This document shows, piece after piece, positions 1 through 64,000 of a stretch of 64,000 nt of DNA. Source of the stretch: Desulfofarcimen acetoxidans DSM 771 (GTDB lineage Bacteria; Bacillota; Desulfotomaculia; Desulfotomaculales; Desulfofarciminaceae); contig NC_013216.1 of NCBI RefSeq assembly GCF_000024205.1, positions 3,286,001 through 3,350,000 on the forward strand. The letters are read 5' to 3'. The notes under the pieces are model-generated. The model was given only the letters and a program-made list of their open reading frames with translations. It had not been told where the DNA came from and made no database searches. How positions within the stretch are numbered: position 1 is the stretch's first letter; every line of letters begins with the position of its first letter. A program made the translations under genes and the position numbers.

Positions 1-717
1 ACGCGCAATAATCTCCCGCGAGGCCACCGCCGTCCCCAGCCTGAGGCCAGGTATACCGAAATATTTAGTTAACGAGTACAAAACAATTAAATTATCCCTG
101 TTTAAAGCTTCCTCCAGAACAGAATAATTATCCTTTTCTTCAACAAAATCCATAAATGCTTCATCTACTGCCACCATACAGGAACATTCACGGGCAGCAG
201 CTGCAATACGCAAAATATCCTGTTTTGAACAAAGCCTGCCTGTAGGGTTGTTCGGATTGCACAGGAACAATATTTCCACTGACGGCAGGCGCGCTATAAT
301 CTCCTCCACCGGTAAAGCGAAGTTATCCTCCTCGGCAAGCAATATCTCCGCAACCTCACCACCCCGGCTGAGAACTGCCAGCCCGTATTCACTGAAAGTA
401 GGGGCGCAAACCAGTGCTTTTTTATATTTAAACACATCTACCAGAAGGTAGATCAATTCAGTCGCGCCGTTGCCAAACAGAATATTATCACTGCCTATAT
501 GCAGGTATCCAGCTAAAGCGGCAGTAAGTTCACGGCAATCCGGATCAGGGTAAGCAGTAATACTTGCCAAGCCTTCTGACATAGCCAGCATAGCCCTGGG
601 AGATGGCCCCAACGGGTTTATATTGGCGCTAAAATCTATAAATTGTCTCTGTTCGTAGCCAAACTTTTCACTGGCAACCTTTAGATTACCTCCGTGAATG
701 TGCTGTAAAGAACTCAT
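1..717 (-). CDS. cobD: Threonine-phosphate decarboxylase CobD (C-terminus beyond window)
   Basis: The 239 codons visible give a PLP-dependent fold-type I aminotransferase-like protein of the CobD/HisC group. An N-terminal HGGN motif is followed by NPNNPTG and by SLTKYFG, whose Lys (about residue 218) is the expected PLP-binding residue. CobD makes (R)-1-amino-2-propanol phosphate, the linker of the cobalamin nucleotide loop. HisC-type enzymes are similar, but the position directly after cobS and cbiA supports CobD. The ATG at 717 follows an AAAGGAG ribosome binding site. The frame runs open to base 1, so about one third of the protein is missing from the window. It is the last visible gene of the cob operon, 16 bp after cobS. 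Confidence 0.88.
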   Translation of the reverse strand, partial: MSSLQHIHGGNLKVASEKFGYEQRQFIDFSANINPLGPSPRAMLAMSEGLASITAYPDPDCRELTAALAGYLHIGSDNILFGNGATELIYLLVDVFKYKKALVCAPTFSEYGLAVLSRGGEVAEILLAEEDNFALPVEEIIARLPSVEILFLCNPNNPTGRLCSKQDILRIAAAARECSCMVAVDEAFMDFVEEKDNYSVLEEALNRDNLIVLYSLTKYFGIPGLRLGTAVASREIIAR

Positions 718-733
718 CTTATTCTAACTCCTT

Positions 734-1495
734 TCAAAATCCTATCAAAATATGCGGTATATATTGCAAAACCGGATAACTGAGCAGTAATACAATCACC
801 TCAGTAATTTCATTTACAGCACCGTAAATATCTCCCGTCAATCCCCCCAACTGCCGGTAAACCCTTCCATACATTAGAAACGCCAGTAAACCGGCAAGCA
901 ACAGCATAACCAAACCTGGCAAACCGGCTAAAAATATGGTTATAAGCACCACCAAAACTGTGGCAAAAATAAATTCAATCCAGCCTGTATACTGGGAATA
1001 CAGCTTGCCCAAGCCCTGCTCTCTTAGATAGGGATAAAATTTTATACCTATGACCATAGACCAGCGACTGATAACCGGGGCAAGCATTAGCAGCGGGTAG
1101 ATAAAATCAAATGGTAAATTCAGTATAACAGTATATTTTACCAAAAACAATGATACCAGGCCGACCGCCCCGAAGGCTCCTATTCTGCTGTCCTTCATTA
1201 TCTCCAGCTTACGCTCTCTGTCCCGCCCGCTGAAAAGTCCGTCCATACTGTCCATAAAACCGTCTAAATGTATGCCTCCTGTTAGCAAAACCATACTCAG
1301 GATTGCTAAAGCCGAGGTAACCTCCAACGGAAATACCGTAATGCAAACACGGTATAAAAGAGCAGTAATGGCACCTAAGATAAGCCCTATTAACGGGAAA
1401 AATCTGGTAGCTTTGCCAAAAGCGGCTTCTTCAAAAGCAACATTAAATATATGAATTCGAGATATGAACTGAAGTGCCAGCATAAAACTTTTCAT
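734..1495 (-). CDS. cobS: Adenosylcobinamide-GDP ribazoletransferase CobS
   Basis: This 253-residue integral membrane protein has the CobS signature GGIHLDGFMDSMDGLFSG near residues 73-90, followed by KDSRIGAFG, and several hydrophobic segments. The family joins adenosylcobinamide-GDP and alpha-ribazole(-phosphate) to form the complete cobalamin at the cytoplasmic membrane. Length is typical. The start lies 2 bp after the cbiA stop and cobD follows 16 bp later, so the three genes are surely cotranscribed. Confidence 0.93.
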   Translation of the reverse strand: MKSFMLALQFISRIHIFNVAFEEAAFGKATRFFPLIGLILGAITALLYRVCITVFPLEVTSALAILSMVLLTGGIHLDGFMDSMDGLFSGRDRERKLEIMKDSRIGAFGAVGLVSLFLVKYTVILNLPFDFIYPLLMLAPVISRWSMVIGIKFYPYLREQGLGKLYSQYTGWIEFIFATVLVVLITIFLAGLPGLVMLLLAGLLAFLMYGRVYRQLGGLTGDIYGAVNEITEVIVLLLSYPVLQYIPHILIGF

Positions 1496-1497
1496 AT

Positions 1498-2892
1498 TTA
1501 CTCTCCTTGGCGGGATTTTCTGAAAATCGCGCAGCTTTTCAGAAAATTCTCCGCTAAATCCGGGTAAGCTGCCAGGTGCAGGTGTAGATAAGAAGCCAGA
1601 ATATTGCCGACTGAATACCCGGCATAGCTTTCCTGAGAACCGTCACTCTTAACCATCAGGTAAGCAGGGGAAGGCAGTACCTCCTCAGAAGCAAAATATG
1701 TAGAATAATGAAACTCATGCCCTTTGATTTCAGTACCACGGGCAGACAATACATTATCCTTTAATACAGAGGCCCTAACATACCCCAGTGCAACACGGCG
1801 CCGCTCCATACGGCAACAACCGGGAACGACCCCTGCCATTGCCAGTCTTTTGCCTGAAAAGTCTTCAATAGCCTCAGTTAAATACATAAAACCGCCGCAT
1901 TCGGCGTAAACCGGCATTCCTGAGGCCGCTGCGGTTCGTATGTCAGAAAGAAAAGTTTTTCGGTCTGCCAAATCTTGTAGGAACATTTCCGGAAAACCGC
2001 CGCCTAAATACAAGCCGTCTAATGCAGGAGGCAGGTGGTTGTCATGCAGCGGACTGAAAAGAACTAACTCGGCTCCCAGAGCAGAGAGTAAATCCAGACT
2101 GTCCTGGTAATAAAAATTAAAGGCCTCGTCCCTGGCTACTCCTATCCGTAGATGAACCTGTTTGGGGGTAGGAAAAAGCTTCTTCACCGGTTCGCTTAAA
2201 CGACCGGCCTGTCTGGCCAGGCGAACCAAACCTTCCAGATCTATAGAGGCACTGACAGTTGCCGCCAGTATGTCCAATCTCTCCTCCATATCATTTTTTT
2301 CTGCCGTAGGTACCAAGCCTAAATGACGCTCAGGCATGCTCAACAGCTCATTACGTTTAACCGCACCCAGCACCGGTACTCCACAGCTCTCTACGGACTC
2401 TTTCAGTATGCGGTAATGCCTGTCGCTGCCGACTCGGTTTAAAATAACTCCGGCCAAGGGGACTTTAGGATCATAATTGCGGTAACCGTATACGACTGCG
2501 GCAGCACTTCTGGCCATAGACCTGGCATCCAGAATCAGTACAGTGGGACATTGCAAAAGCTTGGCCACCTGAGCAGAACTGCCCTCCTCACCTGAGCCAT
2601 ACCCGTCATACAAGCCCATAACTCCCTCAATTATAGATAGATCTGCATCAACTGCCGAACGGGTAAACATCTCTTTTATACCGTCCGCATCAAAAAACCA
2701 GCTGTCCAGGTTACGGGAAAAACGGCCCGTGGCAGCCAGGTGATAACCGGGATCTATGTAATCAGGCCCGACTTTGTAAGGTTGGACTCTGTATCCCTGT
2801 CTGGTTAAGGCGGTCATTACGGCTGTGGTTATGGTGGTTTTGCCTACACCGCTGTTGGTGCCGGCGAACATTAGCCTGGGGAGTAAGCTCAT
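1498..2892 (-). CDS. cbiA: Cobyrinate a,c-diamide synthase CbiA/CobB
   Basis: The protein amidates side chains a and c of cobyrinate using glutamine and ATP. An N-terminal dethiobiotin-synthetase-like ATPase carries Walker A GTNSGVGKTT. The C-terminal class I glutamine amidotransferase domain shows the nucleophile Cys in YAECGGFMY and a GHEFHYST histidine motif. The frame extends to a TTG at 2955, but I prefer the ATG at 2892. That start has a GAAGG site upstream and begins MSLLPRLMFAGT, as family members do, giving 464 residues. The gene is separated from cbiB by about 500 bp holding a long inverted-repeat element, so it may have its own promoter. Confidence 0.92.
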   Translation of the reverse strand: MSLLPRLMFAGTNSGVGKTTITTAVMTALTRQGYRVQPYKVGPDYIDPGYHLAATGRFSRNLDSWFFDADGIKEMFTRSAVDADLSIIEGVMGLYDGYGSGEEGSSAQVAKLLQCPTVLILDARSMARSAAAVVYGYRNYDPKVPLAGVILNRVGSDRHYRILKESVESCGVPVLGAVKRNELLSMPERHLGLVPTAEKNDMEERLDILAATVSASIDLEGLVRLARQAGRLSEPVKKLFPTPKQVHLRIGVARDEAFNFYYQDSLDLLSALGAELVLFSPLHDNHLPPALDGLYLGGGFPEMFLQDLADRKTFLSDIRTAAASGMPVYAECGGFMYLTEAIEDFSGKRLAMAGVVPGCCRMERRRVALGYVRASVLKDNVLSARGTEIKGHEFHYSTYFASEEVLPSPAYLMVKSDGSQESYAGYSVGNILASYLHLHLAAYPDLAENFLKSCAIFRKSRQGE

Positions 2893-3078
2893 AGAATAAA
2901 CCTTCTTTCGACTTTCAATATGTAAATTACTTCCAGTGGTTTTAAGACTCGGCAAAATAGATTGCTTGATTTATAATCGCTGATATAGTTTTATAAATAT
3001 TTCATCAGTGCTTTGGCAGAAAAAAGTCTCGCAACTCTTTTGGGCTTTGGGACTATTACGTTACTGCTTTCAAGACGG

Positions 3079-3329
3079 GTGAACTATGGCTATCCCTCTA
3101 CGTTCAGGGCTGCGCGCAGGACGTCTCTAAGACACATTTTGGACCGAACTAAGAGCCCCTTGATGTGCAGGTTCATTCACTTAGTTTTGTTATACTGATA
3201 CAACAATTAGCGGCATTTCGCAGGGTTGGTATGCACTGCCGGGGCTCTAAGTTCGGTTACCCAAAATGTGTCTAAGAGCCGTTAGCCTGCACTACGCCAG
3301 TCACTCCGGCGGGATAACCATAGTACACC
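3079..3329. repeat. Large imperfect inverted repeat (MITE-like) between cbiB and cbiA
   Basis: Two arms of about 85-90 bp face each other around a loop of about 75 bp. The inner arms are nearly perfect: GACACATTTTGG, ACCGAACT and AGAGCCCC at 3131-3159 match the complement of 3240-3277. The outer arms also match, with AACTATGGCTATCCC at 3081-3095 against the complement of 3312-3326. The middle of each arm has diverged. No coding region is visible. The layout fits a degenerate miniature inverted-repeat transposable element or two facing copies of a short repeat. No cobalamin-riboswitch B12 box was recognised here. Confidence 0.7.
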
Positions 3330-3390
3330 CTTACATTGTTTGTTATCAACAGTTATTTGGAATATTACTTAAGAATATTGTAGAATCGCT

Positions 3391-4401
3391 TTAAAGAGAA
3401 TAAATTTTAGTAAATACTGTAAGCAAAACAGCGCCGGACAATACTCCCAGAGCAGAGGCAGCATACATAAGCTTAATTGTCTCCGCTATATGTTTGGCCT
3501 CCAGGGGCACTAATTCCTCCCCCATATAGGCTCGTAAAGAGACCTGCCCGTGGTAGGAATTCAGTCCGCCCAAGCGGACACCCAGGGCACCTGCTACTGC
3601 TGACTCGGGAATGCCGCTGTTGGGACTGGGATGACCGGCGGCGTAAGTTTTTATCGTGTGATAAGCCTGCCCGCTGTTGTAGCCCAACAGGGCGCTGGCA
3701 GACAACAGCAGGGCACCGGCCCAGCGGGCGGGCAGAAAATTGGCCAAATCATCCAGACGGGCCGAGGCCCAGCCCAGGTGCAGGTATTTTTCATTCTTGT
3801 AGCCTACCATGGAATCCAGGGTATTGACTGCTTTATAGGCCATAGCCAGCGGGGCTCCTCCCAGGAAAGCATAGAATAGAGGAGAAAGCACTCCGTCAAC
3901 AATATTTTCCGCCACAGTTTCTACTGTGGCTCTGGTCACACCGGACTGATCCAGTTTTGCCGTATCGCGTCCAACAATCCAGCCTACTTTGACACGGGCC
4001 TCCTGCAGATTTCCGTCCAGTAAAAGACGGTAAATCTCTCTTCCGGCTCCGGCCAAACTTTTAGCCGCCAGGGTCGTTGAAAGCAGCCAGATTTCCACTG
4101 CCTGGCCCAAAAGAGGATTTATGCCGGTGCAAGCTTCCACAATCAGACGGGTAACCGAGTAAGCAGCAGCAACCACTGTGACAGCCAGCAATAATCCCGC
4201 CAGGCGCAATGCTGCGGGACTTTTGCATAACCTAAAAAAAACTGCTTCCAACCAGCTGATCAATTTGCCGATTATGACCACCGGATGAGTCAGCCAGCGC
4301 GGGTCTCCTATCAGCAAATCCAGGAAATATGCCGCAACTACATTGATTATGGTTATATTTAATACTGTTGTATTGAAATCTGTGCCAGTTATTCCGGTCA
4401 T
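3391..4401 (-). CDS. cbiB: Adenosylcobinamide-phosphate synthase CbiB
   Basis: CbiB/CobD-type membrane protein that attaches aminopropanol phosphate to cobyric acid. The family pattern is clear: a DLLIGDPRWLTHPVV motif near the N-terminus, hydrophobic segments, then the conserved GHPSPNSGIPESAVAGALGV stretch. The frame can be read from 4446, but the ATG at 4401 has an AAGGAGG site 5-6 bases upstream and lies 10 bp after the cbiP stop, giving 336 residues. It follows cobU and cbiP directly and precedes the inverted-repeat element. Confidence 0.92.
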   Translation of the reverse strand: MTGITGTDFNTTVLNITIINVVAAYFLDLLIGDPRWLTHPVVIIGKLISWLEAVFFRLCKSPAALRLAGLLLAVTVVAAAYSVTRLIVEACTGINPLLGQAVEIWLLSTTLAAKSLAGAGREIYRLLLDGNLQEARVKVGWIVGRDTAKLDQSGVTRATVETVAENIVDGVLSPLFYAFLGGAPLAMAYKAVNTLDSMVGYKNEKYLHLGWASARLDDLANFLPARWAGALLLSASALLGYNSGQAYHTIKTYAAGHPSPNSGIPESAVAGALGVRLGGLNSYHGQVSLRAYMGEELVPLEAKHIAETIKLMYAASALGVLSGAVLLTVFTKIYSL

Positions 4402-4411
4402 CACACCCTCC

Positions 4412-5959
4412 TTATTTAAGCGGGCCGTCCAAACCGAGCATAGCATAGATTTTTTTCATATCCAGGCTTGTCCTGACTACTTCCGCCAGCCTGTCATAAT
4501 CCTGCTGCCTCTGTTCCCACACACTCAAGCCTTTGGGACCTGCATAGGGCGGGAGTCCTTTTCTTAACCGCAGTTTATTAACACAATGACGCCGGAAGTC
4601 CTCCTGATCAAAAACACCGTGAATATAAGTACCCAGCACCAGCCCGCTGCTGTTTACAGCCCCGTCTGCAAAATCAACCTTTTCCCCCGACCTCATGCGA
4701 ATATTAAAAGCCGGCATGGCTCCTTCCAGCAGTTCTGTCTGTCCCATATGAATCTCATAACCTTCAACTCTCCAACTGCCGGCTTCGGCTAAAAAAATAC
4801 CGGTGCCGCAGGCTGCTGCCTCTACCTGGGTGGTAGTTTTCTCAGGTTCAAAAGTGGTTGCCGTATTCAGTAAACCCAAACCGGGCATAGAGGAAATGTT
4901 TGATTCTGTATGCAGAGGATCATGGAGCTCTTTGCCCAGCATTTGAAAACCGCCGCAGATACCCACCACCGGAGTGCCTGCCCCGGCTCTGGAAATGATC
5001 CTGCCCGCCAAACCGCTGTTTTGCAGCCATAACAAGTCTTCAATAGTATTTTTACTGCCCGGTATAATGATCATATCCGGGTGGCCCAACTTTTCCGGCT
5101 GCCTGACATAGCGCAGGTTGACATCCGGCTCGTTTTCCAGCGGGTCAAAATCAGTAAAATTAGATATATGAGGCAAATGTACTACTGCTATATCTATTTC
5201 GGCCTCCTTTTCCCAGCGACCGGCGCTTCGTTCCATGGAAACCGAGTCTTCTTCCTGAATACGCAAATCATGAAAATAAGGAACCACGCCCAGAACCGGC
5301 TTGTCTATCTTCTGCTCCAAAAAGTCCACTGCCGGTTGAAAAAGAGCTACATCCCCCCGGAATTTGTTTATAATGATACCTGCCACCCTGTCGCGATCCT
5401 CCGGTTTGATCAGTTCAAGAGTACCCACCACGGAAGCCAGGGCTCCGCCTTTATCAATATCGGCCGCCAGCAAAACCGGTGCTCCGGCCATAGAGGCAAT
5501 CCTCATATTGACTATCTCAGTATCCTGCAGGTTAACCTCAGCCGGGCTTCCCGCACCTTCAATAACAATAATGTCATATTTGCTGCGCAGCCTGTCCAAT
5601 GCTCCCTCTATAATATCCAAGGCGCTTAAAGTGTAACCCGAGTGATACTTGGCAGCGGACATGTTGCCCAAAGGCCTGCCCAGCACAATTACCTGTGAAG
5701 AGGCCTGGCCTGTAGGTTTGAGTAAAATGGGGTTCATATCAACATCCGGCGGCAAACCACTGGCCTCGGCCTGCACCACCTGAGCCCTGCCCATTTCCCC
5801 ACCGTCTGCCGTGACAAAAGAATTTAGAGCCATATTCTGCGACTTAAACGGGGCAACCTTATAACCGTCCCGGTAAAAAATACGGCACAGGGCGGCAACC
5901 AGTATGCTCTTGCCCACGTGGGACGCCGTTCCCTGCACCATAATAGTTTTTGCTGACAT
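4412..5959 (-). CDS. cbiP: Cobyric acid synthase CbiP/CobQ
   Basis: This 515-residue amidase converts cobyrinate diamide to cobyric acid, amidating side chains b, d, e and g. The N-terminal P-loop reads GTASHVGKS, followed by FKSQNMALNS typical of CobQ. The C-terminal glutamine amidotransferase half contains GICGGFQMLG (nucleophile Cys) and GYEIHMGQT (His). An AGGAGG site precedes the ATG at 5959. It is 19 bp downstream of cobU and 10 bp upstream of cbiB, within one operon. The length matches the family. Confidence 0.95.
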   Translation of the reverse strand: MSAKTIMVQGTASHVGKSILVAALCRIFYRDGYKVAPFKSQNMALNSFVTADGGEMGRAQVVQAEASGLPPDVDMNPILLKPTGQASSQVIVLGRPLGNMSAAKYHSGYTLSALDIIEGALDRLRSKYDIIVIEGAGSPAEVNLQDTEIVNMRIASMAGAPVLLAADIDKGGALASVVGTLELIKPEDRDRVAGIIINKFRGDVALFQPAVDFLEQKIDKPVLGVVPYFHDLRIQEEDSVSMERSAGRWEKEAEIDIAVVHLPHISNFTDFDPLENEPDVNLRYVRQPEKLGHPDMIIIPGSKNTIEDLLWLQNSGLAGRIISRAGAGTPVVGICGGFQMLGKELHDPLHTESNISSMPGLGLLNTATTFEPEKTTTQVEAAACGTGIFLAEAGSWRVEGYEIHMGQTELLEGAMPAFNIRMRSGEKVDFADGAVNSSGLVLGTYIHGVFDQEDFRRHCVNKLRLRKGLPPYAGPKGLSVWEQRQQDYDRLAEVVRTSLDMKKIYAMLGLDGPLK

Positions 5960-5978
5960 GAAAAACGCCTCCTAAAAA

Positions 5979-6545
5979 TCAATACTCTGCTGCTAAAGAC
6001 TTCAATTCCACCGGTATACCGGCAACGGTTAAATAAACCTCATCAGCATGGAAGGCCAGCTTTTGATTGGCCAGTCCTACAATATCACGGTAAAGCCTGC
6101 TAATCGGATATTCCGGCACTATGCCCTGTCCCACCTCACTCGAAACTACCAGCACATGGGCAGGAACTGAAAGGGCTGCCTGCACCAGTTCATCAACCCT
6201 GTTAATAATACAGGCTTCTTTTTCCTCATCTGATTTTCCGCCCATCAGTGAATCATCCAGCAATAGATTAGATATCCAGAGAGTTAGACAATCCAATAAA
6301 ATAACTTCGGCTGACTGCCCGGCATGCCTGAGCACACGGGGTATATCATGAGTTTCCTCAATTGTCTGCCAGTGAGCCGGACGCGCTGAGCGGTGCTTTG
6401 CCACCCGGCGCAGCATTTCTTCATCCAGAGCAGCTGCCGAGGCAATGTAAACTACACTTCCCCCTATTTTTTTAGCCAGATGTTCGGCAACACTGCTCTT
6501 GCCGCTTCTGGAACCACCCGTTACCAGTATCAGTTTTCCCTGCAT
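5979..6545 (-). CDS. cobU: Adenosylcobinamide kinase / guanylyltransferase CobU
   Basis: This 188-residue bifunctional enzyme phosphorylates adenosylcobinamide and transfers GMP to it, giving AdoCbi-GDP for CobS. It has an N-terminal P-loop, GGSRSGKSS, the HRSARPAHW segment carrying the guanylylated His, and a later SSEVGQGIVPE motif typical of CobU. It is the first gene of the operon cobU-cbiP-cbiB. I did not find a cobalamin riboswitch or a convincing promoter in the 190 bp upstream. Confidence 0.95.
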   Translation of the reverse strand: MQGKLILVTGGSRSGKSSVAEHLAKKIGGSVVYIASAAALDEEMLRRVAKHRSARPAHWQTIEETHDIPRVLRHAGQSAEVILLDCLTLWISNLLLDDSLMGGKSDEEKEACIINRVDELVQAALSVPAHVLVVSSEVGQGIVPEYPISRLYRDIVGLANQKLAFHADEVYLTVAGIPVELKSLAAEY

Positions 6546-6586
6546 TTTGCTTTATTCACCTGTCCTTGTGCAATGCTCGTCCAAAT

Positions 6587-6623
6587 ATATAAAAAATTAA
6601 AATTCCTGCTATTAGCGCAGGAA
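6587..6623 (-). terminator. Intrinsic terminator after the coiled-coil gene
   Basis: Reading the minus strand, a 7-bp stem TTCCTGC/GCAGGAA with a 7-nt loop is followed by TTTTAATTTTTT. It lies 116 nt after the stop at 6739 and upstream of cobU, so it probably separates the two transcription units. Confidence 0.65.
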
Positions 6624-6738
6624 AAAGTAATTAAAATAAACACCTTTATTCTACGCTGCAAGATTGCTTCAATAATTTTCAACATTTAATATTATATCAT
6701 ACATTATATCGACATAATTGCATTAGATCATTGATGTA

Positions 6739-7011
6739 TTACTTAAAATCCATATTTCCTGAGACAAATTCTTCTAACCGCACCCTCAAATCCATTATCT
6801 GTCTATTTTTTTTCAATAAGAATTTGGCGTATCTATAGTTGCTAAGCTGCAGCTTGCGGTTCTCTTTCTCCAGTCTGGTAACAGAACCTGATTTCTCCCT
6901 CTCTAATTTTTCCACCAGATTCATTAATACTCTGCGACTGAGCCTTAATTGCTCAACTTTCTCTTCTAATTCATGTACCCTTCTTTGCAAATAATTGATA
7001 TCACCAGTCAT
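6739..7011 (-). CDS. Small coiled-coil protein of unknown function
   Basis: The product has 90 residues and is almost entirely charged heptad-like sequence (RVHELEEKVEQLRLS, LEKENRKLQLS), predicting one long coiled coil. There is no signal peptide or membrane segment. I recognise no family. It lies between the PHP gene and the cobalamin operon, with its own terminator downstream. The ATG at 7011 follows a GGTGGTGTTTGA stretch, a usable ribosome binding site. It could be a small structural or scaffolding protein, but no function can be assigned. Confidence 0.6.
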   Translation of the reverse strand: MTGDINYLQRRVHELEEKVEQLRLSRRVLMNLVEKLEREKSGSVTRLEKENRKLQLSNYRYAKFLLKKNRQIMDLRVRLEEFVSGNMDFK

Positions 7012-7083
7012 TCAAACACCACCTTGAAGCTTTATCACAATAAATATATGACAATGGTGCTGTTCTTAGAATTGCTGCAAATA

Positions 7084-7911
7084 TCAAGAGCAGTTCAACC
7101 TGGCCCGTTCTTTTAACTGCTCTACCGCCGAATAAGAAACCGTAACCGAACCCAAAGGGCTTCTGTCAAAATTTTGCACCCCGTGGTAATCAGACCCACC
7201 GGTGATAATGAGACTATGCACTCTGGCCATCTCTAAAAAAATACCGGTTTGAGCCAGATCATGACTGGGATGATAAACTTCAATACCCTGCAATCCGGCT
7301 GCAACCAAATCACCCATCACCACAGCTGCGCAGTCCATACCGGGGTGAGCCAATACGGGCACACCTTTAGCGGATACAATTAACTTTACCGCTTCTACCG
7401 GGCTGAATTTAAAGCGCGGAACATAAGCGGGCCTACCCGACCCGATAAATTTTTCAAAAGCCTCACCCATGGAGGAGACAAACCCTGCCTCCAGTAAAGC
7501 CTCAGCTAAATGAGGGCGGCCCACAGCTCCGCTTCCCGCGATAGCAAAAACCCTTTCACGGGAAATACCTATACCCATATCAATAAGTTTATTTACCATT
7601 TTTACTATACGTTCTACTCTGGCCCTGCGAAACATGTTTAAATACTCCAGCAGCTTTGTATCCTCTATGTCCATGTAATAGCCCAGAATATGTACCTCAC
7701 CCAGCTCATGCACTGTGCTCAGTTCGACACCGGGCACGATATCAATATTTTTGTCCCGTGCCTCTTTTTGGGCCGGCAGAATGCCTTCCAAAACATCATG
7801 GTCTGTAATAGCAATTGCCTCCAGACCTAATCGCCAGGCACGCTTAACCACTTCCTCCGGTGAATCCGTACCGTCCGAAGCAGTAGTATGCACGTGCAGA
7901 TCAACCGCCAT
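7084..7911 (-). CDS. PHP-domain phosphoesterase (TrpH/YciV-like)
   Basis: The 275-residue protein shows the PHP metal-site motifs in order: DLHVHTTASDGT near the N-terminus, AITDHDVLEG at about 35-44, PGVELS, AHPGMD, and GSDYHG near the C-terminus. Relatives of the TrpH/YciV type hydrolyse 3',5'-nucleoside bisphosphates and act as 5'-3' exoribonucleases on short RNAs. That activity is inferred from the family. The gene lies 34 bp after the dipeptidase gene, on the same strand. Confidence 0.85.
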   Translation of the reverse strand: MAVDLHVHTTASDGTDSPEEVVKRAWRLGLEAIAITDHDVLEGILPAQKEARDKNIDIVPGVELSTVHELGEVHILGYYMDIEDTKLLEYLNMFRRARVERIVKMVNKLIDMGIGISRERVFAIAGSGAVGRPHLAEALLEAGFVSSMGEAFEKFIGSGRPAYVPRFKFSPVEAVKLIVSAKGVPVLAHPGMDCAAVVMGDLVAAGLQGIEVYHPSHDLAQTGIFLEMARVHSLIITGGSDYHGVQNFDRSPLGSVTVSYSAVEQLKERARLNCS

Positions 7912-7945
7912 ATATTATCACCTTCATAATTTTATCTACTCTATT

Positions 7946-8923
7946 TTACCTTAAAATCTTTCTGATCACCCGTAAAAAATTGCCTCCCAAAAATTTTTTT
8001 ATGTCTTCCTCACTATAACCCCTTTGCAGCAAGCCCTCTGTAATACAGGGCAGTCTGCTGCAGTCCTCCAAACCGGGAACTGCCGCGTCTATACCGTCAA
8101 AATCAGAACCCAGGCCAATGCAATCAACTCCGGCCAGTGCGGCAATATGATCAACATGATCAAGAAAGCTGTCCAGATCAGCCCCGGCAGCACTGATAAA
8201 CTGCGGCACAAAACTGAGACCTATAACACCTCCAGCCTTCTTTAAAGACAATATCTGCTCATCAGTTAGGTTTCTTTTGTGCCGGCAAAGTTTTTGACAA
8301 TTGGAGTGGGAAGCAATCACCGGAGCGGCAGATAACTCCATAACTTCCCAGAAACCTTTTTCCGCCAGATGAGAAACATCTATCAGCATACCCAGACTGT
8401 TCATTTCACGCACCACTGCCCTGCCGAAAATTGATAAACCGCCCGCCGCGCTGCCCTCACCCACACCGCAGGCCAGATCATTACGCCCGTTCCAGGTTAA
8501 AGTCAAACTTCTTACTCCTAAACGGTAGAGCATTCTCAACACATATAATTCTCCCATCAAAGCCTCACCGCCCTCAACAGTTAAGAAAGCCGCAATCTTT
8601 CCTTCAGCCAGAGACCGGTCCAGAGAAGCATTATCCTTAACAGGCAGCATAATGGCTTCATTTAGCTTAGCTTCACGATAAAAGAGATCTATTATTTCCA
8701 GAGTCCTGGTAAGCGCAGTATATTTGTATTCAGGAGCTATGAAAGCAGCAAAAAACTGTACTTTTATTCCGCCTAATTTGAGTCTCGGCAGGTCAATATG
8801 CCCGCAGCTGCTCAATTCACCCAGAGAACGACTCTCTTTCATAAGTGCGGTTATGGTATCACAATGCGCATCCACAACAATACTTTCCCGGTGCAGCGCT
8901 TGAGCTGAATCCCGAATTTGCAA
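7946..8923 (-). CDS. Membrane dipeptidase (peptidase family M19)
   Basis: Renal-dipeptidase-type zinc metallopeptidase. Metal and active-site motifs seen in order are DAHCDT (the HxD pair), EGGEAL, DVSHLAEKGFWEVM, SHSN followed by CRHKRNLTD, and GSDFDG near the C-terminus. The frame is open to 8947, but a strong GGGGGGAG site sits 8 bases before the TTG at 8923, giving MQIRDSAQALHRES and 325 residues. I take that as the start. No signal peptide is visible, so it is probably cytoplasmic and acts on dipeptides. It is transcribed after spoVS but separated from it by a terminator. Confidence 0.87.
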   Translation of the reverse strand: MQIRDSAQALHRESIVVDAHCDTITALMKESRSLGELSSCGHIDLPRLKLGGIKVQFFAAFIAPEYKYTALTRTLEIIDLFYREAKLNEAIMLPVKDNASLDRSLAEGKIAAFLTVEGGEALMGELYVLRMLYRLGVRSLTLTWNGRNDLACGVGEGSAAGGLSIFGRAVVREMNSLGMLIDVSHLAEKGFWEVMELSAAPVIASHSNCQKLCRHKRNLTDEQILSLKKAGGVIGLSFVPQFISAAGADLDSFLDHVDHIAALAGVDCIGLGSDFDGIDAAVPGLEDCSRLPCITEGLLQRGYSEEDIKKFLGGNFLRVIRKILR

Positions 8924-8962
8924 ATAAACTCCCCCCTTAGCCATCATAAGCGTAATTTCTCA

Positions 8963-9011
8963 GATTAAAATTAATAGCCTGTTTATTCTGAAAAATTAGA
9001 ATAAACAGGCT
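8963..9011 (-). terminator. Strong intrinsic terminator after spoVS
   Basis: A perfect 14-bp stem, AGCCTGTTTATTCT with its complement and an 8-nt loop, is followed on the minus strand by ATTAATTTTAATC. It sits 26 bp past the spoVS stop. Confidence 0.8.
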
Positions 9012-9036
9012 AACTAAGTAACTGGTATATTCATAA

Positions 9037-9297
9037 CTATCTGGGTTCTACAATCAACTTAATTGCTGTCCTTTCCTCACCGTCAATCATAATATCAGTA
9101 AAAGCAGGTATACAAATTAGGTCAACTCCACTGGGTGCTACAAATCCTCTGGCAATAGCTACTGCTTTAACTGCTTGGTTTAATGCCCCCGCACCGATTG
9201 CCTGAATCTCGGCATTGCCCCTTTCCCTGAGTACTCCTGCCAGGGCCCCGGCAACCGAATTCGGGTTGGATTTTGCTGAAACTTTTAACACGTCCAT
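9037..9297 (-). CDS. spoVS: Stage V sporulation protein S
   Basis: At 86 residues the product is the same length as Bacillus SpoVS and nearly identical over its core (VSAKSNPNSVAGALAGVLRE, GFVAPSGVDLICIPAF, ending KLIVEPR). SpoVS is a small DNA-binding (Alba-like) protein affecting septation and spore maturation. An AGGAGG ribosome binding site precedes the ATG, and a sigma-H-like promoter and a strong terminator flank the gene, so it is probably monocistronic. Its presence is good evidence of a sporulating organism. Confidence 0.97.
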   Translation of the reverse strand: MDVLKVSAKSNPNSVAGALAGVLRERGNAEIQAIGAGALNQAVKAVAIARGFVAPSGVDLICIPAFTDIMIDGEERTAIKLIVEPR

Positions 9298-9365
9298 GCA
9301 TCGAACCTCCTCTTCTTAGGTGAAGAACCTGAATCTGTACAGTTCCAGAACTTCTGTAAGAAATT

Positions 9366-9394
9366 ATATTCGCTAAGTAAAATAAAATTCCTTT
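9366..9394 (-). promoter_or_regulatory. Sigma-H-type promoter of spoVS
   Basis: On the minus strand the sequence has AAAGGAATT (9394-9386), an 11-bp spacer and AGCGAATAT (9374-9366). These match the sigma-H consensus RNAGGAWWW and RNNGAATWW. In Bacillus spoVS is under sigma-H control, so the match is expected. The start codon is about 70 bp downstream. Confidence 0.65.
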
Positions 9395-9450
9395 TTAATA
9401 TAAATGTTTTTATAAATTTTTTTTTAAAAATTCAAAATATTATCAGTTTA

Positions 9451-10230
9451 TTATAGGTTAAAGATCCTCTCTATTTTCTTAGCCCTCCCTGTGTCAGTAT
9501 CCACATCTATGTAAACGGCATTAAGCTGAGCAGGCCCACTGGCGACTTCCATGCGCCTGGGCTGCTGGGTTAAAAACTTTTCCAGAACTACATCCTTATC
9601 TACCCCAATTACAGAATCCCTCGGCCCGGTCATACCGATATCCGTAATATAAGCAGTACCTTCAGGTAAAATCCTTTCATCTGCTGTCTGTACATGAGTA
9701 TGAGTACCGCATACGGCGCTAACTCTTCCGTCAAGATACCAGCCCATAGCTATTTTTTCAGAAGAAGCTTCGGCATGAAAATCAACAATTACAATCTTGA
9801 CATCAGGAGATAATTGCCTCAATAATTCATCAGCCTTGCGAAAAGGGCAATCCAGAGGGGACATATATACCCTTCCTGACATATTTATTACGCAAACAGC
9901 CGCGCCCTCCCTGACAAAAACATTCATGCCGGCTCCGGGAGCACCGGGCGGGTAATTGGCAGGACGAATAAGCCTGGTTTCCTGTTCAATAAAATTGTAC
10001 ACTTCTTTTTTATTCCAAACATGGTTTCCCATGGTGATAACATCAATTCCCGCAGCAAAAAGCTCCCTGGCTATATCCCTGGTAATACCGTTGCCCCCCG
10101 CAGCATTCTCACCGTTGGCAATAGTAAAATTTATACCCAATTCCCTTTTTATATGGGACAAATCCTCCTTTATAACATTGCGACCGGAACGGCCCACGAT
10201 ATCCCCAATTAACAAAAAACGCAAATTCAA
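9451..10230 (-). CDS. ymdB: YmdB-family metallophosphoesterase
   Basis: The 259-residue protein has the dinuclear phosphoesterase motifs of the YmdB (TIGR00282) family: GDIVGRSGR at the N-terminus, NGENAAGGNG, GNHVWNK, DFHAEASSEK and GTHTHVQTAD. YmdB hydrolyses 2',3'-cyclic AMP and in Bacillus influences biofilm and sporulation decisions. It is cytoplasmic, with no signal peptide. It follows the 180-residue unknown by 6 bp and rny lies just upstream, an arrangement conserved in Firmicutes. Confidence 0.92.
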   Translation of the reverse strand: MNLRFLLIGDIVGRSGRNVIKEDLSHIKRELGINFTIANGENAAGGNGITRDIARELFAAGIDVITMGNHVWNKKEVYNFIEQETRLIRPANYPPGAPGAGMNVFVREGAAVCVINMSGRVYMSPLDCPFRKADELLRQLSPDVKIVIVDFHAEASSEKIAMGWYLDGRVSAVCGTHTHVQTADERILPEGTAYITDIGMTGPRDSVIGVDKDVVLEKFLTQQPRRMEVASGPAQLNAVYIDVDTDTGRAKKIERIFNL

Positions 10231-10236
10231 GTCCCC

Positions 10237-10779
10237 CTATTTATTGAATACCAGTACCCTGCCTTCTTCCCGAAAGGCATACCAGTGTTTATTATCCGAT
10301 TTAATCTTTAGATTTTGCAGCATCTGCTCTATAATTTCTTCCTGCATTATTAAATCTTCCTCAAAATAATAATTATTATTATAATCTGTAACAAGATAAT
10401 CGCAAAAAAGATCGTAAAACAACTGAACAGTTAAGCCTATTTCTTCCCGCATCAAAGTCTCTATATCCCTTTGAATTTCTATCAGTGTGAACTGATCAAA
10501 TTCCTGTTGTCCAATTGAGATTAATTCCGGTTCCCTGTCTTCTAAAAAATTATATACCTCCAGACTGTCGGTAACCTTGCTTGTCATTATTTCTTTCGTT
10601 ATATTATCCAAATTTTTCTTTAGAATAAAGGTCATTTTTAACACCTGCTGCTCCGGATCAAAAATAATTGTTGCCACTTCCGGATAGCGAACGAGTATGG
10701 AAGTTATCAGGCCGACACTGTCGGACATGTTATCCTTGATCTTATATTCTTTGCTCAAACCTTTCACCCGCTTTCCCAC
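10237..10779 (-). CDS. Unknown protein between rny and ymdB
   Basis: Acidic, soluble-looking protein of up to 180 residues with no membrane segment or recognised motif. Residues 20-75 look like an alpha/beta domain (GLITSILVRYPEVATIIFDPEQQVLKMTF in two stretches), followed by a helical region rich in Asp, Asn and Tyr. The GTG at 10779 is a weak start; the ATG at 10728 (MSDSVGL) is an alternative. It stops 6 bp before ymdB, so it is probably co-transcribed with that gene. A link to RNA turnover through RNase Y and YmdB is only a guess from position. Confidence 0.7.
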   Translation of the reverse strand: MGKRVKGLSKEYKIKDNMSDSVGLITSILVRYPEVATIIFDPEQQVLKMTFILKKNLDNITKEIMTSKVTDSLEVYNFLEDREPELISIGQQEFDQFTLIEIQRDIETLMREEIGLTVQLFYDLFCDYLVTDYNNNYYFEEDLIMQEEIIEQMLQNLKIKSDNKHWYAFREEGRVLVFNK

Positions 10780-10890
10780 AGCGCTAGAAGCATACTACAT
10801 ACCGATCCTTTTATAAATTCTGTTTTATTTATTTATTTCCTGCTTTATTATGACACATTGCATAATTTAATATCTTCCAAATAAGGAGAA

Positions 10891-10960
10891 GCAAGAAAGT
10901 CGCTTTAAGCGGCTTTCTTGCAGCCAAAATCATTAAAAGCATAATTTCCCGGACTACAAA
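10891..10960. repeat. Intergenic palindromic repeat, copy A
   Basis: A 13-bp inverted repeat (GCAAGAAAGTCGC facing GCGGCTTTCTTGC, 5-nt loop) at 10891-10921 is followed by AAGCATAATTTCCCGGACTA at 10937-10956. Both modules recur downstream of other genes at 12598-12750 and 22523-22596. Confidence 0.7.
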
Positions 10961-10984
10961 GAAATGACTCCGAAGAGTCATTTT
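10951..10984 (-). terminator. Intrinsic terminator of rny
   Basis: Nine-bp stem AAATGACTC/GAGTCATTT closed by a stable C(UUCG)G tetraloop on the minus strand, 30 bp after the rny stop. The following tract CTTTGTAG is T-rich but weak. Confidence 0.65.
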
Positions 10985-11013
10985 CTAAAAAAATATAAAT
11001 TATCGGTCTAAAA

Positions 11014-12549
11014 TTACTTGGCATAATCAATTACACGAGTCTCCCTGATTATAACCACTTTAATCTGTCCCGGGTAATCCAGATCATTTTCGATTTGTTT
11101 TGTAATATCACGCACCAGGCGCACAGCACCCAGATCATCAACCTTGTCCGGATGAACCATAATACGAATTTCACGGCCGGCTTGAATAGCAAAAGATTTT
11201 TCAACGCCTTCAAATGAATTGGCTATTTCCTCTAACTTGTGCAAGCGCTTAATATAGGACTCCAGAGTTTCACGCCTGGCTCCCGGTCTGGCTGCGGAAA
11301 TAGCATCTGCCGCCTGTACCAGTACGGCAATAATGGTTTTAGGTTCCTCATCACCGTGGTGGGAAGCAATAGCATGTATAACTTCCTGGCTTTCACGGTA
11401 TTTCTTGGCCAAATCAACACCAATGGTTACATGGGGACCCTCCACTTCATGATCCATAGCTTTTCCTATATCATGCAGCAAACCGGCTCTCTTAGCCAAT
11501 TTTACGTCCACACCCAGTTCAGAAGCCATCATGCCTGCCAGGTGGGCAACTTCAATAGAGTGTTTTAAAACATTTTGTCCATAACTGGTTCTAAATTTAA
11601 GCCTGCCCAGCAGGTTAATAAGTTCAGGATGAATACCATGCACTCCGGTATCAAAGGTAGATTGCTCACCGGCGTCACGTATTTGGAAGTCCACTTCCTT
11701 GCGAGCCTTTTCAACCATCTCCTCAATCCTGGCCGGGTGTATCCTGCCATCAACTATTAGTTTCTCCAAAGCAATCCTGGCAGTTTCTCTTCTAATCGGG
11801 TCAAAACCTGATAATATTACCGCTTCAGGTGTATCGTCTATGATCAAGTCTATGCCTGTAAGTGTCTCAAAGGCCCGGATATTGCGACCTTCACGACCGA
11901 TAATACGGCCTTTCATTTCATCATTGGGTAAAGGAATTACCGCTACAGTAGTTTCGGCCACATGATCTGCCGCACATCTTTGAATAGCCAGTGAGATAAT
12001 AGCCCGCGCCCTTTTCTCACCTTCTTCTTTAGCCTTAGTTTCAATATCTTTAATCAATATGGCGGCTTCATGTTTCATTTCCTTTTCAATATCGGACAGC
12101 AAGATCTGACGGGCTTCCTCAGAAGTCATACCAGAAATTCTTTCTAATTCACTTAGTTGACGATTATAAATTTCACCTATTTCTGTCTTGACAATATCAA
12201 TTTCGTTTTCTTTCTTGATTAAGGAATCTTCCTTTTTCTCAATGGCTTCGGTTTTTCGATCCAGGGTTTCTTCTTTTTGAACCAGCCTGCGCTCCAGCCG
12301 CTGCAATTCGGACCGGCGTTCCTTATTTTCCCGCTCTACCTCATTGCGCTGCTTTAAAACTTCTTCCTTGGCTTCCAAAATAGCTTCCCTTTTTAAGGAC
12401 TCTGCAGTTTTTTCCGCGTTATCAATAATTCTTTTTACTTCTTCTTCCGCAGTGGCTATTTTTGCTTCAACCACATACCTTCTGATAAAATAACCAATAA
12501 TAAAGGCAACAACAGCTGCCGGTAATGCGATTAAAAGATTCTCAAACAA
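11014..12549 (-). CDS. rny: Ribonuclease Y
   Basis: Full-length (511 residues) membrane-anchored endoribonuclease that starts mRNA decay. Residues 5-23 form one transmembrane helix. Residues about 25-200 are a charged coiled coil, followed by a KH domain ([15 protein letters not shown] near 215-230) and an HD phosphodiesterase domain with [12 protein letters not shown] near 350-362. The start is a TTG at 12549 preceded by GGGAGGTGA. The usual Firmicute neighbours recA and recX lie upstream and ymdB downstream. Confidence 0.97.
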
Positions 12550-12597
12550 TAATTTTCACCTCCCACGTTTATTATCTGTTATTATCATTTTTTAATA

Positions 12598-12750
12598 AGA
12601 AAGTCGCTTTAAACGACTTTCGAGCGGCTGCAGGCACTCATACTCGCCGGGAATTATGCAACACTAACCTTGCTTATAAAACATAAACTTGTACTTCATT
12701 TAAAAATGACCTGTCCGCAAATCCATCATAAGCATAATTTCCTAGAGTAC
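12598..12750. repeat. Intergenic palindromic repeat, copy B
   Basis: GAAAGTCG/CGACTTTC palindrome at 12599-12621, then GGCTGCAGGCACT and GGGAATTATGC near 12652. After about 75 bp comes AAGCATAATTTCCTAGAGTA at 12730-12749. The GGGAATTATGC and GCATAATTTCC parts are inverted copies of each other, so the whole 150 bp could fold as one hairpin. Confidence 0.65.
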
Positions 12751-12775
12751 AAAAAAAACACCGAGTAAACTCGGT
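12745..12775 (-). terminator. Intrinsic terminator upstream of rny
   Basis: On the minus strand ACCGAG-TTTA-CTCGGT is followed by GTTTTTTTTG. It ends any transcript coming from recX or from the 380-bp non-coding stretch after it. Confidence 0.75.
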
Positions 12776-13160
12776 AGAAAATTAGCGATACTCCTGAATT
12801 TAAAGCGGGCACGAAAATACCCCGGTAAGACGGGATCCTTTCTGTTTAAGAATTGAAAACTAATTCTCGTACTTCTCCGGTGTGTCTCCAGTAACCGGGA
12901 CACTAATTATGGTTTTATGGGTGGTTTCTTATTATTCTCATTTAATTAGCTTGTCTGCAAAATTCGACATGCTATAATTTGACATAATAATACACACTAA
13001 AATACCGTTTCATGGTATTAATAATTCCCCTATTTAAGCCATAATCTCTCCAAAATAATACAATATTATATTTTCTCATCTATATTAAGCCCATTACAGC
13101 AGTATCAATTCTATTTTCTCCCAGTGATATTGTACAGATTTTTTTAGTCCATGTCAAGGC
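12776..13160 (-). other. Non-coding stretch with several potential hairpins
   Basis: No ORF is credible in this 385-bp gap after recX. On the minus strand there are short hairpins: GTGTC/GACAC around 12889-12910 and CCCG/CGGG around 12818-12832. A GGAGAAGTACGAG motif at about 12864-12876 resembles GGAGAAGTACAAG in the candidate RNA near 53980. The terminator at 12745 would close it. It may be an unrecognised small RNA or simply a long trailer. Confidence 0.3.
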
Positions 13161-13619
13161 TTAGAGGCCTTTACCGTGTATATTATTGCATATAGTTATA
13201 ATTACACCGGCAGAAAAACCGCGACGCTGCAAAAAAGAGGCGATTTTAGTCGAAGTGCAATTTATATCAGTAGAAAACTTTTTTCTTACCAGTTGCAAAG
13301 CCATATTATATTCATCATTTTCGTCAATTATATTGACGGCCTGTTCAATAATATCCCTGGCAACACCCTTCTGCTGCAGTTCCCATCTTAAACGTCTGCG
13401 TCCAACAGGTTTCAAAGCAAGGCGGTCATTTACCCAACTCCCGGCAAAGTCGCGATCATTAATATAATTATACTCCTTTAGAAAACCCATTGTCTCTTCA
13501 ATTACAACTGCTTCGAATTCCGCTTTGCGCAGCCTGTTTCTCACTTCTTCTTCTGATCTCCTGCGATAACTCAGCAGGTTTAAAGCATAGTGTTTGGCCT
13601 TTTCAAGTTGCCCCGGCAT
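13161..13619 (-). CDS. recX: Regulatory protein RecX
   Basis: The 152-residue all-helical protein begins AKHYALNLLSYRRRSEEEVRNRL, the RecX signature, and continues with three-helix repeats (YINDRDFAGSWVNDR, then the G-R-RRLRWEL-QKGV segment). RecX binds RecA and modulates filament growth. It lies 28 bp after the recA stop, so co-expression with recA and SOS induction are likely. Family length is 150-270 residues, so this is at the short end. Confidence 0.92.
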   Translation of the reverse strand: MPGQLEKAKHYALNLLSYRRRSEEEVRNRLRKAEFEAVVIEETMGFLKEYNYINDRDFAGSWVNDRLALKPVGRRRLRWELQQKGVARDIIEQAVNIIDENDEYNMALQLVRKKFSTDINCTSTKIASFLQRRGFSAGVIITICNNIHGKGL

Positions 13620-13647
13620 TTCTCTTCATCCCCGCTAAACTGTAATC

Positions 13648-14679
13648 CTACACAGACAAATCACTTTGCTCCGGACCGGCCGGTTGTTGCGGAGCCACAT
13701 TTACCAGAGCCCGCACCTTTTGTTCAATTTCCCGCGCCATCTCCTGCTTTTCTTTCAATAAATCCTTAACATTTTCCCTGCCCTGGCCCAGGCGCTCATT
13801 ATTATAAGAATACCAGGCACCGCTCTTATTAATAATATTGAGATCAACAGCCACATCCAGCAGTGTGCCTTCACGGGAAATACCGGTTCCAAACATAATG
13901 TCAAACTCTGCCTGTTTAAAAGGCGGAGCCATCTTATTTTTCACGACTTTAACTTTTGTGCGATTACCGGTAAAATCAGCACCCTGTTTTATAGGCTCAC
14001 CTTTACGCACATCCAGCCTGATTGACGAGTAGAACTTTAGCGCCCTTCCCCCCGGAGTTGTCTCAGGATTGCCAAACATTACTCCTACTTTTTCTCTCAG
14101 TTGATTAATGAATATGATTGTGCAGTTGGATTTGCTGACCACACCGGTAAGTTTGCGCAGGGCCTGCGACATCAAACGGGCCTGCAAACCTACATGTGAA
14201 TCACCCATATCACCTTCAATCTCCGCCCTGGGCACCAGAGCGGCTACTGAATCCACCACAATAACATCAACCGCCCCGCTGCGCACCAGAGCTTCGGCAA
14301 TTTCCAGCGCCTGCTCACCCGTATCAGGCTGGGAAACCAGCAAATTTTCAATATCTACGCCCAGTTTTTGGGCATAAGTCGGATCCAGGGCATGCTCCGC
14401 ATCCACAAACGCTGCCATCCCCCCATCTTTCTGGGCTTCGGCAACTACATGCAGCGCCACAGTTGTTTTACCGGAAGACTCAGGCCCGTATATCTCAACA
14501 ACTCTGCCCCTGGGAACACCACCAATACCAAGAGCAATATCAAGAGATAAAACACCTGTGGAAATAACCTCCACATTCTTTGCCGGAGACTCGCCAAGTT
14601 TCATAACAGCCCCTTTGCCGAACTGCTTCTCAATATCGGCCAGAGCGCGTTCCAAAGCTTTTTGCTTGTCTTGCTGCAT
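13648..14679 (-). CDS. recA: Recombinase RecA
   Basis: The 343-residue protein has an N-terminal helix ([15 protein letters not shown]), Walker [10 protein letters not shown], the L1/L2 loop region ([20 protein letters not shown]), and an acidic or polar C-terminal tail. RecA forms filaments on single-stranded DNA for recombination and triggers LexA self-cleavage. An ATG at 14679 is chosen over the TTG one codon upstream. A GGGGG ribosome binding site lies upstream. The promoter has a LexA-type site, and recX follows. Confidence 0.98.
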
Positions 14680-14708
14680 CAAAAATGAAAACCCCCTTTC
14701 TTAATGCA

Positions 14709-14720
14709 AAACATTTGTTC
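14709..14720 (-). promoter_or_regulatory. LexA (SOS) operator of recA
   Basis: The minus strand reads CGAACAAATGTTT, one mismatch from the Firmicute SOS box GAAC-N4-GTTC. It lies 6 bp downstream of the -10 box, so bound LexA would block initiation. Confidence 0.6.
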
Positions 14721-14726
14721 GCGTTA

Positions 14727-14756
14727 ATTATATTTTTTACCAATGATATCTGTCAA
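14727..14756 (-). promoter_or_regulatory. Sigma-A promoter of recA
   Basis: TTGACA (14756-14751), an 18-bp spacer and TATAAT (14732-14727) on the minus strand are exact consensus hexamers. They sit 48 bp upstream of the recA start. Confidence 0.85.
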
Positions 14757-14810
14757 GCAATAATTAACTGCTGCAATGGGCTAATCATGCAGCACATATG
14801 CCGGAGTAGC

Positions 14811-16430
14811 TCAATTATTTCTCCCTCGTGCCGGCTCAACACAGATACGGCGACCTTTGATGCTCTGCTTGTTCAGGCTGCCAATAACACAATTAGCCCA
14901 TTCCTCAGGAACCTCGGTAAAGGTAAACTTCTCATATATTCTGACATCCCCTACCATGTGTTCAGGAATACCTGTCTCTTCACTCAAAACCCTGACAAGC
15001 TCACCGGGCGAAATATTATCTTTGCGGCCAAGAGTCATGAATAATCTGACCATGCCCGGACCCGCCCCGGTATCATAATAGGCAGGGGATGACTCAGTTT
15101 TCTCAATATCATCACCTGTTTCCAGGTCATAACCCAGCTTCAGGGCTGCCGCCGCTATATCAATGGGATCATATTCATCTACCAGCGGATCAACCACTGA
15201 ACGGTAATAAGCCAGGTTAGAATCTTCAATAACTCTGATTAATTGGCTCTTGATCATTTCCTTGCGGCGTTCCGTTAAATCAGCCAGGCCAGGCAAATGC
15301 TCCCGCTTGACGCGTGACTTGGTGATTTTTTCTATTAAACGCAGCTGGCGAAAATCCCTGGGACTGACCAGAGAAATAGCCATGCCGGTTTTCCCTGCCC
15401 GGCCGGTGCGCCCGATTCTATGCACATAGAATTCAGGATCCTGGGGCACATCAAAGTTAATTACATGGGATACATTCTCTATATCCAAACCGCGGGCCGC
15501 TACATCGGTAGCCACCAAAAACTCCACCTGACCCGCCTTAAACTGGCGCATAACGTGATTGCGCTGGTACTGGCTCAAATCACCGTGCAATCCGGCTGCC
15601 TGGTAGCCCCGCACCTGCAGCGAAGCCACCAGCTCATCCACGCCCCGCTTAGTCCGGCAAAATATAATGGCCAGAGAAATATCCAGTGCATCCAACAGGC
15701 GGGCCAGAGCGTCCAGCTTAGTACTCTCTCTGGTTTCATAATATACCTGCTCAATCAAAGGCACTGTCAAATTATTTCTGCTCACAGTAATAAACTCGGG
15801 ACTATTCAAGTATTTTCTGGACAGTCTCAATATTTCTTCCGGGATAGTCGCAGAAAACAAAAATGTTTGCCTGGTCGTCGGAGTCTGGTTTAATATAGCT
15901 TCGATATCTTCAATGAAGCCCATGTCCAGCATTTCATCCGCTTCATCCAAAACAACCGTGGCAACTTGTTCCAATCTAAGAGTACCACGGCGCAGGTGAT
16001 CCAAAAGCCGTCCCGGGGTGCCTATAACAATCTGCACCCTTTGCTGCTTTAGAGCCTTAATCTGCCTGTCTATAGACTGTCCGCCGTAAATAGGCAAGGC
16101 ACGTATGCGGCAGTATTTGCCGATATTGGAGATTTCCTCGGCTACCTGAATAGCCAACTCCCTGGTTGGAGTTATAATCAGGGCCTGTACCCCGTTTCGC
16201 CGGCTATCAATCTTTTCTAAGACAGGAATAGCAAAAGCAGCGGTTTTACCCGTTCCGGTCTGAGCCTGGCCGATTATATCCTTTCCTTCCAGTGAAATAG
16301 GAATTGTCTTTTGCTGAATGGGAGTGGGTTCTTCAAATCCCATGTTTACTAAAGCCTGAACAATGCGGCTGTTTAAGGTCAGCTCGCCGAATTTTGCCGC
16401 TGCCTTATTTGGTGTATTTCGTAATGCCAT
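14811..16430 (-). CDS. DEAD-box ATP-dependent RNA helicase (DeaD/CshA-like)
   Basis: The 539-residue protein carries the helicase motifs in order: the Q motif (FEEPTPIQQKTIP), AQTGTGKT, PTRELA, DEAD at about residue 153, SAT, ARGLD and HRIGRTGRAG. Residues about 455-535 form a DbpA/CsdA-type RNA-binding domain (GMVRLFMTLGRKDNISPGEL). The family unwinds RNA in ribosome assembly, mRNA decay or cold adaptation. A GAGGAG site precedes the ATG. It lies 4 bp after cinA, so it belongs to the same operon. Confidence 0.93.
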   Translation of the reverse strand: MALRNTPNKAAAKFGELTLNSRIVQALVNMGFEEPTPIQQKTIPISLEGKDIIGQAQTGTGKTAAFAIPVLEKIDSRRNGVQALIITPTRELAIQVAEEISNIGKYCRIRALPIYGGQSIDRQIKALKQQRVQIVIGTPGRLLDHLRRGTLRLEQVATVVLDEADEMLDMGFIEDIEAILNQTPTTRQTFLFSATIPEEILRLSRKYLNSPEFITVSRNNLTVPLIEQVYYETRESTKLDALARLLDALDISLAIIFCRTKRGVDELVASLQVRGYQAAGLHGDLSQYQRNHVMRQFKAGQVEFLVATDVAARGLDIENVSHVINFDVPQDPEFYVHRIGRTGRAGKTGMAISLVSPRDFRQLRLIEKITKSRVKREHLPGLADLTERRKEMIKSQLIRVIEDSNLAYYRSVVDPLVDEYDPIDIAAAALKLGYDLETGDDIEKTESSPAYYDTGAGPGMVRLFMTLGRKDNISPGELVRVLSEETGIPEHMVGDVRIYEKFTFTEVPEEWANCVIGSLNKQSIKGRRICVEPARGRNN

Positions 16431-16434
16431 ATAC

Positions 16435-17697
16435 TTAACTCCTCTTTAATGTACTCATATTTTCTTTATCTGATAAATAAAGTTTAACCATATTTAAGGC
16501 CATATTAGACACCCCGCGCCGGATTGACTCTCTCCTGCCGGCAAAATTAAACTTTCCGCACCAGGCGTCTGTCCTGTCTGCCAGTGCAATATAGACCAAT
16601 CCTACGGGCTTTTCATCACTCCCCCCGTCCGGACCGGCAATACCGGTAACAGAAAGGCCCAAATCAGAGCCAATAAGATCACGCGCGCCTTTGGCCATAA
16701 GCAGGGCAGTTTGTTTACTGACCGCCCCGTAGCGCTCCAAAATTTGAGCCGGTACACCTAAAACTTTTTCCTTAACCATATTACTGTAGGCAACTACACC
16801 ACCCAGCAGGTAGTGTGAACTGCCGGGAACAGCGGTTAGCCTACCGGCTATTAAGCCACCCGTACAAGATTCTGCCAGGCCAATAGTTAAACCTCTTCCC
16901 AGCAGCAGGCTGCCTACAAGCTCTTCCGGAACATCCTCATCCCTGGCGAAAATATAACCGCCTAATCTGGCTTCAACCTTTTCGGCCAATTCAGCTACCA
17001 GTCTCTTAGCCTCCGGTTCAGCGGCTCTGGCACTGATGCGCACCTGCACTTCACCCGGCATAGCTAAAAAAGCAATACCGGGATTTTCAGCCAGGCATAA
17101 ATCGCTCAAAATATCCTGTACATCCGGTTCGGTAAGACCTGTCAGCCTAAACAAAGCAGTTAGGGTCACCTCACCTTGCCCCAAGGATTTTACCAGATAA
17201 GCAGGAACGAATCCTTCAAAAGTAGGGATTAATTCTTTAGGCGGCCCGGGCAGGCATATAATTTTTTTCGTGTTCCTCTCAATCAAAATTCCCGGCGCAG
17301 AACCGACCGGATTGTCAAAAAGCCTGGCACCTTCCGGAAAAAACGCTTCTTTACGAATACATTCCGGAATACTCCTACCTCGGGTAATGAAATATGACCG
17401 CACCTTTTCCAGAACAGCCTCGTCCAAAACCATGGACAAACCCAGCACTTCCGCTACCACCTCTTTGGTCAAATCATCGGTAGTAGGTCCCAGGCCACCT
17501 GTTATAATAATCAAATCAGAACGGAGCAAAGCAGAACAAAAAACTTCCGTCATCCGTTCACGACTGTCGCCCACCGCAATATGTAAAAGGGTCTCTACTC
17601 CCATTTTGGACAATTTTTCTCCTAAATAACGTCCGTGAGTATTCAATACCTGGCCGTTAAGCAGTTCCGTACCTGTAAAAATAATTTCAGCTCTCAT
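16435..17697 (-). CDS. cinA: CinA family protein (competence/damage-inducible, pyrophosphatase + NMN amidohydrolase)
   Basis: N-terminal MoaB/MoeA-like domain (MRAEIIFTGTELLNG, then ITGGLGPTTDD) and C-terminal CinA amidohydrolase domain (GLAESCTGGLIAGRLT and SVTGIAGPDGG). Family members hydrolyse ADP-ribose and deamidate nicotinamide mononucleotide in NAD recycling, and in some species act in transformation. The frame is open to 17736, but the ATG at 17697 begins exactly at the family N-terminus and has a GGGGGC stretch upstream, giving 420 residues. The gene is followed by the helicase and recA, as in many Firmicutes. Confidence 0.93.
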   Translation of the reverse strand: MRAEIIFTGTELLNGQVLNTHGRYLGEKLSKMGVETLLHIAVGDSRERMTEVFCSALLRSDLIIITGGLGPTTDDLTKEVVAEVLGLSMVLDEAVLEKVRSYFITRGRSIPECIRKEAFFPEGARLFDNPVGSAPGILIERNTKKIICLPGPPKELIPTFEGFVPAYLVKSLGQGEVTLTALFRLTGLTEPDVQDILSDLCLAENPGIAFLAMPGEVQVRISARAAEPEAKRLVAELAEKVEARLGGYIFARDEDVPEELVGSLLLGRGLTIGLAESCTGGLIAGRLTAVPGSSHYLLGGVVAYSNMVKEKVLGVPAQILERYGAVSKQTALLMAKGARDLIGSDLGLSVTGIAGPDGGSDEKPVGLVYIALADRTDAWCGKFNFAGRRESIRRGVSNMALNMVKLYLSDKENMSTLKRS

Positions 17698-17734
17698 ATA
17701 CTGCCCCCACACAAAAAGTAACCCAACATATAAC

Positions 17735-17775
17735 AAATTGAAAATTGGCCGTCAAAAAACAAATTTTCGACGGCC
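17735..17775 (-). terminator. Intrinsic terminator after the ftsH-like gene
   Basis: Stem GGCCGTC/GACGGCC with a 15-nt AT-rich loop, followed on the minus strand by AATTTTCAATTTG. It lies 55 bp after the stop at 17830. Confidence 0.6.
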
Positions 17776-17829
17776 TTACAATATTATCACACATACGATC
17801 ATTTTTATTCAGGTCATCTTTTACTTTAT

Positions 17830-19311
17830 TCAAGCAGCTTTTGCCCGGACTACCCGCCTCAAATAATCACCGGTAATTTTTTCCTTATCCAGCAAAACAT
17901 CAACGATCTGCAGCAGTAAATCCTTCGATTGCTCCAGGTATTCCCTGACCCTGTTCTCCTGCTCTCTGATAATAGAAGTAAGCACCTTATGCTTTAAATC
18001 CTTCGGTATATCCTCCAGAGATACCACACCTAATTCCGACATGCCTGAACGAATAATCGTATTAGCTGCCTGTACCGCATGCTCAAAATCATTGGCTGCA
18101 CCGGTACTGCGGTGGCCCAGCATCAATTCCTCCGCTACGGCACCGGCCAGAGTGACAGCTATCCTATCTTCCAGGTAATCCTTGGTATACATATAACTGT
18201 CATTCTCGTCAGTCTGACGTATATATCCCAGAGCGTCACCCCTTGGTGTAATTGTAACAGTAGAAACCGAGCCAGGACGAACCATTTCACCAATAACAGC
18301 ATGGCCTGTCTCGTGAAAAGCTACACGTTTTAATTCACTGGCTGAAGGTTTCCGATCCAGTTTAGCACCCATCATTACTTTATCAACAGCCTCCAGAAAA
18401 TGACAATAAGAAATTGCCTTGGAACCTTCACGCATGGCCAAAATCGCCGCTTCATTGGCCATGCTTTCCAAGTGAGCGCCGGAAAAACCGAAACATTCCT
18501 TGGCCACGCTATCCAGACATACATCTTCCGCCAGAGGTTTATTACCGGTATGCAGCTTCAATATCTCTAAACGACCGTCTTTATCAGGCAAATGCACCTT
18601 AACCTGCCTGTCAAACCGGCCCGGTCTGGTGAGAGCCGTATCCAGCATATCAGCACGATTGGTTGCCGCTAATACAAGCAAGCGCACACGGTCATCCACT
18701 TTCATACCGTCCATCTCACACAACAACTGGTTAATTGTTTGGTCATACTCCATATGACTGCTGGTTGAACCTCGCTTGCCTCCCAGCACTTCAATCTCAT
18801 CAATAAAGATAACCGCGTTATTTTTTTTCATTTTTAATGCCGCTTCTCTGGCAGACTGAAAGAGTTTCCTTACTCTTTGGGCACCCACACCGGCATACAT
18901 CTCAATAAACTCCGAGCCACTGGCAGCTAAAAAGGCGGAATCAGTGTAATTGGCCGCAGCTTTGGCCAGCAAGGTTTTTCCTGTCCCGGGCGGACCGGTT
19001 AACAAAATACCTTTAAGCGGCCTGATGCCCATTTCCTTGATTTTATCAAAACTCTTAATAAAGTCCAAAGCTTCCCTCAGTTCATTGATAGCTGCATTCT
19101 GACCGCCTATATCGGAAAAAGCCACTTCCGGGCGGGATAAAGAGGCAACTGTTGTCTCAAAATTGCCGCTCAGCAGTCCTTTACTGCGCACAAAATAAAA
19201 CATGGCCGCCAAAGCGGCTAAAATAACCATTAAAGGAATAATATCATAACCGGCTATAGCTAAAAAAACCAGAAAAGCTAAAAGAAAACCCAAACTAATT
19301 TCCTTCAGCAT
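17830..19311 (-). CDS. FtsH-like AAA+ zinc metalloprotease lacking the extracytoplasmic domain
   Basis: AAA+ and M41 peptidase domains are intact: GPPGTGKTLLAKA (Walker A), VIFIDEIE (Walker B), TRPGRFD arginine region, HETGH zinc site, and a later GAANDFEHA metal-ligand segment. The start is the ATG at 19311, which follows GGAGGTGA by 8 bases; a longer frame to 19371 lacks such a site. This gives 493 residues, about 100-150 shorter than typical FtsH. The N-terminus has just two adjacent hydrophobic helices and no room for the usual periplasm-side domain. It overlaps the preceding gene by 17 bp, so translation is coupled. Substrates are unknown. Confidence 0.88.
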   Translation of the reverse strand: MLKEISLGFLLAFLVFLAIAGYDIIPLMVILAALAAMFYFVRSKGLLSGNFETTVASLSRPEVAFSDIGGQNAAINELREALDFIKSFDKIKEMGIRPLKGILLTGPPGTGKTLLAKAAANYTDSAFLAASGSEFIEMYAGVGAQRVRKLFQSAREAALKMKKNNAVIFIDEIEVLGGKRGSTSSHMEYDQTINQLLCEMDGMKVDDRVRLLVLAATNRADMLDTALTRPGRFDRQVKVHLPDKDGRLEILKLHTGNKPLAEDVCLDSVAKECFGFSGAHLESMANEAAILAMREGSKAISYCHFLEAVDKVMMGAKLDRKPSASELKRVAFHETGHAVIGEMVRPGSVSTVTITPRGDALGYIRQTDENDSYMYTKDYLEDRIAVTLAGAVAEELMLGHRSTGAANDFEHAVQAANTIIRSGMSELGVVSLEDIPKDLKHKVLTSIIREQENRVREYLEQSKDLLLQIVDVLLDKEKITGDYLRRVVRAKAA

Positions 19312-19855
19312 TAAAAAGCTCACCTCCGGCCATTGCTGCTGATGAAGAAGGATTTCTTGGTACAATTTCATTTAATTCGTGGTTGTTGTGTTTCATCTGA
19401 AGATAAATATTGTCTCGATCAATAAAAACTTTCGATTCAACGCCTAGAGCAATACTTTCTTTATTTATTACGGCAGCCATTTCCTGATAGGTTCCCCTGC
19501 TGATAGCCTGATAAATGGCATACTGGCTGTTGTAATAGGCTTTGATCAGTTCACTGTCCCTATCGTCAGTCAACTTCAGGATAAAAGGCTTTTTACCCAT
19601 GATAGCATCCAATTTAGTATAGAGCTTTTTATAATCCTCCATCAGGTTAGGTGTGGACATTCGTACTTCTATCAGCAGTTGATCATGCTTATCGTCAACT
19701 TCGTAGGATAGTACAGCTTTGTTTTCACTCAAAGAGGCAACTAAAGGCTGTTTATAATTATATTTTTGGTATAACCACTGGCAACCGAAAAACAGGGAAA
19801 GTCCCAGCAAAAGACTCAAAACTACTACTGGAATTCGGAGACCATGCAATTTCAT
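19295..19855 (-). CDS. Membrane-anchored extracytoplasmic protein, probable partner of the FtsH-like protease
   Basis: The 186-residue protein has one N-terminal hydrophobic helix (residues about 8-28; VVVLSLLLGLSLFFGC) followed by a soluble domain, so it is likely anchored with the bulk outside. A Cys at about residue 25 resembles a lipobox position but the context is poor. I recognise no family. It overlaps the short FtsH-like gene by 17 bp, and that protease lacks the external domain FtsH normally carries. Supplying that domain in trans is an inference. Confidence 0.65.
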   Translation of the reverse strand: MKLHGLRIPVVVLSLLLGLSLFFGCQWLYQKYNYKQPLVASLSENKAVLSYEVDDKHDQLLIEVRMSTPNLMEDYKKLYTKLDAIMGKKPFILKLTDDRDSELIKAYYNSQYAIYQAISRGTYQEMAAVINKESIALGVESKVFIDRDNIYLQMKHNNHELNEIVPRNPSSSAAMAGGELFNAEGN

Positions 19856-19899
19856 ACTACCATATCTCCCTTTCCGTCTGAAATTATTAGTATCACTTG

Positions 19900-19905
19900 A
19901 TTATA
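19900..19905 (-). promoter_or_regulatory. Possible extended -10 promoter box
   Basis: TGGTATAAT on the minus strand, 45 bp before the start at 19855. It has a perfect -10 with the extended TGN element, but no clear -35 was seen. Confidence 0.4.
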
Positions 19906-20008
19906 CCACGTATTTGCATAAAACTCCTTATGAAACGGTTACCACAAAACCGAAATCCATATATTTTATTATTAATCAATTGCTCAGATAAAAGCTTAAT
20001 GGCGGCAG

Positions 20009-20554
20009 TCATATCCCTTCCTTCTTGAGAAGATGCCAGGAGCGCACAATATAATCGACACCCGACCAAATTGTAAAAAGCACCGCTAATCCCATAGCTA
20101 TATTTCCTATCGGAACTTCAATCATATTGAAAGGAAAATCGTGTAAAAACATAGCTACTATAGCAATAATCTGAGTAACAGTTTTGATTTTTCCCAGCTT
20201 GCTGGCTGAAATCACAGTGCCATCCGCTGCTGCCACAGCCCGCAAACCGGTTACCACCAGTTCCCTGCCAATAATCAAAACCGCTATCCAGGCCGGTATA
20301 GTACCCAGTTCAACCAGGGCTATCAGCGCGGCTGAGATCATTAGTTTATCAGCCAGAGGATCCATAAATTTACCCAAACGGGTAACCATTTTTCTCTTCC
20401 TGGCAATATACCCATCCAACCCGTCAGTACTGGCAGCTAAAATAAAAACACCGGCGGCAATATAATCTCCATACGGTACCTTCAATGACAAAATAGCTAA
20501 AAAAACCGGTACAAGAAATATTCTGGTTACGGTCAGCCGGTTAGGTAAATTCAT
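20009..20554 (-). CDS. pgsA: CDP-diacylglycerol--glycerol-3-phosphate 3-phosphatidyltransferase
   Basis: This 181-residue membrane enzyme makes phosphatidylglycerol phosphate. The CDP-alcohol phosphatidyltransferase motif DGLDGYIARK...G..MDPLADK is complete near residues 44-70, and four or five hydrophobic helices are visible. Its ATG overlaps the rimO stop by 4 bases. The neighbourhood rodZ-rimO-pgsA-cinA-recA is conserved in Firmicutes. Confidence 0.95.
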   Translation of the reverse strand: MNLPNRLTVTRIFLVPVFLAILSLKVPYGDYIAAGVFILAASTDGLDGYIARKRKMVTRLGKFMDPLADKLMISAALIALVELGTIPAWIAVLIIGRELVVTGLRAVAAADGTVISASKLGKIKTVTQIIAIVAMFLHDFPFNMIEVPIGNIAMGLAVLFTIWSGVDYIVRSWHLLKKEGI

Positions 20555-21891
20555 CTGGTTAACTCCCCTATCAGGTCATACTCGTAAGCTTTTTTAATAA
20601 GTACCGGAACAATTTCACCTGCTGAAAGCTTCTCTTGAGTCTCTACAAGCACCTTTCCGTCAATACCGGGCGCGTCAAACTCGCTCCGGCCGGTATATGT
20701 AAAATTTCCCTCTTCCTTATTTCGAGCAATACCCTCTATTAAAACAGAGACAACACTTCCTACTTTTCGCCTGTTATTCTCCAGAGAGATTTTTTGCTGC
20801 AGCAGCATAGCCCGTTCATAGCGATCCTGTTTGATATCCTCAGCAATCTGGTTATCCAGTGCAGCAGCAGGAGTATCCTCCTCAGGAGAATAAACAAAAA
20901 TACCTACCCTGTCAAATCTTATTTCCTGCATATAATCAAGCAGTGTTTGAAAATCAGCTTCAGTCTCTCCCGGAAAACCGACAATAAAAGAAGTACGCAG
21001 CGCTATACCGGAAACAGCCTGGCGCAACTTCTCAATAAGCCGCCTGTTTTGCTCCGCTGTCCCGCTCCTGTTCATACTCAACAGTATAGAATCACTGGCA
21101 TGCTGCAGAGGGATATCCAGATAACGGCAAACCTTCTTCTCAGAAGCCAGAACATCTATCAATTCCGGTGTAAATTTACTGGGATAACAATAGAGCAGCC
21201 TAATCCATTCTATATCGTTAATCAGAGTTAATTCCTTGATTAAATTAGATAAAGAAAACTTCCCATACAAATCAAAACCGTATTTTGTCGTATCCTGAGC
21301 TATGAGAACAGCTTCCCTGACACCCTGAGCGGCCAAAGCGGCAGCTTCTTTTTTAATTGAATCAATCTTTCGACTGAGAAAACTTCCGCGAATACCGGGT
21401 ATGGCACAATAGGAGCACTTGTTGTCACAGCCCTCGGCAATTTTCAAATAAGCAGTATAGGGTGGTGTAGCCAATATTCTCGCTGTTTCTGCAAAAACAT
21501 ATTCCGGCGCCCCAACTTCCCGCACTCTTTCCCCGGCCAAAACACGCTCGATTACCGAAACAATTTGCCCGATGCTGCCAATACCCAGAATTCCGTCTAT
21601 TTCTGGCATTTCTTTCAGCAGTTCGGGAGCATATCTCTGGGCCAGGCAACCTGCCACCAAAAGAGCCCGGCATTTGCCGCCCAACTTAAACTGGGCCATT
21701 TCTAAAATAGTATTAATTGCTTCCTCTTTAGCCTCTGTAATAAAACCACAGGTATTAACAACCAGAACCTCCGCATCCTTTTCACGATTGGTAATAGAAT
21801 AACCGGCCCGCTTCAAGAAACCCAGCATAATTTCAGTGTCTACCAGGTTTTTTGCACAGCCAAGACTGACTATGCCAACTTTTAAAGTCAT
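20551..21891 (-). CDS. rimO: Ribosomal protein S12 methylthiotransferase RimO
   Basis: Radical SAM enzyme that adds a methylthio group to Asp of ribosomal protein S12. The N-terminal UPF0004 domain starts VGIVSLGCAKNLVDTE, the radical SAM Cx3Cx2C site is CDNKCSYC, and a C-terminal TRAM domain follows. The SLGCAKN motif separates RimO from MiaB. The ATG at 21891 (446 residues) starts at the usual family position. A longer frame to 21939 would overlap yajQ and is less likely. Confidence 0.94.
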   Translation of the reverse strand: MTLKVGIVSLGCAKNLVDTEIMLGFLKRAGYSITNREKDAEVLVVNTCGFITEAKEEAINTILEMAQFKLGGKCRALLVAGCLAQRYAPELLKEMPEIDGILGIGSIGQIVSVIERVLAGERVREVGAPEYVFAETARILATPPYTAYLKIAEGCDNKCSYCAIPGIRGSFLSRKIDSIKKEAAALAAQGVREAVLIAQDTTKYGFDLYGKFSLSNLIKELTLINDIEWIRLLYCYPSKFTPELIDVLASEKKVCRYLDIPLQHASDSILLSMNRSGTAEQNRRLIEKLRQAVSGIALRTSFIVGFPGETEADFQTLLDYMQEIRFDRVGIFVYSPEEDTPAAALDNQIAEDIKQDRYERAMLLQQKISLENNRRKVGSVVSVLIEGIARNKEEGNFTYTGRSEFDAPGIDGKVLVETQEKLSAGEIVPVLIKKAYEYDLIGELTR

Positions 21892-21916
21892 ATAAAAAAT
21901 GTCTTCCTTCCCTGTC

Positions 21917-22414
21917 CTAAAAAGTTCTGAAATTAACAAATTGAATGGGCATGCCTAAATCTTGCTCTTTAATCAACTGCATGGCTGCCTGCAAATCATC
22001 ACGGTTTTTACCGCTGATTCTAACCTGATCATCCTGAAAGGCAGACTGTACCTTGATTTTACTGTTCTTTAAAGCCTTTGTAATAATTTTGGCCTTATCC
22101 TTGTCAATCCCCTGTATTAGATCGGCCCTCTGCCGCACAGTATTGCCGGCTGCCTCCTCAAGTTTGCCATACTTTAATGCCTTTAAATCTATACCCCGCT
22201 TAACCAGTTTGGTTTCCAGAACATCCTTGGCATTTTTCAACTTAAAATCATCATCGGAAACAATGGTAATCTGATCGTTTTCAAAGCTAATTTTCGTCTT
22301 GCTGCCTTTAAAATCAAAGCGGTTATTTATTTCTTTGACAGCTTGGTTAATCGCATTATCCACTTCCTGCAGGTTAACCACTGATACAACATCAAAGGAA
22401 TTGTCCTTAGCCAA
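21917..22414 (-). CDS. yajQ: YajQ-family nucleotide-binding protein
   Basis: The 165-residue protein is full length for the family, with the opening [20 protein letters not shown] and closing [15 protein letters not shown]. YajQ proteins have two ferredoxin-like folds and bind nucleotides or RNA; some bind cyclic di-GMP. The precise role here is unknown. The start is TTG with a GGTGAAG site. It lies about 25 bp before rimO, and a terminator and repeat copy C separate it from rodZ. Confidence 0.92.
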
Positions 22415-22522
22415 AATGCTTCACCAACCTCTCACATTATCAAGTCTTTATTATATCATAATATGATATCATATCAAAGGCGATAAGAGTAAAGTTTCAG
22501 TAAGTTTATCATTTTGAATCTT

Positions 22523-22596
22523 AAGCATCTCCCAGAGTACAAGAAAGTTGCCTTAAATGACTTTCGAGACAGCCACAGGCACTTGTACTAGCCTGC
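22523..22596. repeat. Intergenic palindromic repeat, copy C
   Basis: AAGCATCTCCCAGAGTAC at 22523-22540 leads into AAGAAAGTTGCCTTAAATGA and CTTTCGAGACAGCCACAGGC, then CTTGTACTAGCC. GAGTACAAG and CTTGTACTA form the outer stem. It corresponds to the two modules of copies A and B. Confidence 0.65.
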
Positions 22597-22625
22597 AAAA
22601 AAAAACCACCTGGTATCTCAGGTGG
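22597..22625 (-). terminator. Intrinsic terminator of the rodZ-like gene
   Basis: Minus strand: CCACCTG-AGATAC-CAGGTGG followed by nine T. The hairpin overlaps the end of the coding sequence and the stop codon lies in it. Confidence 0.9.
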
Positions 22626-23463
22626 GATTATTCTGTGCAGTTTTTCCTATGCCTGAATACTGCTTATCAACAGTAAAATCTTTTGGCTCTCCTTTTTCAC
22701 CCACGTAACCCATATTCTTTCCATTAACATAAATCTGCACAGCACCGGAGTTGCCCAGCCTTACCGTCATATTATCCTGTGCGGTAAAGTCCTTTGACTG
22801 GCCTTCCTCAAGAGTGCCTTCAAAAGCAACAACTCCGTCGACTTTTACCCTGATCCAACTTTTATCGGAGGTAACATTAAGTTTTAAAGCCAATTCTTCC
22901 AGCTTACTCTGCTGGTCCGAGTTATTATCCGCATTCTTATCTGCGTTCTGGTCTGTCTCCTTGTCCTTATCTTCCACCTGCTGAACCTGCTTGCCGGTTT
23001 CAGGCTTTTCCACCAGAGAGAGACTGCTTACTATGGAAGTTACTCCCCATAGCAACCCGATAATTATCAGTCCACCCACTGCCAGTTTAAAATAATTACC
23101 CGGTCCGCCAAATATGTTATTAGCGTTAAATTTAAATTTCCTTCTGTCAGTTTTCCTCTGAACAGGCTTTTCCCGCTGATTTAATTGCCGGACGGCAGGT
23201 TTGTTCTGTTCAACCTCCGGATCACTTGCCAGATCAGGCATCTCCTTATTCAGTCCTTCTACTAGCAAATCACCGTTTAAATCCAGATACCTGGCATAGG
23301 TTTTAATAAACGCCTTTACGTAAACAGGCCCCGGAAGCACCTCAAATTTTTCATTTTCCAGAGCCTCAATATATTTCCGGCGAATCTTGGTTCTTTCTTC
23401 AGCTTGTTCCAGTGTTAAGCCCTTCTCTTCGCGGACTCGCTTCAATACAGCACCAATTTCCAT
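22618..23463 (-). CDS. RodZ-like membrane protein with cytoplasmic HTH
   Basis: The 281-residue protein begins with a Cro/cI-type helix-turn-helix (EIGAVLKRVREEKGLTLEQA, residues 2-21, continuing to about 70) typical of RodZ. A basic linker and one transmembrane helix (about 128-148) follow, then an Asp/Asn-rich linker and a C-terminal beta-rich DUF4115 domain outside the cell. RodZ ties MreB to the membrane and supports rod shape. The gene starts directly after the mnmH stop and has a strong terminator at its end. Confidence 0.88.
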   Translation of the reverse strand: MEIGAVLKRVREEKGLTLEQAEERTKIRRKYIEALENEKFEVLPGPVYVKAFIKTYARYLDLNGDLLVEGLNKEMPDLASDPEVEQNKPAVRQLNQREKPVQRKTDRRKFKFNANNIFGGPGNYFKLAVGGLIIIGLLWGVTSIVSSLSLVEKPETGKQVQQVEDKDKETDQNADKNADNNSDQQSKLEELALKLNVTSDKSWIRVKVDGVVAFEGTLEEGQSKDFTAQDNMTVRLGNSGAVQIYVNGKNMGYVGEKGEPKDFTVDKQYSGIGKTAQNNPT

Positions 23464-24537
23464 TTATCCCACCTCTTGATCAAGGCTTTGATTTTCAGGC
23501 AAATTAGCCATAAAGCTCCTAACTGCAATAACAGCATCATTAATATTATCAGAATTAATCGAGAGTAAATATTTGTCTGAAGGGCCCTGAGGGTATTTAT
23601 ACAAGGGATCATAGTACTCTGTTAATAAATACCCGATAAACTCTTTAATTTTCTTATCTTGCAGCAATTCATTCAACTCCGTGATTTTTCCCTTCCCCAG
23701 ATGTTTGGTCAAATGATTTGTCGCTTCATATAAATTTTCCAGGTTTAGCTCCATGTCCTTTGCATAAACCTTTTCAATACGTTCCACCCGTTCCCGGAGG
23801 CTGGCATAAAGCAAAAGATTATAACCCTGCTGCATGGTTGACATAAGCGACTCCGGTAAAAGTAATTTACCCAATCGACGGCTCTCACATTCAACTACAA
23901 AAACACCTGATCTGCTGCATCGAAAAAACTCATAAATCCTGCTTTCAAACTTTTTCTGGCTGGGGGAAGACGGCAAACCGATTTTCCCATAAACAGATCC
24001 CCGGTGCTCGGCCAATCCCTCCAGATCAAGAGCAGGTATGCCCTGAGCTTTAAGACCGGTTATAACATCTGTTTTGCCTACCCCGGTCAGACCGTGTAAA
24101 ATAACGGCTTTAAAGGGCAACAAAGGCCGGTCGAAAAAGTTAAATACCATGCGGCGGTAAGCTTTATAGCCTCCCAAAACTCTATTTACTTTAAATCCCA
24201 GTCCGTCCAGCAGTGAGGCTATGGCTTCACTCCTGGCTCCCCCTCGCCAGCAAAAAACAGTTATCTTTTTATTTGCCGCCTGCCTGGCATAACTGTCGAC
24301 CATTTGCGGCAGTTTAGGAGCTACCAACTGCAAACCAAGGCGCCTGGCCTCATCCTGTCCCTCCTTTTTATATACAATACCAACCATATTCCGCTCTTCA
24401 TTATTCAAAAGAGGTATATTAACCGCAAAGGGAACAGTATCTTCATTATATTCATCTTCAGACCGCACGTCTACCAGCAAACTATCAGTATCCTCCAGTG
24501 CCTTCTCCATAGTAATATTTTTATACACCGGCAACAC
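23464..24537 (-). CDS. mnmH: tRNA 2-selenouridine synthase MnmH (SelU/YbbB)
   Basis: N-terminal rhodanese domain (residues about 10-130) with the catalytic Cys in FCWRGGARS, and a C-terminal P-loop domain with GLTGVGKT near residue 150. MnmH geranylates and selenates the wobble 2-thiouridine of tRNAs for Lys, Glu and Gln, using selenophosphate. Its presence implies selenium metabolism (selD) elsewhere. Length is typical at 357 residues. It lies upstream of rodZ with no gap, so both are translated from one mRNA. Confidence 0.93.
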   Translation of the reverse strand: MLPVYKNITMEKALEDTDSLLVDVRSEDEYNEDTVPFAVNIPLLNNEERNMVGIVYKKEGQDEARRLGLQLVAPKLPQMVDSYARQAANKKITVFCWRGGARSEAIASLLDGLGFKVNRVLGGYKAYRRMVFNFFDRPLLPFKAVILHGLTGVGKTDVITGLKAQGIPALDLEGLAEHRGSVYGKIGLPSSPSQKKFESRIYEFFRCSRSGVFVVECESRRLGKLLLPESLMSTMQQGYNLLLYASLRERVERIEKVYAKDMELNLENLYEATNHLTKHLGKGKITELNELLQDKKIKEFIGYLLTEYYDPLYKYPQGPSDKYLLSINSDNINDAVIAVRSFMANLPENQSLDQEVG

Positions 24538-24612
24538 ACTTCCATTTCATTTATACACTATTAATTTCAATTTATTATTTTATCATAATTCTACAATACC
24601 TGTCAAAATGGT

Positions 24613-26898
24613 TTATTGGCAATTAAACATCTGCCGATACTCTTCTTCATTAATCAGCACTGCTCTGGGCTTACTTCCTTCAAATTGTCCAACGATACCC
24701 TTTTGCTCCATCATATCTATTAATCTGGCCGCTCTGGCATAACCGATGCGAAGCCGTCTCTGCAGCATAGAAATAGACGCTTGGCCGCTCTCAATAAATA
24801 TCTCCACAGCTCTGGGCAGCAGTTCATCATCCAGTGCCTGCTCAGTCTCAACCGGTTCAAGTTCTCCAGTCACATCCTGCTCCTGTACAGGGAAAACCTG
24901 CTGTTTCAAATAATTAACCAGGTTTTCCACCTCTTTATCGGACAGATATGCACCTTGCACACGCAAAGGCTTGGCCGCCCCAATAGGTGAAAAAAGCATA
25001 TCTCCCCTGCCCAGCAGTTTCTCCGCTCCCCCCGTATCCAGAATAGTCCTGGAATCAACCTGTGAGGATACAGCAAAAGAGATGCGGGAGGGAATATTAG
25101 CTTTAATCAAACCGGTTATCACATCCACGGAAGGCCTCTGAGTTGCTACTACCAGATGCATGCCTGCCGCGCGGGCCATCTGGGCTAACCGGCAAACTGC
25201 ATCCTCCACATCAGCCGGGGCAACCATCATCAAATCAGCCAGCTCATCAATTAAGATCACCACAAGGTGCAAAGTTTTGTTCTCACCTTGACTCTTTTTA
25301 TTGTTTTGCAGCTTATTATAGCGAACTATATCCTTTACCCCGGCAGCTGCGAAAAGCCGGTAACGGTGCTCCATCTCCCTAACCGCCCAGCGTAAGGCAG
25401 TAGCCGCCTTTTTAGGAGCTGTAACCACGGGAGAAACAAGATGGGGTATACCGTTATAGGTAGTCAATTCAACCATTTTAGGATCAATAATCAAGAATTT
25501 AACTTCCTCCGGGGAGGCCTTAAAAAGAATGCTGGCAATCAACGTATTCATGCAAACACTCTTACCGGATCCGGTAGCTCCCGCTATCAACAGGTGAGGC
25601 ATCTTGCTCAGGTCGGCAATAATAGGACTGCCGGCAATATCTTTGCCTAAAACGACAGTTAAACAGGAGCTGGAAAGCTGAAAATCCCTGGTTTCCAGCA
25701 GATCCCTCAAATATACCCGCGAGACCTCTTTGTTGGGTACCTCTATGCCCACAGCCGCCTTGCCGGGAACCGGCGCTTCTATCCGCACATCCGGCACTGC
25801 CATGCTTAAAGCTATATCATCAGCTAAATTCATAATGCGGCTTACCTTTATACCAACCGGGGGCTGAATCTCGTAGCGGGTCAAAGCCGGTCCCCGTGAA
25901 ACCATGGTTACACGGGCCTTCACTCCGAAACTCGCCAGGGTTTTTTCTAAGACCTGTATATTGTGCGAGATATCTTTGTTGGTTTTACTGTTTTTTACTT
26001 TAAGCGGCTGTTGTAAAAGCTGCAGCGGTGGGATTTGATAACCGCTCGGTTCGCTATGAAGGTCAACGGCCGGCTCATCGCCTGCTGCCAAATCTTCTGC
26101 TGTTTGACAATTTTTTTCGTTTGATTGCTCCTCCACACTTACAACATTAATAAAATCCAAATGCAGGGCCGGGCTTACTTCCATATGACTGTCATTCAGC
26201 GAATCCCTTTCTCCGGCTTCTTTAGCCGAAATACTGTAAGTTGCCTGTCCTTGATTAGTTTCTTTTCCGGTATCACCTATAATTGCATCCCGCCCGTTAT
26301 TTATTTGCACCGCTCTTTTAACCTGTTCTATCTTTATTAACGCTTCCTCCTCAACCTCTTCATACAAAAAATCTCTCAGAGCCAGTTTAATTTTATTAAA
26401 AAAATACTTAATTTTCTCAAGCAGCGCTTTCAGCATGCTGACTAATGAAACATTTGTCAATAACAACACCGCAACAATAAACAGGGTAACCAAAATTATA
26501 TAAGAACCTGTCATACCAAATGATTCGGTTATTAAAAAAATCATAACAGCTCCGATTAAACCACCCCCGTCACCGCTTAAAGCGGCCCGGAAATAACTCT
26601 TGCCGGCCAGAGGCAAATGCCAGAAAGCTAAAACAACAACCAGCAGTAAAACAGCCCCGTATATTTTTGCGGGTGTTTTTCCCTTTAATGGTTTAATCAA
26701 AAGTTTTAAACCCGACAGAATAAAGAGTAGAGGAACCATAAATCGAGCTTCCCCCAGGCTGCCCTTAAGAAATGCTTCCACCAAATAAGCTATTACCCCC
26801 GCTGTGGGATTCAGCAAACATAATGCAGCAATAATACCAAGACAAATTGAGGCTAATCCCGCTATTTCGCATCTAATACGAGTTCTTAATTTTATCAA
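24613..26898 (-). CDS. ftsK: DNA translocase FtsK/SpoIIIE
   Basis: The 761-residue protein has four or five N-terminal transmembrane helices (to about residue 160), a linker, an alpha-beta domain with the RecA-like ATPase (Walker A GATGSGKS near 440, LIDELADLMM as Walker B) and a C-terminal winged-helix gamma domain (SMLQRRLRIGYARAARLID) that reads KOPS/SRS sequences. It pumps chromosomal DNA through the division or sporulation septum. The start is probably the TTG at 26898. A good AGGAGGTGA lies upstream, separated from the TTG by a GGCCGGTCGCCGGGCCGG hairpin that could shorten the effective spacing. Confidence 0.95.
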   Translation of the reverse strand: MIKLRTRIRCEIAGLASICLGIIAALCLLNPTAGVIAYLVEAFLKGSLGEARFMVPLLFILSGLKLLIKPLKGKTPAKIYGAVLLLVVVLAFWHLPLAGKSYFRAALSGDGGGLIGAVMIFLITESFGMTGSYIILVTLFIVAVLLLTNVSLVSMLKALLEKIKYFFNKIKLALRDFLYEEVEEEALIKIEQVKRAVQINNGRDAIIGDTGKETNQGQATYSISAKEAGERDSLNDSHMEVSPALHLDFINVVSVEEQSNEKNCQTAEDLAAGDEPAVDLHSEPSGYQIPPLQLLQQPLKVKNSKTNKDISHNIQVLEKTLASFGVKARVTMVSRGPALTRYEIQPPVGIKVSRIMNLADDIALSMAVPDVRIEAPVPGKAAVGIEVPNKEVSRVYLRDLLETRDFQLSSSCLTVVLGKDIAGSPIIADLSKMPHLLIAGATGSGKSVCMNTLIASILFKASPEEVKFLIIDPKMVELTTYNGIPHLVSPVVTAPKKAATALRWAVREMEHRYRLFAAAGVKDIVRYNKLQNNKKSQGENKTLHLVVILIDELADLMMVAPADVEDAVCRLAQMARAAGMHLVVATQRPSVDVITGLIKANIPSRISFAVSSQVDSRTILDTGGAEKLLGRGDMLFSPIGAAKPLRVQGAYLSDKEVENLVNYLKQQVFPVQEQDVTGELEPVETEQALDDELLPRAVEIFIESGQASISMLQRRLRIGYARAARLIDMMEQKGIVGQFEGSKPRAVLINEEEYRQMFNCQ

Positions 26899-26972
26899 CT
26901 GTTAACCGGCCCGGCGACCGGCCTTCACCTCCTCTCCATTAACATATACTACAAATATTACCATTCTCCTTC

Positions 26973-27006
26973 AAAAAAAAGAACCCTGACAAAAAAGTCA
27001 GAGTCC
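26973..27006 (-). terminator. Intrinsic terminator of uppP
   Basis: GGACTCTGAC-TTTTTT-GTCAGGGTTC on the minus strand followed by eight T, 20 bp past the uppP stop. Confidence 0.85.
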
Positions 27007-27026
27007 TTCTCAAATTATTGTTTTCT

Positions 27027-27818
27027 TTAACCTCTGATTAAAACAAGTGCAATTACACAGGCCCCTACAATAAACCGGTACCAGGCAAAAACGGCAAAGC
27101 TGCGACTGGCCAGGTATTGCAGCAAAAACTTAATGGATAGGATACCTATTACGGCCGAGGATATAATTCCCACCACAAAAGCCAGGTTAACATCACTCGA
27201 AGACATATCCTTTAATTTAACTAAACCCGCACCCAAAATAATCGGAGTGGAAAGCAAAAAGGAAAAACGAGCTGCCGCCTCTCCGGTCATACCCCGAAAA
27301 CGCGCTGCCGTCATAGTTATTCCCGAACGGGAAACCCCGGGGATTATAGCAAAAGCCTGGGAGATACCAATCAGTAAAGCGTCAGGTAAATTAAGCTGGT
27401 CGATTTCCTTCCATCTTGCACTATAGGCGTCAACAACATAGAGAATTATCCCCATGACAATTAGCATGATTCCTACCAGCAAAGGGTCGCGAAACACTGT
27501 CTCCGCCTGTTCTTCAAAAAAGAAGCCAAAAGCTGCTCCGGGTATGGTAGCCAGTAACAGATACCAAAACAACCTACCCTCATAATTTTTCTGCAAAGTT
27601 AAACCGTTCCAGGCCAGCACAAGCCAATCCTGCCAGAAAAAAGCCACCACAGCAATCAGCGTTCCCATGTGCAAAGCAATATCAAATGTAAGTCCCGGAT
27701 CCTTCCAGTTAAAAAGCCATGGTAATAAATACAAGTGTGCTGAACTGGATATGGGTAAAAACTCACCCAGTCCCTGCACTATACCCATGATAAGTGCCTG
27801 CCAAACAGTTATTGTCAA
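27027..27818 (-). CDS. uppP: Undecaprenyl-diphosphatase UppP (BacA)
   Basis: A polytopic membrane protein with the two family signatures, GLGEFLPISSSAHL near the N-terminus and PGVSRSGITMTAAR in the second half, which hold the catalytic Glu, Ser and Arg residues. It recycles the lipid carrier for peptidoglycan synthesis and confers some bacitracin tolerance. The frame opens at 27833, but the GGGGGTG site at 27829-27823 points to the third TTG, at 27818, giving 263 residues. TATAAT at 27841-27836 may be its promoter -10 box. Confidence 0.92.
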   Translation of the reverse strand: MTITVWQALIMGIVQGLGEFLPISSSAHLYLLPWLFNWKDPGLTFDIALHMGTLIAVVAFFWQDWLVLAWNGLTLQKNYEGRLFWYLLLATIPGAAFGFFFEEQAETVFRDPLLVGIMLIVMGIILYVVDAYSARWKEIDQLNLPDALLIGISQAFAIIPGVSRSGITMTAARFRGMTGEAAARFSFLLSTPIILGAGLVKLKDMSSSDVNLAFVVGIISSAVIGILSIKFLLQYLASRSFAVFAWYRFIVGACVIALVLIRG

Positions 27819-27858
27819 CAACAACACCCCCAAGTATTATAGCACAGGGAAATAGTAT

Positions 27859-28071
27859 TTAGAACTGTTTATTAAGATTTATCCTTGCCCCGGGGGAAAT
27901 ATCCAAGCGCAGGAAATCGTAAGGATTGGTGCTTAAAATACGCACCACCTCTCCACCGGCATTGACCTGTAAAGGAATCCCCTTGTAAACCACTTCTTTA
28001 TAATCAGATTCCTGCCGTGGTTCCAAACCTTCAAAAACCAGTTCCAACTGCATTGGAGTATATAAAATCAT
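27859..28071 (-). CDS. YlzJ-like small protein
   Basis: Seventy residues, beginning [17 protein letters not shown] as in Firmicute YlzJ proteins. There is no membrane segment. The function is unknown in the family. It overlaps the tepA-type protease gene by 4 bases (ATGA), so the two are translationally coupled, as in Bacillus where ylzJ follows tepA. Confidence 0.8.
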
Positions 28072-28637
28072 TGCAAGGGCACCTCTTCCCGCTGCCTGCG
28101 TTCTTCTATCAAACGATTGAGTTTATACACCGCTTTGCCTACACCGCCTACTTCATTGATTAGACCAACATCCACAGCTTCTTTACCGATCAAAACAGTG
28201 CCTATATCACGGGCCAACTCACCAGTGCGAAACATTAATTCTCTAAATTTTTCTTCAGTGCAGTGAGAATGCTGTGTAACAAACCTAACTACCCGATCCT
28301 GCATCTTATCCAGGTATTCATAGGTTTGAGGAACGCCGATAACCAGACCGTTTAATCTGATCGGGTGGATGGTCATACTGGCGGTTTCGGCGATAAATGA
28401 ATAGGAACTGCTGGTAGCGATAGGCACTCCTATTGAATGTCCCCCACCCAGGACCACAGATACAGTAGGCTTGGATAAACCGGAAACCATTTCAGCTATG
28501 GCCAAACCTGCCTCAACATCTCCCCCAACAGTATTTAAAATCACCAGCACTCCCTCAATATCCGTGCTCTGTTCCAGCGCCACTAATTGTGGAATGATAT
28601 GCTCATACTTGGTAGTTTTATTCTGAGGGGGCAACAC
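28068..28637 (-). CDS. tepA: ClpP-type protease TepA, apparent 5' frameshift
   Basis: The GTG-initiated frame (189 residues) matches TepA from [19 protein letters not shown] onward, with [13 protein letters not shown] around the nucleophile region and TIHPIRL holding the His. TepA is a ClpP-like cytoplasmic protease linked to secretion and spore protein turnover. In the same frame upstream of the GTG the family match continues (LLITSEGHL) until a stop at 28698. An ATG at 28675 overlaps the previous ORF's stop and would enter this frame if the T7 tract at 28665-28671 had one more T. Either the tract slips, the assembly has an error, or the N-terminus is lost. Confidence 0.8.
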
Positions 28638-28674
28638 TAGATGGCCTTCACTGGTTATTAACAGAAAAAAAGCA

Positions 28675-28815
28675 TTATCGTAGTTTTCCTCTATTTTTCA
28701 ATTCAGCTGCTAAACATTTAACCATGAGCCGTTTATATAAATTAATAGCAGCCGGATCGGTATAGTCGGAAAACTCCTTAGAAATAACATAATATTGCAG
28801 TTTATTCTCTTCCAA
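28675..28815 (-). CDS. Short ORF coupled to tepA
   Basis: A 46-codon frame begins at TTG 28815 with GGGGGTGA 6 bases upstream and reads [20 protein letters not shown], ending in KNRGKLR. Its stop overlaps an ATG (TAATG) that leads into the T7 tract before tepA. The composition looks coding and the ribosome binding site is strong. No family is recognised. Confidence 0.5.
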
Positions 28816-28873
28816 TATGCTTGTCACCCCCTTTTGTCATTAACTATATTGTCCTTAGATACCTAATTTTAAT

Positions 28874-28902
28874 AACAAAAAAGGGAGTCTCATCACCTCC
28901 CT
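28874..28902 (-). terminator. Intrinsic terminator of the minus-strand transporter gene
   Basis: AGGGAG-GTGATGAGA-CTCCCT followed by TTTTTGTT on the minus strand, 58 bp after the stop at 28961. Confidence 0.8.
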
Positions 28903-28960
28903 ATTAACTAATAGTTTTATTAATCTATAAATCCTTTTTTTAAAATACTCCACATAAGAT

Positions 28961-30256
28961 TTAGAAGTAGCGAAAATAAATGTAAATATTGGATATAATT
29001 ATAGAAATTATCATTAGCGGAAATGATATCTTCATGAATTGTCTGAAGGATAGACTAATTCCGTTTTTTTCAGCAATTCCCGCGACAATAACATTCGCTG
29101 AAGCTCCGATTAGAGTTCCATTTCCTCCAAGACAAGCGCCAAGAGCAAGAGACCACCACACTGGTTCTAGATTTAAGCCAGACAGTCGCCCCATTTCCTG
29201 CAGCATAGGTATCATAGTGGCAACGAATGGAATATTGTCAATAAAAGCAGATGCGATTGCTGACACCCATAATATAAGCAGAGATGTTTTCATAATATTT
29301 CCATCTGTTATGGCTAGACTCCAACTTGCCAGCTCTCCAATTACTCCTGTTGCCTTTAAGCCGCCTACAAGAACAAATAATCCAGTGAAGAAGAAAATGG
29401 TTGGCCATTCAACATGCAGCAAAATATCTTCCGGTTCTTCACTACTGAGAATTATCAATAAGATGGCTCCAGATAGGGCAATTACGGCTGATTCAAGGTG
29501 AAAAACCCCATGCAATGAAAATCCTATAATCGTTAGACCGAGAACCCAAAGTGATTTTTTCAGCAATTGCCAGTCTTTTATTTCGTCTTTATAATTTAAT
29601 TTTAAAAGAGCTTTACGGCTTTTCTCATCGACTTGTAGATCCTTTCGATAGATGAAAAGCAATAAACCTATAGTAATCAATAAAATAAGAAATGCAACAG
29701 GGGCTAAATGAATTATAAAGTCGTTAAAACTAAGTCCCGCAATGCTACCAATCATAATATTCGGCGGGTCACCAATTAAGGTTGCTGTACCACCTATATT
29801 CGATGCAATAATTTCTGAAATCAAATAAGGGGTAGGATTAATTTGCAATTTATCGGTTAATGTAATTGTCACAGGAACAATTAACAAAACGGTTGTAACG
29901 TTATCTAGAAAAGCAGAAGCAAATGCGGTTATTATTGAGAGTAATGCGAGAAGTCGCAGCGGTTTACCTTTTGTGAGCAATGCGGCCCACACTGCAATGG
30001 CTTCAAAAACACCTGTTCGCCGAGTTATTGCAACTAATATCATCATGCCTATTAAAAGGCCAAGAGTATTAAAATCAATGTCTTCTTTAACAGCTGTTTC
30101 TTGACTTATAAATCCTAATAAAACCATGACTAATCCACCAGCCATAGCAATGACCATACGATGAATCTTTTCAGAAATTATTATAGCGTAGGTAATAATA
30201 AAAACTACAATAGAGCCCCAAAATGCTAAATCATTCAGAACAATAACCTCCCCCAT
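28961..30256 (-). CDS. ArsB/NhaD-family ion transporter
   Basis: About 430 residues with 11-12 hydrophobic helices. The two inverted halves each carry the family hallmark: SAFLDNVTTVLLIVP with IGGTATLIGDPPNIMIG in the first, ASAFIDNIPFVATMIPM with GACLGGNGTLIGASANV in the second. The family includes ArsB arsenite pumps, NhaD Na+/H+ antiporters and P-protein-like carriers. The substrate cannot be read from sequence. The frame opens at TTG 30265; I use the ATG at 30256, though the homology itself begins near residue 8. It is divergent from a closely similar paralogue at 30605. Confidence 0.85.
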   Translation of the reverse strand: MGEVIVLNDLAFWGSIVVFIITYAIIISEKIHRMVIAMAGGLVMVLLGFISQETAVKEDIDFNTLGLLIGMMILVAITRRTGVFEAIAVWAALLTKGKPLRLLALLSIITAFASAFLDNVTTVLLIVPVTITLTDKLQINPTPYLISEIIASNIGGTATLIGDPPNIMIGSIAGLSFNDFIIHLAPVAFLILLITIGLLLFIYRKDLQVDEKSRKALLKLNYKDEIKDWQLLKKSLWVLGLTIIGFSLHGVFHLESAVIALSGAILLIILSSEEPEDILLHVEWPTIFFFTGLFVLVGGLKATGVIGELASWSLAITDGNIMKTSLLILWVSAIASAFIDNIPFVATMIPMLQEMGRLSGLNLEPVWWSLALGACLGGNGTLIGASANVIVAGIAEKNGISLSFRQFMKISFPLMIISIIISNIYIYFRYF

Positions 30257-30324
30257 AACAGGCAAGAGGAATCCTTTTTACAGACTCCCCCCTGCAATAT
30301 TATCTATGTAATTTACCAAAACAC

Positions 30325-30354
30325 AGTATATAATACTTTTTCTCCAATAGTCAA
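30325..30354 (-). promoter_or_regulatory. Promoter of the minus-strand transporter
   Basis: TTGACT (30354-30349), an 18-bp spacer and TATACT (30330-30325) on the minus strand, about 70 bp upstream of the start codon. Confidence 0.6.
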
Positions 30355-30523
30355 GTTTTCGAACTGTGATTTTAGTGATTATACTAAATGGCTGCCAGTT
30401 AAAGCTGTTCACCTAAAGACGAGGGTTTTGGACTAGGCATTTTGAAAATAAATCACTCATTATTGCTTGTTATTAATAATTATGTTAAGATTCAATTAGT
30501 TTTTATAAATTGTTTATTTGAGG

Positions 30524-30562
30524 TGGAGCCTGGCACAACAAGGCTTCTTTTTGTTTTTGGGG
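30524..30562 (+). promoter_or_regulatory. Possible leader hairpin before the plus-strand transporter
   Basis: GAGCCTGGCACAACAAGGCT can fold into a short stem and is followed by TCTTTTTGTTTTTG, resembling a weak terminator 45 bp before the start at 30605. The rest of the 340-bp divergent gap holds only AT-rich sequence and the promoter at 30325. Confidence 0.35.
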
Positions 30563-30604
30563 ATAAATTTATATTACAAGACCAGACATTGAGGGGGAAT
30601 AAAA

Positions 30605-31888
30605 ATGGAACAGCAAGCAGCTTTAGCAGGTGGGATATTCTTGATTGCATACGCGTTAATCATAGCAGAAAAAATAAATCGTACGATTATTGCCATGATT
30701 GGTGGCCTTATGATGATTGCTTTAGGAATCGTTACCCAGGAATCTGCATTGCATCATATTGACTTTAATACATTAGGTTTGTTAGCAGGTATGATGATTA
30801 TTGTTGCAATAACCGGTAAAACAGGCATATTTTCCTATATAGCTATTGCCGCGGCAAAAAAAGCAAAAGGAGATCCAATCAAGATTTTAATTTATTTAGG
30901 CTTAATTACTGCGGTTTTTTCTGCTTTTTTAGATAATGTAACAACTGTGTTATTGATGGTCCCCATAACATTCACAATAACTCGCAAATTAAAAATTAAT
31001 CCGGAGCCATATTTAATAACGCAAATTTTAGCCTCAAACATAGGTGGAACATCCACACTTATCGGAGATCCTCCTAATATTATGATTGGAAGTGTGGTAC
31101 AAGAGCTATCATTTATGGATTTCATCAACAACTTAGCCCTAATATCAACTCTTATTTTACTTGTCACAATAGCAATACTTATTGTATTTTATCGCAAGAA
31201 AATTAGAACAACCGATGAATTAAAAGCCTCACTAATGATATTAGATGAAATTGAAGAGATCAAGGATAGGAAATTACTAAAAACTTGTTTTATTGTATTA
31301 GGATTGACGATTTTAGGCTTCTTTAGTCATCAAATTTTTGATTTAGAGTCTGCAACTATAGCTCTAAGTGGAGCCTTTATACTTTTATTATTTACGAGCA
31401 AGACTGATTATGATTTAGAACATGCTTTTTATAAAGTGGAATGGTCCACATTGTTTTTCTTTATCGGTCTATTCGTTCTTGTGGGTGGCCTTATTGATAC
31501 CGGTATTATTGGATACTTAGCACGGTTAGCGATTAAATTTACAGGAGGAGATACCTTAATTACATCTACACTCATTATATGGCTAAGCGCAGTTGCTTCT
31601 GCTTTTATAGATAATATCCCCTTTGTTGCAACAATGATTCCTTTAATTCAGGATATAGGGAGCAGAGGCGTTAGCAATATGGAAACACTTTGGTGGAGTT
31701 TATCATTAGGAGCTTGCCTAGGCGGTAATGGTAGTTTAATTGGTTCAAGTGCTAATCTAATTGTAGCAGGGCTGGCTGCACAACAGGGATGCAAAATCTC
31801 TTTTATGCGATTTTTATTAATCGGATTTCCGTTAATGGTAATTTCCATTATTATTGCAAACATATATATTTATTTACGATATTTTTAG
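30605..31888 (+). CDS. ArsB/NhaD-family ion transporter (paralogue)
   Basis: The 427-residue protein is a clear paralogue of the divergent neighbour, with the same paired motifs: SAFLDNVTTVLLMVP and IGGTSTLIGDPPNIMIG, then ASAFIDNIPFVATMIPL and GACLGGNGSLIGSSANL. It has 11-12 predicted membrane helices. The ATG follows GAGGGGGAATAAAA. Base composition is more AT-rich than the housekeeping block, as in the neighbour. Function is cation or anion exchange of unknown substrate. Confidence 0.86.
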   Translation: MEQQAALAGGIFLIAYALIIAEKINRTIIAMIGGLMMIALGIVTQESALHHIDFNTLGLLAGMMIIVAITGKTGIFSYIAIAAAKKAKGDPIKILIYLGLITAVFSAFLDNVTTVLLMVPITFTITRKLKINPEPYLITQILASNIGGTSTLIGDPPNIMIGSVVQELSFMDFINNLALISTLILLVTIAILIVFYRKKIRTTDELKASLMILDEIEEIKDRKLLKTCFIVLGLTILGFFSHQIFDLESATIALSGAFILLLFTSKTDYDLEHAFYKVEWSTLFFFIGLFVLVGGLIDTGIIGYLARLAIKFTGGDTLITSTLIIWLSAVASAFIDNIPFVATMIPLIQDIGSRGVSNMETLWWSLSLGACLGGNGSLIGSSANLIVAGLAAQQGCKISFMRFLLIGFPLMVISIIIANIYIYLRYF

Positions 31889-32128
31889 GTGTAGAGCCCA
31901 AGTGATATTTTAGAAAAACCCTTTCGTTGGACATACGAGGGAAAGTTGCTTAAAGCCTAAATGATTGGTTGTATACTTAAGCCTTATCGCGCTAGCACAG
32001 TGATTCATAAATATCATTACAATAAATCAAGATAAAAACTCTTTATTTACAGGTCATATAGGAATGGACAAACCTTATTGATATTAAGGAATCTTTCTAC
32101 TAGGGTGTCAAACTTGAGTTAAATACCT

Positions 32129-32170
32129 GCTCTTTGTAACTGTGATAGTTGCAAAGAGCATTTTTTGTTT
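32129..32170 (+). terminator. Intrinsic terminator upstream of collagen-like gene 1
   Basis: GCTCTTTGTAACT-GTGAT-AGTTGCAAAGAGC followed by ATTTTTTGTTTT. One mismatch (T/G) compared with the perfect copy at 41071. It separates the cassette from upstream transcription. Confidence 0.8.
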
Positions 32171-32294
32171 TATCTAGTATTGCTGTTCCTTTCTGCTTCT
32201 GGACAAGAATATTTCCTTTAAATGGTGTTTTTTGGTAACAAAATACAAGATATCTTAATATTATAGACTATTACCGAGGAAAGGTTTGATTTCT

Positions 32295-35200
32295 ATGTCC
32301 TCTATATTGATAATGCCAACTGGAGACACTTATATCAAAAAATCATCTCCAAATAGTAACTTTTCCAAAAAAAATGTCTTATTGCAGGTTTTGGGGGCTG
32401 TAAAAAAATATATACTAGTTTGCTAAAATTTGATATCCCTCGGATGCCTGCAGGGAGTGAGTTTATTCGTGCTTATTTAAGGCTTAATGTTGATGATACT
32501 GATCTAGCAGATGATGTTGAAATAAGGGTAAACAGGATACTATCTAGTTTTGATACGGATACAGTTACATGGGACACTTCTCCCTCATATATACCAACAT
32601 CAATTGTATTTAATGTTGACTGCCATCAAGTAGGCCGATTAGTCGAAGTAGACATAAGTGAATTGGTACGAGGCTGGATAGATCTGCAATTTCCTAATTA
32701 TGGTATTGCACTAACAGGAAAAGAAGATAATAAAGGTCTTGTAGCCTTTTCAAGTTCTAATGACGAAGCAGTGAGTAGACCACAACTAATTATAATATAC
32801 CGATTTCATATTGTTGGCCCCACAGGTCCGACTGGTCCGCATGGTAAAAAAGGAGCAACTGGCCCCACAGGCCCGACTGGCAAAACAGGTAAAACAGGAG
32901 CAACCGGTCCCACAGGCCCGACTGGTAAAACAGGTAAAACAGGAGCAACCGGTCCCACAGGTCCTACTGGCACTGCGGGTACAACAGGCGCAACCGGCCC
33001 CACGGGTCCGACCGGCACTGCTGGTGCAGATGGCGCAACCGGCCCCACAGGTCCCACTGGTACAGCAGGAACAGACGGTGCAACCGGCCCCACAGGTCCC
33101 ACTGGCACTGCTGGTGCAGATGGCACAACCGGTCCCACAGGCCCGACTGGCACTGCTGGTGCAGACGGCGCAACAGGCCCCACAGGCCCGACTGGCACTG
33201 CTGGTGCAGACGGCGCAACCGGCCCCACAGGTCCCACTGGTACTGCTGGTGCAGACGGTGCAACTGGTCCCACAGGCCCGACTGGCACTGCTGGTGCAGA
33301 CGGCGCAACCGGCCCCACAGGTCCGACTGGTACTGCTGGAGTAGACGGTGCAACTGGTCCCACAGGCCCGACTGGCACTGCTGGTGCAGACGGCGCAACC
33401 GGCCCCACAGGTCCGACTGGTACTGCTGGAGTAGACGGTGCAACCGGCCCCACAGGCCCGACTGGCACTGCTGGAGCAGACGGCGCAACCGGCCCCACAG
33501 GTCCCACTGGCACTGCTGGTACAGACGGCGCAACCGGTCCCACAGGTCCTACTGGCAGTGCAACAGGAGCAACTGGTCCCACAGGTCCGACTGGCATTGC
33601 TGGTGCAGACGGTACAACCGGCCCCACAGGTCCCACTGGTACTGCTGGTGCAGACGGTGCAACCGGTCCCACAGGCCCGACTGGCACTGCTGGTGCAGAC
33701 GGTACAACAGGCCCCACAGGTCCTACTGGCACTTCTGGTGCAGATGGTGCAACCGGTCCCACAGGTCCCACAGGTCCCACCGGCACTGCTGGTGCAGACG
33801 GCGCAACCGGCCCCACAGGCCCCACGGGCACTGCTGGAGTAGACGGTGCAACCGGCCCCACAGGTCCCACTGGCACTGCTGGTGCAGATGGCGCAACCGG
33901 TCCCACAGGTCCTACCGGTACTGCAGGAGCAGACGGTGCAACCGGCCCCACAGGCCCCACGGGCACTGCTGGAGTAGACGGTGCAACTGGTCCCACAGGC
34001 CCGACTGGCACTGCTGGTGCAAACGGCGCAACCGGCCCCACAGGTCCCACTGGCACTGCTGGTACAGATGGCGCAACTGGTCCCACAGGTCCCACTGGCA
34101 CTGCTGGTACAGATGGCGCAACTGGTCCCACAGGTCCTACCGGTACTGCAGGAGCAGACGGTGCAACCGGTCCCACAGGCCCGACTGGCACTGCTGGTGC
34201 AGACGGTACAACAGGCCCCACAGGTCCTACTGGCACTGCTGGTGCAGATGGTGCAACCGGTCCCACAGGTCCCACCGGCACTGCTGGTACAGATGGCGCA
34301 ACCGGTCCCACAGGTCCTACCGGTACTGCAGGAGTAGACGGTGCAACAGGCCCCACGGGTCCCACTGGCACTGCAGGTGCAGATGGTGCAACCGGCCCCA
34401 CAGGTCCCACGGGCACTGCTGGTACAGACGGCGCAACCGGCCCCACAGGTCCCACTGGCACTGCTGGTGCAGACGGCGCAACCGGTCCCACAGGTCCTAC
34501 TGGCAGTGCAACAGGAGCAACTGGTCCCACAGGTCCTACTGGTACTGCTGGTGCAGACGGTTCAACCGGCCCCACAGGTCCGACTGGTACTGCAGGAACA
34601 GACGGTGCAACCGGCCCCACAGGTCCCACTGGTACTGCTGGTGCAGACGGTGCAACTGGTCCCACAGGCCCGACTGGCACTGCTGGTGCAGACGGCGCAA
34701 CCGGTCCCACAGGTCCTACCGGTACTGCAGGAGTAGACGGTGCAACCGGCCCCACGGGTCCTACCGGCACTTCTGGTGCAGATGGTGCAACCGGCCCAAC
34801 AGGTCCCACGGGCACTGCTGGCACAGATGGCGCAACCGGTCCCACAGGTCCTACCGGTACTGCAGGAGTAGACGGCGCAACCGGCCCCACAGGCCCGACC
34901 GGCATTGCTGGTGCAGATGGTGCAACCGGCCCCACAGGTCCCACTGGTACTGCTGGTGCAGACGGTGCAACCGGTCCCACAGGTCCCACTGGTACTGCAG
35001 GAGCAGACGGTGCAACCGGCCCCACAGGTCCCACTGGCGCTGCTGGTGCAGATGGCGCAACCGGTCCCACAGGCCCGACCGGTACTGCAGGTGCAGATGG
35101 CGCAACCGGTCCCACGGGTCCCACTGGCACTGCTGGTGCAGACGGTGCAACCGGCCCCACAGGTCCAACTGGTACTACAGGAACAGACGGTGCAACCGGC

Positions 35201-38089
35201 CCCACAGGTCCTACCGGCACTGCGGGTGCAGACGGTGCAACCGGTCCCACAGGCCCGACTGGCACTGCTGGTACAGATGGCGCAACCGGCCCCACAGGTC
35301 CTACTGGCACTGCGGGAGTAGACGGTGCAACCGGCCCCACAGGTCCTACTGGCACTGCGGGAGTAGACGGTGCAACCGGTCCCACGGGTCCCACTGGCAC
35401 TGCTGGTGCAGACGGTGCAACCGGCCCCACAGGTCCGACTGGTACTGCAGGAACAGACGGTGCAACCGGCCCCACAGGTCCTACCGGCACTGCGGGTGCA
35501 GACGGTGCAACCGGTCCCACAGGCCCGACTGGCACTGCTGGTGCAGATGGCGCAACCGGCCCCACAGGTCCTACTGGCACTGCGGGAGTAGACGGTGCAA
35601 CCGGCCCCACAGGTCCTACTGGCACTGCGGGAGTAGACGGTGCAACCGGTCCCACGGGTCCCACTGGCACTGCTGGTGCAGACGGTGCAACCGGTCCCAC
35701 AGGTCCGACTGGTACTGCAGGTACAGACGGTGCAACCGGCCCCACGGGTCCCACTGGCACTGCTGGTGCAGATGGTGCAACCGGCCCCACAGGTCCCACT
35801 GGCACTGCTGGTGCAGACGGCGCAACCGGTCCCACAGGTCCGACTGGTACTGCAGGTACAGACGGTGCAACCGGTCCCACAGGTCCGACTGGTACTGCAG
35901 GTACAGACGGTGCAACCGGCCCCACGGGTCCCACTGGCACTGCTGGTGCAGATGGTGCAACCGGCCCCACAGGTCCTACCGGTACTGCTGGAGCAGATGG
36001 CGCAACCGGTCCCACGGGTCCCACTGGCACTGCTGGTGCAGACGGTGCAACCGGTCCCACAGGTCCGACTGGTACAGCAGGAACAGACGGTGCAACCGGC
36101 CCCACGGGTCCCACTGGCACTGCTGGTACAGACGGCGCAACCGGCCCCACAGGCCCAACCGGCACTGCGGGAGTAGACGGTGCAACTGGCCCCACGGGTC
36201 CTACCGGTACTGCAGGTACAGACGGTGCAACCGGTCCCACAGGTCCGACTGGTACTGCAGGTACAGACGGTGCAACCGGCCCCACGGGTCCCACTGGCAC
36301 TGCTGGTGCAGATGGTGCAACCGGCCCCACAGGTCCCACTGGCGCTGCTGGTGCAGATGGCGCAACCGGCCCCACAGGTCCCACTGGCGCTGCTGGTGCA
36401 GATGGCGCAACCGGTCCCACAGGTCCGACTGGTACAGCAGGAACAGACGGTGCAACCGGCCCCACGGGTCCCACTGGCACTGCTGGTACAGACGGCGCAA
36501 CCGGCCCCACAGGCCCAACCGGCACTGCGGGAGTAGACGGTGCAACTGGCCCCACGGGTCCTACCGGTACTGCAGGTACAGACGGTGCAACCGGTCCCAC
36601 AGGTCCGACTGGTACTGCAGGTACAGACGGTGCAACCGGCCCCACGGGTCCCACTGGCACTGCTGGTGCAGATGGTGCAACCGGCCCCACAGGTCCCACT
36701 GGCGCTGCTGGTGCAGATGGCGCAACCGGCCCCACAGGTCCCACTGGCGCTGCTGGTGCAGATGGCGCAACCGGTCCCACGGGTCCCACTGGCACTGCGG
36801 GTGCAGACGGTGCAACCGGTCCCACAGGTCCCACTGGTACAGCAGGAACAGACGGTGCAACCGGCCCCACGGGTCCCACTGGCACTGCTGGTACAGACGG
36901 CGCAACCGGCCCCACAGGCCCAACCGGCACTGCTGGTGCAGACGGTGCAACCGGTCCCACAGGCCCGACCGGCGCTGCTGGTGCAGACGGCGCAACCGGC
37001 CCCACAGGTCCTACTGGCACTGCGGGAGTAGACGGTGCAACTGGCCCCACGGGTCCTACCGGTACTGCCGGTGCAGACGGCGCAACCGGTCCCACGGGTC
37101 CGACTGGTACTGCAGGAACAGACGGCGCAACCGGCCCCACAGGTCCGACTGGCACTGCTGGTGCAGACGGTGCAACCGGTCCCACAGGTCCCACTGGTAC
37201 TGCAGGAGCAGACGGTGCAACCGGCCCCACAGGTCCCACTGGCGCTGCTGGTGCAGATGGCGCAACCGGTCCCACAGGCCCGACCGGCACTGCTGGTGCA
37301 GACGGCGCAACCGGCCCCACAGGCCCGACCGGCACTGCTGGTGCAGATGGTGCAACCGGTCCCACAGGCCCGACAGGTACTGCAGGAGCAGATGGCGCAA
37401 CCGGCCCCACAGGCCCAACTGGTACTGCAGGAGCAGATGGCGCAACCGGCCCCACAGGCCCAACTGGTACTGCAGGAGCAGATGGCGCAACCGGCCCCAC
37501 AGGTCCTACAGGCACTGCGGGTGCAGACGGTGCAACCGGCCCCACGGGTCCGACTGGTATTGCAGGTACTGGTGCTATAATTCCATTTGCATCTGGAGGT
37601 CCCATTGAAATGACTACCATTGCACTTGGTCTGGTTGGCACTACAAGTATCGTAGGATTTGGAAGTTCTGCTACCGGTATCACTATTTCTGGTGGAACAA
37701 TAGATCTTACAGGTGGAGTTGCAGGTCCGCTAATTAATTTCGCGTTTTCGGCTCCTCGGTCTGGAACCATAACATCAATTGCAGCATACTTTAGTACTAC
37801 TATATCGCTGAGTCTTCTTGGAACAACTATAACCATCACGGCACAATTGTATAGTTCTACAACACCTGATAATACTTTCAGCCCAGTTCCGGGTGCCGTT
37901 GTAACACTGGCTCCGTCCCTTACAGGTACAATTTCACTCGGTGACATCAGCCATGGTGTTACAACCGGATTGTCAATACCGGTAACACAGGAAACCCGTT
38001 TATTATTGGTATTTTCAGCAACAGCTACCGGTCTGGATCTTATTAATACTGTGACAGGATATGCAAGTGCAGGTGCAGCAATTACCTGA
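32295..38089 (+). CDS. Giant collagen-like spore-surface protein 1, frameshifted in a poly-A tract
   Basis: The ATG at 32295 (AGGAAAGG upstream) opens a DNRLRE-type beta-sandwich domain ([16 protein letters not shown]). At 32367-32374 the tract has eight A where paralogue 2 has nine, so this frame stops at 32424. The rest is open from about 32420 to 38089 (1,889 codons). It encodes the remaining DNRLRE domain ([20 protein letters not shown]), about 105 GPTGPTG-type 15-residue units, and a C-terminal domain like the BclB exosporium protein ([11 protein letters not shown] ... [14 protein letters not shown]). There is no signal peptide, as for other exosporium proteins. Thr at every GPT site could be O-glycosylated. 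The gene may be phase-variable or inactive. Confidence 0.85.
32815..37575 (+). repeat. 45-bp coding tandem repeat array (about 105 units)
   Basis: Each 45-bp unit encodes [15 protein letters not shown] with variants at a few positions (A/T/V before DG, T/A/I before AG). Two shorter interruptions ([11 protein letters not shown]) occur. A 360-bp block of eight units at 36061-36420 is repeated without change at 36421-36780. Glycine occurs at every third position throughout, so the sequence should form a collagen triple helix. Confidence 0.95.
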
Positions 38090-38126
38090 TCTAAGTAAAA
38101 AACTTTATGTGAAAATAAAACACCAA

Positions 38127-38162
38127 GGATCCGAATCCGGCATTGCTGCCGGGTTCGGATCC
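38127..38162 (+). terminator. Long hairpin after collagen-like gene 1
   Basis: A 15-bp stem (GGATCCGAATCCGGC with its complement, one G-T pair) with loop ATTGCT, 38 bp after the stop. There is no good T tract, so it may be a weak terminator or an mRNA stabiliser. An equivalent hairpin with different arm sequence is at 46585. Confidence 0.6.
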
Positions 38163-38230
38163 GAAATTTCATAGCTAACCATAAACAAGAAGGTAAATAT
38201 AATATGAATAAGATATAGAGGGATAATTCT

Positions 38231-39781
38231 ATGCCGTATAGCTCTTCTTCAGGAAAAGTGTGGTCAGAAAGAATAATTAAGCGTCTGATTGCGAGATGCA
38301 GCAATAACTCCATATTAGATGTTGGTGCGGGCGCAGGTATTTACTGTACCATGTTACGGCCCCAATTACCAACTACTGAATTCATCGGACTTGAGATATG
38401 GGAACCTTACATTGAAAAATACTCTCTTTCCAGCAAATATCATAATATTATTAAAGAGGATATTAGAGATTTTATTCCTCAAAAGACATATGGAATAACC
38501 CTTATGGGTGATATTCTCGAACATATGACTAAAGAAGAAGCAATAAAAGTTTACTATAAGTTATTGGAGTTTAGTGAGTATGTACTTATAAGCATACCGA
38601 TTAATTATTATCCTCAGGATGAATACATGGGAAATCCTTACGAAAAACATGTAAAAGATGACTGGAGCCACGATGAAGTCCTTTCCTCCTTTGACTGTAT
38701 AGCACTTTTTTATATTGAAAATGAGATTGGAGTATATATAGGCTATAATCCAAAACTACACACAAAATGGGATATACTGAATGCAAATAAAACCGCATAT
38801 GCAGTTTATGGAATTTACAAAAATGAAGAAAACTTTATAGAAAGGTTTTTAAATTCAGTAAAAGATGCTGATGAAATTGTCCTTTGTGACACAGGTTCAG
38901 ACGATAATACTAATACTATAATTAATTCTCTCAAAGAAAAAAATCCTGATATTAATCTTAAAACCTTTAAAATATTTGTTTCACCATGGAGATTTGATGA
39001 TGCACGCAATACTGCGTTGTCTCTGGTAAGTAAAAATATGGATATTTGTATATCCCTTGATATTGACGAATACTTAATGGAAAACTGGAGAGAGGTTTTA
39101 GATTTAAGATGGGATTTTAAATATACTCGATGTTATCATAAATTTAAAACAATTTGGGCTAATAATAGTTTCTCTGCGCATTGGCATGATAGAATACATG
39201 TAAGATGTGGTTATTGTTGGAAGCTGCCGGTGCATGAAATACTAGAGTATAAGTCTGAAGAAAAAATTTGCTGGATGGATGATTTCTGGGTATATCATCA
39301 ACCCGAAAATAAAAAATCAAGAGCATTTTATTTCCCATTGCTTGAACAATCGGTCAGGGAAAGACCTGATGTTTGGAAGACATGGAGTTTTTTGGCGAAT
39401 GAGTATATGATGGCAGGCAGATTTGAGGATGCCATGGAGGCTATTGATAAAGCATTTAAGTTAAAGAATTCCGACAAAGGCTATTTATATAAAATGAAAT
39501 ATAACCTGTATAAAAATCAAAACAAACAGGAACTGGCTATATTAAACCTAAACAATTATATTTTATGCATGCCGGGCAGACGGGAACCCTATTTTGAAAA
39601 AGCGAATTACCTACATCAGTTAGGAAGAAACGTAGAGTCTTATTTCACTTTGAAAGAGGCACAAAAACAATCTAATGAAATAACAGATTACCATTATATT
39701 CCGAATTGCTGGGGCAAAAATTTTGATGGATTCTTATCCAGGATATTTGAGCTCGCCCAAAAGGACGGATTGGCTATATGA
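38231..39781 (+). CDS. GT1: methyltransferase-glycosyltransferase family 2 fusion with TPR tail
   Basis: The 516-residue protein has three parts. Residues 1-180 resemble a class I SAM methyltransferase (SILDVGAGAGIYCTM, then GDILEHMTKEEA). Residues about 190-360 form a GT2-type glycosyltransferase (YGIYKNEENFIERFLNSVKD, CDTGSDDNT, then SLDIDEYL as the DxD-like metal motif). Residues about 370-500 look like TPR helices. The start is ATG after AGAGGGATAA. It overlaps GT2 by 4 bases. Position right after the collagen gene suggests it modifies that protein's glycans: sugar addition plus O-methylation. That role is inferred. Confidence 0.8.
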   Translation: MPYSSSSGKVWSERIIKRLIARCSNNSILDVGAGAGIYCTMLRPQLPTTEFIGLEIWEPYIEKYSLSSKYHNIIKEDIRDFIPQKTYGITLMGDILEHMTKEEAIKVYYKLLEFSEYVLISIPINYYPQDEYMGNPYEKHVKDDWSHDEVLSSFDCIALFYIENEIGVYIGYNPKLHTKWDILNANKTAYAVYGIYKNEENFIERFLNSVKDADEIVLCDTGSDDNTNTIINSLKEKNPDINLKTFKIFVSPWRFDDARNTALSLVSKNMDICISLDIDEYLMENWREVLDLRWDFKYTRCYHKFKTIWANNSFSAHWHDRIHVRCGYCWKLPVHEILEYKSEEKICWMDDFWVYHQPENKKSRAFYFPLLEQSVRERPDVWKTWSFLANEYMMAGRFEDAMEAIDKAFKLKNSDKGYLYKMKYNLYKNQNKQELAILNLNNYILCMPGRREPYFEKANYLHQLGRNVESYFTLKEAQKQSNEITDYHYIPNCWGKNFDGFLSRIFELAQKDGLAI

Positions 39782-40866
39782 ATAAATATAAGGTATGCGT
39801 CTATTCAATTTGTAAAAACGAAGAACAGTTTGTTGACAGGTGGATTGACTCCATGAATGAAGCAGATATGATCGCTGTTTGCGACACCGGTTCATCCGAC
39901 GGTACGGTAAAAAAGCTGAAATCCCGGGGTGCAGTAGTTAATAGTATAAATCTTGATCCATGGAGATTTGATGTCGCAAGAAATATATCACTGGCCTTTG
40001 TACCTTTCGATATGGATATCTGTGTCTGTACGGATCTGGATGAAGTTTTGGAAGCCGGATGGAGAGAAAGGCTGGAAAATGTGTGGACACCGGAAACTAC
40101 AAGGCTTAGATACATGTACACTTGGAAGTTTAACGAAGACGGCTCGCGCGGCGCTACTTACTGGTATGAAAAAATACATGGCAGACGAGGATATCGGTGG
40201 GTGCACCCAATTCATGAGATATTGCAATATTATGATGAAAAGCCGGAAATATATGCATATGCTCCCGCAATTCATCTAAATCATTTCCCTGATCCGGCTA
40301 AATCCAGGAGCCAGTATCTGTCTTTGCTTGAACTTTCCAGAAACGAAAATCCCAATGATAGCAGCACAGTATTCTGGCTTGGCAGAGAATATATGTTCTA
40401 TGGGCAATATGACAAGTGTATAAAAACATTGAAGGAACACCTTTCATTATCCAGTGCCGTATGGGATCAGGAACGCTGCGCTTCAATGAGATATATAGCA
40501 AGGTCATATAACACAAAAGGAGATTTGGCTGAAGCAAAAAAATGGCTTTACAAAGCCATTGCAGAGTGTCCGACAGTTAGGGAACCCTATGTTGATATGG
40601 CACGTTTGGGCTATGAATTGAAGGATTGGCCGCTTGTATATCTTATGCTTGAAGAGACACTAAAAATAAAAGATAAACCCTTTTCATACCTTATTGAAGA
40701 ATCTAGTTGGGATAATACTATATACGATCTGGGCTCAATTGCATGCTATTGGATCGGGATGTTTGAAAAAGCCTATGAGCTTGCAAGAATTGCTTCAGGT
40801 ATGAATCCCCATGACGAAAGGCTTGAGCATAATCTTAAAATTATTAAAGAAAGAATAACGAAATAA
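39778..40866 (+). CDS. GT2: family 2 glycosyltransferase with TPR tail
   Basis: The 362-residue protein begins KVCVYSICKNEEQFVDRW, then DTGSSDGT and CTDLDEVLEAGW, the nucleotide-sugar and DxD-like motifs of GT2 enzymes. The second half (from about residue 200) is helical and TPR-like (EAKKWLYKAIAECPTVREPY). It overlaps GT1 by ATGA, so the two are coupled. A truncated copy of its 3' end occurs at 46691. Likely adds sugars to the neighbouring Thr-rich collagen-like protein. Confidence 0.82.
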   Translation: MNKYKVCVYSICKNEEQFVDRWIDSMNEADMIAVCDTGSSDGTVKKLKSRGAVVNSINLDPWRFDVARNISLAFVPFDMDICVCTDLDEVLEAGWRERLENVWTPETTRLRYMYTWKFNEDGSRGATYWYEKIHGRRGYRWVHPIHEILQYYDEKPEIYAYAPAIHLNHFPDPAKSRSQYLSLLELSRNENPNDSSTVFWLGREYMFYGQYDKCIKTLKEHLSLSSAVWDQERCASMRYIARSYNTKGDLAEAKKWLYKAIAECPTVREPYVDMARLGYELKDWPLVYLMLEETLKIKDKPFSYLIEESSWDNTIYDLGSIACYWIGMFEKAYELARIASGMNPHDERLEHNLKIIKERITK

Positions 40867-40907
40867 AAATTGTTTATTAATTATTCAATTTGGAAGTGGG
40901 ATGACCA

Positions 40908-41015
40908 GTGAATAAGTTAAAGGTATGCGTGTATGCAACATGTAAAAATGAGTAGAAGTTTATAGATAGATGGATAGATTTAATGCGTGAAGCCGACATA
41001 ATCATTGTAACCGAT
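40908..41015 (+). pseudogene. GT3 5' fragment in unit 1
   Basis: A GTG start and MNKLKVCVYATCKNE match the start of the intact GT3 at 47129, but the next codon is TAG where GT3 has GAG. After 108 bp the sequence breaks at ACCGAT and continues as the start of unit 2. It marks the duplication junction and cannot make a protein. Confidence 0.85.
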
Positions 41016-41070
41016 TGGTTGTATACTTAAGCCTTGTCGCACTAGGATGTCAAACTTGAGTTAAACACCT

Positions 41071-41112
41071 GCTCTTTGTAACTGTGATAGTTACAAAGAG
41101 CATTTTTTGTTT
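41071..41112 (+). terminator. Intrinsic terminator upstream of collagen-like gene 2
   Basis: Perfect 13-bp stem GCTCTTTGTAACT/AGTTACAAAGAGC with 5-nt loop followed by ATTTTTTGTTTT. Confidence 0.88.
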
Positions 41113-41236
41113 TATCTCGTATTGCTGTTCCTTTCTGCTTCTGGACAAGAATACTTCCCTTAAATGGTGTTTTTTGGTAACAAAATATAAGACATCTTAA
41201 TATTATAGACTATTACCGAGGAAAGGTTTGATTTCT

Positions 41237-44200
41237 ATGTCCTCTATATTGATAATGCCAACTGGAGACACTTATATTAAAAAATCATCTCCAAATAGTA
41301 ACTTTTCCAAAAAAAAATGTCTTATTGCAGGTTTCGGGGGCTGCAAAAAAATATATACTAGTTTGATAAAATTTGACATTCCCCAGATTCCTGCAGGGAG
41401 TGAGTTTATTCGTGCTTATTTAAGGCTTAATGTTGATGATACTGATCTAGCAGATAATGTTGAAATAAAGGTAAACAGGATATTATCTAGTTTTGATACG
41501 GATACAGTTACATGGGACACTTCTCCCTCATATATACCAACATCAATTGTATTTAATGTTGACTGCCATCAAATAGGCCGATTAGTCGAAGTAAACATAA
41601 GTGAATTGGTACGAGGCTGGATAGATCTGCAATTTCCCAATTATGGTATTGCACTAACAGGAAAAGAGGGTAATAAAGGTCTTGTAGCCTTTTCAAGTTC
41701 TAATGACGAGGCAATGAGTAGACCACAACTAATTATAATATACCGATTTAATATTGTTGGCCCCACAGGTCCGACTGGTCCGCATGGTAAAACAGGTAAA
41801 ACCGGTAAAACCGGTCCCACAGGCCCGACTGGCAAAACAGGTAAAACAGGAGCAACCGGTCCCACAGGCGCAACTGGTCCTACAGGCACTGGCGCAACCG
41901 GCCCCACAGGTCCAACTGGCAGTGCAACAGGAGCAACTGGCCCCACGGGTCCTACAGGCACTGCAGGCACAACAGGTGCAACCGGTCCCACAGGTCCAAC
42001 TGGTATAGCAGGTACAAGCGGCGCAACCGGCCCCACTGGTCCGACCGGTACTGCGGGTGCAGACGGTACAACCGGCCCCACAGGCCCGACTGGCATTGCG
42101 GGTGCAAATGGCGCAACCGGCCCCACAGGCCCGACAGGTACTGCGGGTGCAAATGGCGCAACCGGCCCCACAGGTCCTACGGGTACTGCGGGTGCAGATG
42201 GCGCAATCGGCCCTACAGGTCCCACGGGCACTGGTGCAACCGGTCCCACAGGTCCTACAGGTACCGCAGGAACAGACGGTGCAACCGGCCCCACAGGTCC
42301 CACCGGTACTGCAGGAACAGACGGTGCAACCGGCCCCACAGGCCCGACAGGTACTGCGGGTGCAAATGGCGCAACCGGTCCCACTGGTACAGATGGCGCA
42401 ACCGGTCCCACAGGTCCCACCGGTACTGCAGGAGTAGACGGTGCAACAGGCCCCACAGGTCCTACTGGCACTTCTGGTGCAGATGGTGCAACCGGTCCCA
42501 CAGGTCCCACCGGCACTTCTGGTGCAGATGGCACAACTGGTCCCACAGGTCCTACCGGTACTGCAGGAGTAGACGGTGCAACCGGCCCCACGGGTCCTAC
42601 CGGCACTTCTGGTTCAGATGGTGCAACCGGCCCCACAGGCCCGACAGGTACTGCGGGTGCAGACGGAGCAACCGGCCCCACTGGTCCTACCGGTACTGCA
42701 GGAGCAGACGGTGCAACCGGTCCCACTGGCCCGACCGGTACTGCAGGAGCAGACGGCGCAACCGGTCCCACGGGCCCGACCGGTACTGCAGGAGCAGACG
42801 GCGCAACCGGTCCCACGGGTCCGACTGGCACTGCAGGAGCAGACGGTGCAACCGGCCCCACAGGCCCGACTGGTACTGCAGGTGCAGATGGCGCAACCGG
42901 CCCCACAGGTCCCACTGGCACTGCAGGTGCAGATGGCGCAACCGGCCCCACAGGCCCGACAGGTACTGCGGGTGCAGACGGCGCAACCGGCCCAACTGGT
43001 CCGACCGGTACTGCGGGTGCAGATGGTGCAACCGGTCCCACAGGTCCTACCGGTACTGCAGGAGTAGACGGTGCAACAGGCCCCACGGGTCCTACCGGCA
43101 CTTCTGGTTCAGATGGTGCAACCGGCCCTACAGGTCCCACGGGCACTGCGGGAGTAGACGGTGCAACCGGTCCCACAGGTCCTACTGGTACCACAGGAAC
43201 AGACGGTGCAACCGGCCCCACAGGCCCGACTGGCACTGCTGCTGCAGACGGCGCAACTGGTCCCACAGGCCCGACAGGTACTGCGGGTGCAGACGGCGCA
43301 ACCGGCCCAACTGGTCCGACCGGCACTGCAGGAGCAGACGGTGCAACCGGCCCCACAGGTCCTACTGGTACTGCGGGTGCAGATGGCGCAACCGGTCCCA
43401 CAGGTCCCACCGGTACTGCAGGAGTAGACGGTGCAACAGGCCCCACAGGCCCGACAGGTACTGCGGGTGCAGACGGCGCAACCGGCCCAACTGGTCCGAC
43501 CGGTACTGCGGGTGCAGATGGTGCAACCGGCCCAACTGGTCCGACCGGCACTGCAGGAGCAGACGGTGCAACCGGCCCCACAGGTCCTACTGGTACTGCG
43601 GGTGCAGATGGCGCAACCGGCCCTACAGGTCCCACGGGCACTGCGGGAGTAGACGGTGCAACCGGCCCCACAGGTCCTACAGGTACCGCAGGAACAGACG
43701 GTGCAACCGGCCCCACAGGCCCGACTGGCACTGCTGGTGCAGACGGCGCAACCGGTCCCACAGGTCCGACTGGCACTGCTGGTACAGATGGCGCAACCGG
43801 TCCCACAGGTCCTACCGGTACTGCAGGAGTAGACGGTGCAACAGGCCCCACGGGTCCGACTGGCACTGCTGGTGCAGATGGTGCAACCGGTCCCACAGGT
43901 CCCACTGGCACTGCTGGTACAGATGGCGCAACCGGTCCCACAGGTCCCACCGGCACTGCTGGTACAAATGGCGCAACTGGTCCCACAGGTCCTACTGGTA
44001 CTGCTGGTGCAGACGGCACAACCGGTCCCACAGGTCCCACCGGCACTGCTGGTACAAATGGCGCAACTGGTCCCACAGGTCCTACAGGTACTGCAGGAGT
44101 AGACGGTGCAACCGGCCCCACGGGTCCGACTGGCACTTCTGGTGCAGACGGCGCAACCGGCCCCACAGGTCCTACTGGTACTGCTGGAACAAACGGTGCA

Positions 44201-45970
44201 ACCGGCCCCACAGGTCCTACTGGTACTGCTGGTGCAGACGGCGCAACCGGCCCCACAGGTCCAACTGGTACAGCAGGAACAGACGGTGCAACCGGCCCCA
44301 CAGGTCCGACTGGTACTGCAGGAGCAGACGGTGCAACCGGTCCCACAGGTCCAACTGGCACTGCTGGTGCAGACGGTGCAACCGGTCCCACAGGTCCTAC
44401 TGGTACTGCTGGTGCAGACGGTGCAACCGGCCCCACAGGCCCGACTGGCACTGCTGGTGCAGACGGCGCAACCGGCCCCACAGGTCCTACTGGTACTGCT
44501 GGTGCAGACGGTGCAACCGGTCCCACAGGTCCTACTGGTACTGCTGGTGCAGACGGTGCAACCGGTGCAACCGGTCCCACTGGCCCAACTGGTACTGCAG
44601 GTGCAGATGGTGCAACCGGCCCCACAGGTCCTACTGGTACTGCTGGTGCAGACGGTGCAACCGGCCCCACAGGTCCTACTGGCACTGCTGGTGCAGATGG
44701 CGCAACCGGCCCCACAGGTCCTACTGGCACTGCTGGTGCAGATGGCGCAACCGGCCCCACAGGTCCGACCGGCACTGCAGGTGTAGACGGCGCAACCGGC
44801 CCCACTGGTCCGACCGGCACTGCTGGTGCAGACGGCGCAACCGGCCCCACAGGTCCTACTGGTACTGCTGGTGCAGACGGCGCAACCGGCCCCACAGGTC
44901 CGACTGGCACTGCAGGTGCAGACGGCGCAACCGGTCCCACTGGCCCAACTGGTACAGCAGGTGTAGACGGTGCAACCGGCCCCACAGGCCCGACAGGTAC
45001 TGCAGGTGCAGACGGTACAACCGGCCCCACAGGTCCGACCGGCACTGCTGGTGCAGATGGCGCAACCGGCCCCACTGGCCCGACTGGCACTGCTGGTGCA
45101 GACGGTGCAACCGGCCCCACAGGTCCGACTGGTACTGCTGGTGTAGACGGCGCAACCGGCCCCACGGGTCCGACCGGCACTGCTGGTGCAGACGGCGCAA
45201 CCGGCCCCACTGGCCCGACCGGCACTGCTGGTGCAGATGGCGCAACCGGCCCCACAGGCCCGACCGGTACTGCAGGAGCAGACGGCGCAACCGGCCCCAC
45301 AGGTCCAACTGGCACTGCTGGTGCAGATGGTACAACCGGTCCCACTGGCCCAACTGGTACAACAGGTGTAGACGGTGCAACCGGCCCCACAGGTCCGACT
45401 GGCACTGCAGGTGCAGATGGTGCAACCGGTCCCACAGGTCCGACTGGCACTGCGGGTGCAGACGGCGCAACTGGCCCCACAGGTCCGACTGGTACTGCAG
45501 GTGCAGACGGTGCAACCGGTCCCACAGGTCCGACTGGCGCAACTGGGGAAGTCGTTTTGGCTTTTGGATCTTTAAGAGGAAACAGTGTAGAGACACCTGG
45601 TGCAACATTCACACCCGTACCATTTAATATTGTTGGACCTTTATCAGATACCATCACGGTTAGTCTATCGGGTAATGAATTAGTAGTAGGAGAAAACGGA
45701 ATTTATCAAATAACGATATCTATTAATGCTGAAGCCACTGTTAATCCAGATCCAGATCAACCATATTTAAATGCTATTATCACTGTCAATGGTGCACCTA
45801 TTTTTGGCGATACTACCACTTTTTTCAAGATATCTAATAGAAGTAGTTCAACGTTTGCCGTTCAATCATCCTTAACAGCAGGAGATGAAGTAGGAGTAAG
45901 TATTATTACAGATTTTCCTGCTTTGGGTTATATGAATCGCTCTTTAACTATTGTTCAATTAAGTAATTAA
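41237..45970 (+). CDS. Giant collagen-like spore-surface protein 2 (BclA-type C-terminal domain)
   Basis: Intact frame of 1,577 codons from the ATG at 41237 (AGGAAAGG upstream; a TTG at 41228 is too close to it). Residues 1-170 are the DNRLRE-type domain, with nine A at 41309-41317 keeping the frame. Then come KTGKTG spacers and about 84 [15 protein letters not shown]-type units. The last 145 residues ([17 protein letters not shown] ... SLTIVQLSN) form a jelly-roll domain like the BclA C-terminus, which trimerises and faces outward on spores. This domain differs from that of gene 1. No signal peptide; expression in the mother cell during sporulation is inferred from the family. Confidence 0.9.
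41757..45545 (+). repeat. 45-bp coding tandem repeat array (about 84 units)
   Basis: Same 15-residue collagen unit as in gene 1 but fewer copies and more irregular units near the start ([25 protein letters not shown]). The [13 protein letters not shown] insertion near 44560 is a 9-bp partial unit. Confidence 0.95.
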
Positions 45971-46008
45971 ATGAGCCTATTTTGCAATTTCCTATTATAA
46001 ACACCCCC

Positions 46009-46545
46009 ACAGGTACAGCAGGTACTGGTGCTATAATTCCATTTGCATCCGGAGGTCCCATTGTAATGACTACCATTGCACTTGGGCTGGTTGGTACTGC
46101 AAGTATCGTGGGATTTGTAAGTTCTGCTACCGGCATCACTATTTCTGGTGAAACAATAGATCTTACGGGTGGAGTTACAGGTCCGTTAATTAATTTTGCC
46201 TTTTCGGCTCCTCGGTCTGGAACCATAACATCAATTACAGCATACTTTAGTAATACTATATTGCTGAGTCTTACTGGAACAACTATAACCATCACGGCAC
46301 AATTGTATAGTTCTACAACACCTAATAATACTTTCAGCCCAGTTCCGGGTGCTGTTGTAACATTGGCTCCGGCCCTTACGGGTACAATTTCACTAGGTAG
46401 CACCAGCCATAGTATTACAACCGAATTGTCAATACCGATAACACAGGAAACCCGTTTATTATTGGTATTTTCAGCAACAGCTACCGGTCTGGATCTTATT
46501 AATACTGTGACAGAATAGGCAAGTGCAGGTGCAGCAATTACCTGA
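46009..46545 (+). pseudogene. Orphaned BclB-type C-terminal domain
   Basis: From [17 protein letters not shown] onward this matches the C-terminal 175 residues of collagen-like protein 1, but it has no collagen region or start. A TAG at 46516 replaces the TAT of gene 1 before the shared TGA at 46543. It directly follows the stop of collagen-like gene 2, so it looks like the gene's former 3' end left behind after a new C-terminal domain was inserted. Confidence 0.8.
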
Positions 46546-46584
46546 TCTAAGTAAAGAACTTTATGTGAAAACAAAACACCAAAA

Positions 46585-46616
46585 ATCCGGATCCGGCATT
46601 GCTGCCGGATCCGGAT
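46585..46616 (+). terminator. Long hairpin after the orphaned domain
   Basis: A perfect 13-bp stem (ATCCGGATCCGGC and its complement) with loop ATTGCT, matching the 38127 hairpin in position and loop but with changed, still paired, arms. Confidence 0.6.
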
Positions 46617-46690
46617 CCTAAATTTTACAGCTAATCATAAACAAGAAGATAAGCATAATATGAATAAGGTATAGAGGGATAATTCTATCG

Positions 46691-47087
46691 GGAACGCTGC
46701 GCTTCAATGAGATATATAACAAGGTCATATAACACAAAAAGAGATTTGGCTGAAACAAAAAAATGGCTTTACAAAGCCATTGCAGAGTGTCCGACAGTTA
46801 GGGAACCCTATGTTGATATGGCACGTTTGGGCTATGAATTGAAGGATTGGCTGCTTGTATATCTTATGCTTGAAGAGACACTAAAAATAAAGGATGAACC
46901 CTTTTCCTACCTTGTTGAAGAATCGAGTTGGGATAATACTATATACGATCTGGGCTCAATTGCATGCTATTGGATCGGGATGTTTGAAAAAGCCTATGAA
47001 CTTGCAAGAATTGCTTCAGGTATGAATCCCCATGACGAAAGGCTTGAGCATAATCTTAAAATTATTAAAGAAAGAATAACGAAATAA
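46691..47087 (+). pseudogene. 3' remnant of GT2 in unit 2
   Basis: The sequence equals the last 397 bp of GT2 (40470-40866) with few changes: MRYITRSYNTKRDLAETKKW through DERLEHNLKIIKERITK. It joins abruptly to the leader that precedes GT1 in unit 1. It lacks the catalytic GT2 domain. An ATG could still express 126 residues of TPR-like sequence, but activity is unlikely. Confidence 0.8.
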
Positions 47088-47128
47088 GGATTGTTTATTA
47101 ATTATTCAATTTGGAAGTGGGATGACCA

Positions 47129-48226
47129 GTGAATAAGTTAAAAGTATGTGTGTATGCAATATGTAAAAATGAGGAGAAGTTTGTAGATAGATGGGTAGAT
47201 TCAATGTGTGAAGCCGACATAATCATTGTAACCGATACCGGCTCTACAGATAACACTGTGGAAAAGCTCAGGCAAAGAGGCGTTACTGTTTACATTAATG
47301 TTATTAAACCATGGAGATTTGATAAAGCAAGAAATTCATGCCTTGAGCAAATCCCCGGAGATGTGGATATATGTGTCAGTACGGATCTTGATGAAGTCTT
47401 TGAGGCTGGCTGGCGCGAAAACCTTGAAAAATCATGGATTGAAGGAGCCACAAGGGCGAATTATTACTATGCATGGAGCTTCTGCCCTGATGGTACACCC
47501 GGTGTAACATTTCATTACGACAGGATACATTCCAGGCAAGGATATAAATGGGTTAATCCAGTCCACGAATGCCTTAGCTTTATTGGCGATGGGGTTGAAA
47601 AATTTGTCTGGTGCCCTTATGTACGGCTTCTCCATTATCCCGATAGCAGCAAGGACAGAAGCTCCTATCTTACCTTGCTTGAGTTGGCTGTGGCAGAGAG
47701 GCCGGAAGATCCCAGAAATTATCATTATCTGGGTAGGGAGTATATGTTTGCCGGCATGTGGAATGAATGTATTGAAAACCTAAAAAAACACCTTTCACTT
47801 CCGAATTCATGTTGGAAAGAGGAAAGAAGTGCTTCTATGAGATTTATTGCACGCGCATTCAAAGCACAAGTCAATTACATAGAAGCAAAAAGCTGGCTTT
47901 ATAAAGCAATAGCTGAAACTCCTTATTTAAGAGAGCCTTATGTTGAAATGGCTAAGCTTATGTATGAAGATAAGGATTGGGCCGGAATTTACCATATGGT
48001 AATGGAGGCCTTGAAAATTAAGGAGCGATCAACCTATATAAATGATGCTTGGTGCTGGGACTATACTATATATGACCTGGGAGCCCTGGCTTGCTATTAT
48101 TTGGGTTTGACTGGTGCATCGTTGGAATATGCACAAATTGCGCTGGAAATGAGTCCGAATGATGAAAGACTTAAAAGTAATTATGAAATAATAAAGAATT
48201 TAAAAAACCAGAAAAAGCGGGAGTGA
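47129..48226 (+). CDS. GT3: family 2 glycosyltransferase with TPR tail
   Basis: The 365-residue protein is a paralogue of GT2: VCVYAICKNEEKFVDRWVDS, TDTGSTDNT, CVSTDLDEVFEAGW (DxD-like), then a helical TPR-like half. It starts with GTG 42 bp after the GT2 remnant. Its first 108 bp are duplicated as the fragment at 40908. It is the last intact gene of the cassette. Probable role: glycosylation of the collagen-like filaments. Confidence 0.82.
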   Translation: MNKLKVCVYAICKNEEKFVDRWVDSMCEADIIIVTDTGSTDNTVEKLRQRGVTVYINVIKPWRFDKARNSCLEQIPGDVDICVSTDLDEVFEAGWRENLEKSWIEGATRANYYYAWSFCPDGTPGVTFHYDRIHSRQGYKWVNPVHECLSFIGDGVEKFVWCPYVRLLHYPDSSKDRSSYLTLLELAVAERPEDPRNYHYLGREYMFAGMWNECIENLKKHLSLPNSCWKEERSASMRFIARAFKAQVNYIEAKSWLYKAIAETPYLREPYVEMAKLMYEDKDWAGIYHMVMEALKIKERSTYINDAWCWDYTIYDLGALACYYLGLTGASLEYAQIALEMSPNDERLKSNYEIIKNLKNQKKRE

Positions 48227-48619
48227 TACGAAAAAATTAAATTAAAAGAATTAATTACTGAACAGTAAATGGTTTGTTTTTCTTTCCATGATTCAATTAT
48301 ACAGTAGGGGAAGTGTTTGTATATATACTTGTCGCCCTACCGGGCGGCCGCTCCTTTCATCCACGGAATGAGCACGTGGGTTTACGGAATGTTTTTTATA
48401 GCTTGACTTATATTGGCCAATAAGATACACTTAAAAATAGTAATATAATATAATTAAAAGAACCGTCATAATGTTTTACTCTATGAAGGGCTTTTATTTC
48501 TTACGACAGGACGTAGTAAAAAATGAAAGAGCCTTTTATTTTTTATATTCCGAAATATCAAGAGAAAATACAATAACCCTTATCAAATGGTTAAAAGATG
48601 AAGAAGTATAGAGCATTAT
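48227..48619 (+). other. Gap after GT3 with a possible 42-codon ORF
   Basis: AT-rich sequence, with a CGCCCTACCGGGCGG inverted repeat near 48331. A frame from ATG 48483 to 48611 encodes MKGFYFLRQDVVKNERAFYF and ends IKWLKDEEV, but it has no ribosome binding site. TTGACT near 48404 could be a -35 element for the next gene. Nothing else is recognised. Confidence 0.3.
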
Positions 48620-48646
48620 TTGAATCTGTTGAAAGGAGTACATGCC

Positions 48647-49054
48647 ATGTCTACCGATATTTATATTACAAATATTGATAGAGAAAGAATAAAAAAAATA
48701 CTGGATAAAATGCCTGAGGGTAATCAAGCATCTGATAAATCTGTTAAAAAACTCGAGAACGAGCTTTATAGAGCAATAATAGTTGATTCACAGCAGGTTC
48801 CCCGAGACGTTATTACCATGAACTCAAAGGCGCTGCTGCAACTTAATGATGAAGACATAGAGGTTTCATTGGTATATCCAGAAGATGCAGACTTGGGTGC
48901 GATGAAGTTATCAATTTTCTCTCCTATAGGCACTGCTATTCTCGGATATAAGGAAGGAAACACCATTGAATGGGAAGTCCCGTCCGGAACTTCAAAAATA
49001 CACATAAAAAAGATTTTGTATCAGCCGGAAGCGGCAGGTGATTATCATCTTTGA
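48647..49054 (+). CDS. GreA/GreB C-terminal-domain protein (Rnk-like)
   Basis: The 135-residue protein has an N-terminal helical part (IDRERIKKILDKM) and a C-terminal FKBP-like GreA/GreB domain (EVSLVYPEDAD, SIFSPIGTAILGYKEGNTIEWEVP). The organisation is that of Rnk, which binds RNA polymerase but lacks the long GreA coiled coil. The start is the ATG at 48647, with GAAAGGAG upstream; an upstream ATG-like frame from 48620 is less likely. Monocistronic, with a hairpin downstream. Confidence 0.82.
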   Translation: MSTDIYITNIDRERIKKILDKMPEGNQASDKSVKKLENELYRAIIVDSQQVPRDVITMNSKALLQLNDEDIEVSLVYPEDADLGAMKLSIFSPIGTAILGYKEGNTIEWEVPSGTSKIHIKKILYQPEAAGDYHL

Positions 49055-49070
49055 TCTGTGGTTAATAATG

Positions 49071-49105
49071 GGATTGCAGGATGTATCTCCTGCAATCCGG
49101 ATTTG
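49071..49105 (+). terminator. Hairpin after the Rnk-like gene
   Basis: Perfect 11-bp stem GGATTGCAGGA/TCCTGCAATCC with a 6-nt loop, 17 bp past the stop. The T tract is poor (GGATTTG). Confidence 0.55.
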
Positions 49106-49269
49106 CGTCGTCATTATTCCACGTATATAGTGGATACGCATGTGCTTAAGTATCTATTTTGCGTTTCTCACAATGCAGAAAGCCATTGACAATTGTTTCA
49201 AGGTCCGGGAATTTTAATGCTTTCTTATCACTGTTAAATGTGGTGCTGGGGCTGATTTCTAAAATCAAA

Positions 49270-50616
49270 TTAATCAATACCATAGGACAATTTTCGCGCT
49301 GATTTGCCTAAATTATTCATCAAGCCAAAGCTCGCAATTTTTGATGTTATCTTTCCGAATTTACGATAGACAAAATTAAATAATAAATAAGGAATCCTTT
49401 GGTTCCGATCATTGGGAAGTCTTTTTATGATATTTTTAATTGAATAGAAGTCCTCATATATTTTCAGATAACCTTCATAAAGTTGTTGCTGGGTCATTTT
49501 ATTGGGTGAGAAAACTACATAAGAAGTGTTATAATGGGTTGGTTCATGATCAATAATGCGGCTTTGGGATTTCAATCTTTGATAGATCTTTGTTCCCGGG
49601 TACGGAGTTAAAATATGGGCTGTCATTGTCTCTATTTTATTTTTAACAAGCCAATTCAACGTCTCCTCAAATACGGTATCTTCATCATCATCAAAACCAA
49701 ATACCAAGCTGGCATTGACCATTATGCCTCTAGAATGTATCTCCTGGATTAGCTTTTCATAACTCTCAATATTGTTTTGGTATTTACTTACACTTTCAAT
49801 GGAAGCTTTATTAATCGTCTCAAAGCCAATAAATAGACTTTCACATCCTGACTCCTTCATTTCATCTAAAAGATCGAGGTGCTGAACTAAGTTAGCTGAA
49901 ACTGCTGCATGCCATTTCAGATAAAGTGGCTTAATTTGCCTTAGGAATTCCTTTGTCCAGATAATATTTCCAATAAAATTGTCGTCAATAAACATGACCT
50001 GCTTAGTACCTAAAGCTTTGACTTCTTCAATAACGTGTTCAATGGGGCGATTTCTAAACTTGTTATGCACGTATTCACAACTGTTATAACAAAACTCACA
50101 TCGAAAGGGACATCCCCTGCTAGTTACCACAACGTTAGTGTACAAATACTTAGATTTGTCGATTAAACTCCATTTGGGAATAGGAGTATTGGCTAGATTA
50201 GTGGGCTTATCATTATAATATTTCTTTTTTAAATTGCCTGTTTGGACATCTGCTATAACTTGTTCCCATAACTCCTCCGCTTCTCCAATGCAAACTGAGT
50301 CAGCGTAAGCTAGGGCCTCATCCGAATTGGCACTAGCGTGAATCCCGCCTAAAATAACCTTAATTCCCTGCTTGCGGTAATGTTTTGAGATTTCGTAGGC
50401 TCGTTGTGATGTGTCCACGTTTACGCTAATTCCAACCAAATCAGGCTTGTCCTCTAAATTCAACTTTCCGACGTTTTCATCTTCTATATACAATTCATGT
50501 TCATTAGGAGTTAACGCAGCTAAGATTAATAAGGCAATGGAAGGTGACATAACCCTTTTAAACTCAGAGTCCATCGGCCTTAATGTCATTTTGGGGGAGA
50601 TCAATTTTATTTTCAT
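49270..50616 (-). CDS. B12-binding-domain radical SAM enzyme
   Basis: The 448-residue protein has an N-terminal cobalamin-binding-like domain (residues about 1-140; IALLILAALTP, LVGISVNVDT, VILGGIHAS) and a radical SAM core with the Cx3Cx2C motif CPFRCEFC near residue 172, followed by MFIDDNFIGN. The class B family covers methyltransferases, cyclases and tailoring enzymes, so the substrate cannot be predicted. The B12 domain lacks an obvious DxHxxG motif, as in many such proteins. It stands alone, transcribed from about 50.7 kb, with AGGTATAT before the ATG. Confidence 0.82.
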   Translation of the reverse strand: MKIKLISPKMTLRPMDSEFKRVMSPSIALLILAALTPNEHELYIEDENVGKLNLEDKPDLVGISVNVDTSQRAYEISKHYRKQGIKVILGGIHASANSDEALAYADSVCIGEAEELWEQVIADVQTGNLKKKYYNDKPTNLANTPIPKWSLIDKSKYLYTNVVVTSRGCPFRCEFCYNSCEYVHNKFRNRPIEHVIEEVKALGTKQVMFIDDNFIGNIIWTKEFLRQIKPLYLKWHAAVSANLVQHLDLLDEMKESGCESLFIGFETINKASIESVSKYQNNIESYEKLIQEIHSRGIMVNASLVFGFDDDEDTVFEETLNWLVKNKIETMTAHILTPYPGTKIYQRLKSQSRIIDHEPTHYNTSYVVFSPNKMTQQQLYEGYLKIYEDFYSIKNIIKRLPNDRNQRIPYLLFNFVYRKFGKITSKIASFGLMNNLGKSARKLSYGID

Positions 50617-50812
50617 ATATACCTCTTATCACATTAATGAATGCTGGGGTTAAGAAAAATAACCGCTAATTTTATCAGGTTAATTCTTCTCAGTCCTTTT
50701 TGAAAATTTCAACCGATATATTCCTAACTAATTGTTTTGCATATAAATCGTGAGGATTTAATTCAATTACAGCAAAAATATAGGTATTAATAAGAACATG
50801 GTGTTATTTGGA

Positions 50813-51016
50813 TTATCCTTTATATTCCAAAATATCTCCGGGCTGGCATTCTAAAGCCTTACAAATCGCCTCTAGAGTTGATAATCGAATCGCTTTTGCC
50901 TTTCCATTTTTCAATATAGAAAGGTTAGCCATTGTTATTCCAACCCTCTCTGAAAGTTCTGTTACGCTCATTTTTCTTTTAGCCAACATCACATCAATAT
51001 TGATTATAATTGCCAT
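50813..51016 (-). CDS. XRE-family helix-turn-helix regulator (YozG-like)
   Basis: Compact 67-residue Cro/cI-type protein with the HTH in VTELSERVGITMANLSILKN and the typical ending LECQPGDILEYKG. It follows a DUF2975 membrane-protein gene by 10 bp, with GAGGTGA as ribosome binding site. This pair (YoaS/YozG type in Bacillus) is common in Firmicutes. The regulator probably controls its own operon. Confidence 0.85.
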   Translation of the reverse strand: MAIIINIDVMLAKRKMSVTELSERVGITMANLSILKNGKAKAIRLSTLEAICKALECQPGDILEYKG

Positions 51017-51026
51017 CTAATTCACC

Positions 51027-51476
51027 TCAGACCGTTAAATCATTTTCTGATTTTATATCTATGGCATTTTTTAATAGCTTTTGAAGAACAGCAGCAAAGA
51101 CTGCAATCACAATTGCAGCAAAAGTAATGGTCAATCCTAGTGCTGTGATACCTGGGGCGTCGTCTGCCTGTGCTATGGGAAATAAGAGTGGTATGAGTCC
51201 TGCATATAAAATACTGATTATGATTGCACAGTATTTTATATTCTTTAAAGCCTTTACAGATAATTCCGAAAAGGCTTTGTTCTTGTCAATATAGCTTAAA
51301 AGTTTTAAAGTCTGATACAGAGCAAAGAAAAATGGGATCGCCGCTGCATACATGCCGATTAAAACAGGATAATGCAAATAATTTGCAAGTGAAGGCAACC
51401 CAAATACACACAAACCAAGAATCGCAATTCCAATAAGATAAACAACCACCTTTAAAAAGAGTGTTTCTGGTTTCAT
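51027..51476 (-). CDS. DUF2975 membrane protein (YoaS-like)
   Basis: About 149 residues with four hydrophobic helices, at roughly 10-30, 42-62, 88-108 and 115-138, typical of DUF2975. The ATG at 51476 (KPETLFLKVVVYL) follows GAGGTG; the frame extends three codons further. Function unknown; it is regularly paired with the small XRE regulator downstream. Confidence 0.8.
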   Translation of the reverse strand: MKPETLFLKVVVYLIGIAILGLCVFGLPSLANYLHYPVLIGMYAAAIPFFFALYQTLKLLSYIDKNKAFSELSVKALKNIKYCAIIISILYAGLIPLLFPIAQADDAPGITALGLTITFAAIVIAVFAAVLQKLLKNAIDIKSENDLTV

Positions 51477-51586
51477 AAAAAGCACCTCACTTTTATCGTT
51501 AATTTGATATTAACACATATTTTATCGTTTTACAATAAAATATTATTGATTATAATTATATTTTTATCTATATTATACTCTTGTGC

Positions 51587-51630
51587 AAAACAAAAATACC
51601 GGTCAAGGTGATTCTCCACCCCAACCGGCA
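51587..51630 (-). terminator. Intrinsic terminator of the moaE-like gene
   Basis: GCCGGTTGGGGTG-GAGAAT-CACCTTGACCGGT (one mismatch) followed by ATTTTTGTTTTG on the minus strand, about 140 bp after the stop at 51771. Confidence 0.65.
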
Positions 51631-51770
51631 TATCAGTAATCTATTCAATTTCACATTCAGTCTCTATACACTCTAGAAAGGATAACAATTAACCTTGCCC
51701 CAGTTTGATGTACACGGCAAATGGTTGGTGCAATAAAACCAGTAAAGGGTTCTGGAGAAGCTAATGTCAA

Positions 51771-52181
51771 TTATAATTTTTGCTCTATTTCCGTAACACA
51801 TTCGGTTTTGATTTTTTCAACCAGGAATTGCAGGGCACCTACAACATGCGGTCTAATATCGCCGCCTATAAGCACATACATTATGTCATCACCGACCTCA
51901 AGCAGGCCTTCATTAAGCCAAACTTTAACATAAAATATGCCCTCCATTTTATAAGTCTCCGCAATCGCCGCATCCACTTTCACTGCATCATAAGCAAATT
52001 CCATCCCTTTCACAAAAGAACCATCGTCCAGCCCTTGGCGAACCTTGGCTTTGGGCGTCTGACGCACGACGCCATTATGGACTAAAAACATCCCTTCCTG
52101 CAAAGCCATTGGATCCGATTTTGCTTCTTTGAGCCATTCATCAATAGATGGTGCTATTTTTTTCATTTTTTCATTAATCAT
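51771..52181 (-). CDS. MoaE-like molybdopterin synthase family protein
   Basis: The protein (136 residues from the ATG at 52181, which follows AGGAGTG) has the features of a divergent MoaE-like group: EGMFLVHNGVVRQTPKAKVR, YKMEGIFYVKVWLNEG and VGDDIMYVLIGGDIRPHV. MoaE is the catalytic subunit of molybdopterin synthase. No other molybdenum cofactor genes are nearby, so the role is inferred from similarity alone. Confidence 0.6.
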   Translation of the reverse strand: MINEKMKKIAPSIDEWLKEAKSDPMALQEGMFLVHNGVVRQTPKAKVRQGLDDGSFVKGMEFAYDAVKVDAAIAETYKMEGIFYVKVWLNEGLLEVGDDIMYVLIGGDIRPHVVGALQFLVEKIKTECVTEIEQKL

Positions 52182-52267
52182 AAATAAATACACTCCTGAA
52201 TTATTAAAATAATTGTGTTTAAGCAAAGAAGTTCATTCCTCAGTGTCTGCAGGAGTAAATCCTTAAG

Positions 52268-52450
52268 CTATTTGGCTAAACGATTCACCTTTTTAAATTC
52301 TATTATCTTCTTGGAAACCTCTGCAACATCTTCTTTCCACCAAAATTGATCCCTGGTATAACAGTTATGCTCACAGTACTTTCTTTCATTATTTCCCTTT
52401 GATTTAAATCCCTTCCCACAATACTCACATATGGGCTTTGGAATCATCAT
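52268..52450 (-). CDS. Small zinc-finger-like protein
   Basis: About 60 residues with four Cys arranged as CEYC then CEHNC, a probable zinc site, followed by a basic C-terminus (KKIIEFKKVNRLAK). The frame continues upstream to a TTG at 52492 without a ribosome binding site. It could be a fragment of a larger gene. No function is assigned. Confidence 0.4.
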   Translation of the reverse strand: MMIPKPICEYCGKGFKSKGNNERKYCEHNCYTRDQFWWKEDVAEVSKKIIEFKKVNRLAK

Positions 52451-52511
52451 TGTTTCAGAAATGATAGAGTTTTCTCCAAGTATCCCTGTCAATAACCATC
52501 TTCATCGCTTC

Positions 52512-53060
52512 CTAAACTATAACTTGAGCAGGATTTCCTCCAACTACTACATTACTAGGAACATTTTTAGTCACCACTGCTCCGGAGGCTATTACCACGT
52601 TATCACCGATTGTAACACCAGGGTTTATTATTGCCTTTCCTCCAATCCAAACATTATTACCAATTGTCACAGGTTTTCCATACTCTGCCCCAGATGCTCT
52701 CTCAACAGGATTTAATGGGTGAGTAGCTGTATAGATATGTACACCTGGCGCTATAAAACAATTATCACCGATACGAACTTCACATACGTCTAAAATAATA
52801 CAGTCAAAATTGGCATAAAAATTGTTGCCGACATGAATATTGTAACCATAATCACAACGAAAATTAGGTTCTATATAGAGGTTAGCACCCGTTGAACCCA
52901 AAAGCTCTTTTAGAAGTTCTACACGTCTCTCATATTCTGTCTCTAATGTATGATTAAATAATCGAGTCAGTCTTCTGGATTTCTCACGTTCTTTGATTAA
53001 TTGTGAGTCTGAGGCATAATACAGTTCTCCGTTTAACATTTTTTCTTTTTCGGTTTTCAT
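52512..53060 (-). CDS. Maltose/galactoside O-acetyltransferase (Maa/LacA type)
   Basis: The 182-residue protein has the N-terminal Maa domain ([16 protein letters not shown]) and left-handed beta-helix hexapeptide repeats ([47 protein letters not shown]). The catalytic His lies in TATHPL. The family acetylates sugars with acetyl-CoA. The C-terminus (GGNPAQVIV) is a few residues shorter than usual. It lies near a fragment of another hexapeptide acetyltransferase. Confidence 0.88.
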
Positions 53061-53181
53061 TTACATATTTTGCCTCCTTCTCGTTTTAAATGCATTTAAG
53101 AAGTGTATGATTTTCGATGAGTTTTCATCACTCAAGAAGTGATATTTGTCAAGGAAGGATTTTACGGTAGCTAGATGCATT

Positions 53182-53679
53182 CTAATCTTCTATAAAACGA
53201 CTGTAAGCAATCTTTTTTCCAGTTATTGTTTTGAAGTTACTGTCTATGCAATTTTTTATTTTTTCTTGTTCCTTTTGTTTATCCATGACCGTTAAATTTT
53301 CCAACAAATCCGCTTCCCATTGTATTTGAAAGTCAATACCGTCAATTTTAGAAGGCGTATGGTGATTACCAATTATATAACATATTCTTTCTATGTCATT
53401 CGGGTCTAGATTTTCACTGACTAATATTTCTCTTGCTACTGACGGGCCTTCCTTCTCTTGATAAACTCCTTCTATTGAATCATATTTTCGCTGTGCCTCT
53501 ACTGCACCAATATCGTGAAGTATCGCAACTATTGATATTAATTCTCTTTCTTTGCCACTTATATTTTCGCCATACATTATCTCTTCAGCGTTTTTAAGGA
53601 CTTTAAGTGTATGGTCTATTCCAAAAGGAATATCTTTAAATATTTCTTTCATTTGTTGTATTATGTTTTCTTTGCGCAT
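53182..53679 (-). CDS. HD-domain phosphohydrolase
   Basis: A 165-residue protein with HD-superfamily metal ligands: HTLKVLKNAE (first His), ILHDIGA (HD pair) and IGNHHTP. Small stand-alone HD proteins hydrolyse nucleotides or related phosphate esters; no substrate can be inferred. The ATG is preceded by GATGAGG. Confidence 0.75.
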   Translation of the reverse strand: MRKENIIQQMKEIFKDIPFGIDHTLKVLKNAEEIMYGENISGKERELISIVAILHDIGAVEAQRKYDSIEGVYQEKEGPSVAREILVSENLDPNDIERICYIIGNHHTPSKIDGIDFQIQWEADLLENLTVMDKQKEQEKIKNCIDSNFKTITGKKIAYSRFIED

Positions 53680-53717
53680 GACTTACCTCATCTTTCAATT
53701 ACTTTCACTTTTAGCCC

Positions 53718-53906
53718 TCACTCAAGCAACTCTTTTATTTCATTATTAAACCGCTTTCTAATAAGCTTCGCAGGATTACAACCAACAATGACATAAGACT
53801 CAACATTTTTTGTTACGGTCACATTTGAGGCGATAATAGCACCATCACCAATCTTAACGGCTGGCTTAATCATAACATTCTGTCCTATCCAAACCGGTTT
53901 TAGTCC
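53718..53906 (-). pseudogene. C-terminal fragment of a hexapeptide (Vat/CatB-like) acetyltransferase
   Basis: On the minus strand a frame reads KPVWIGQNVMIKPAVKIGDG, then IIASNVTVTKNVESYVIVGC, ending KRFNNEIKELLE and TGA. This is the end of a xenobiotic or streptogramin-type acetyltransferase. There is no start or N-terminal part; the frame is closed by TGA at about 53909. It is a remnant. Confidence 0.7.
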
Positions 53907-53959
53907 TCAATTTTGGAGTCATTCTCCTTTATTTGCTTACTTTCACAAAAATCCCAAAA

Positions 53960-54182
53960 ACATTAAAACTAAGCTTGTACTTCTCCAATAATAACCCGGT
54001 GGCTTTGACATTCACCCCACACCGGTTATGTTAATATACCGACGGGGCGACTCCGGGAAACATGTATATATTATTGCCGTCGAACATACAATTTTACCAC
54101 ATGCAAGGGCCCCGTCTTTCAAGGCTACCCATTGGTACCTCGTACTAACGCATAGTTCCGCAGAGGCTCACCTCTCTCCCTA
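53960..54182 (-). ncRNA. Candidate structured non-coding RNA
   Basis: No ORF fits this 220-bp stretch, but it has dense complementary segments. From its 5' end (minus strand) there is AGAGG/CCUCU with a 4-nt loop, then GACGGGGC (54115-54108) pairing with GCCCCGUC (54049-54042), with GCAUGU/ACAUGU inside. ATAACCGGTG then pairs with CACCGGGTTAT around 54030-53991, and a T-rich end follows. An extended -10 box (TGGTATAAT, 54196-54188) sits just upstream. I tentatively compare it to large Firmicute RNAs such as the raiA motif but cannot confirm this. Confidence 0.5.
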
Positions 54183-54277
54183 ATTTAATTATACCAAATA
54201 TGAAATGGGAATTATAGACTTATAATTTCTATACCCTACTGTTAAAATATAATAACCACGCTTATGGGAGGAATAAC

Positions 54278-54907
54278 ATGAATATTATAAAAGCAAAAGA
54301 ATGCTATAATGCCTTATTAGCGCAGAAGATAATCGAGAAATTAAAAAAACGAAATATGGAAGGATTTTATTGTGAGACAAAAGAAGATGCCCTAAAAAAA
54401 GTACTTGAGATGATCCCCAAAAACAGTATGGTTTCTTGCGGAGGTTCTGCAACTCTGGATGAAATTGGTTTGCGGGTAGCATTAAAAAAGGAAGGGTATA
54501 ATTTCTTAGATCCGAAAGACGCTCAAGGCGCTAAAGCAATGGACAAAGTTGCACATGAGGCATTAAAGGCTGACTACTTTTTGATGAGTTCTAATGCTAT
54601 ATCTGCCACAGGCGAGTTAGTAAATATAGATGGATATGGCAACAGGGTTGCTGCTCTTATCTTTGGGCCCAAAAATGTCTTAGTTATAGCAGGGCTTAAC
54701 AAAGTAGAACCTAATTTAGAGGCAGCTATCCTTCGTGCAAAAACCGTTGCTGCACCCCTTACCATGATGATATTTAAGCATGACTACCCTTCTTTTGATG
54801 AAGTTTCCAAAGCCTCTGAAGGTGGAAGCAGTCATCTTGTAATTACCAGTAAATCCGCAACTAAACGGATTACAGTTATACTTGTTGGAGAAAGCTTAGG
54901 TTTTTAA
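54278..54907 (+). CDS. LUD-domain protein (LutC/YkgG-like)
   Basis: The 209-residue single-domain protein has the LUD pattern: GGSATLDEIGLR, then NAISATGELVNIDGYGNRVAAL and GPKNVLVIAGLNKV, ending ITVILVGESLGF. LUD proteins take part in lactate oxidation when next to lutA and lutB, but no such genes are here, so this orphan copy's substrate is unknown. GGGAGG precedes the ATG. TATAAT-like boxes lie upstream, divergent from the candidate RNA. Confidence 0.85.
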   Translation: MNIIKAKECYNALLAQKIIEKLKKRNMEGFYCETKEDALKKVLEMIPKNSMVSCGGSATLDEIGLRVALKKEGYNFLDPKDAQGAKAMDKVAHEALKADYFLMSSNAISATGELVNIDGYGNRVAALIFGPKNVLVIAGLNKVEPNLEAAILRAKTVAAPLTMMIFKHDYPSFDEVSKASEGGSSHLVITSKSATKRITVILVGESLGF

Positions 54908-54925
54908 GCTGCTCAAATACCAAGT

Positions 54926-55078
54926 TCAATCTCCGCATCCCAAAACTAAGTCTCTTAATAAACCAGTGGCAAGATAACGATCCGCATTAGATAACATTTT
55001 TAATTCCCATTCAGGCGTATAAATGAGATAGTTTCTTGGAGAGCAAGTTGAATTTTTTCGTATCAATAGTTTTCTCAT
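54926..55078 (-). CDS. Possible 50-residue ORF
   Basis: A minus-strand frame from ATG 55078 to TGA 54926 encodes MRKLLIRKNSTCSPRNYLIY and ends LLRDLVLGCGD. There is no ribosome binding site and no recognised family. It could be a fragment or non-coding. Confidence 0.2.
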   Translation of the reverse strand: MRKLLIRKNSTCSPRNYLIYTPEWELKMLSNADRYLATGLLRDLVLGCGD

Positions 55079-55124
55079 CTGACCAACACATATATAATTT
55101 CTCCCAAAAATCCTTTTACCTGGT

Positions 55125-56354
55125 TTAGGTTTCTTTTATAGAGCCAATCTTTTTAAATAACGGAATTGTTAACAGCATGCCAAGGAAAAAGAGAAATCCA
55201 GAAATCTGATAACTTGTTACTAAAGAGAATTTCGCCTTTAACAAACCCGCAATACTTATAGTTAAAACCATGGCCCCAATGAAAAGCGGGTTAAGAACAC
55301 CATTTACTCGTCCTACATATGCTTCTTCCGACATATTAAGCATTAATGTGCTGACCCCAATTTGAATACAAGGCATCACTAATCCACTAAGAAATTGAAA
55401 GCAAAGAGTGATTATTAAATTAGTAGATAACCCAACAACAACAATCGATATTGCATTCACTAATAATCCAAAAGCAAGTAATTTTTGCGGGGCAATTTTC
55501 TTGGAGATACCTAAGATGATTCCCCCTCCAATTAACATGGCAGAACCAGATGCCACCATCAACCATTGTAAATTATCTTTCGGCAGCCCAAGCCTTTCAG
55601 TGATTATAAATATACCTAGCGGTTGGATAATACCTACTCCTAGACCAGCACAAACAAATATCCCTCCGAGTACTAACAGAACCTTTCTCCTCCATACATA
55701 GCGGAACCCCTCAGCCAAATCATGCCAGAATTTAGCTGTCGATTTTTCATGTGTTTCACCATTTTGTGACGGGAGAAAAGTTAATACACCTGCCGACATA
55801 AGAAATGCAAGTCCCATTATTCCAATAGAAAGGTTAATGCCAAACCTTTGATAAATAAATGTACCTAGAAGCGGCCCAATTATTACGAAAATGGACATAA
55901 CAGTCTGGAAAATGGCCATACCCGATTGCAATTGTTCAGGCGTTAGGTGAACCTTAAAAAGCTTCATGGCCGACGGCTGAGAAAATTGTGAAAGTATAGA
56001 TGATACAAGGGTTACAAAAAAAACTGCATGCCATGAGCCAAATATAATTGTCAGTAAAACAATAAAAACCGAGACGGCGCTTAAAAAGTCGCTTAAAACC
56101 ATCGTGAGCTTTGGTCGCCAACGATCGGCAAAAGTTCCTCCGATAAAAGAAAACAAGAATAAAGGTCCAAACTCAGCTACTGAAATTAACGATACATAGT
56201 AAGGGTTGTTTCCGGTTTTGTCCATAACATACAATAGTATTCCGAAGTTCCGAACCCAGATTCCTATTTGCAACAAAACGTTTGAAAGGATAATGACTTG
56301 AATAAAGCGGTTTCTAAATAGACCACTATCTTTAGAAGTTTTCGGCAATAACAT
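55125..56354 (-). CDS. MFS exporter (MFS_3 / macrolide-efflux-like)
   Basis: About 409 residues with 11-12 hydrophobic segments, and the MFS loop motif GGTFADRWRPK between helices 2 and 3. The overall pattern is that of MFS_3 drug or siderophore exporters. The ATG at 56354 has AAAGGAAAAGGAA upstream; the frame extends 13 codons further to a TTG. Substrate unknown. Confidence 0.82.
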   Translation of the reverse strand: MLLPKTSKDSGLFRNRFIQVIILSNVLLQIGIWVRNFGILLYVMDKTGNNPYYVSLISVAEFGPLFLFSFIGGTFADRWRPKLTMVLSDFLSAVSVFIVLLTIIFGSWHAVFFVTLVSSILSQFSQPSAMKLFKVHLTPEQLQSGMAIFQTVMSIFVIIGPLLGTFIYQRFGINLSIGIMGLAFLMSAGVLTFLPSQNGETHEKSTAKFWHDLAEGFRYVWRRKVLLVLGGIFVCAGLGVGIIQPLGIFIITERLGLPKDNLQWLMVASGSAMLIGGGIILGISKKIAPQKLLAFGLLVNAISIVVVGLSTNLIITLCFQFLSGLVMPCIQIGVSTLMLNMSEEAYVGRVNGVLNPLFIGAMVLTISIAGLLKAKFSLVTSYQISGFLFFLGMLLTIPLFKKIGSIKET

Positions 56355-56393
56355 TAGTTCCTTTTCCTTTAGTAAATTATTTTGAGTACCCAA

Positions 56394-56735
56394 ATCACTG
56401 TTACATTAGTTAAATCAGCATTGTAGCCTTTCAAAACCGCAAGTCCTCATAGGGTGCAAATACCCCGTCTAAATATATCATCAATTTGTCATTCATTGTG
56501 GATTACCACCTTTCACTTAGAGTAATTGGTCCAGAATATGCTTGGTATACTCCCAATTTTTTTGTTTTGAAAATAAGTCCCTCTGCTACTTTAAATATAG
56601 ACAAAAATCTATATCAAGAGAGTTTTACTGCTTCATAATGTCTGCTTTTGCCACAAAGCTACTCGCATTTGATGTAACACTCCACAATCTTAAATTCCCG
56701 ACTAGCCATCGGTACATATACAAGAACTTTGTTAA
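56394..56735. other. Gap with no recognised feature
   Basis: AT-rich 340 bp between the MFS gene and the tnpB remnant. An open frame at 56542-56739 on the plus strand has no ribosome binding site and no coding character. It may include the right end of the IS605-type element, but I could not identify the boundary. Confidence 0.3.
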
Positions 56736-57517
56736 TTAAGAAATCTTGTATTGTTTAGCATCTCTTAAATTTATTGAAGCATTAACATCTCTATCTTCAA
56801 CAAATCCACAATTGTCACAAATATAAATTCTATCACTAAGTTTTAAGTCCCACTTAATATGGCCACAACAAGAACATATTTTAGAAGAAGGATAAAATCT
56901 ATCCACAACTCTAAGTTCAATATTATGCCATTGTGTTTTTGACTTTAACTTAATATTAAATTCATAAAACTTTTGCTGTGCAATCGCTTTGGATAAATGC
57001 CTATTCTTCATCATTCCACTAACATTCAAGTTTTCAACAGTAATATATTCCGGCTTGGTTTTCACCAGTTCATTCACTGTTTTATTAACATAGTCAGTCC
57101 GAATATTGGTTAGTCGCTGATGAAGCTTTTGTACTTTTAACCGTTGTTTGTCTATATTCGCACATCTCAGTGCTGTAGCAGTACTCCTCTCTGCTTTCGC
57201 ATGTGATATTTTCCACTTAATTTCCTTTGCTCCCTTTTTAATCGTCTTTCCAACTTTTTAACCTTTGAAGTCTTATTTATATTTTTAAATTTTATTCCGC
57301 TGCTAACTGCTGCAAAAACCCTAACTCCAAGGTCTACCCCAATACCTTCAGAACATACCTTGCCCATCTCTATCATCAAAGGATATCCTCGTTCTTCACC
57401 AGTACAAACAATTAATAATAATAATTTACCCTTTTTTATGCTACCAGGAAGATCCCAATGCAACTTGATTTTGGGCATCACCAGGATGAGACAAAATTGC
57501 GAAAACAACAGTTTCAT
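56736..57517 (-). pseudogene. IS605-type TnpB (OrfB) remnant
   Basis: Two frames together give the middle and C-terminal parts of a TnpB nuclease. The first reads GIGVDLGVRVFAAVSSG (start of the RuvC domain) and VKKLERRLKREQRKLSGK. After a frameshift near 57165 the second reads QRLKVQKLHQRLTNIRTDYV, ITVENLNVSGM, then the zinc ribbon CSCC...CDNC and DRDVNASINL. The N-terminal region and any tnpA are missing, so it is inactive. Confidence 0.85.
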
Positions 57518-57593
57518 TAAACAAGTTCATCCACCTGTGATTCATTAGCTTATTAAATACTACGTAAGTGGTAATATATTTTAGTGAATATTT

Positions 57594-58667
57594 CTATTTT
57601 GATTTTGACTTAGCCTTAATTAATTTGATAAGTTCATTTAGTGCATCAGTAACACAAGCTTTTTTCATATTTTCAGTATACTTGGCCCTATTTTCATATA
57701 CATCATAAATCGTATTAATAAAATCACTTTTACATAAATCCTTATCTTGAATTACATAACAAAAACCTCTTTTTTTAAACGACTCTGCATTAAGTATTTG
57801 ATCACCTCGACTTGATTTTTGGGGAAGGGGTACCAAAATCATAGGCTTTTGCAGAAATAAAAATTCAAATATAGAATTTGCACCAGCCCTTGAAACAACT
57901 ATATTACTTATTGCCATTACATCAGGTAGTTCCTTTTCTATATATTCAAATTGTTTATATCCCTTAACTCTTATAGATGTATCCTTTTGACCTTTTCCAC
58001 AAATATGTACAATCTGAAATTTCTTTAAAAGCTTACCTAAGTTATTTCTAATAGATAGGTTAATACTTTGGGAACCTAGACTGCCTCCCATTACAAGTAA
58101 AACGGGCTTCCCTGAAACAAAGCCACAGTATTTAAGCCCCTGTATTGCATTTCCATTTTTTAAATTCTGACGAATTATCGAGCCAATATATTGACTTTTT
58201 CCAGAATGAATATACTTTTCTGTTTCCGGAAATGTAGTACATATAATAGTAACAAAGGGTAAAGCTAATTTATTTGCTAGTCCAGGAGTTACATCCGATT
58301 CATGTAATACAACAGGAACTCTATTTAACCACCCACCCAAAACTACCGGAAATGACACAAACCCACCCTTAGAAAATATAACGTTAGGTTTACTCTTTCT
58401 AATTATTAAATAAGATTGAAAAACACCAGTAAAAACTTTGACAATATCCGTTATATTATTCCAATCAAAATACCTTCTCAGTTTCCCTGTTGAGATTGAG
58501 AAATACTTAACTTCGTTAATATTAGAAATTAACTGTTTTTCAATCCCATTTTTAGACCCAATATATTCCACAGTCCATCCATCTTCTATAAAATCTGGAA
58601 TAAGTGCTAAATTAACTGATACGTGTCCAGTCGATCCACCACCTGTAAAAATTATCTTGTTTCTCAA
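57594..58667 (-). CDS. murG: MurG-like UDP-GlcNAc glycosyltransferase
   Basis: Full-length (357 residues) GT28 enzyme with the MurG motifs TGGGSTGH at the N-terminus, HESDVTPGLANK, MGGSLGSQSIN and SRAGANSIFEF. MurG adds GlcNAc to lipid I to make lipid II at the inner face of the membrane. It starts with TTG after AGGAGG. It stands alone among remnants instead of in a dcw cluster, so it is probably a second copy. The divergent flank and low GC suggest acquisition. Confidence 0.88.
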   Translation of the reverse strand: MRNKIIFTGGGSTGHVSVNLALIPDFIEDGWTVEYIGSKNGIEKQLISNINEVKYFSISTGKLRRYFDWNNITDIVKVFTGVFQSYLIIRKSKPNVIFSKGGFVSFPVVLGGWLNRVPVVLHESDVTPGLANKLALPFVTIICTTFPETEKYIHSGKSQYIGSIIRQNLKNGNAIQGLKYCGFVSGKPVLLVMGGSLGSQSINLSIRNNLGKLLKKFQIVHICGKGQKDTSIRVKGYKQFEYIEKELPDVMAISNIVVSRAGANSIFEFLFLQKPMILVPLPQKSSRGDQILNAESFKKRGFCYVIQDKDLCKSDFINTIYDVYENRAKYTENMKKACVTDALNELIKLIKAKSKSK

Positions 58668-58824
58668 GATTTTATTGACCTCCTGAGTACACTACAAAAT
58701 TTCTAACAATTTCTTATTACACTCTTTCGATGGGAGTGATACAAATAATAAATTTAAAAAAATCTATTTTTGCTCATTAGTTTAATTATTATTATCTCAT
58801 ATTTTTTTTATTCCCTACATATAT

Positions 58825-59250
58825 TTAATTATGGTTAATCAACATTTTAAGAAAAATACAGTAAATCTTGCAGACCGCTAAATACAAGGCTTTTTCCTTT
58901 ACAGAGTAGAGCAGTGGGATAAACCACCGGCCGGAGTTCCCAACTCGATAGTAATTCACCCAGCCACGTAGAACAGGGTTAATAAGTTCAATAACTCTGC
59001 TCACTGGTTGCGATTGAAAGCGACGAAAGGTTTCTTTTAGTTCGGTCAATATTTTGATGCGTGCTTTCATTTTTGGTGTAAATAGTACTCCCCATTTACC
59101 TTTGCGAGTTCGGCTCCTTCGAAAGTCAAAGCCTAAGAAGCCAAAACTTTCCTCGTTGTCTAGGCTTACTATCTTGGTTTTCTCTTAATTAAGCTGTACG
59201 TCAAGTTTTGTTAACTCTTCAAGTAAGCACTGATAGACGTCCCTTTCCAA
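58825..59250 (-). pseudogene. Group II intron reverse transcriptase/maturase remnant
   Basis: One frame reads LLEELTKLDVQLN, a TAA, EKTKIVSLDNEESFGFLGFD, then a basic stretch and the maturase motif LINPVLRGWVNYYRVG. The TAA replaces a Glu codon expected at that position. The upstream RT domains are missing. It is the C-terminal third of an LtrA-like protein and not functional. Confidence 0.82.
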
Positions 59251-59333
59251 CTGATTCCACTTAGGGTAACTATTTTGAGGGTTCTACCTTTTTTAAGAAA
59301 CTTTTTCAGTGGCCTCGTCTGGTAGCGGCTTGT

Positions 59334-59486
59334 TTATCGCATCATAGCTGTGTAAATGCGATATAGCTGATTAGTGGCATTATTTAAAGCTCGCTGTTTC
59401 CATTCTTGGTCTGCATCCACCCATTCAGCATTATGTAGTACAAAGCTGATAAAATAAGTATCAGCATCTGTTATCGTTATGATCAT
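59334..59486 (-). pseudogene. Truncated phage head-tail connector (DnaT-like) gene
   Basis: A 50-codon frame, MIITITDADTYFISFVLHNA, continues EWVDADQEWKQRALNNATNQ and LYRIYTAMMR before TAA. This resembles the start of phage DnaT-like head-completion proteins, which are normally 150 or more residues. It follows another phage-type gene by 14 bp. Confidence 0.5.
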
Positions 59487-59500
59487 TATTTAGCCACCCC

Positions 59501-59674
59501 TTACTTGGCCTTTTTCTTATCATCCTCTATAATCTCAATGGTATAACCGTAGTTAACCACCAATAGGTTCTTGATAAATTCATCTTCGACTACAGCCTGT
59601 CCATTTTTAAACAGCACACCTTCTGTCACACCATTGTATAACTTACTCTTTGTTTTAATCAGAAATCTTGCCAT
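59501..59674 (-). CDS. Small phage-type protein
   Basis: 57 residues from the ATG at 59674 (MARFLIKTKSKLYNGVTEGV, then EIIEDDKKKAK). Short proteins like this lie between the major capsid and head-tail connector genes in many Firmicute prophages. The frame opens at 59734 but without a ribosome binding site there. Confidence 0.5.
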   Translation of the reverse strand: MARFLIKTKSKLYNGVTEGVLFKNGQAVVEDEFIKNLLVVNYGYTIEIIEDDKKKAK

Positions 59675-59758
59675 ATAAATCTCTTTGTCATGAGAATAGT
59701 TAACATATTTTATGGTTATTAATACATATACCATAAATTGAATATGAGGTAGGATATT

Positions 59759-60241
59759 ATGAAGATATTAGAGAATATATTTCCGGAAAAGTATGAATCC
59801 GATATACACGCTGGTGAGGCTTATATTATTTGGACGCAAATTCAAGCATGGTATGATGTCTTAGAACTTATTAATATTATGATAAATTATATCAATGATA
59901 CAGATTTGAAACTATTTTTTGAGCATGGTGTAGTTAAATTAATTAAGAATAATATTAATAAACTAGAGGAATTAATGAAGCATTTTCATATAGAATTTCC
60001 ATCACGTCCAGTTAAAGATGTTAATACTTTTAGAGATGAAATTATCTTCCGAATTATATTTGACATCAGTCAATCATCTTTGCTATTTCACTCAAAAGCA
60101 ATAAACATTTGTTCAAATGATTCTTTACGTAATTTATTTATGAATTTTCTTAATGAAGAGATGCACGCTTATGACAACTTGATTAAATACGGCAAAGTAA
60201 AAAAATGGGTACACAACCCTCCCATATATAACAAGAACTAG
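59759..60241 (+). CDS. Helical protein, DUF3231-like
   Basis: A 160-residue all-helical protein with a pattern like DUF3231 or coat-protein-F-like ferritin folds: HAGEAYIIWTQIQAWYDVLE, DTDLKLFFEHGV, then FPSRPVKDVNTFRDEIIFRI. It is read from the opposite strand to the phage remnants and interrupts them. GAGGTAGG lies upstream of the ATG. A spore-related role is possible from family context but unproven. Confidence 0.5.
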   Translation: MKILENIFPEKYESDIHAGEAYIIWTQIQAWYDVLELINIMINYINDTDLKLFFEHGVVKLIKNNINKLEELMKHFHIEFPSRPVKDVNTFRDEIIFRIIFDISQSSLLFHSKAINICSNDSLRNLFMNFLNEEMHAYDNLIKYGKVKKWVHNPPIYNKN

Positions 60242-60269
60242 ATTAATAGTATAATTAACCCTCTCATTA

Positions 60270-60476
60270 ATATTTTTTCAAGCTTGACTTCCAGGTCTTT
60301 AAATTTCTGGTTCACCTCGTCAAAACGGCTCTTAGGAATCATGTGTTCAGTGGGGTTTTTATCTGGCCATCCTTGTTGTTATCCGTGTTTTTCGTCTCGT
60401 CGGACGATTTTTAGTCTTGTCCACCCACTACTTCTTCGGCAAATTCAAACTCAAAACTCTTGATAACTGATAGCAT
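60270..60476 (-). pseudogene. Phage scaffold-protein (GP20-like) 5' remnant
   Basis: AAAGGAGG precedes an ATG at 60476 that reads MLSVIKSFEFEFAEEVVGGQ and stops at 60411. A second frame from 60342 reads MIPKSRFDEVNQKFKDLEVK, typical of phage minor structural GP20 scaffolds, and then degenerates. This is a decayed gene start. Confidence 0.5.
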
Positions 60477-60549
60477 ACGATATTTCCTCCTTTTACCTTC
60501 AATTAGTGTCGTGGTCACGTCCGCGTTGGAATAAGAACCTTTTGCATAT

Positions 60550-60596
60550 TTAGTAAAAAATAAAATAAGGAAAGGTTTTCAGCTAACCCTTTCCTT
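60550..60596 (-). terminator. Intrinsic terminator of corA
   Basis: AAGGAAAGG...CCTTTCCTT on the minus strand, extended by AACC/GGTT, followed by ATTTTATTTTTTAC, 63 bp after the stop. Confidence 0.8.
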
Positions 60597-60658
60597 CTAG
60601 TTGGTTCGATTAATTTAATACGTTAATTCAACTACCTGAATTAAATTATTGATATGGT

Positions 60659-61594
60659 TTAAAAATATTTTTTACGAGTAAAAAAATAAGCTAATGTACC
60701 CGATAACATGATTGATAAAACTATAGGAAATAGAAAAGCATGTTTATAATTCTGAAAGGGCAAACCAACATTCATACCATAAAAGCTTGCAACCATTGTA
60801 GGCATAGATAAAATTATTGTAATTGAGGTTAAAAATTTCATAACCACATTAAGGTTGTTAGAAATAATAGAAGCAAAGGCATCCATCATACCACTAAGTA
60901 TACTACTATAAATATGAGTCATTTCTATTGCCTGCTTGTTTTCTATGATTACATCCTCTATAAGTTCTTTATCTTCCTCATATAACTTCAAGTAATTACC
61001 TCTAACAATTTTCTCCATTACAACTTCATTTGCTTTAAGTGAAGTTGTAAAGTACACTAAGCTTTTCTCTATACCTAACAAGGAATATAATTCTTCATTT
61101 TTCATTGATTTATGTAGTTTCTTCTCAATCTCATTTGTCTTTTTGTTAAGTTGTTTTAAGTAACGCAAGTAATATATGGAGATTAAATACAATATTTGCA
61201 ATGAAAACCGTGTTCTCATATGCGTATACAAACCTTTAACTTTCTTTTGAATAAGATCATTTATTATAACGTTTTGTTTTAAGCAAACCGTTATTAAGTA
61301 ATCATCCGAGGCAATAATCCCCAAAGGAATTGTGTGATAAATAATAGATTCTAATTCTTGGGAAATAATAGGTATATCTATTATTATTAATACATGGTTT
61401 TCTTCCTTTTCAATCCTTGGCTTTTCTTCAGCATCTAAAGCATCAGTAATATATTCAATATCAACATTAAACTCTTTTACTACCCGTTCAATTTCCTGAT
61501 GAGTAGGTTCTATGAGATTTACCCAACAACCTTTTTTAAATGCACTTATTTCTTGTAGCGTTCCCTTATTGTCACTACAATAAATATTTATCAT
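60659..61594 (-). CDS. CorA-family magnesium/divalent cation channel
   Basis: The 311-residue protein has a large acidic cytoplasmic N-domain, a long helical stalk, and two C-terminal transmembrane helices with the selectivity motif YGMNVGLPF between them. It ends in a basic tail (FTRKKYF). CorA moves Mg2+, and some members move Co2+ or Ni2+. The ATG at 61594 follows GGGGTGG; the frame extends seven codons upstream. Confidence 0.9.
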   Translation of the reverse strand: MINIYCSDNKGTLQEISAFKKGCWVNLIEPTHQEIERVVKEFNVDIEYITDALDAEEKPRIEKEENHVLIIIDIPIISQELESIIYHTIPLGIIASDDYLITVCLKQNVIINDLIQKKVKGLYTHMRTRFSLQILYLISIYYLRYLKQLNKKTNEIEKKLHKSMKNEELYSLLGIEKSLVYFTTSLKANEVVMEKIVRGNYLKLYEEDKELIEDVIIENKQAIEMTHIYSSILSGMMDAFASIISNNLNVVMKFLTSITIILSMPTMVASFYGMNVGLPFQNYKHAFLFPIVLSIMLSGTLAYFFTRKKYF

Positions 61595-61702
61595 AAAGTC
61601 CACCCCAACAAACAATTACGTTTTATTAACATCAATTATTATACCATAATTTATCCCGATTACCCTGGATTTTTTGAGTACTCACTTTAGAAAAGCTATT
61701 TC

Positions 61703-61947
61703 TTATTTGCCCGTTATAATAGCTGGACTTATGCTTATTCACCCATATAAGCTGACTATTAGCGTAAGATACAAGTTATTTTATGCGATATTTTCGATTC
61801 CTGGCTGATATATTTTAAAACTCGTTTTAACTGGTCGGTCTCACACAAGCTCAAGCACTAAGTCAACCTCAATTTATTTGTCCGATATAATAGGCTGGAC
61901 TTATGCTTTATACCCTTATAGGCGGCTGTTAGCATAGGATACAAGTC
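61703..61947. repeat. Two diverged direct repeats with conserved hairpin
   Basis: A ~75-bp unit at 61703-61777 recurs at 61871-61947: TATAATAGCTGGACTTATGC and TATAATAGGCTGGACTTATG, with AGCGTAAGATACAAG and AGCATAGGATACAAG at the other end. CTTATGCT pairs with AGCGTAAG or AGCATAGG in either copy. No coding content. Confidence 0.6.
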
Positions 61948-61974
61948 TTTATACGAAAAAAATATTAGCATACC

Positions 61975-62082
61975 TCACACGTTTAAGGTAACGAAAATAG
62001 GTTGTAGTCCAGTTCCTTCCGACACTTGAGTGCCGTCTGTGCCGCCAGCGGTTGGGGTTGTGTAAACGTGAATGCAAGCCAT
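61975..62082 (-). CDS. Short phage-type ORF
   Basis: 35 codons: MACIHVYTTPTAGGTDGTQV, then SEGTGLQPIFVTLNV, with AGGGAGG ten bases before the ATG. The opening resembles small tail-associated proteins of Firmicute prophages, which are longer. It is probably a truncated remnant. Confidence 0.45.
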   Translation of the reverse strand: MACIHVYTTPTAGGTDGTQVSEGTGLQPIFVTLNV

Positions 62083-62180
62083 AATTAATAAATCCTCCCT
62101 AAAATTATAATAAGGACAGATAAACTGTCCCTACTCTAAAGGTTAGGTGTTCAGTGTATTTATAAGTTATTTTGAAACGT

Positions 62181-62207
62181 AAAAAACCGAGGGTTAATCG
62201 CCCCCGG
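62181..62207 (-). terminator. Intrinsic terminator
   Basis: CCGGGGG-CGATTAA-CCCTCGG followed by TTTTTT on the minus strand. Confidence 0.88.
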
Positions 62208-62555
62208 CTTGGCTTTTTCTTTATGTATTCGTAGCTTCACAAGTTCCTGTAGATAAGCCGCATGACTCGGCTCAACAAGTATCTTCGGGTGTTTCGGTTA
62301 TAAAGCCATCGAATCTAGTCTTAGTTAAAATTGTTATCGGAGCCAATACTGTAAATACAAGGCATCACCCTTTCTATCCTCCCCGGATAAATATCGTCCA
62401 TAGGTAGGCTCCAGAAGTTCAGTTTCCATCCCTCCTGCAAATCTAGCCACAAGGCTCTGGTTTTACTCTGGCAAGTCTGTCTCCTGCTGAACACCCCAGC
62501 CTCTTCGCTGGACATACAACCATCCCCTGACATTCGGGGATATGTTGAGGAAGTT
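62208..62555 (-). other. Non-coding stretch between surface-protein gene and terminator
   Basis: About 350 bp. A frame at 62321-62533 (70 codons) lacks a ribosome binding site and looks non-coding. GAGCCGAGTCATGCGGC and the GC-richer composition could reflect structured RNA, possibly a group II intron piece, but no secondary structure was established. Confidence 0.25.
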
Positions 62556-63551
62556 TTAATTAATGTTCATGAGAATGTTTTCAATAAATATATCTCCAGT
62601 CTTGTAATCAAAACAGTAACAATATTTTTTACCGTCTTGCTCTGCTATCACAAACCAATCTATATGATTTATGCTATAAGGAGCAATGTAAATTTTTTGA
62701 ACATTTTCATGATTAATGCCTTTTTCCGCTAGTTTAGAATATACCATTTCTTTAGAGACTCCATCATCTGTGAGAACATAGCCAGTAAGAGATATTCTTC
62801 CACCATACGGACTCTTTGTCAACCATACGGCTTTTTCCCGGCCCGAATCATCATTTCCAACAACCATCGTGTCAGTGGGTCCATATTCAACAAAACGAGT
62901 AGGTGTAAATTGCACATCTTTTATAGTCTTTAAAAGGTTCTGCTTTAAAACATATGTTTTTGCTTCCTCTGGAGGGCATATTCCTTGTTCCCCAGCCACT
63001 TCATGATAAAATTTATAGTAGTTGTTGTTATCCGTATTCCCTGATTGATTTTGCTCATTATCTGTCTCTACAGGTTGATCTAATTTCATAAAATCCCCTT
63101 CAGAAATATAAACGGTCCGGCTCTTTTCATCCCAAGAAACTTGTGTGCCCAGGCCTTCTGCGAGAAAACGTAAGGATACCATCGTTCGACCATTGACAAG
63201 GATAGGTGGTTGTTCCAGAGTAAATATTATGTCGGGTTCTTTGAAACCCACATCTGAATCAATATTTAAACCAATTACTATATTTCCTTTTTGCACTGTC
63301 ACCATTTGAATTCCCTGATCCCATTTAACGATAGCGCCAAGCGATTCGGTTATTTTACGCAAAGGAACTAAAATTCTGTCTTTAACTAAAAGTGGTTCTT
63401 GATCGAAGGTCAATTGCTTACCATTTATAAGAACTCTAACATCCGTAGGGCTACAATTCAGGTTATCTGTAGAGTCCGTATAGGCTGAAACCATCGTTGA
63501 GGATAATACAATAATTGATAACAAAGAAACAGTAATCAAGAACCTTTTCAC
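62556..63551 (-). CDS. Secreted copper-amine-oxidase-N-domain protein
   Basis: The 331-residue protein has a signal peptide (residues 1-23; ITVSLLSIIVLSSTMVSA, cleaved after SAYT or nearby) and two copies of the copper amine oxidase N-terminal stalk motif: VLINGKQLTFDQEPLLVKDR with LVPLRKITESLGAIVKW, then PPILVNGRTMVSLRFLAEGL. An unrecognised domain fills residues about 180-331. These stalk domains are common in secreted proteins of Clostridia and have no catalytic role. Confidence 0.85.
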   Translation of the reverse strand: MKRFLITVSLLSIIVLSSTMVSAYTDSTDNLNCSPTDVRVLINGKQLTFDQEPLLVKDRILVPLRKITESLGAIVKWDQGIQMVTVQKGNIVIGLNIDSDVGFKEPDIIFTLEQPPILVNGRTMVSLRFLAEGLGTQVSWDEKSRTVYISEGDFMKLDQPVETDNEQNQSGNTDNNNYYKFYHEVAGEQGICPPEEAKTYVLKQNLLKTIKDVQFTPTRFVEYGPTDTMVVGNDDSGREKAVWLTKSPYGGRISLTGYVLTDDGVSKEMVYSKLAEKGINHENVQKIYIAPYSINHIDWFVIAEQDGKKYCYCFDYKTGDIFIENILMNIN

Positions 63552-63621
63552 GTCATAACTTCCTTTCTTTTTTGTTATGTAAAGCTGAGTGGTTATTCAT
63601 TTCGTGATATCCTTATCCTAT

Positions 63622-63675
63622 ATTTGAAAAACTCCTTAGAGATTTGAGAAAGAATATCTAAGGAGTTTTTTCTTA
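63622..63675. terminator. Bidirectional intrinsic terminator
   Basis: AACTCCTTAGA and TCTAAGGAGTT form an 11-bp stem. T runs follow on the plus strand (TTTTTTCTT) and on the minus strand (TTTTTCAAAT). Confidence 0.75.
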
Positions 63676-64000
63676 CAGGTACAGGATTTTTTACTATTTT
63701 CTTTGTTTTCAAGCTGTACTTGTTACCTGACAAACCTATGGTTTTGTTAGTACATCAATAATGGTATTTGGTAAATTAAAATTAGAAACCAAATATCTAA
63801 AAAATCCAACTATTGAAAAACTATTGTCTTGACAAAGAGGTCCACCGTGGAGCTTGTCCTAATTGGGAGGACTATATATAGTAACTAAATTACCAAGTTA
63901 ATAGCCCACCCAATTAAGAATCACCGCAGACCTAAGACATATCCAAATAAATCTATTATTTTACATATTTTAGATGGGTTACCTTGGCGAAAATTGTGCA
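63676..64000. other. Gap to window end without recognised feature
   Basis: AT-rich sequence with no credible ORF or RNA. A gene may begin beyond the window. Confidence 0.3.

Follow-up and report, generated by a model that had tools for sequence, protein, structure and literature searches.

A tandemly duplicated collagen–glycosyltransferase locus of Desulfofarcimen acetoxidans with a probable displacement of a collagen tip

The modular make-up of collagen-like spore proteins is well established; the present analysis concerns the way in which their outward-facing ends change. The definition of BclA/BclB-type proteins includes a short exosporium-targeting N-terminal leader. In Rhs and CdiA systems, the former C-terminal module is displaced and left downstream. 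SgtA of C. difficile is described as an O-GlcNAc transferase of 358 residues, encoded by a gene located upstream of bclA3 (PMC7157674). Another report describes F-BclA of the F-ENA spore appendages as a tip fibrillum consisting of a collagen stalk with an outward C1q-like tip, and states that all proteins recovered in a search with its N-terminal domain had the same type of C-terminal domain (PMC11952670).

We analyzed a window of 64,000 nucleotides from the genome of D. acetoxidans DSM 771 (contig NC_013216.1, positions 3,286,001 to 3,350,000). In our preferred reading, to which we assign a probability of about 0.7, a locus encoding a collagen and three glycosyltransferases (GT1 to GT3) was duplicated through a joint in GT3, glycosyltransferase genes were deleted from the second unit, and the end domain of the second collagen was replaced, leaving its old tip as an orphan.

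Two copies of a collagen locus joined within GT3

Self-BLAST recovered the duplication that an earlier note on this DNA had proposed. The segment 31963-41015 is present again from position 41013, at a spacing of 9,050 bp, and the join lies within GT3 (Table 1). The aligned blocks are 31963-31995 and 41013-41045 (94% identity), 32099-36612 and 41041-45537 (86%, repeats), 37550-38232 and 46006-46688 (92%), and 40466-41015 and 46687-47236 (96%), the copies outside the repeats having diverged. Copies of the cassette were found nowhere but at this locus in a search of the whole genome, and there is no tRNA within the window. The shared run GAT reported at the join was seen as a 3-bp match between the two original sites, which have 16% identity in the surrounding 80 bp, aligned without gaps. 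The duplication did not depend on a long repeat, in agreement with the non-homologous or microhomology joining that had been proposed, but the evidence for microhomology itself is weak, since a shared run of at least 3 bp has a chance probability of about 0.054. A tandem duplication via a joint with almost no common sequence is supported.

Table 1. Features of the duplicated locus (positions in the window).
Feature	Coordinates	Strand	Basis
Unit 1, entire duplicated segment	31963..41015	+	self-alignment
Leader stretch flanked by CTAG on either side; unit 2 lacks 108 bp of it	31991..32103	+	self-alignment
Collagen 1; ATG 32295, frame shifted at 8-A tract 32367-32374, stop at 32424	32295..38089	+	
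Collagen 1, frame open again, 105 copies of 45-bp repeat	32420-38089	+	
Old tip, BclB-type (TIGR03721), intact in collagen 1	37565..38089	+	212.4 bits, cut-off 93.15
Hairpin between collagen 1 and GT1; unit-2 counterpart near 46585-46616	38127..38162	+	
GT1, methyltransferase-like + GT2-family + TPR-like; unit 1 only	38231..39781	+	profile matches
GT2, whole in unit 1	39778..40866	+	profile matches
GT3 stump, 108 bp, contains TAG	40908..41015	+	alignment to whole gene
Duplication joint, GAT common to both sites	41013..41015	+	joint comparison
Unit 2, second copy; GT3 runs on uniquely to 48226	41013..47236	+	self-alignment
Collagen 2; DNRLRE/CBM96 N-domain, 83 copies of 45-bp repeat, new tip	41237..45970	+	
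New tip of collagen 2, BclA_C-like C1q/TNF fold	45554..45970	+	profile and fold comparison
Orphan old tip; TIGR03721 match 46021-46539, TAG 46516-46518	46006..46545	+	184.7 bits
Deletion joint, with loss of GT1 and of the 5' portion of GT2; 2-bp overlap AT	46687..46688	+	self-alignment
GT2 stump, final 126 codons	46707..47087	+	alignment to GT2
GT3, intact, sole whole copy	47129..48226	+	profile matches

Both collagens contain long Gly-X-Y arrays of 45-bp units (105.4 and 83.5 copies) and end in a C-terminal domain of the TIGR03721 or C1q/TNF (BclA_C) type. Their N-terminal domain belongs to the DNRLRE/CBM96 type (NF033679, 104.8 bits; PF24517, E 3.3e-17) and stands in place of the short exosporium-targeting leader. 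Consequently, we do not class them as true BclA or BclB proteins. The collagens are probably spore-surface glycoproteins. The A tract comprises 8 A in unit 1 versus 9 in unit 2, and collagen 1 is out of frame near its start; this frameshift and the replacement of the collagen end domain had been overlooked in the earlier note.

An old tip orphaned behind a new one

Collagen 2 ends in a tip of the C1q/TNF fold, and the old BclB-type tip is orphaned directly behind it, with a few collagen codons retained in front. The orphan is 89.1% identical in amino acids to the intact tip of unit 1 and contains a single stop codon (TAG) near its end. The new tip scored 31.7 bits against PF18573, below the cut-off of 38. 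The best Foldseek match of its model (mean pLDDT 63) was ExsFA (7r1m, E 2.2e-7), and comparison of the model with BclA (3twi) gave a Z score of 12.2 (rmsd 2.9, 121 aligned residues), the best row being EDA-A1 (Z 13.6). The model of the old tip (pLDDT 68) had no clear counterpart in the PDB, the best match being a virus capsid protein (E 1.4e-5, TM 0.39). The arrangement is thus seen directly. As to the route, we infer that a horizontally shared C1q/TNF tip with its stop codon entered unit 2 at the end of the repeats and thereby cut off the old BclB-type tip, now a decaying orphan.

Close relatives of the new tip occur in two other families (genomes G050 and G446), in which the tips are borne on other stalks and, for G446, on an unrelated N-terminal domain. 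Identity to these tips was 87.3% and 88.1% at the DNA level, with dS values of 0.25 and 0.29, respectively, whereas rpoB, which is synonymously saturated at this distance, gave pS values of 0.80 and 0.82. Against G050, the tip had a pS of 0.21, and the minimum among 102 rpoB windows of 138 codons was 0.63. Conservation accounts for part of the tip identity, since the tip of a further genome (G467) is 89% identical in amino acids at a dS of 1.4. The low dS of the tip against saturated rpoB indicates that the tip probably moved horizontally. In the comparison with G050, no match to donor DNA was found behind the new-tip stop codon past the first few bases, and the rest of the D. acetoxidans genome yielded no further copy of this tip.

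An order-level relative, G024, carries two collagen genes followed by a single GT1-GT2-GT3 set, an arrangement that supports a putative ancestor with one glycosyltransferase set. The N-terminal domains of these collagens are of the same type as in the window, and those of the pair are, together with the start of the leader, 94% identical to each other. Behind collagen B lies a degraded remnant of the old tip (local E 1e-26 and 6e-7; profile E 5.9e-15), which ends in the old tip's own C-terminus and is followed by a hairpin and GT1. This remnant is more degraded than the unit-2 orphan, and both carry stop codons. The relative shows an independent case in which this old tip lies orphaned at the corresponding position. 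The old tip is likely to be ancestral at the locus, since unit 1 has it intact, unit 2 has it as an orphan, and the relative has a remnant of it. In our reading, unit 2 and collagen B are cases in which the tip of a collagen stalk was displaced. A weaker remnant of 20 residues behind collagen A (local E 4e-4) was left out of the counts, and no convincing glycosyltransferase remnants were found behind that gene.

A two-collagen ancestor followed by a deletion would give the same arrangement as an insertion. The ancestral locus would have contained two tandem collagens, the first with a C1q/TNF tip and the second with a BclB-type tip. A deletion in unit 2, beginning behind the stop codon of the first gene and reaching the final repeat of the other, would have left the orphan, the C1q/TNF tip being exposed rather than inserted, and in unit 1 the first gene would have been lost or the two genes fused through their repeats. 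Such a pair, with closely similar N-terminal domains and leader start, exists in the relative described above, and the collagen codons persisting before the unit-2 orphan are also consistent with this route. However, it calls for one more gene and for a further loss, this time in unit 1, and there is no trace of a second N-terminal domain between 45970 and 46021. We consider it unlikely and retain insertion as the preferred route. The horizontal relation of the tip is neutral between the two.

Comparison of 49 tips with 62 collagen loci revealed seven places in which a tip lay outside a collagen frame, and displaced old tips were recognized in only two of the 62 loci, those of the window and of G024. 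Other candidates were rejected because they were free-standing two-tip proteins without collagen (L021 and L144), were due to frame breaks or short frames (L053 and L068), or, by coordinates, corresponded to the locus's own tip extending 9 bases beyond the frame end (L006). A further 22 TIGR03721 loci from 398 genomes of the phylum, searched with flanks of about 1.5 kb, contained no displaced old tip. Collagen repeats were present in the same frame in 20 of these loci; L180 is a contig-edge piece, and L161 had none in frame within its flank.

Fate of the glycosyltransferase genes

GT2 and GT3 (362 and 365 residues) are 54% identical over their length. GT3 matched PF00535 (34.7 bits, cut-off 23.3), the TPR-type profile PF23558 scoring only below its cut-off; GT2 matched TPR_14 (29.3 bits, cut-off 23.5) and scored 18.8 bits for PF00535, below the cut-off. 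Both have the SgtA-type organization, a GT-A/GT2-family domain followed by TPR in about 360 residues. Among 80 loci of GT3 relatives, 53 had a same-strand collagen within 4 kb, 23 had none, and 4 had too little upstream DNA. The methyltransferase part of GT1 was found in none of the 80, which places GT1 outside the wider glycosyltransferase-collagen association.

As the earlier note had claimed, GT1 and most of GT2 are missing from unit 2, where the last 126 codons of GT2 remain, and alignment attributes this loss to one deletion of about 2.2 kb with a 2-bp overlap. It also confirmed that each glycosyltransferase is whole exactly once across the two units, with open reading frames for GT1, GT2, and GT3. 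The claim that unit 1 retained the first 108 bp of GT3 was exact as to the stump (8 mismatches to the whole gene) but not as to its origin: the right end of the duplicated segment lies inside GT3, so that the unit-1 copy was truncated from birth by the breakpoint itself and not by later loss. That one copy of each gene was sufficient, since glycosyltransferases can act in trans, would be the reason for the deletion in the preferred reading.

The note had interpreted this pattern as complementary decay, which at the level of an operon would be duplication-degeneration-complementation, with reciprocal losses after a complete duplication. The presence of each gene whole once, and the decay of the stumps in opposite directions, are as expected from such a process. 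In the orphan tip, 14 of 19 polarized amino acid differences were derived in unit 2, 3 in unit 1, and 2 were ambiguous; for the GT2 stump, for which the outgroups include paralogues, 5 of 6 were derived in unit 2, none in unit 1, and 1 was ambiguous. The direction was reversed for the GT3 stump, where unit 1 carried 4 of the 6 derived states and unit 2 none, 2 being ambiguous (Fisher p 0.0023, ambiguous differences left out). The dN/dS ratios were 0.61 for the orphan tip and 0.68 for the GT3 stump versus 0.37 for the N-terminal domain; that of the GT2 stump (0.37) was not raised. However, GT3 was never doubled whole, and a single later deletion in unit 2 accounts for the rest. Since one copy of each gene must remain, the pattern of losses needs no coincidence. 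Complementary decay was thus an over-reading, half right, that the position of the joint largely refutes, and we regard it as improbable. Duplication followed by loss of redundant trans-acting genes is in itself ordinary.

A further alternative, which we also find hard to credit, is that the entire locus is decaying, that neither collagen matters, and that nothing but neutral debris of repeat-rich DNA is seen in the changes. The frameshift of collagen 1 at the 8-A tract and the several rearrangements would fit this view. Against it, the repeat frames are free of stop codons over 1,580 and 1,889 codons, although these open frames may follow from the make-up of the repeats alone, antisense frames of 1,835 and 1,338 codons being likewise open. 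The N-terminal domain has the low dN/dS ratio given above, the three glycosyltransferase genes are open, and there is no excess decay behind the tract of collagen 1, where 9 amino acid differences comprised 1 derived in unit 1, 3 derived in unit 2, and 5 ambiguous. Long repeat arrays are hard to assemble, but a false tandem copy arising from misassembly or collapse of near-identical repeats is very improbable in this single-contig genome, given the foreign tip, the separate rearrangements, and the divergence of about 3-8% between the non-repeat parts of the units, which together with three structural changes makes a simple assembly repeat unlikely.

Tip displacement and known systems

In the preferred reading, the locus, which encodes three glycosyltransferases and a giant collagen-like glycoprotein, probably of the spore surface, and which was tandemly duplicated as the alignment shows, would now provide two long stalks that are alike in type but differ in their tips, together with a single glycosyltransferase set. 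By analogy with SgtA, GT2 and GT3 would glycosylate the threonine of GPT triplets, and the tips would trimerize and point outward. One locus displays the state before the change (unit 1), the state after it (unit 2), and the discarded end domain, and relatives allow the steps to be dated. Should tips be transferred on their own, with stalk, anchor, and glycosyltransferases left in place, a single step could alter the binding specificity of a spore surface, and displaced remnants would be a search signal for tip changes. We tentatively extend this to a general proposal, which we hold to be somewhat doubtful: the surface collagens of spore-formers may evolve by tip displacement, horizontal C1q/TNF tips with stop codons being swapped in where the repeat array ends, tandem duplication preserving the old fiber, and datable fossil tips remaining downstream, in an Rhs-like economy with adhesive rather than toxic tips. 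A search of the openly accessible literature found no earlier account of collagen-like spore proteins exchanging or displacing their tips.

BclA/BclB-type exosporium glycoproteins of Bacillus and C. difficile (BclA1-3) have in common with the locus a GPT-rich GXY stalk and a BclB-type (TIGR03721) or C1q/TNF-type tip. In contrast to them, the locus has a DNRLRE/CBM96 N-terminal domain and two stalks that share this domain and the repeat type, with different tips and one orphan behind. GT2 and GT3 resemble SgtA in size, in their GT2-family and TPR-type matches, and in adjoining GPT-rich collagens (PMC7157674). They differ in that there are three glycosyltransferases, one with a methyltransferase-like domain, located behind the collagen gene, donor and acceptor being assigned by analogy. 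The locus shares with F-BclA a collagen stalk with a C1q-like tip, which would likewise face outward on the spore; here, however, the tip changes while the N-terminal domain stays (PMC11952670).

The orphan modules of Rhs and CdiA provide a parallel in arrangement: a long conserved body, an exchangeable C-terminal module, and the old module downstream on the same strand. Both unit 2 and collagen B of G024 have a new C-terminal module joined in frame to a conserved body, and the earlier module lies behind it. Unlike the Rhs and CdiA systems, the locus contains no toxin and no immunity gene, and the tips are presumably structural or adhesive. The orphans are not intact but carry stop codons and decay, and they are followed by GT1 or by the deletion scar. 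The locus thus resembles the displaced-tip systems of Rhs and CdiA in part, and is not a member of them.

Duplication joint and truncated glycosyltransferase genes

Self-comparison of the window recovered the two blocks of the duplicated collagen-glycosyltransferase locus as the earlier note had delimited them (Table). The copies lie 9,050 bp apart and are confined to this locus in the whole genome (one contig, 4.55 Mb). Units 1 and 2 are 92-97% identical outside the repeats and are distinguished by three rearrangements, namely a 108-bp leader difference bounded by copies of CTAG, a change at the collagen 3' end, and a deletion affecting the glycosyltransferase genes GT1 and GT2. The motif GAT is the sole sequence common to the left and right original sites, which are 16% identical across 80 bp around the joint, indicating that no long repeat was behind the duplication. 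The earlier proposal of non-homologous or microhomology joining holds to this extent. Microhomology itself is compatible with the joint, short of proof, as a shared run of at least 3 bp has a probability of about 5% by chance.

Features of the duplicated locus, its surroundings and related loci
Feature	Position	Remark
Unit 1	31963-41015	Self-comparison of the window
Unit 2	41013-47236	Self-comparison of the window; GT3 alone onward to 48226
A tract, collagen 1	32367-32374	8 A
A tract, collagen 2	41309-41317	9 A
Terminator-like hairpin and T run, upstream of collagen 1 start	32128-32158	
Terminator-like hairpin and T run, upstream of collagen 2 start	41070-41100	
Collagen-GT1 hairpin, unit 1	38127-38162	-31.7 kcal/mol
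Collagen-GT1 hairpin, unit 2	46585-46616	-27.8 kcal/mol
Collagen-GT1 hairpin, G024	L126:17116-17147	-24.7 kcal/mol
CitMHS-family transporter	28961-30265 (-)	
CitMHS-family transporter	30605-31888 (+)	
Direct repeat	61703-61788 and 61874-61956	About 85 bp, 80% identical
Free-standing tip-like protein	L021:7900-8781	
Free-standing tip-like protein	L144:859-1842	

The earlier note had also proposed that the glycosyltransferase genes underwent complementary decay after the duplication. This was an over-reading: because the duplicated segment has its right end within GT3, the unit 1 copy of that gene was truncated at the birth of the duplication and one whole GT3 was present throughout. A single deletion of about 2.2 kb in unit 2, with a 2-bp overlap at its joint, then removed GT1 together with the 5' part of GT2, rendering these genes single-copy too. 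What stands is that the stumps diverge in opposite units. The GT3 stump of unit 1 (108 bp) has 8 mismatches to the whole GT3. Polarization with relatives assigned four differences in this stump to unit 1 and none to unit 2 (two ambiguous), and five differences in the GT2 stump to unit 2 and none to unit 1 (one ambiguous). Judged from these substitutions, the stumps behave like dead pieces; dN/dS of the GT2 stump (0.37) is not elevated.

Proposed displacement and origin of collagen tips

At its C-terminus, collagen 1 carries a BclB-type domain, the old tip (TIGR03721, 212 bits, cut-off 93). Collagen 2 ends in a BclA_C-like domain, the new tip (PF18573, 31.7 bits, below the cut-off of 38), whose low-confidence structural model (pLDDT 63) resembles C1q/TNF folds including ExsFA, BclA, and F-BclA. 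Behind collagen 2, an orphan old tip follows after a stop codon and about 35 bp of spacer; it is 89% identical to the tip of collagen 1 and contains a TAG near its end. Its 19 amino-acid differences comprise 14 unit-2-derived, 3 unit-1-derived, and 2 ambiguous changes. The direction of decay was reversed between the orphan tip pooled with the GT2 stump and the GT3 stump (Fisher p 0.0023, ambiguous differences excluded).

A relative from another family of the same order (G024) harbors two collagens, A and B, with N-domains of the window's type (94% DNA identity to each other), and one GT1-GT2-GT3 set (73%, 74%, and 78% amino acid identity to the window, respectively). Its collagen B ends in a different tip, followed by a broken old-tip remnant that reaches the domain's own C-terminus, then a hairpin and GT1. 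The intact old tip of unit 1 occupies the same place, before GT1. Since this tip is intact, and since the two units are far closer to each other (92-97% DNA identity) than to G024 (73-74% in the glycosyltransferases), the old-tip losses in unit 2 and G024 were separate events. Collagen A may be followed by a third remnant, a weak candidate of 20 residues (E 4e-4). Among 62 collagen loci, displaced tips were recognized in 2, and the 22 further TIGR03721 loci yielded none, so that any generality of displacement would go beyond these counts. Two free-standing proteins (Table) carry a tip-like domain first and a second C-terminal module after it; both lack collagen repeats.

The new tip was present in 2 of 113 genomes of the order (the window's and G050) and in 4 of 398 genomes drawn from the phylum. 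Its DNA is 87.3% identical to that of G050 (dS 0.25) and 88.1% identical to that of G446 (dS 0.29), whereas rpoB is saturated between the same genomes (pS 0.80 and 0.82, respectively). Against G050, the minimum pS over 102 rpoB windows of equal length was 0.63, versus 0.21 for the tip; in the same pair of genomes, DNA identity is 57-60% for GT3, GT1, and the TIGR03721 tip. The tip is carried by a different stalk in G050, and both stalk and N-domain differ in G446. In G467, which has a similar repeat type, the tip has 89% protein identity against only 79% DNA identity (dS 1.4), indicating that conservation accounts for part of the similarity. From these comparisons, we conclude that the tip probably moved horizontally, more or less alone, between at least some of the lineages compared.

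Stalks, transcription signals and glycosyltransferases

Each unit opens with a collagen gene encoding a DNRLRE/CBM96 N-domain followed by GPT-rich units of 15 residues (45 bp), with 105 copies and 213 GPT triplets in unit 1 and 83 copies and 169 triplets in unit 2. The open repeat frames are weak evidence of selection because the antisense frames are open as well. The frame of collagen 1 from the ATG at 32295 hits a stop at 32424, and the difference in A-tract length close to the beginning of the two genes is a frameshift, a sequencing error, or a slippage switch. There was no excess decay downstream of the collagen 1 tract (nine differences: one unit-1-derived, three unit-2-derived, five ambiguous), indicating that the shift is recent, a sequencing error, or tolerated via slippage.

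A terminator-like hairpin precedes each collagen start, and that of unit 2 would stop transcripts from unit 1. A strong hairpin lies between collagen and GT1 in both units and in G024; it shows paired changes between units 1 and 2 and is possibly an attenuator holding glycosyltransferase expression below that of collagen. Adjoining the locus, the two CitMHS-family genes form an inverted, head-to-head pair that has diverged (DNA identity of 65-72% in pieces).

In GT1, a methyltransferase-like part is combined with a GT2-family domain and with TPR-like repeats. Identity between GT2 and GT3 is 54%, and both have matches to GT2-family and to TPR-type models, some of them below cut-off. The GT3 family is linked with collagens in other genomes too: among 80 loci encoding relatives 51-60% identical to GT3, a same-strand collagen was found within 4 kb in 53 and none in 23, the remaining 4 having too little upstream DNA. 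GT1-GT2-GT3-like trios also occur at L128 (G052) and L129 (G050), both of family f8, where genes of sugar-nucleotide type and further glycosyltransferase-like frames adjoin them, as judged from the starts of the sequences; no collagen was found near them within the stretch examined. In C. difficile, SgtA has been described as a GT-A and TPR protein that is encoded directly upstream of bclA3 and attaches GlcNAc to Thr in collagen-repeat peptides (PMC7157674).

Proposed working and known systems

Beyond the demonstrated anatomy, order of breaks, decay, and closeness of the new tip to those of distant lineages, the stalks are predicted to be spore-surface fibres, whose GPT triplets the glycosyltransferases would decorate in trans and whose tips would trimerise, pointing outward. 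A second stalk copy would free one tip to change. The new tip may have been inserted behind the repeat array, or may have been exposed by loss of a second collagen gene.

Each part of the locus is of a known kind: collagen proteins of the BclB and C1q types, and glycosyltransferases resembling SgtA. The DNRLRE/CBM96 N-domain sets the collagens apart from BclA and BclB proper. BclA proteins have been described as modular (PMC13188886), and an N-domain search described for F-BclA turned up no other C-terminal domain (PMC11952670). In the literature searched, we found no report of tip replacement with the old tip left behind for collagen-like spore proteins. Among Rhs and CdiA orphans, a replaced tip with the previous one left behind is a familiar pattern. 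Unit 2 resembles these systems in part, with a new tip on its stalk and the old one behind it.
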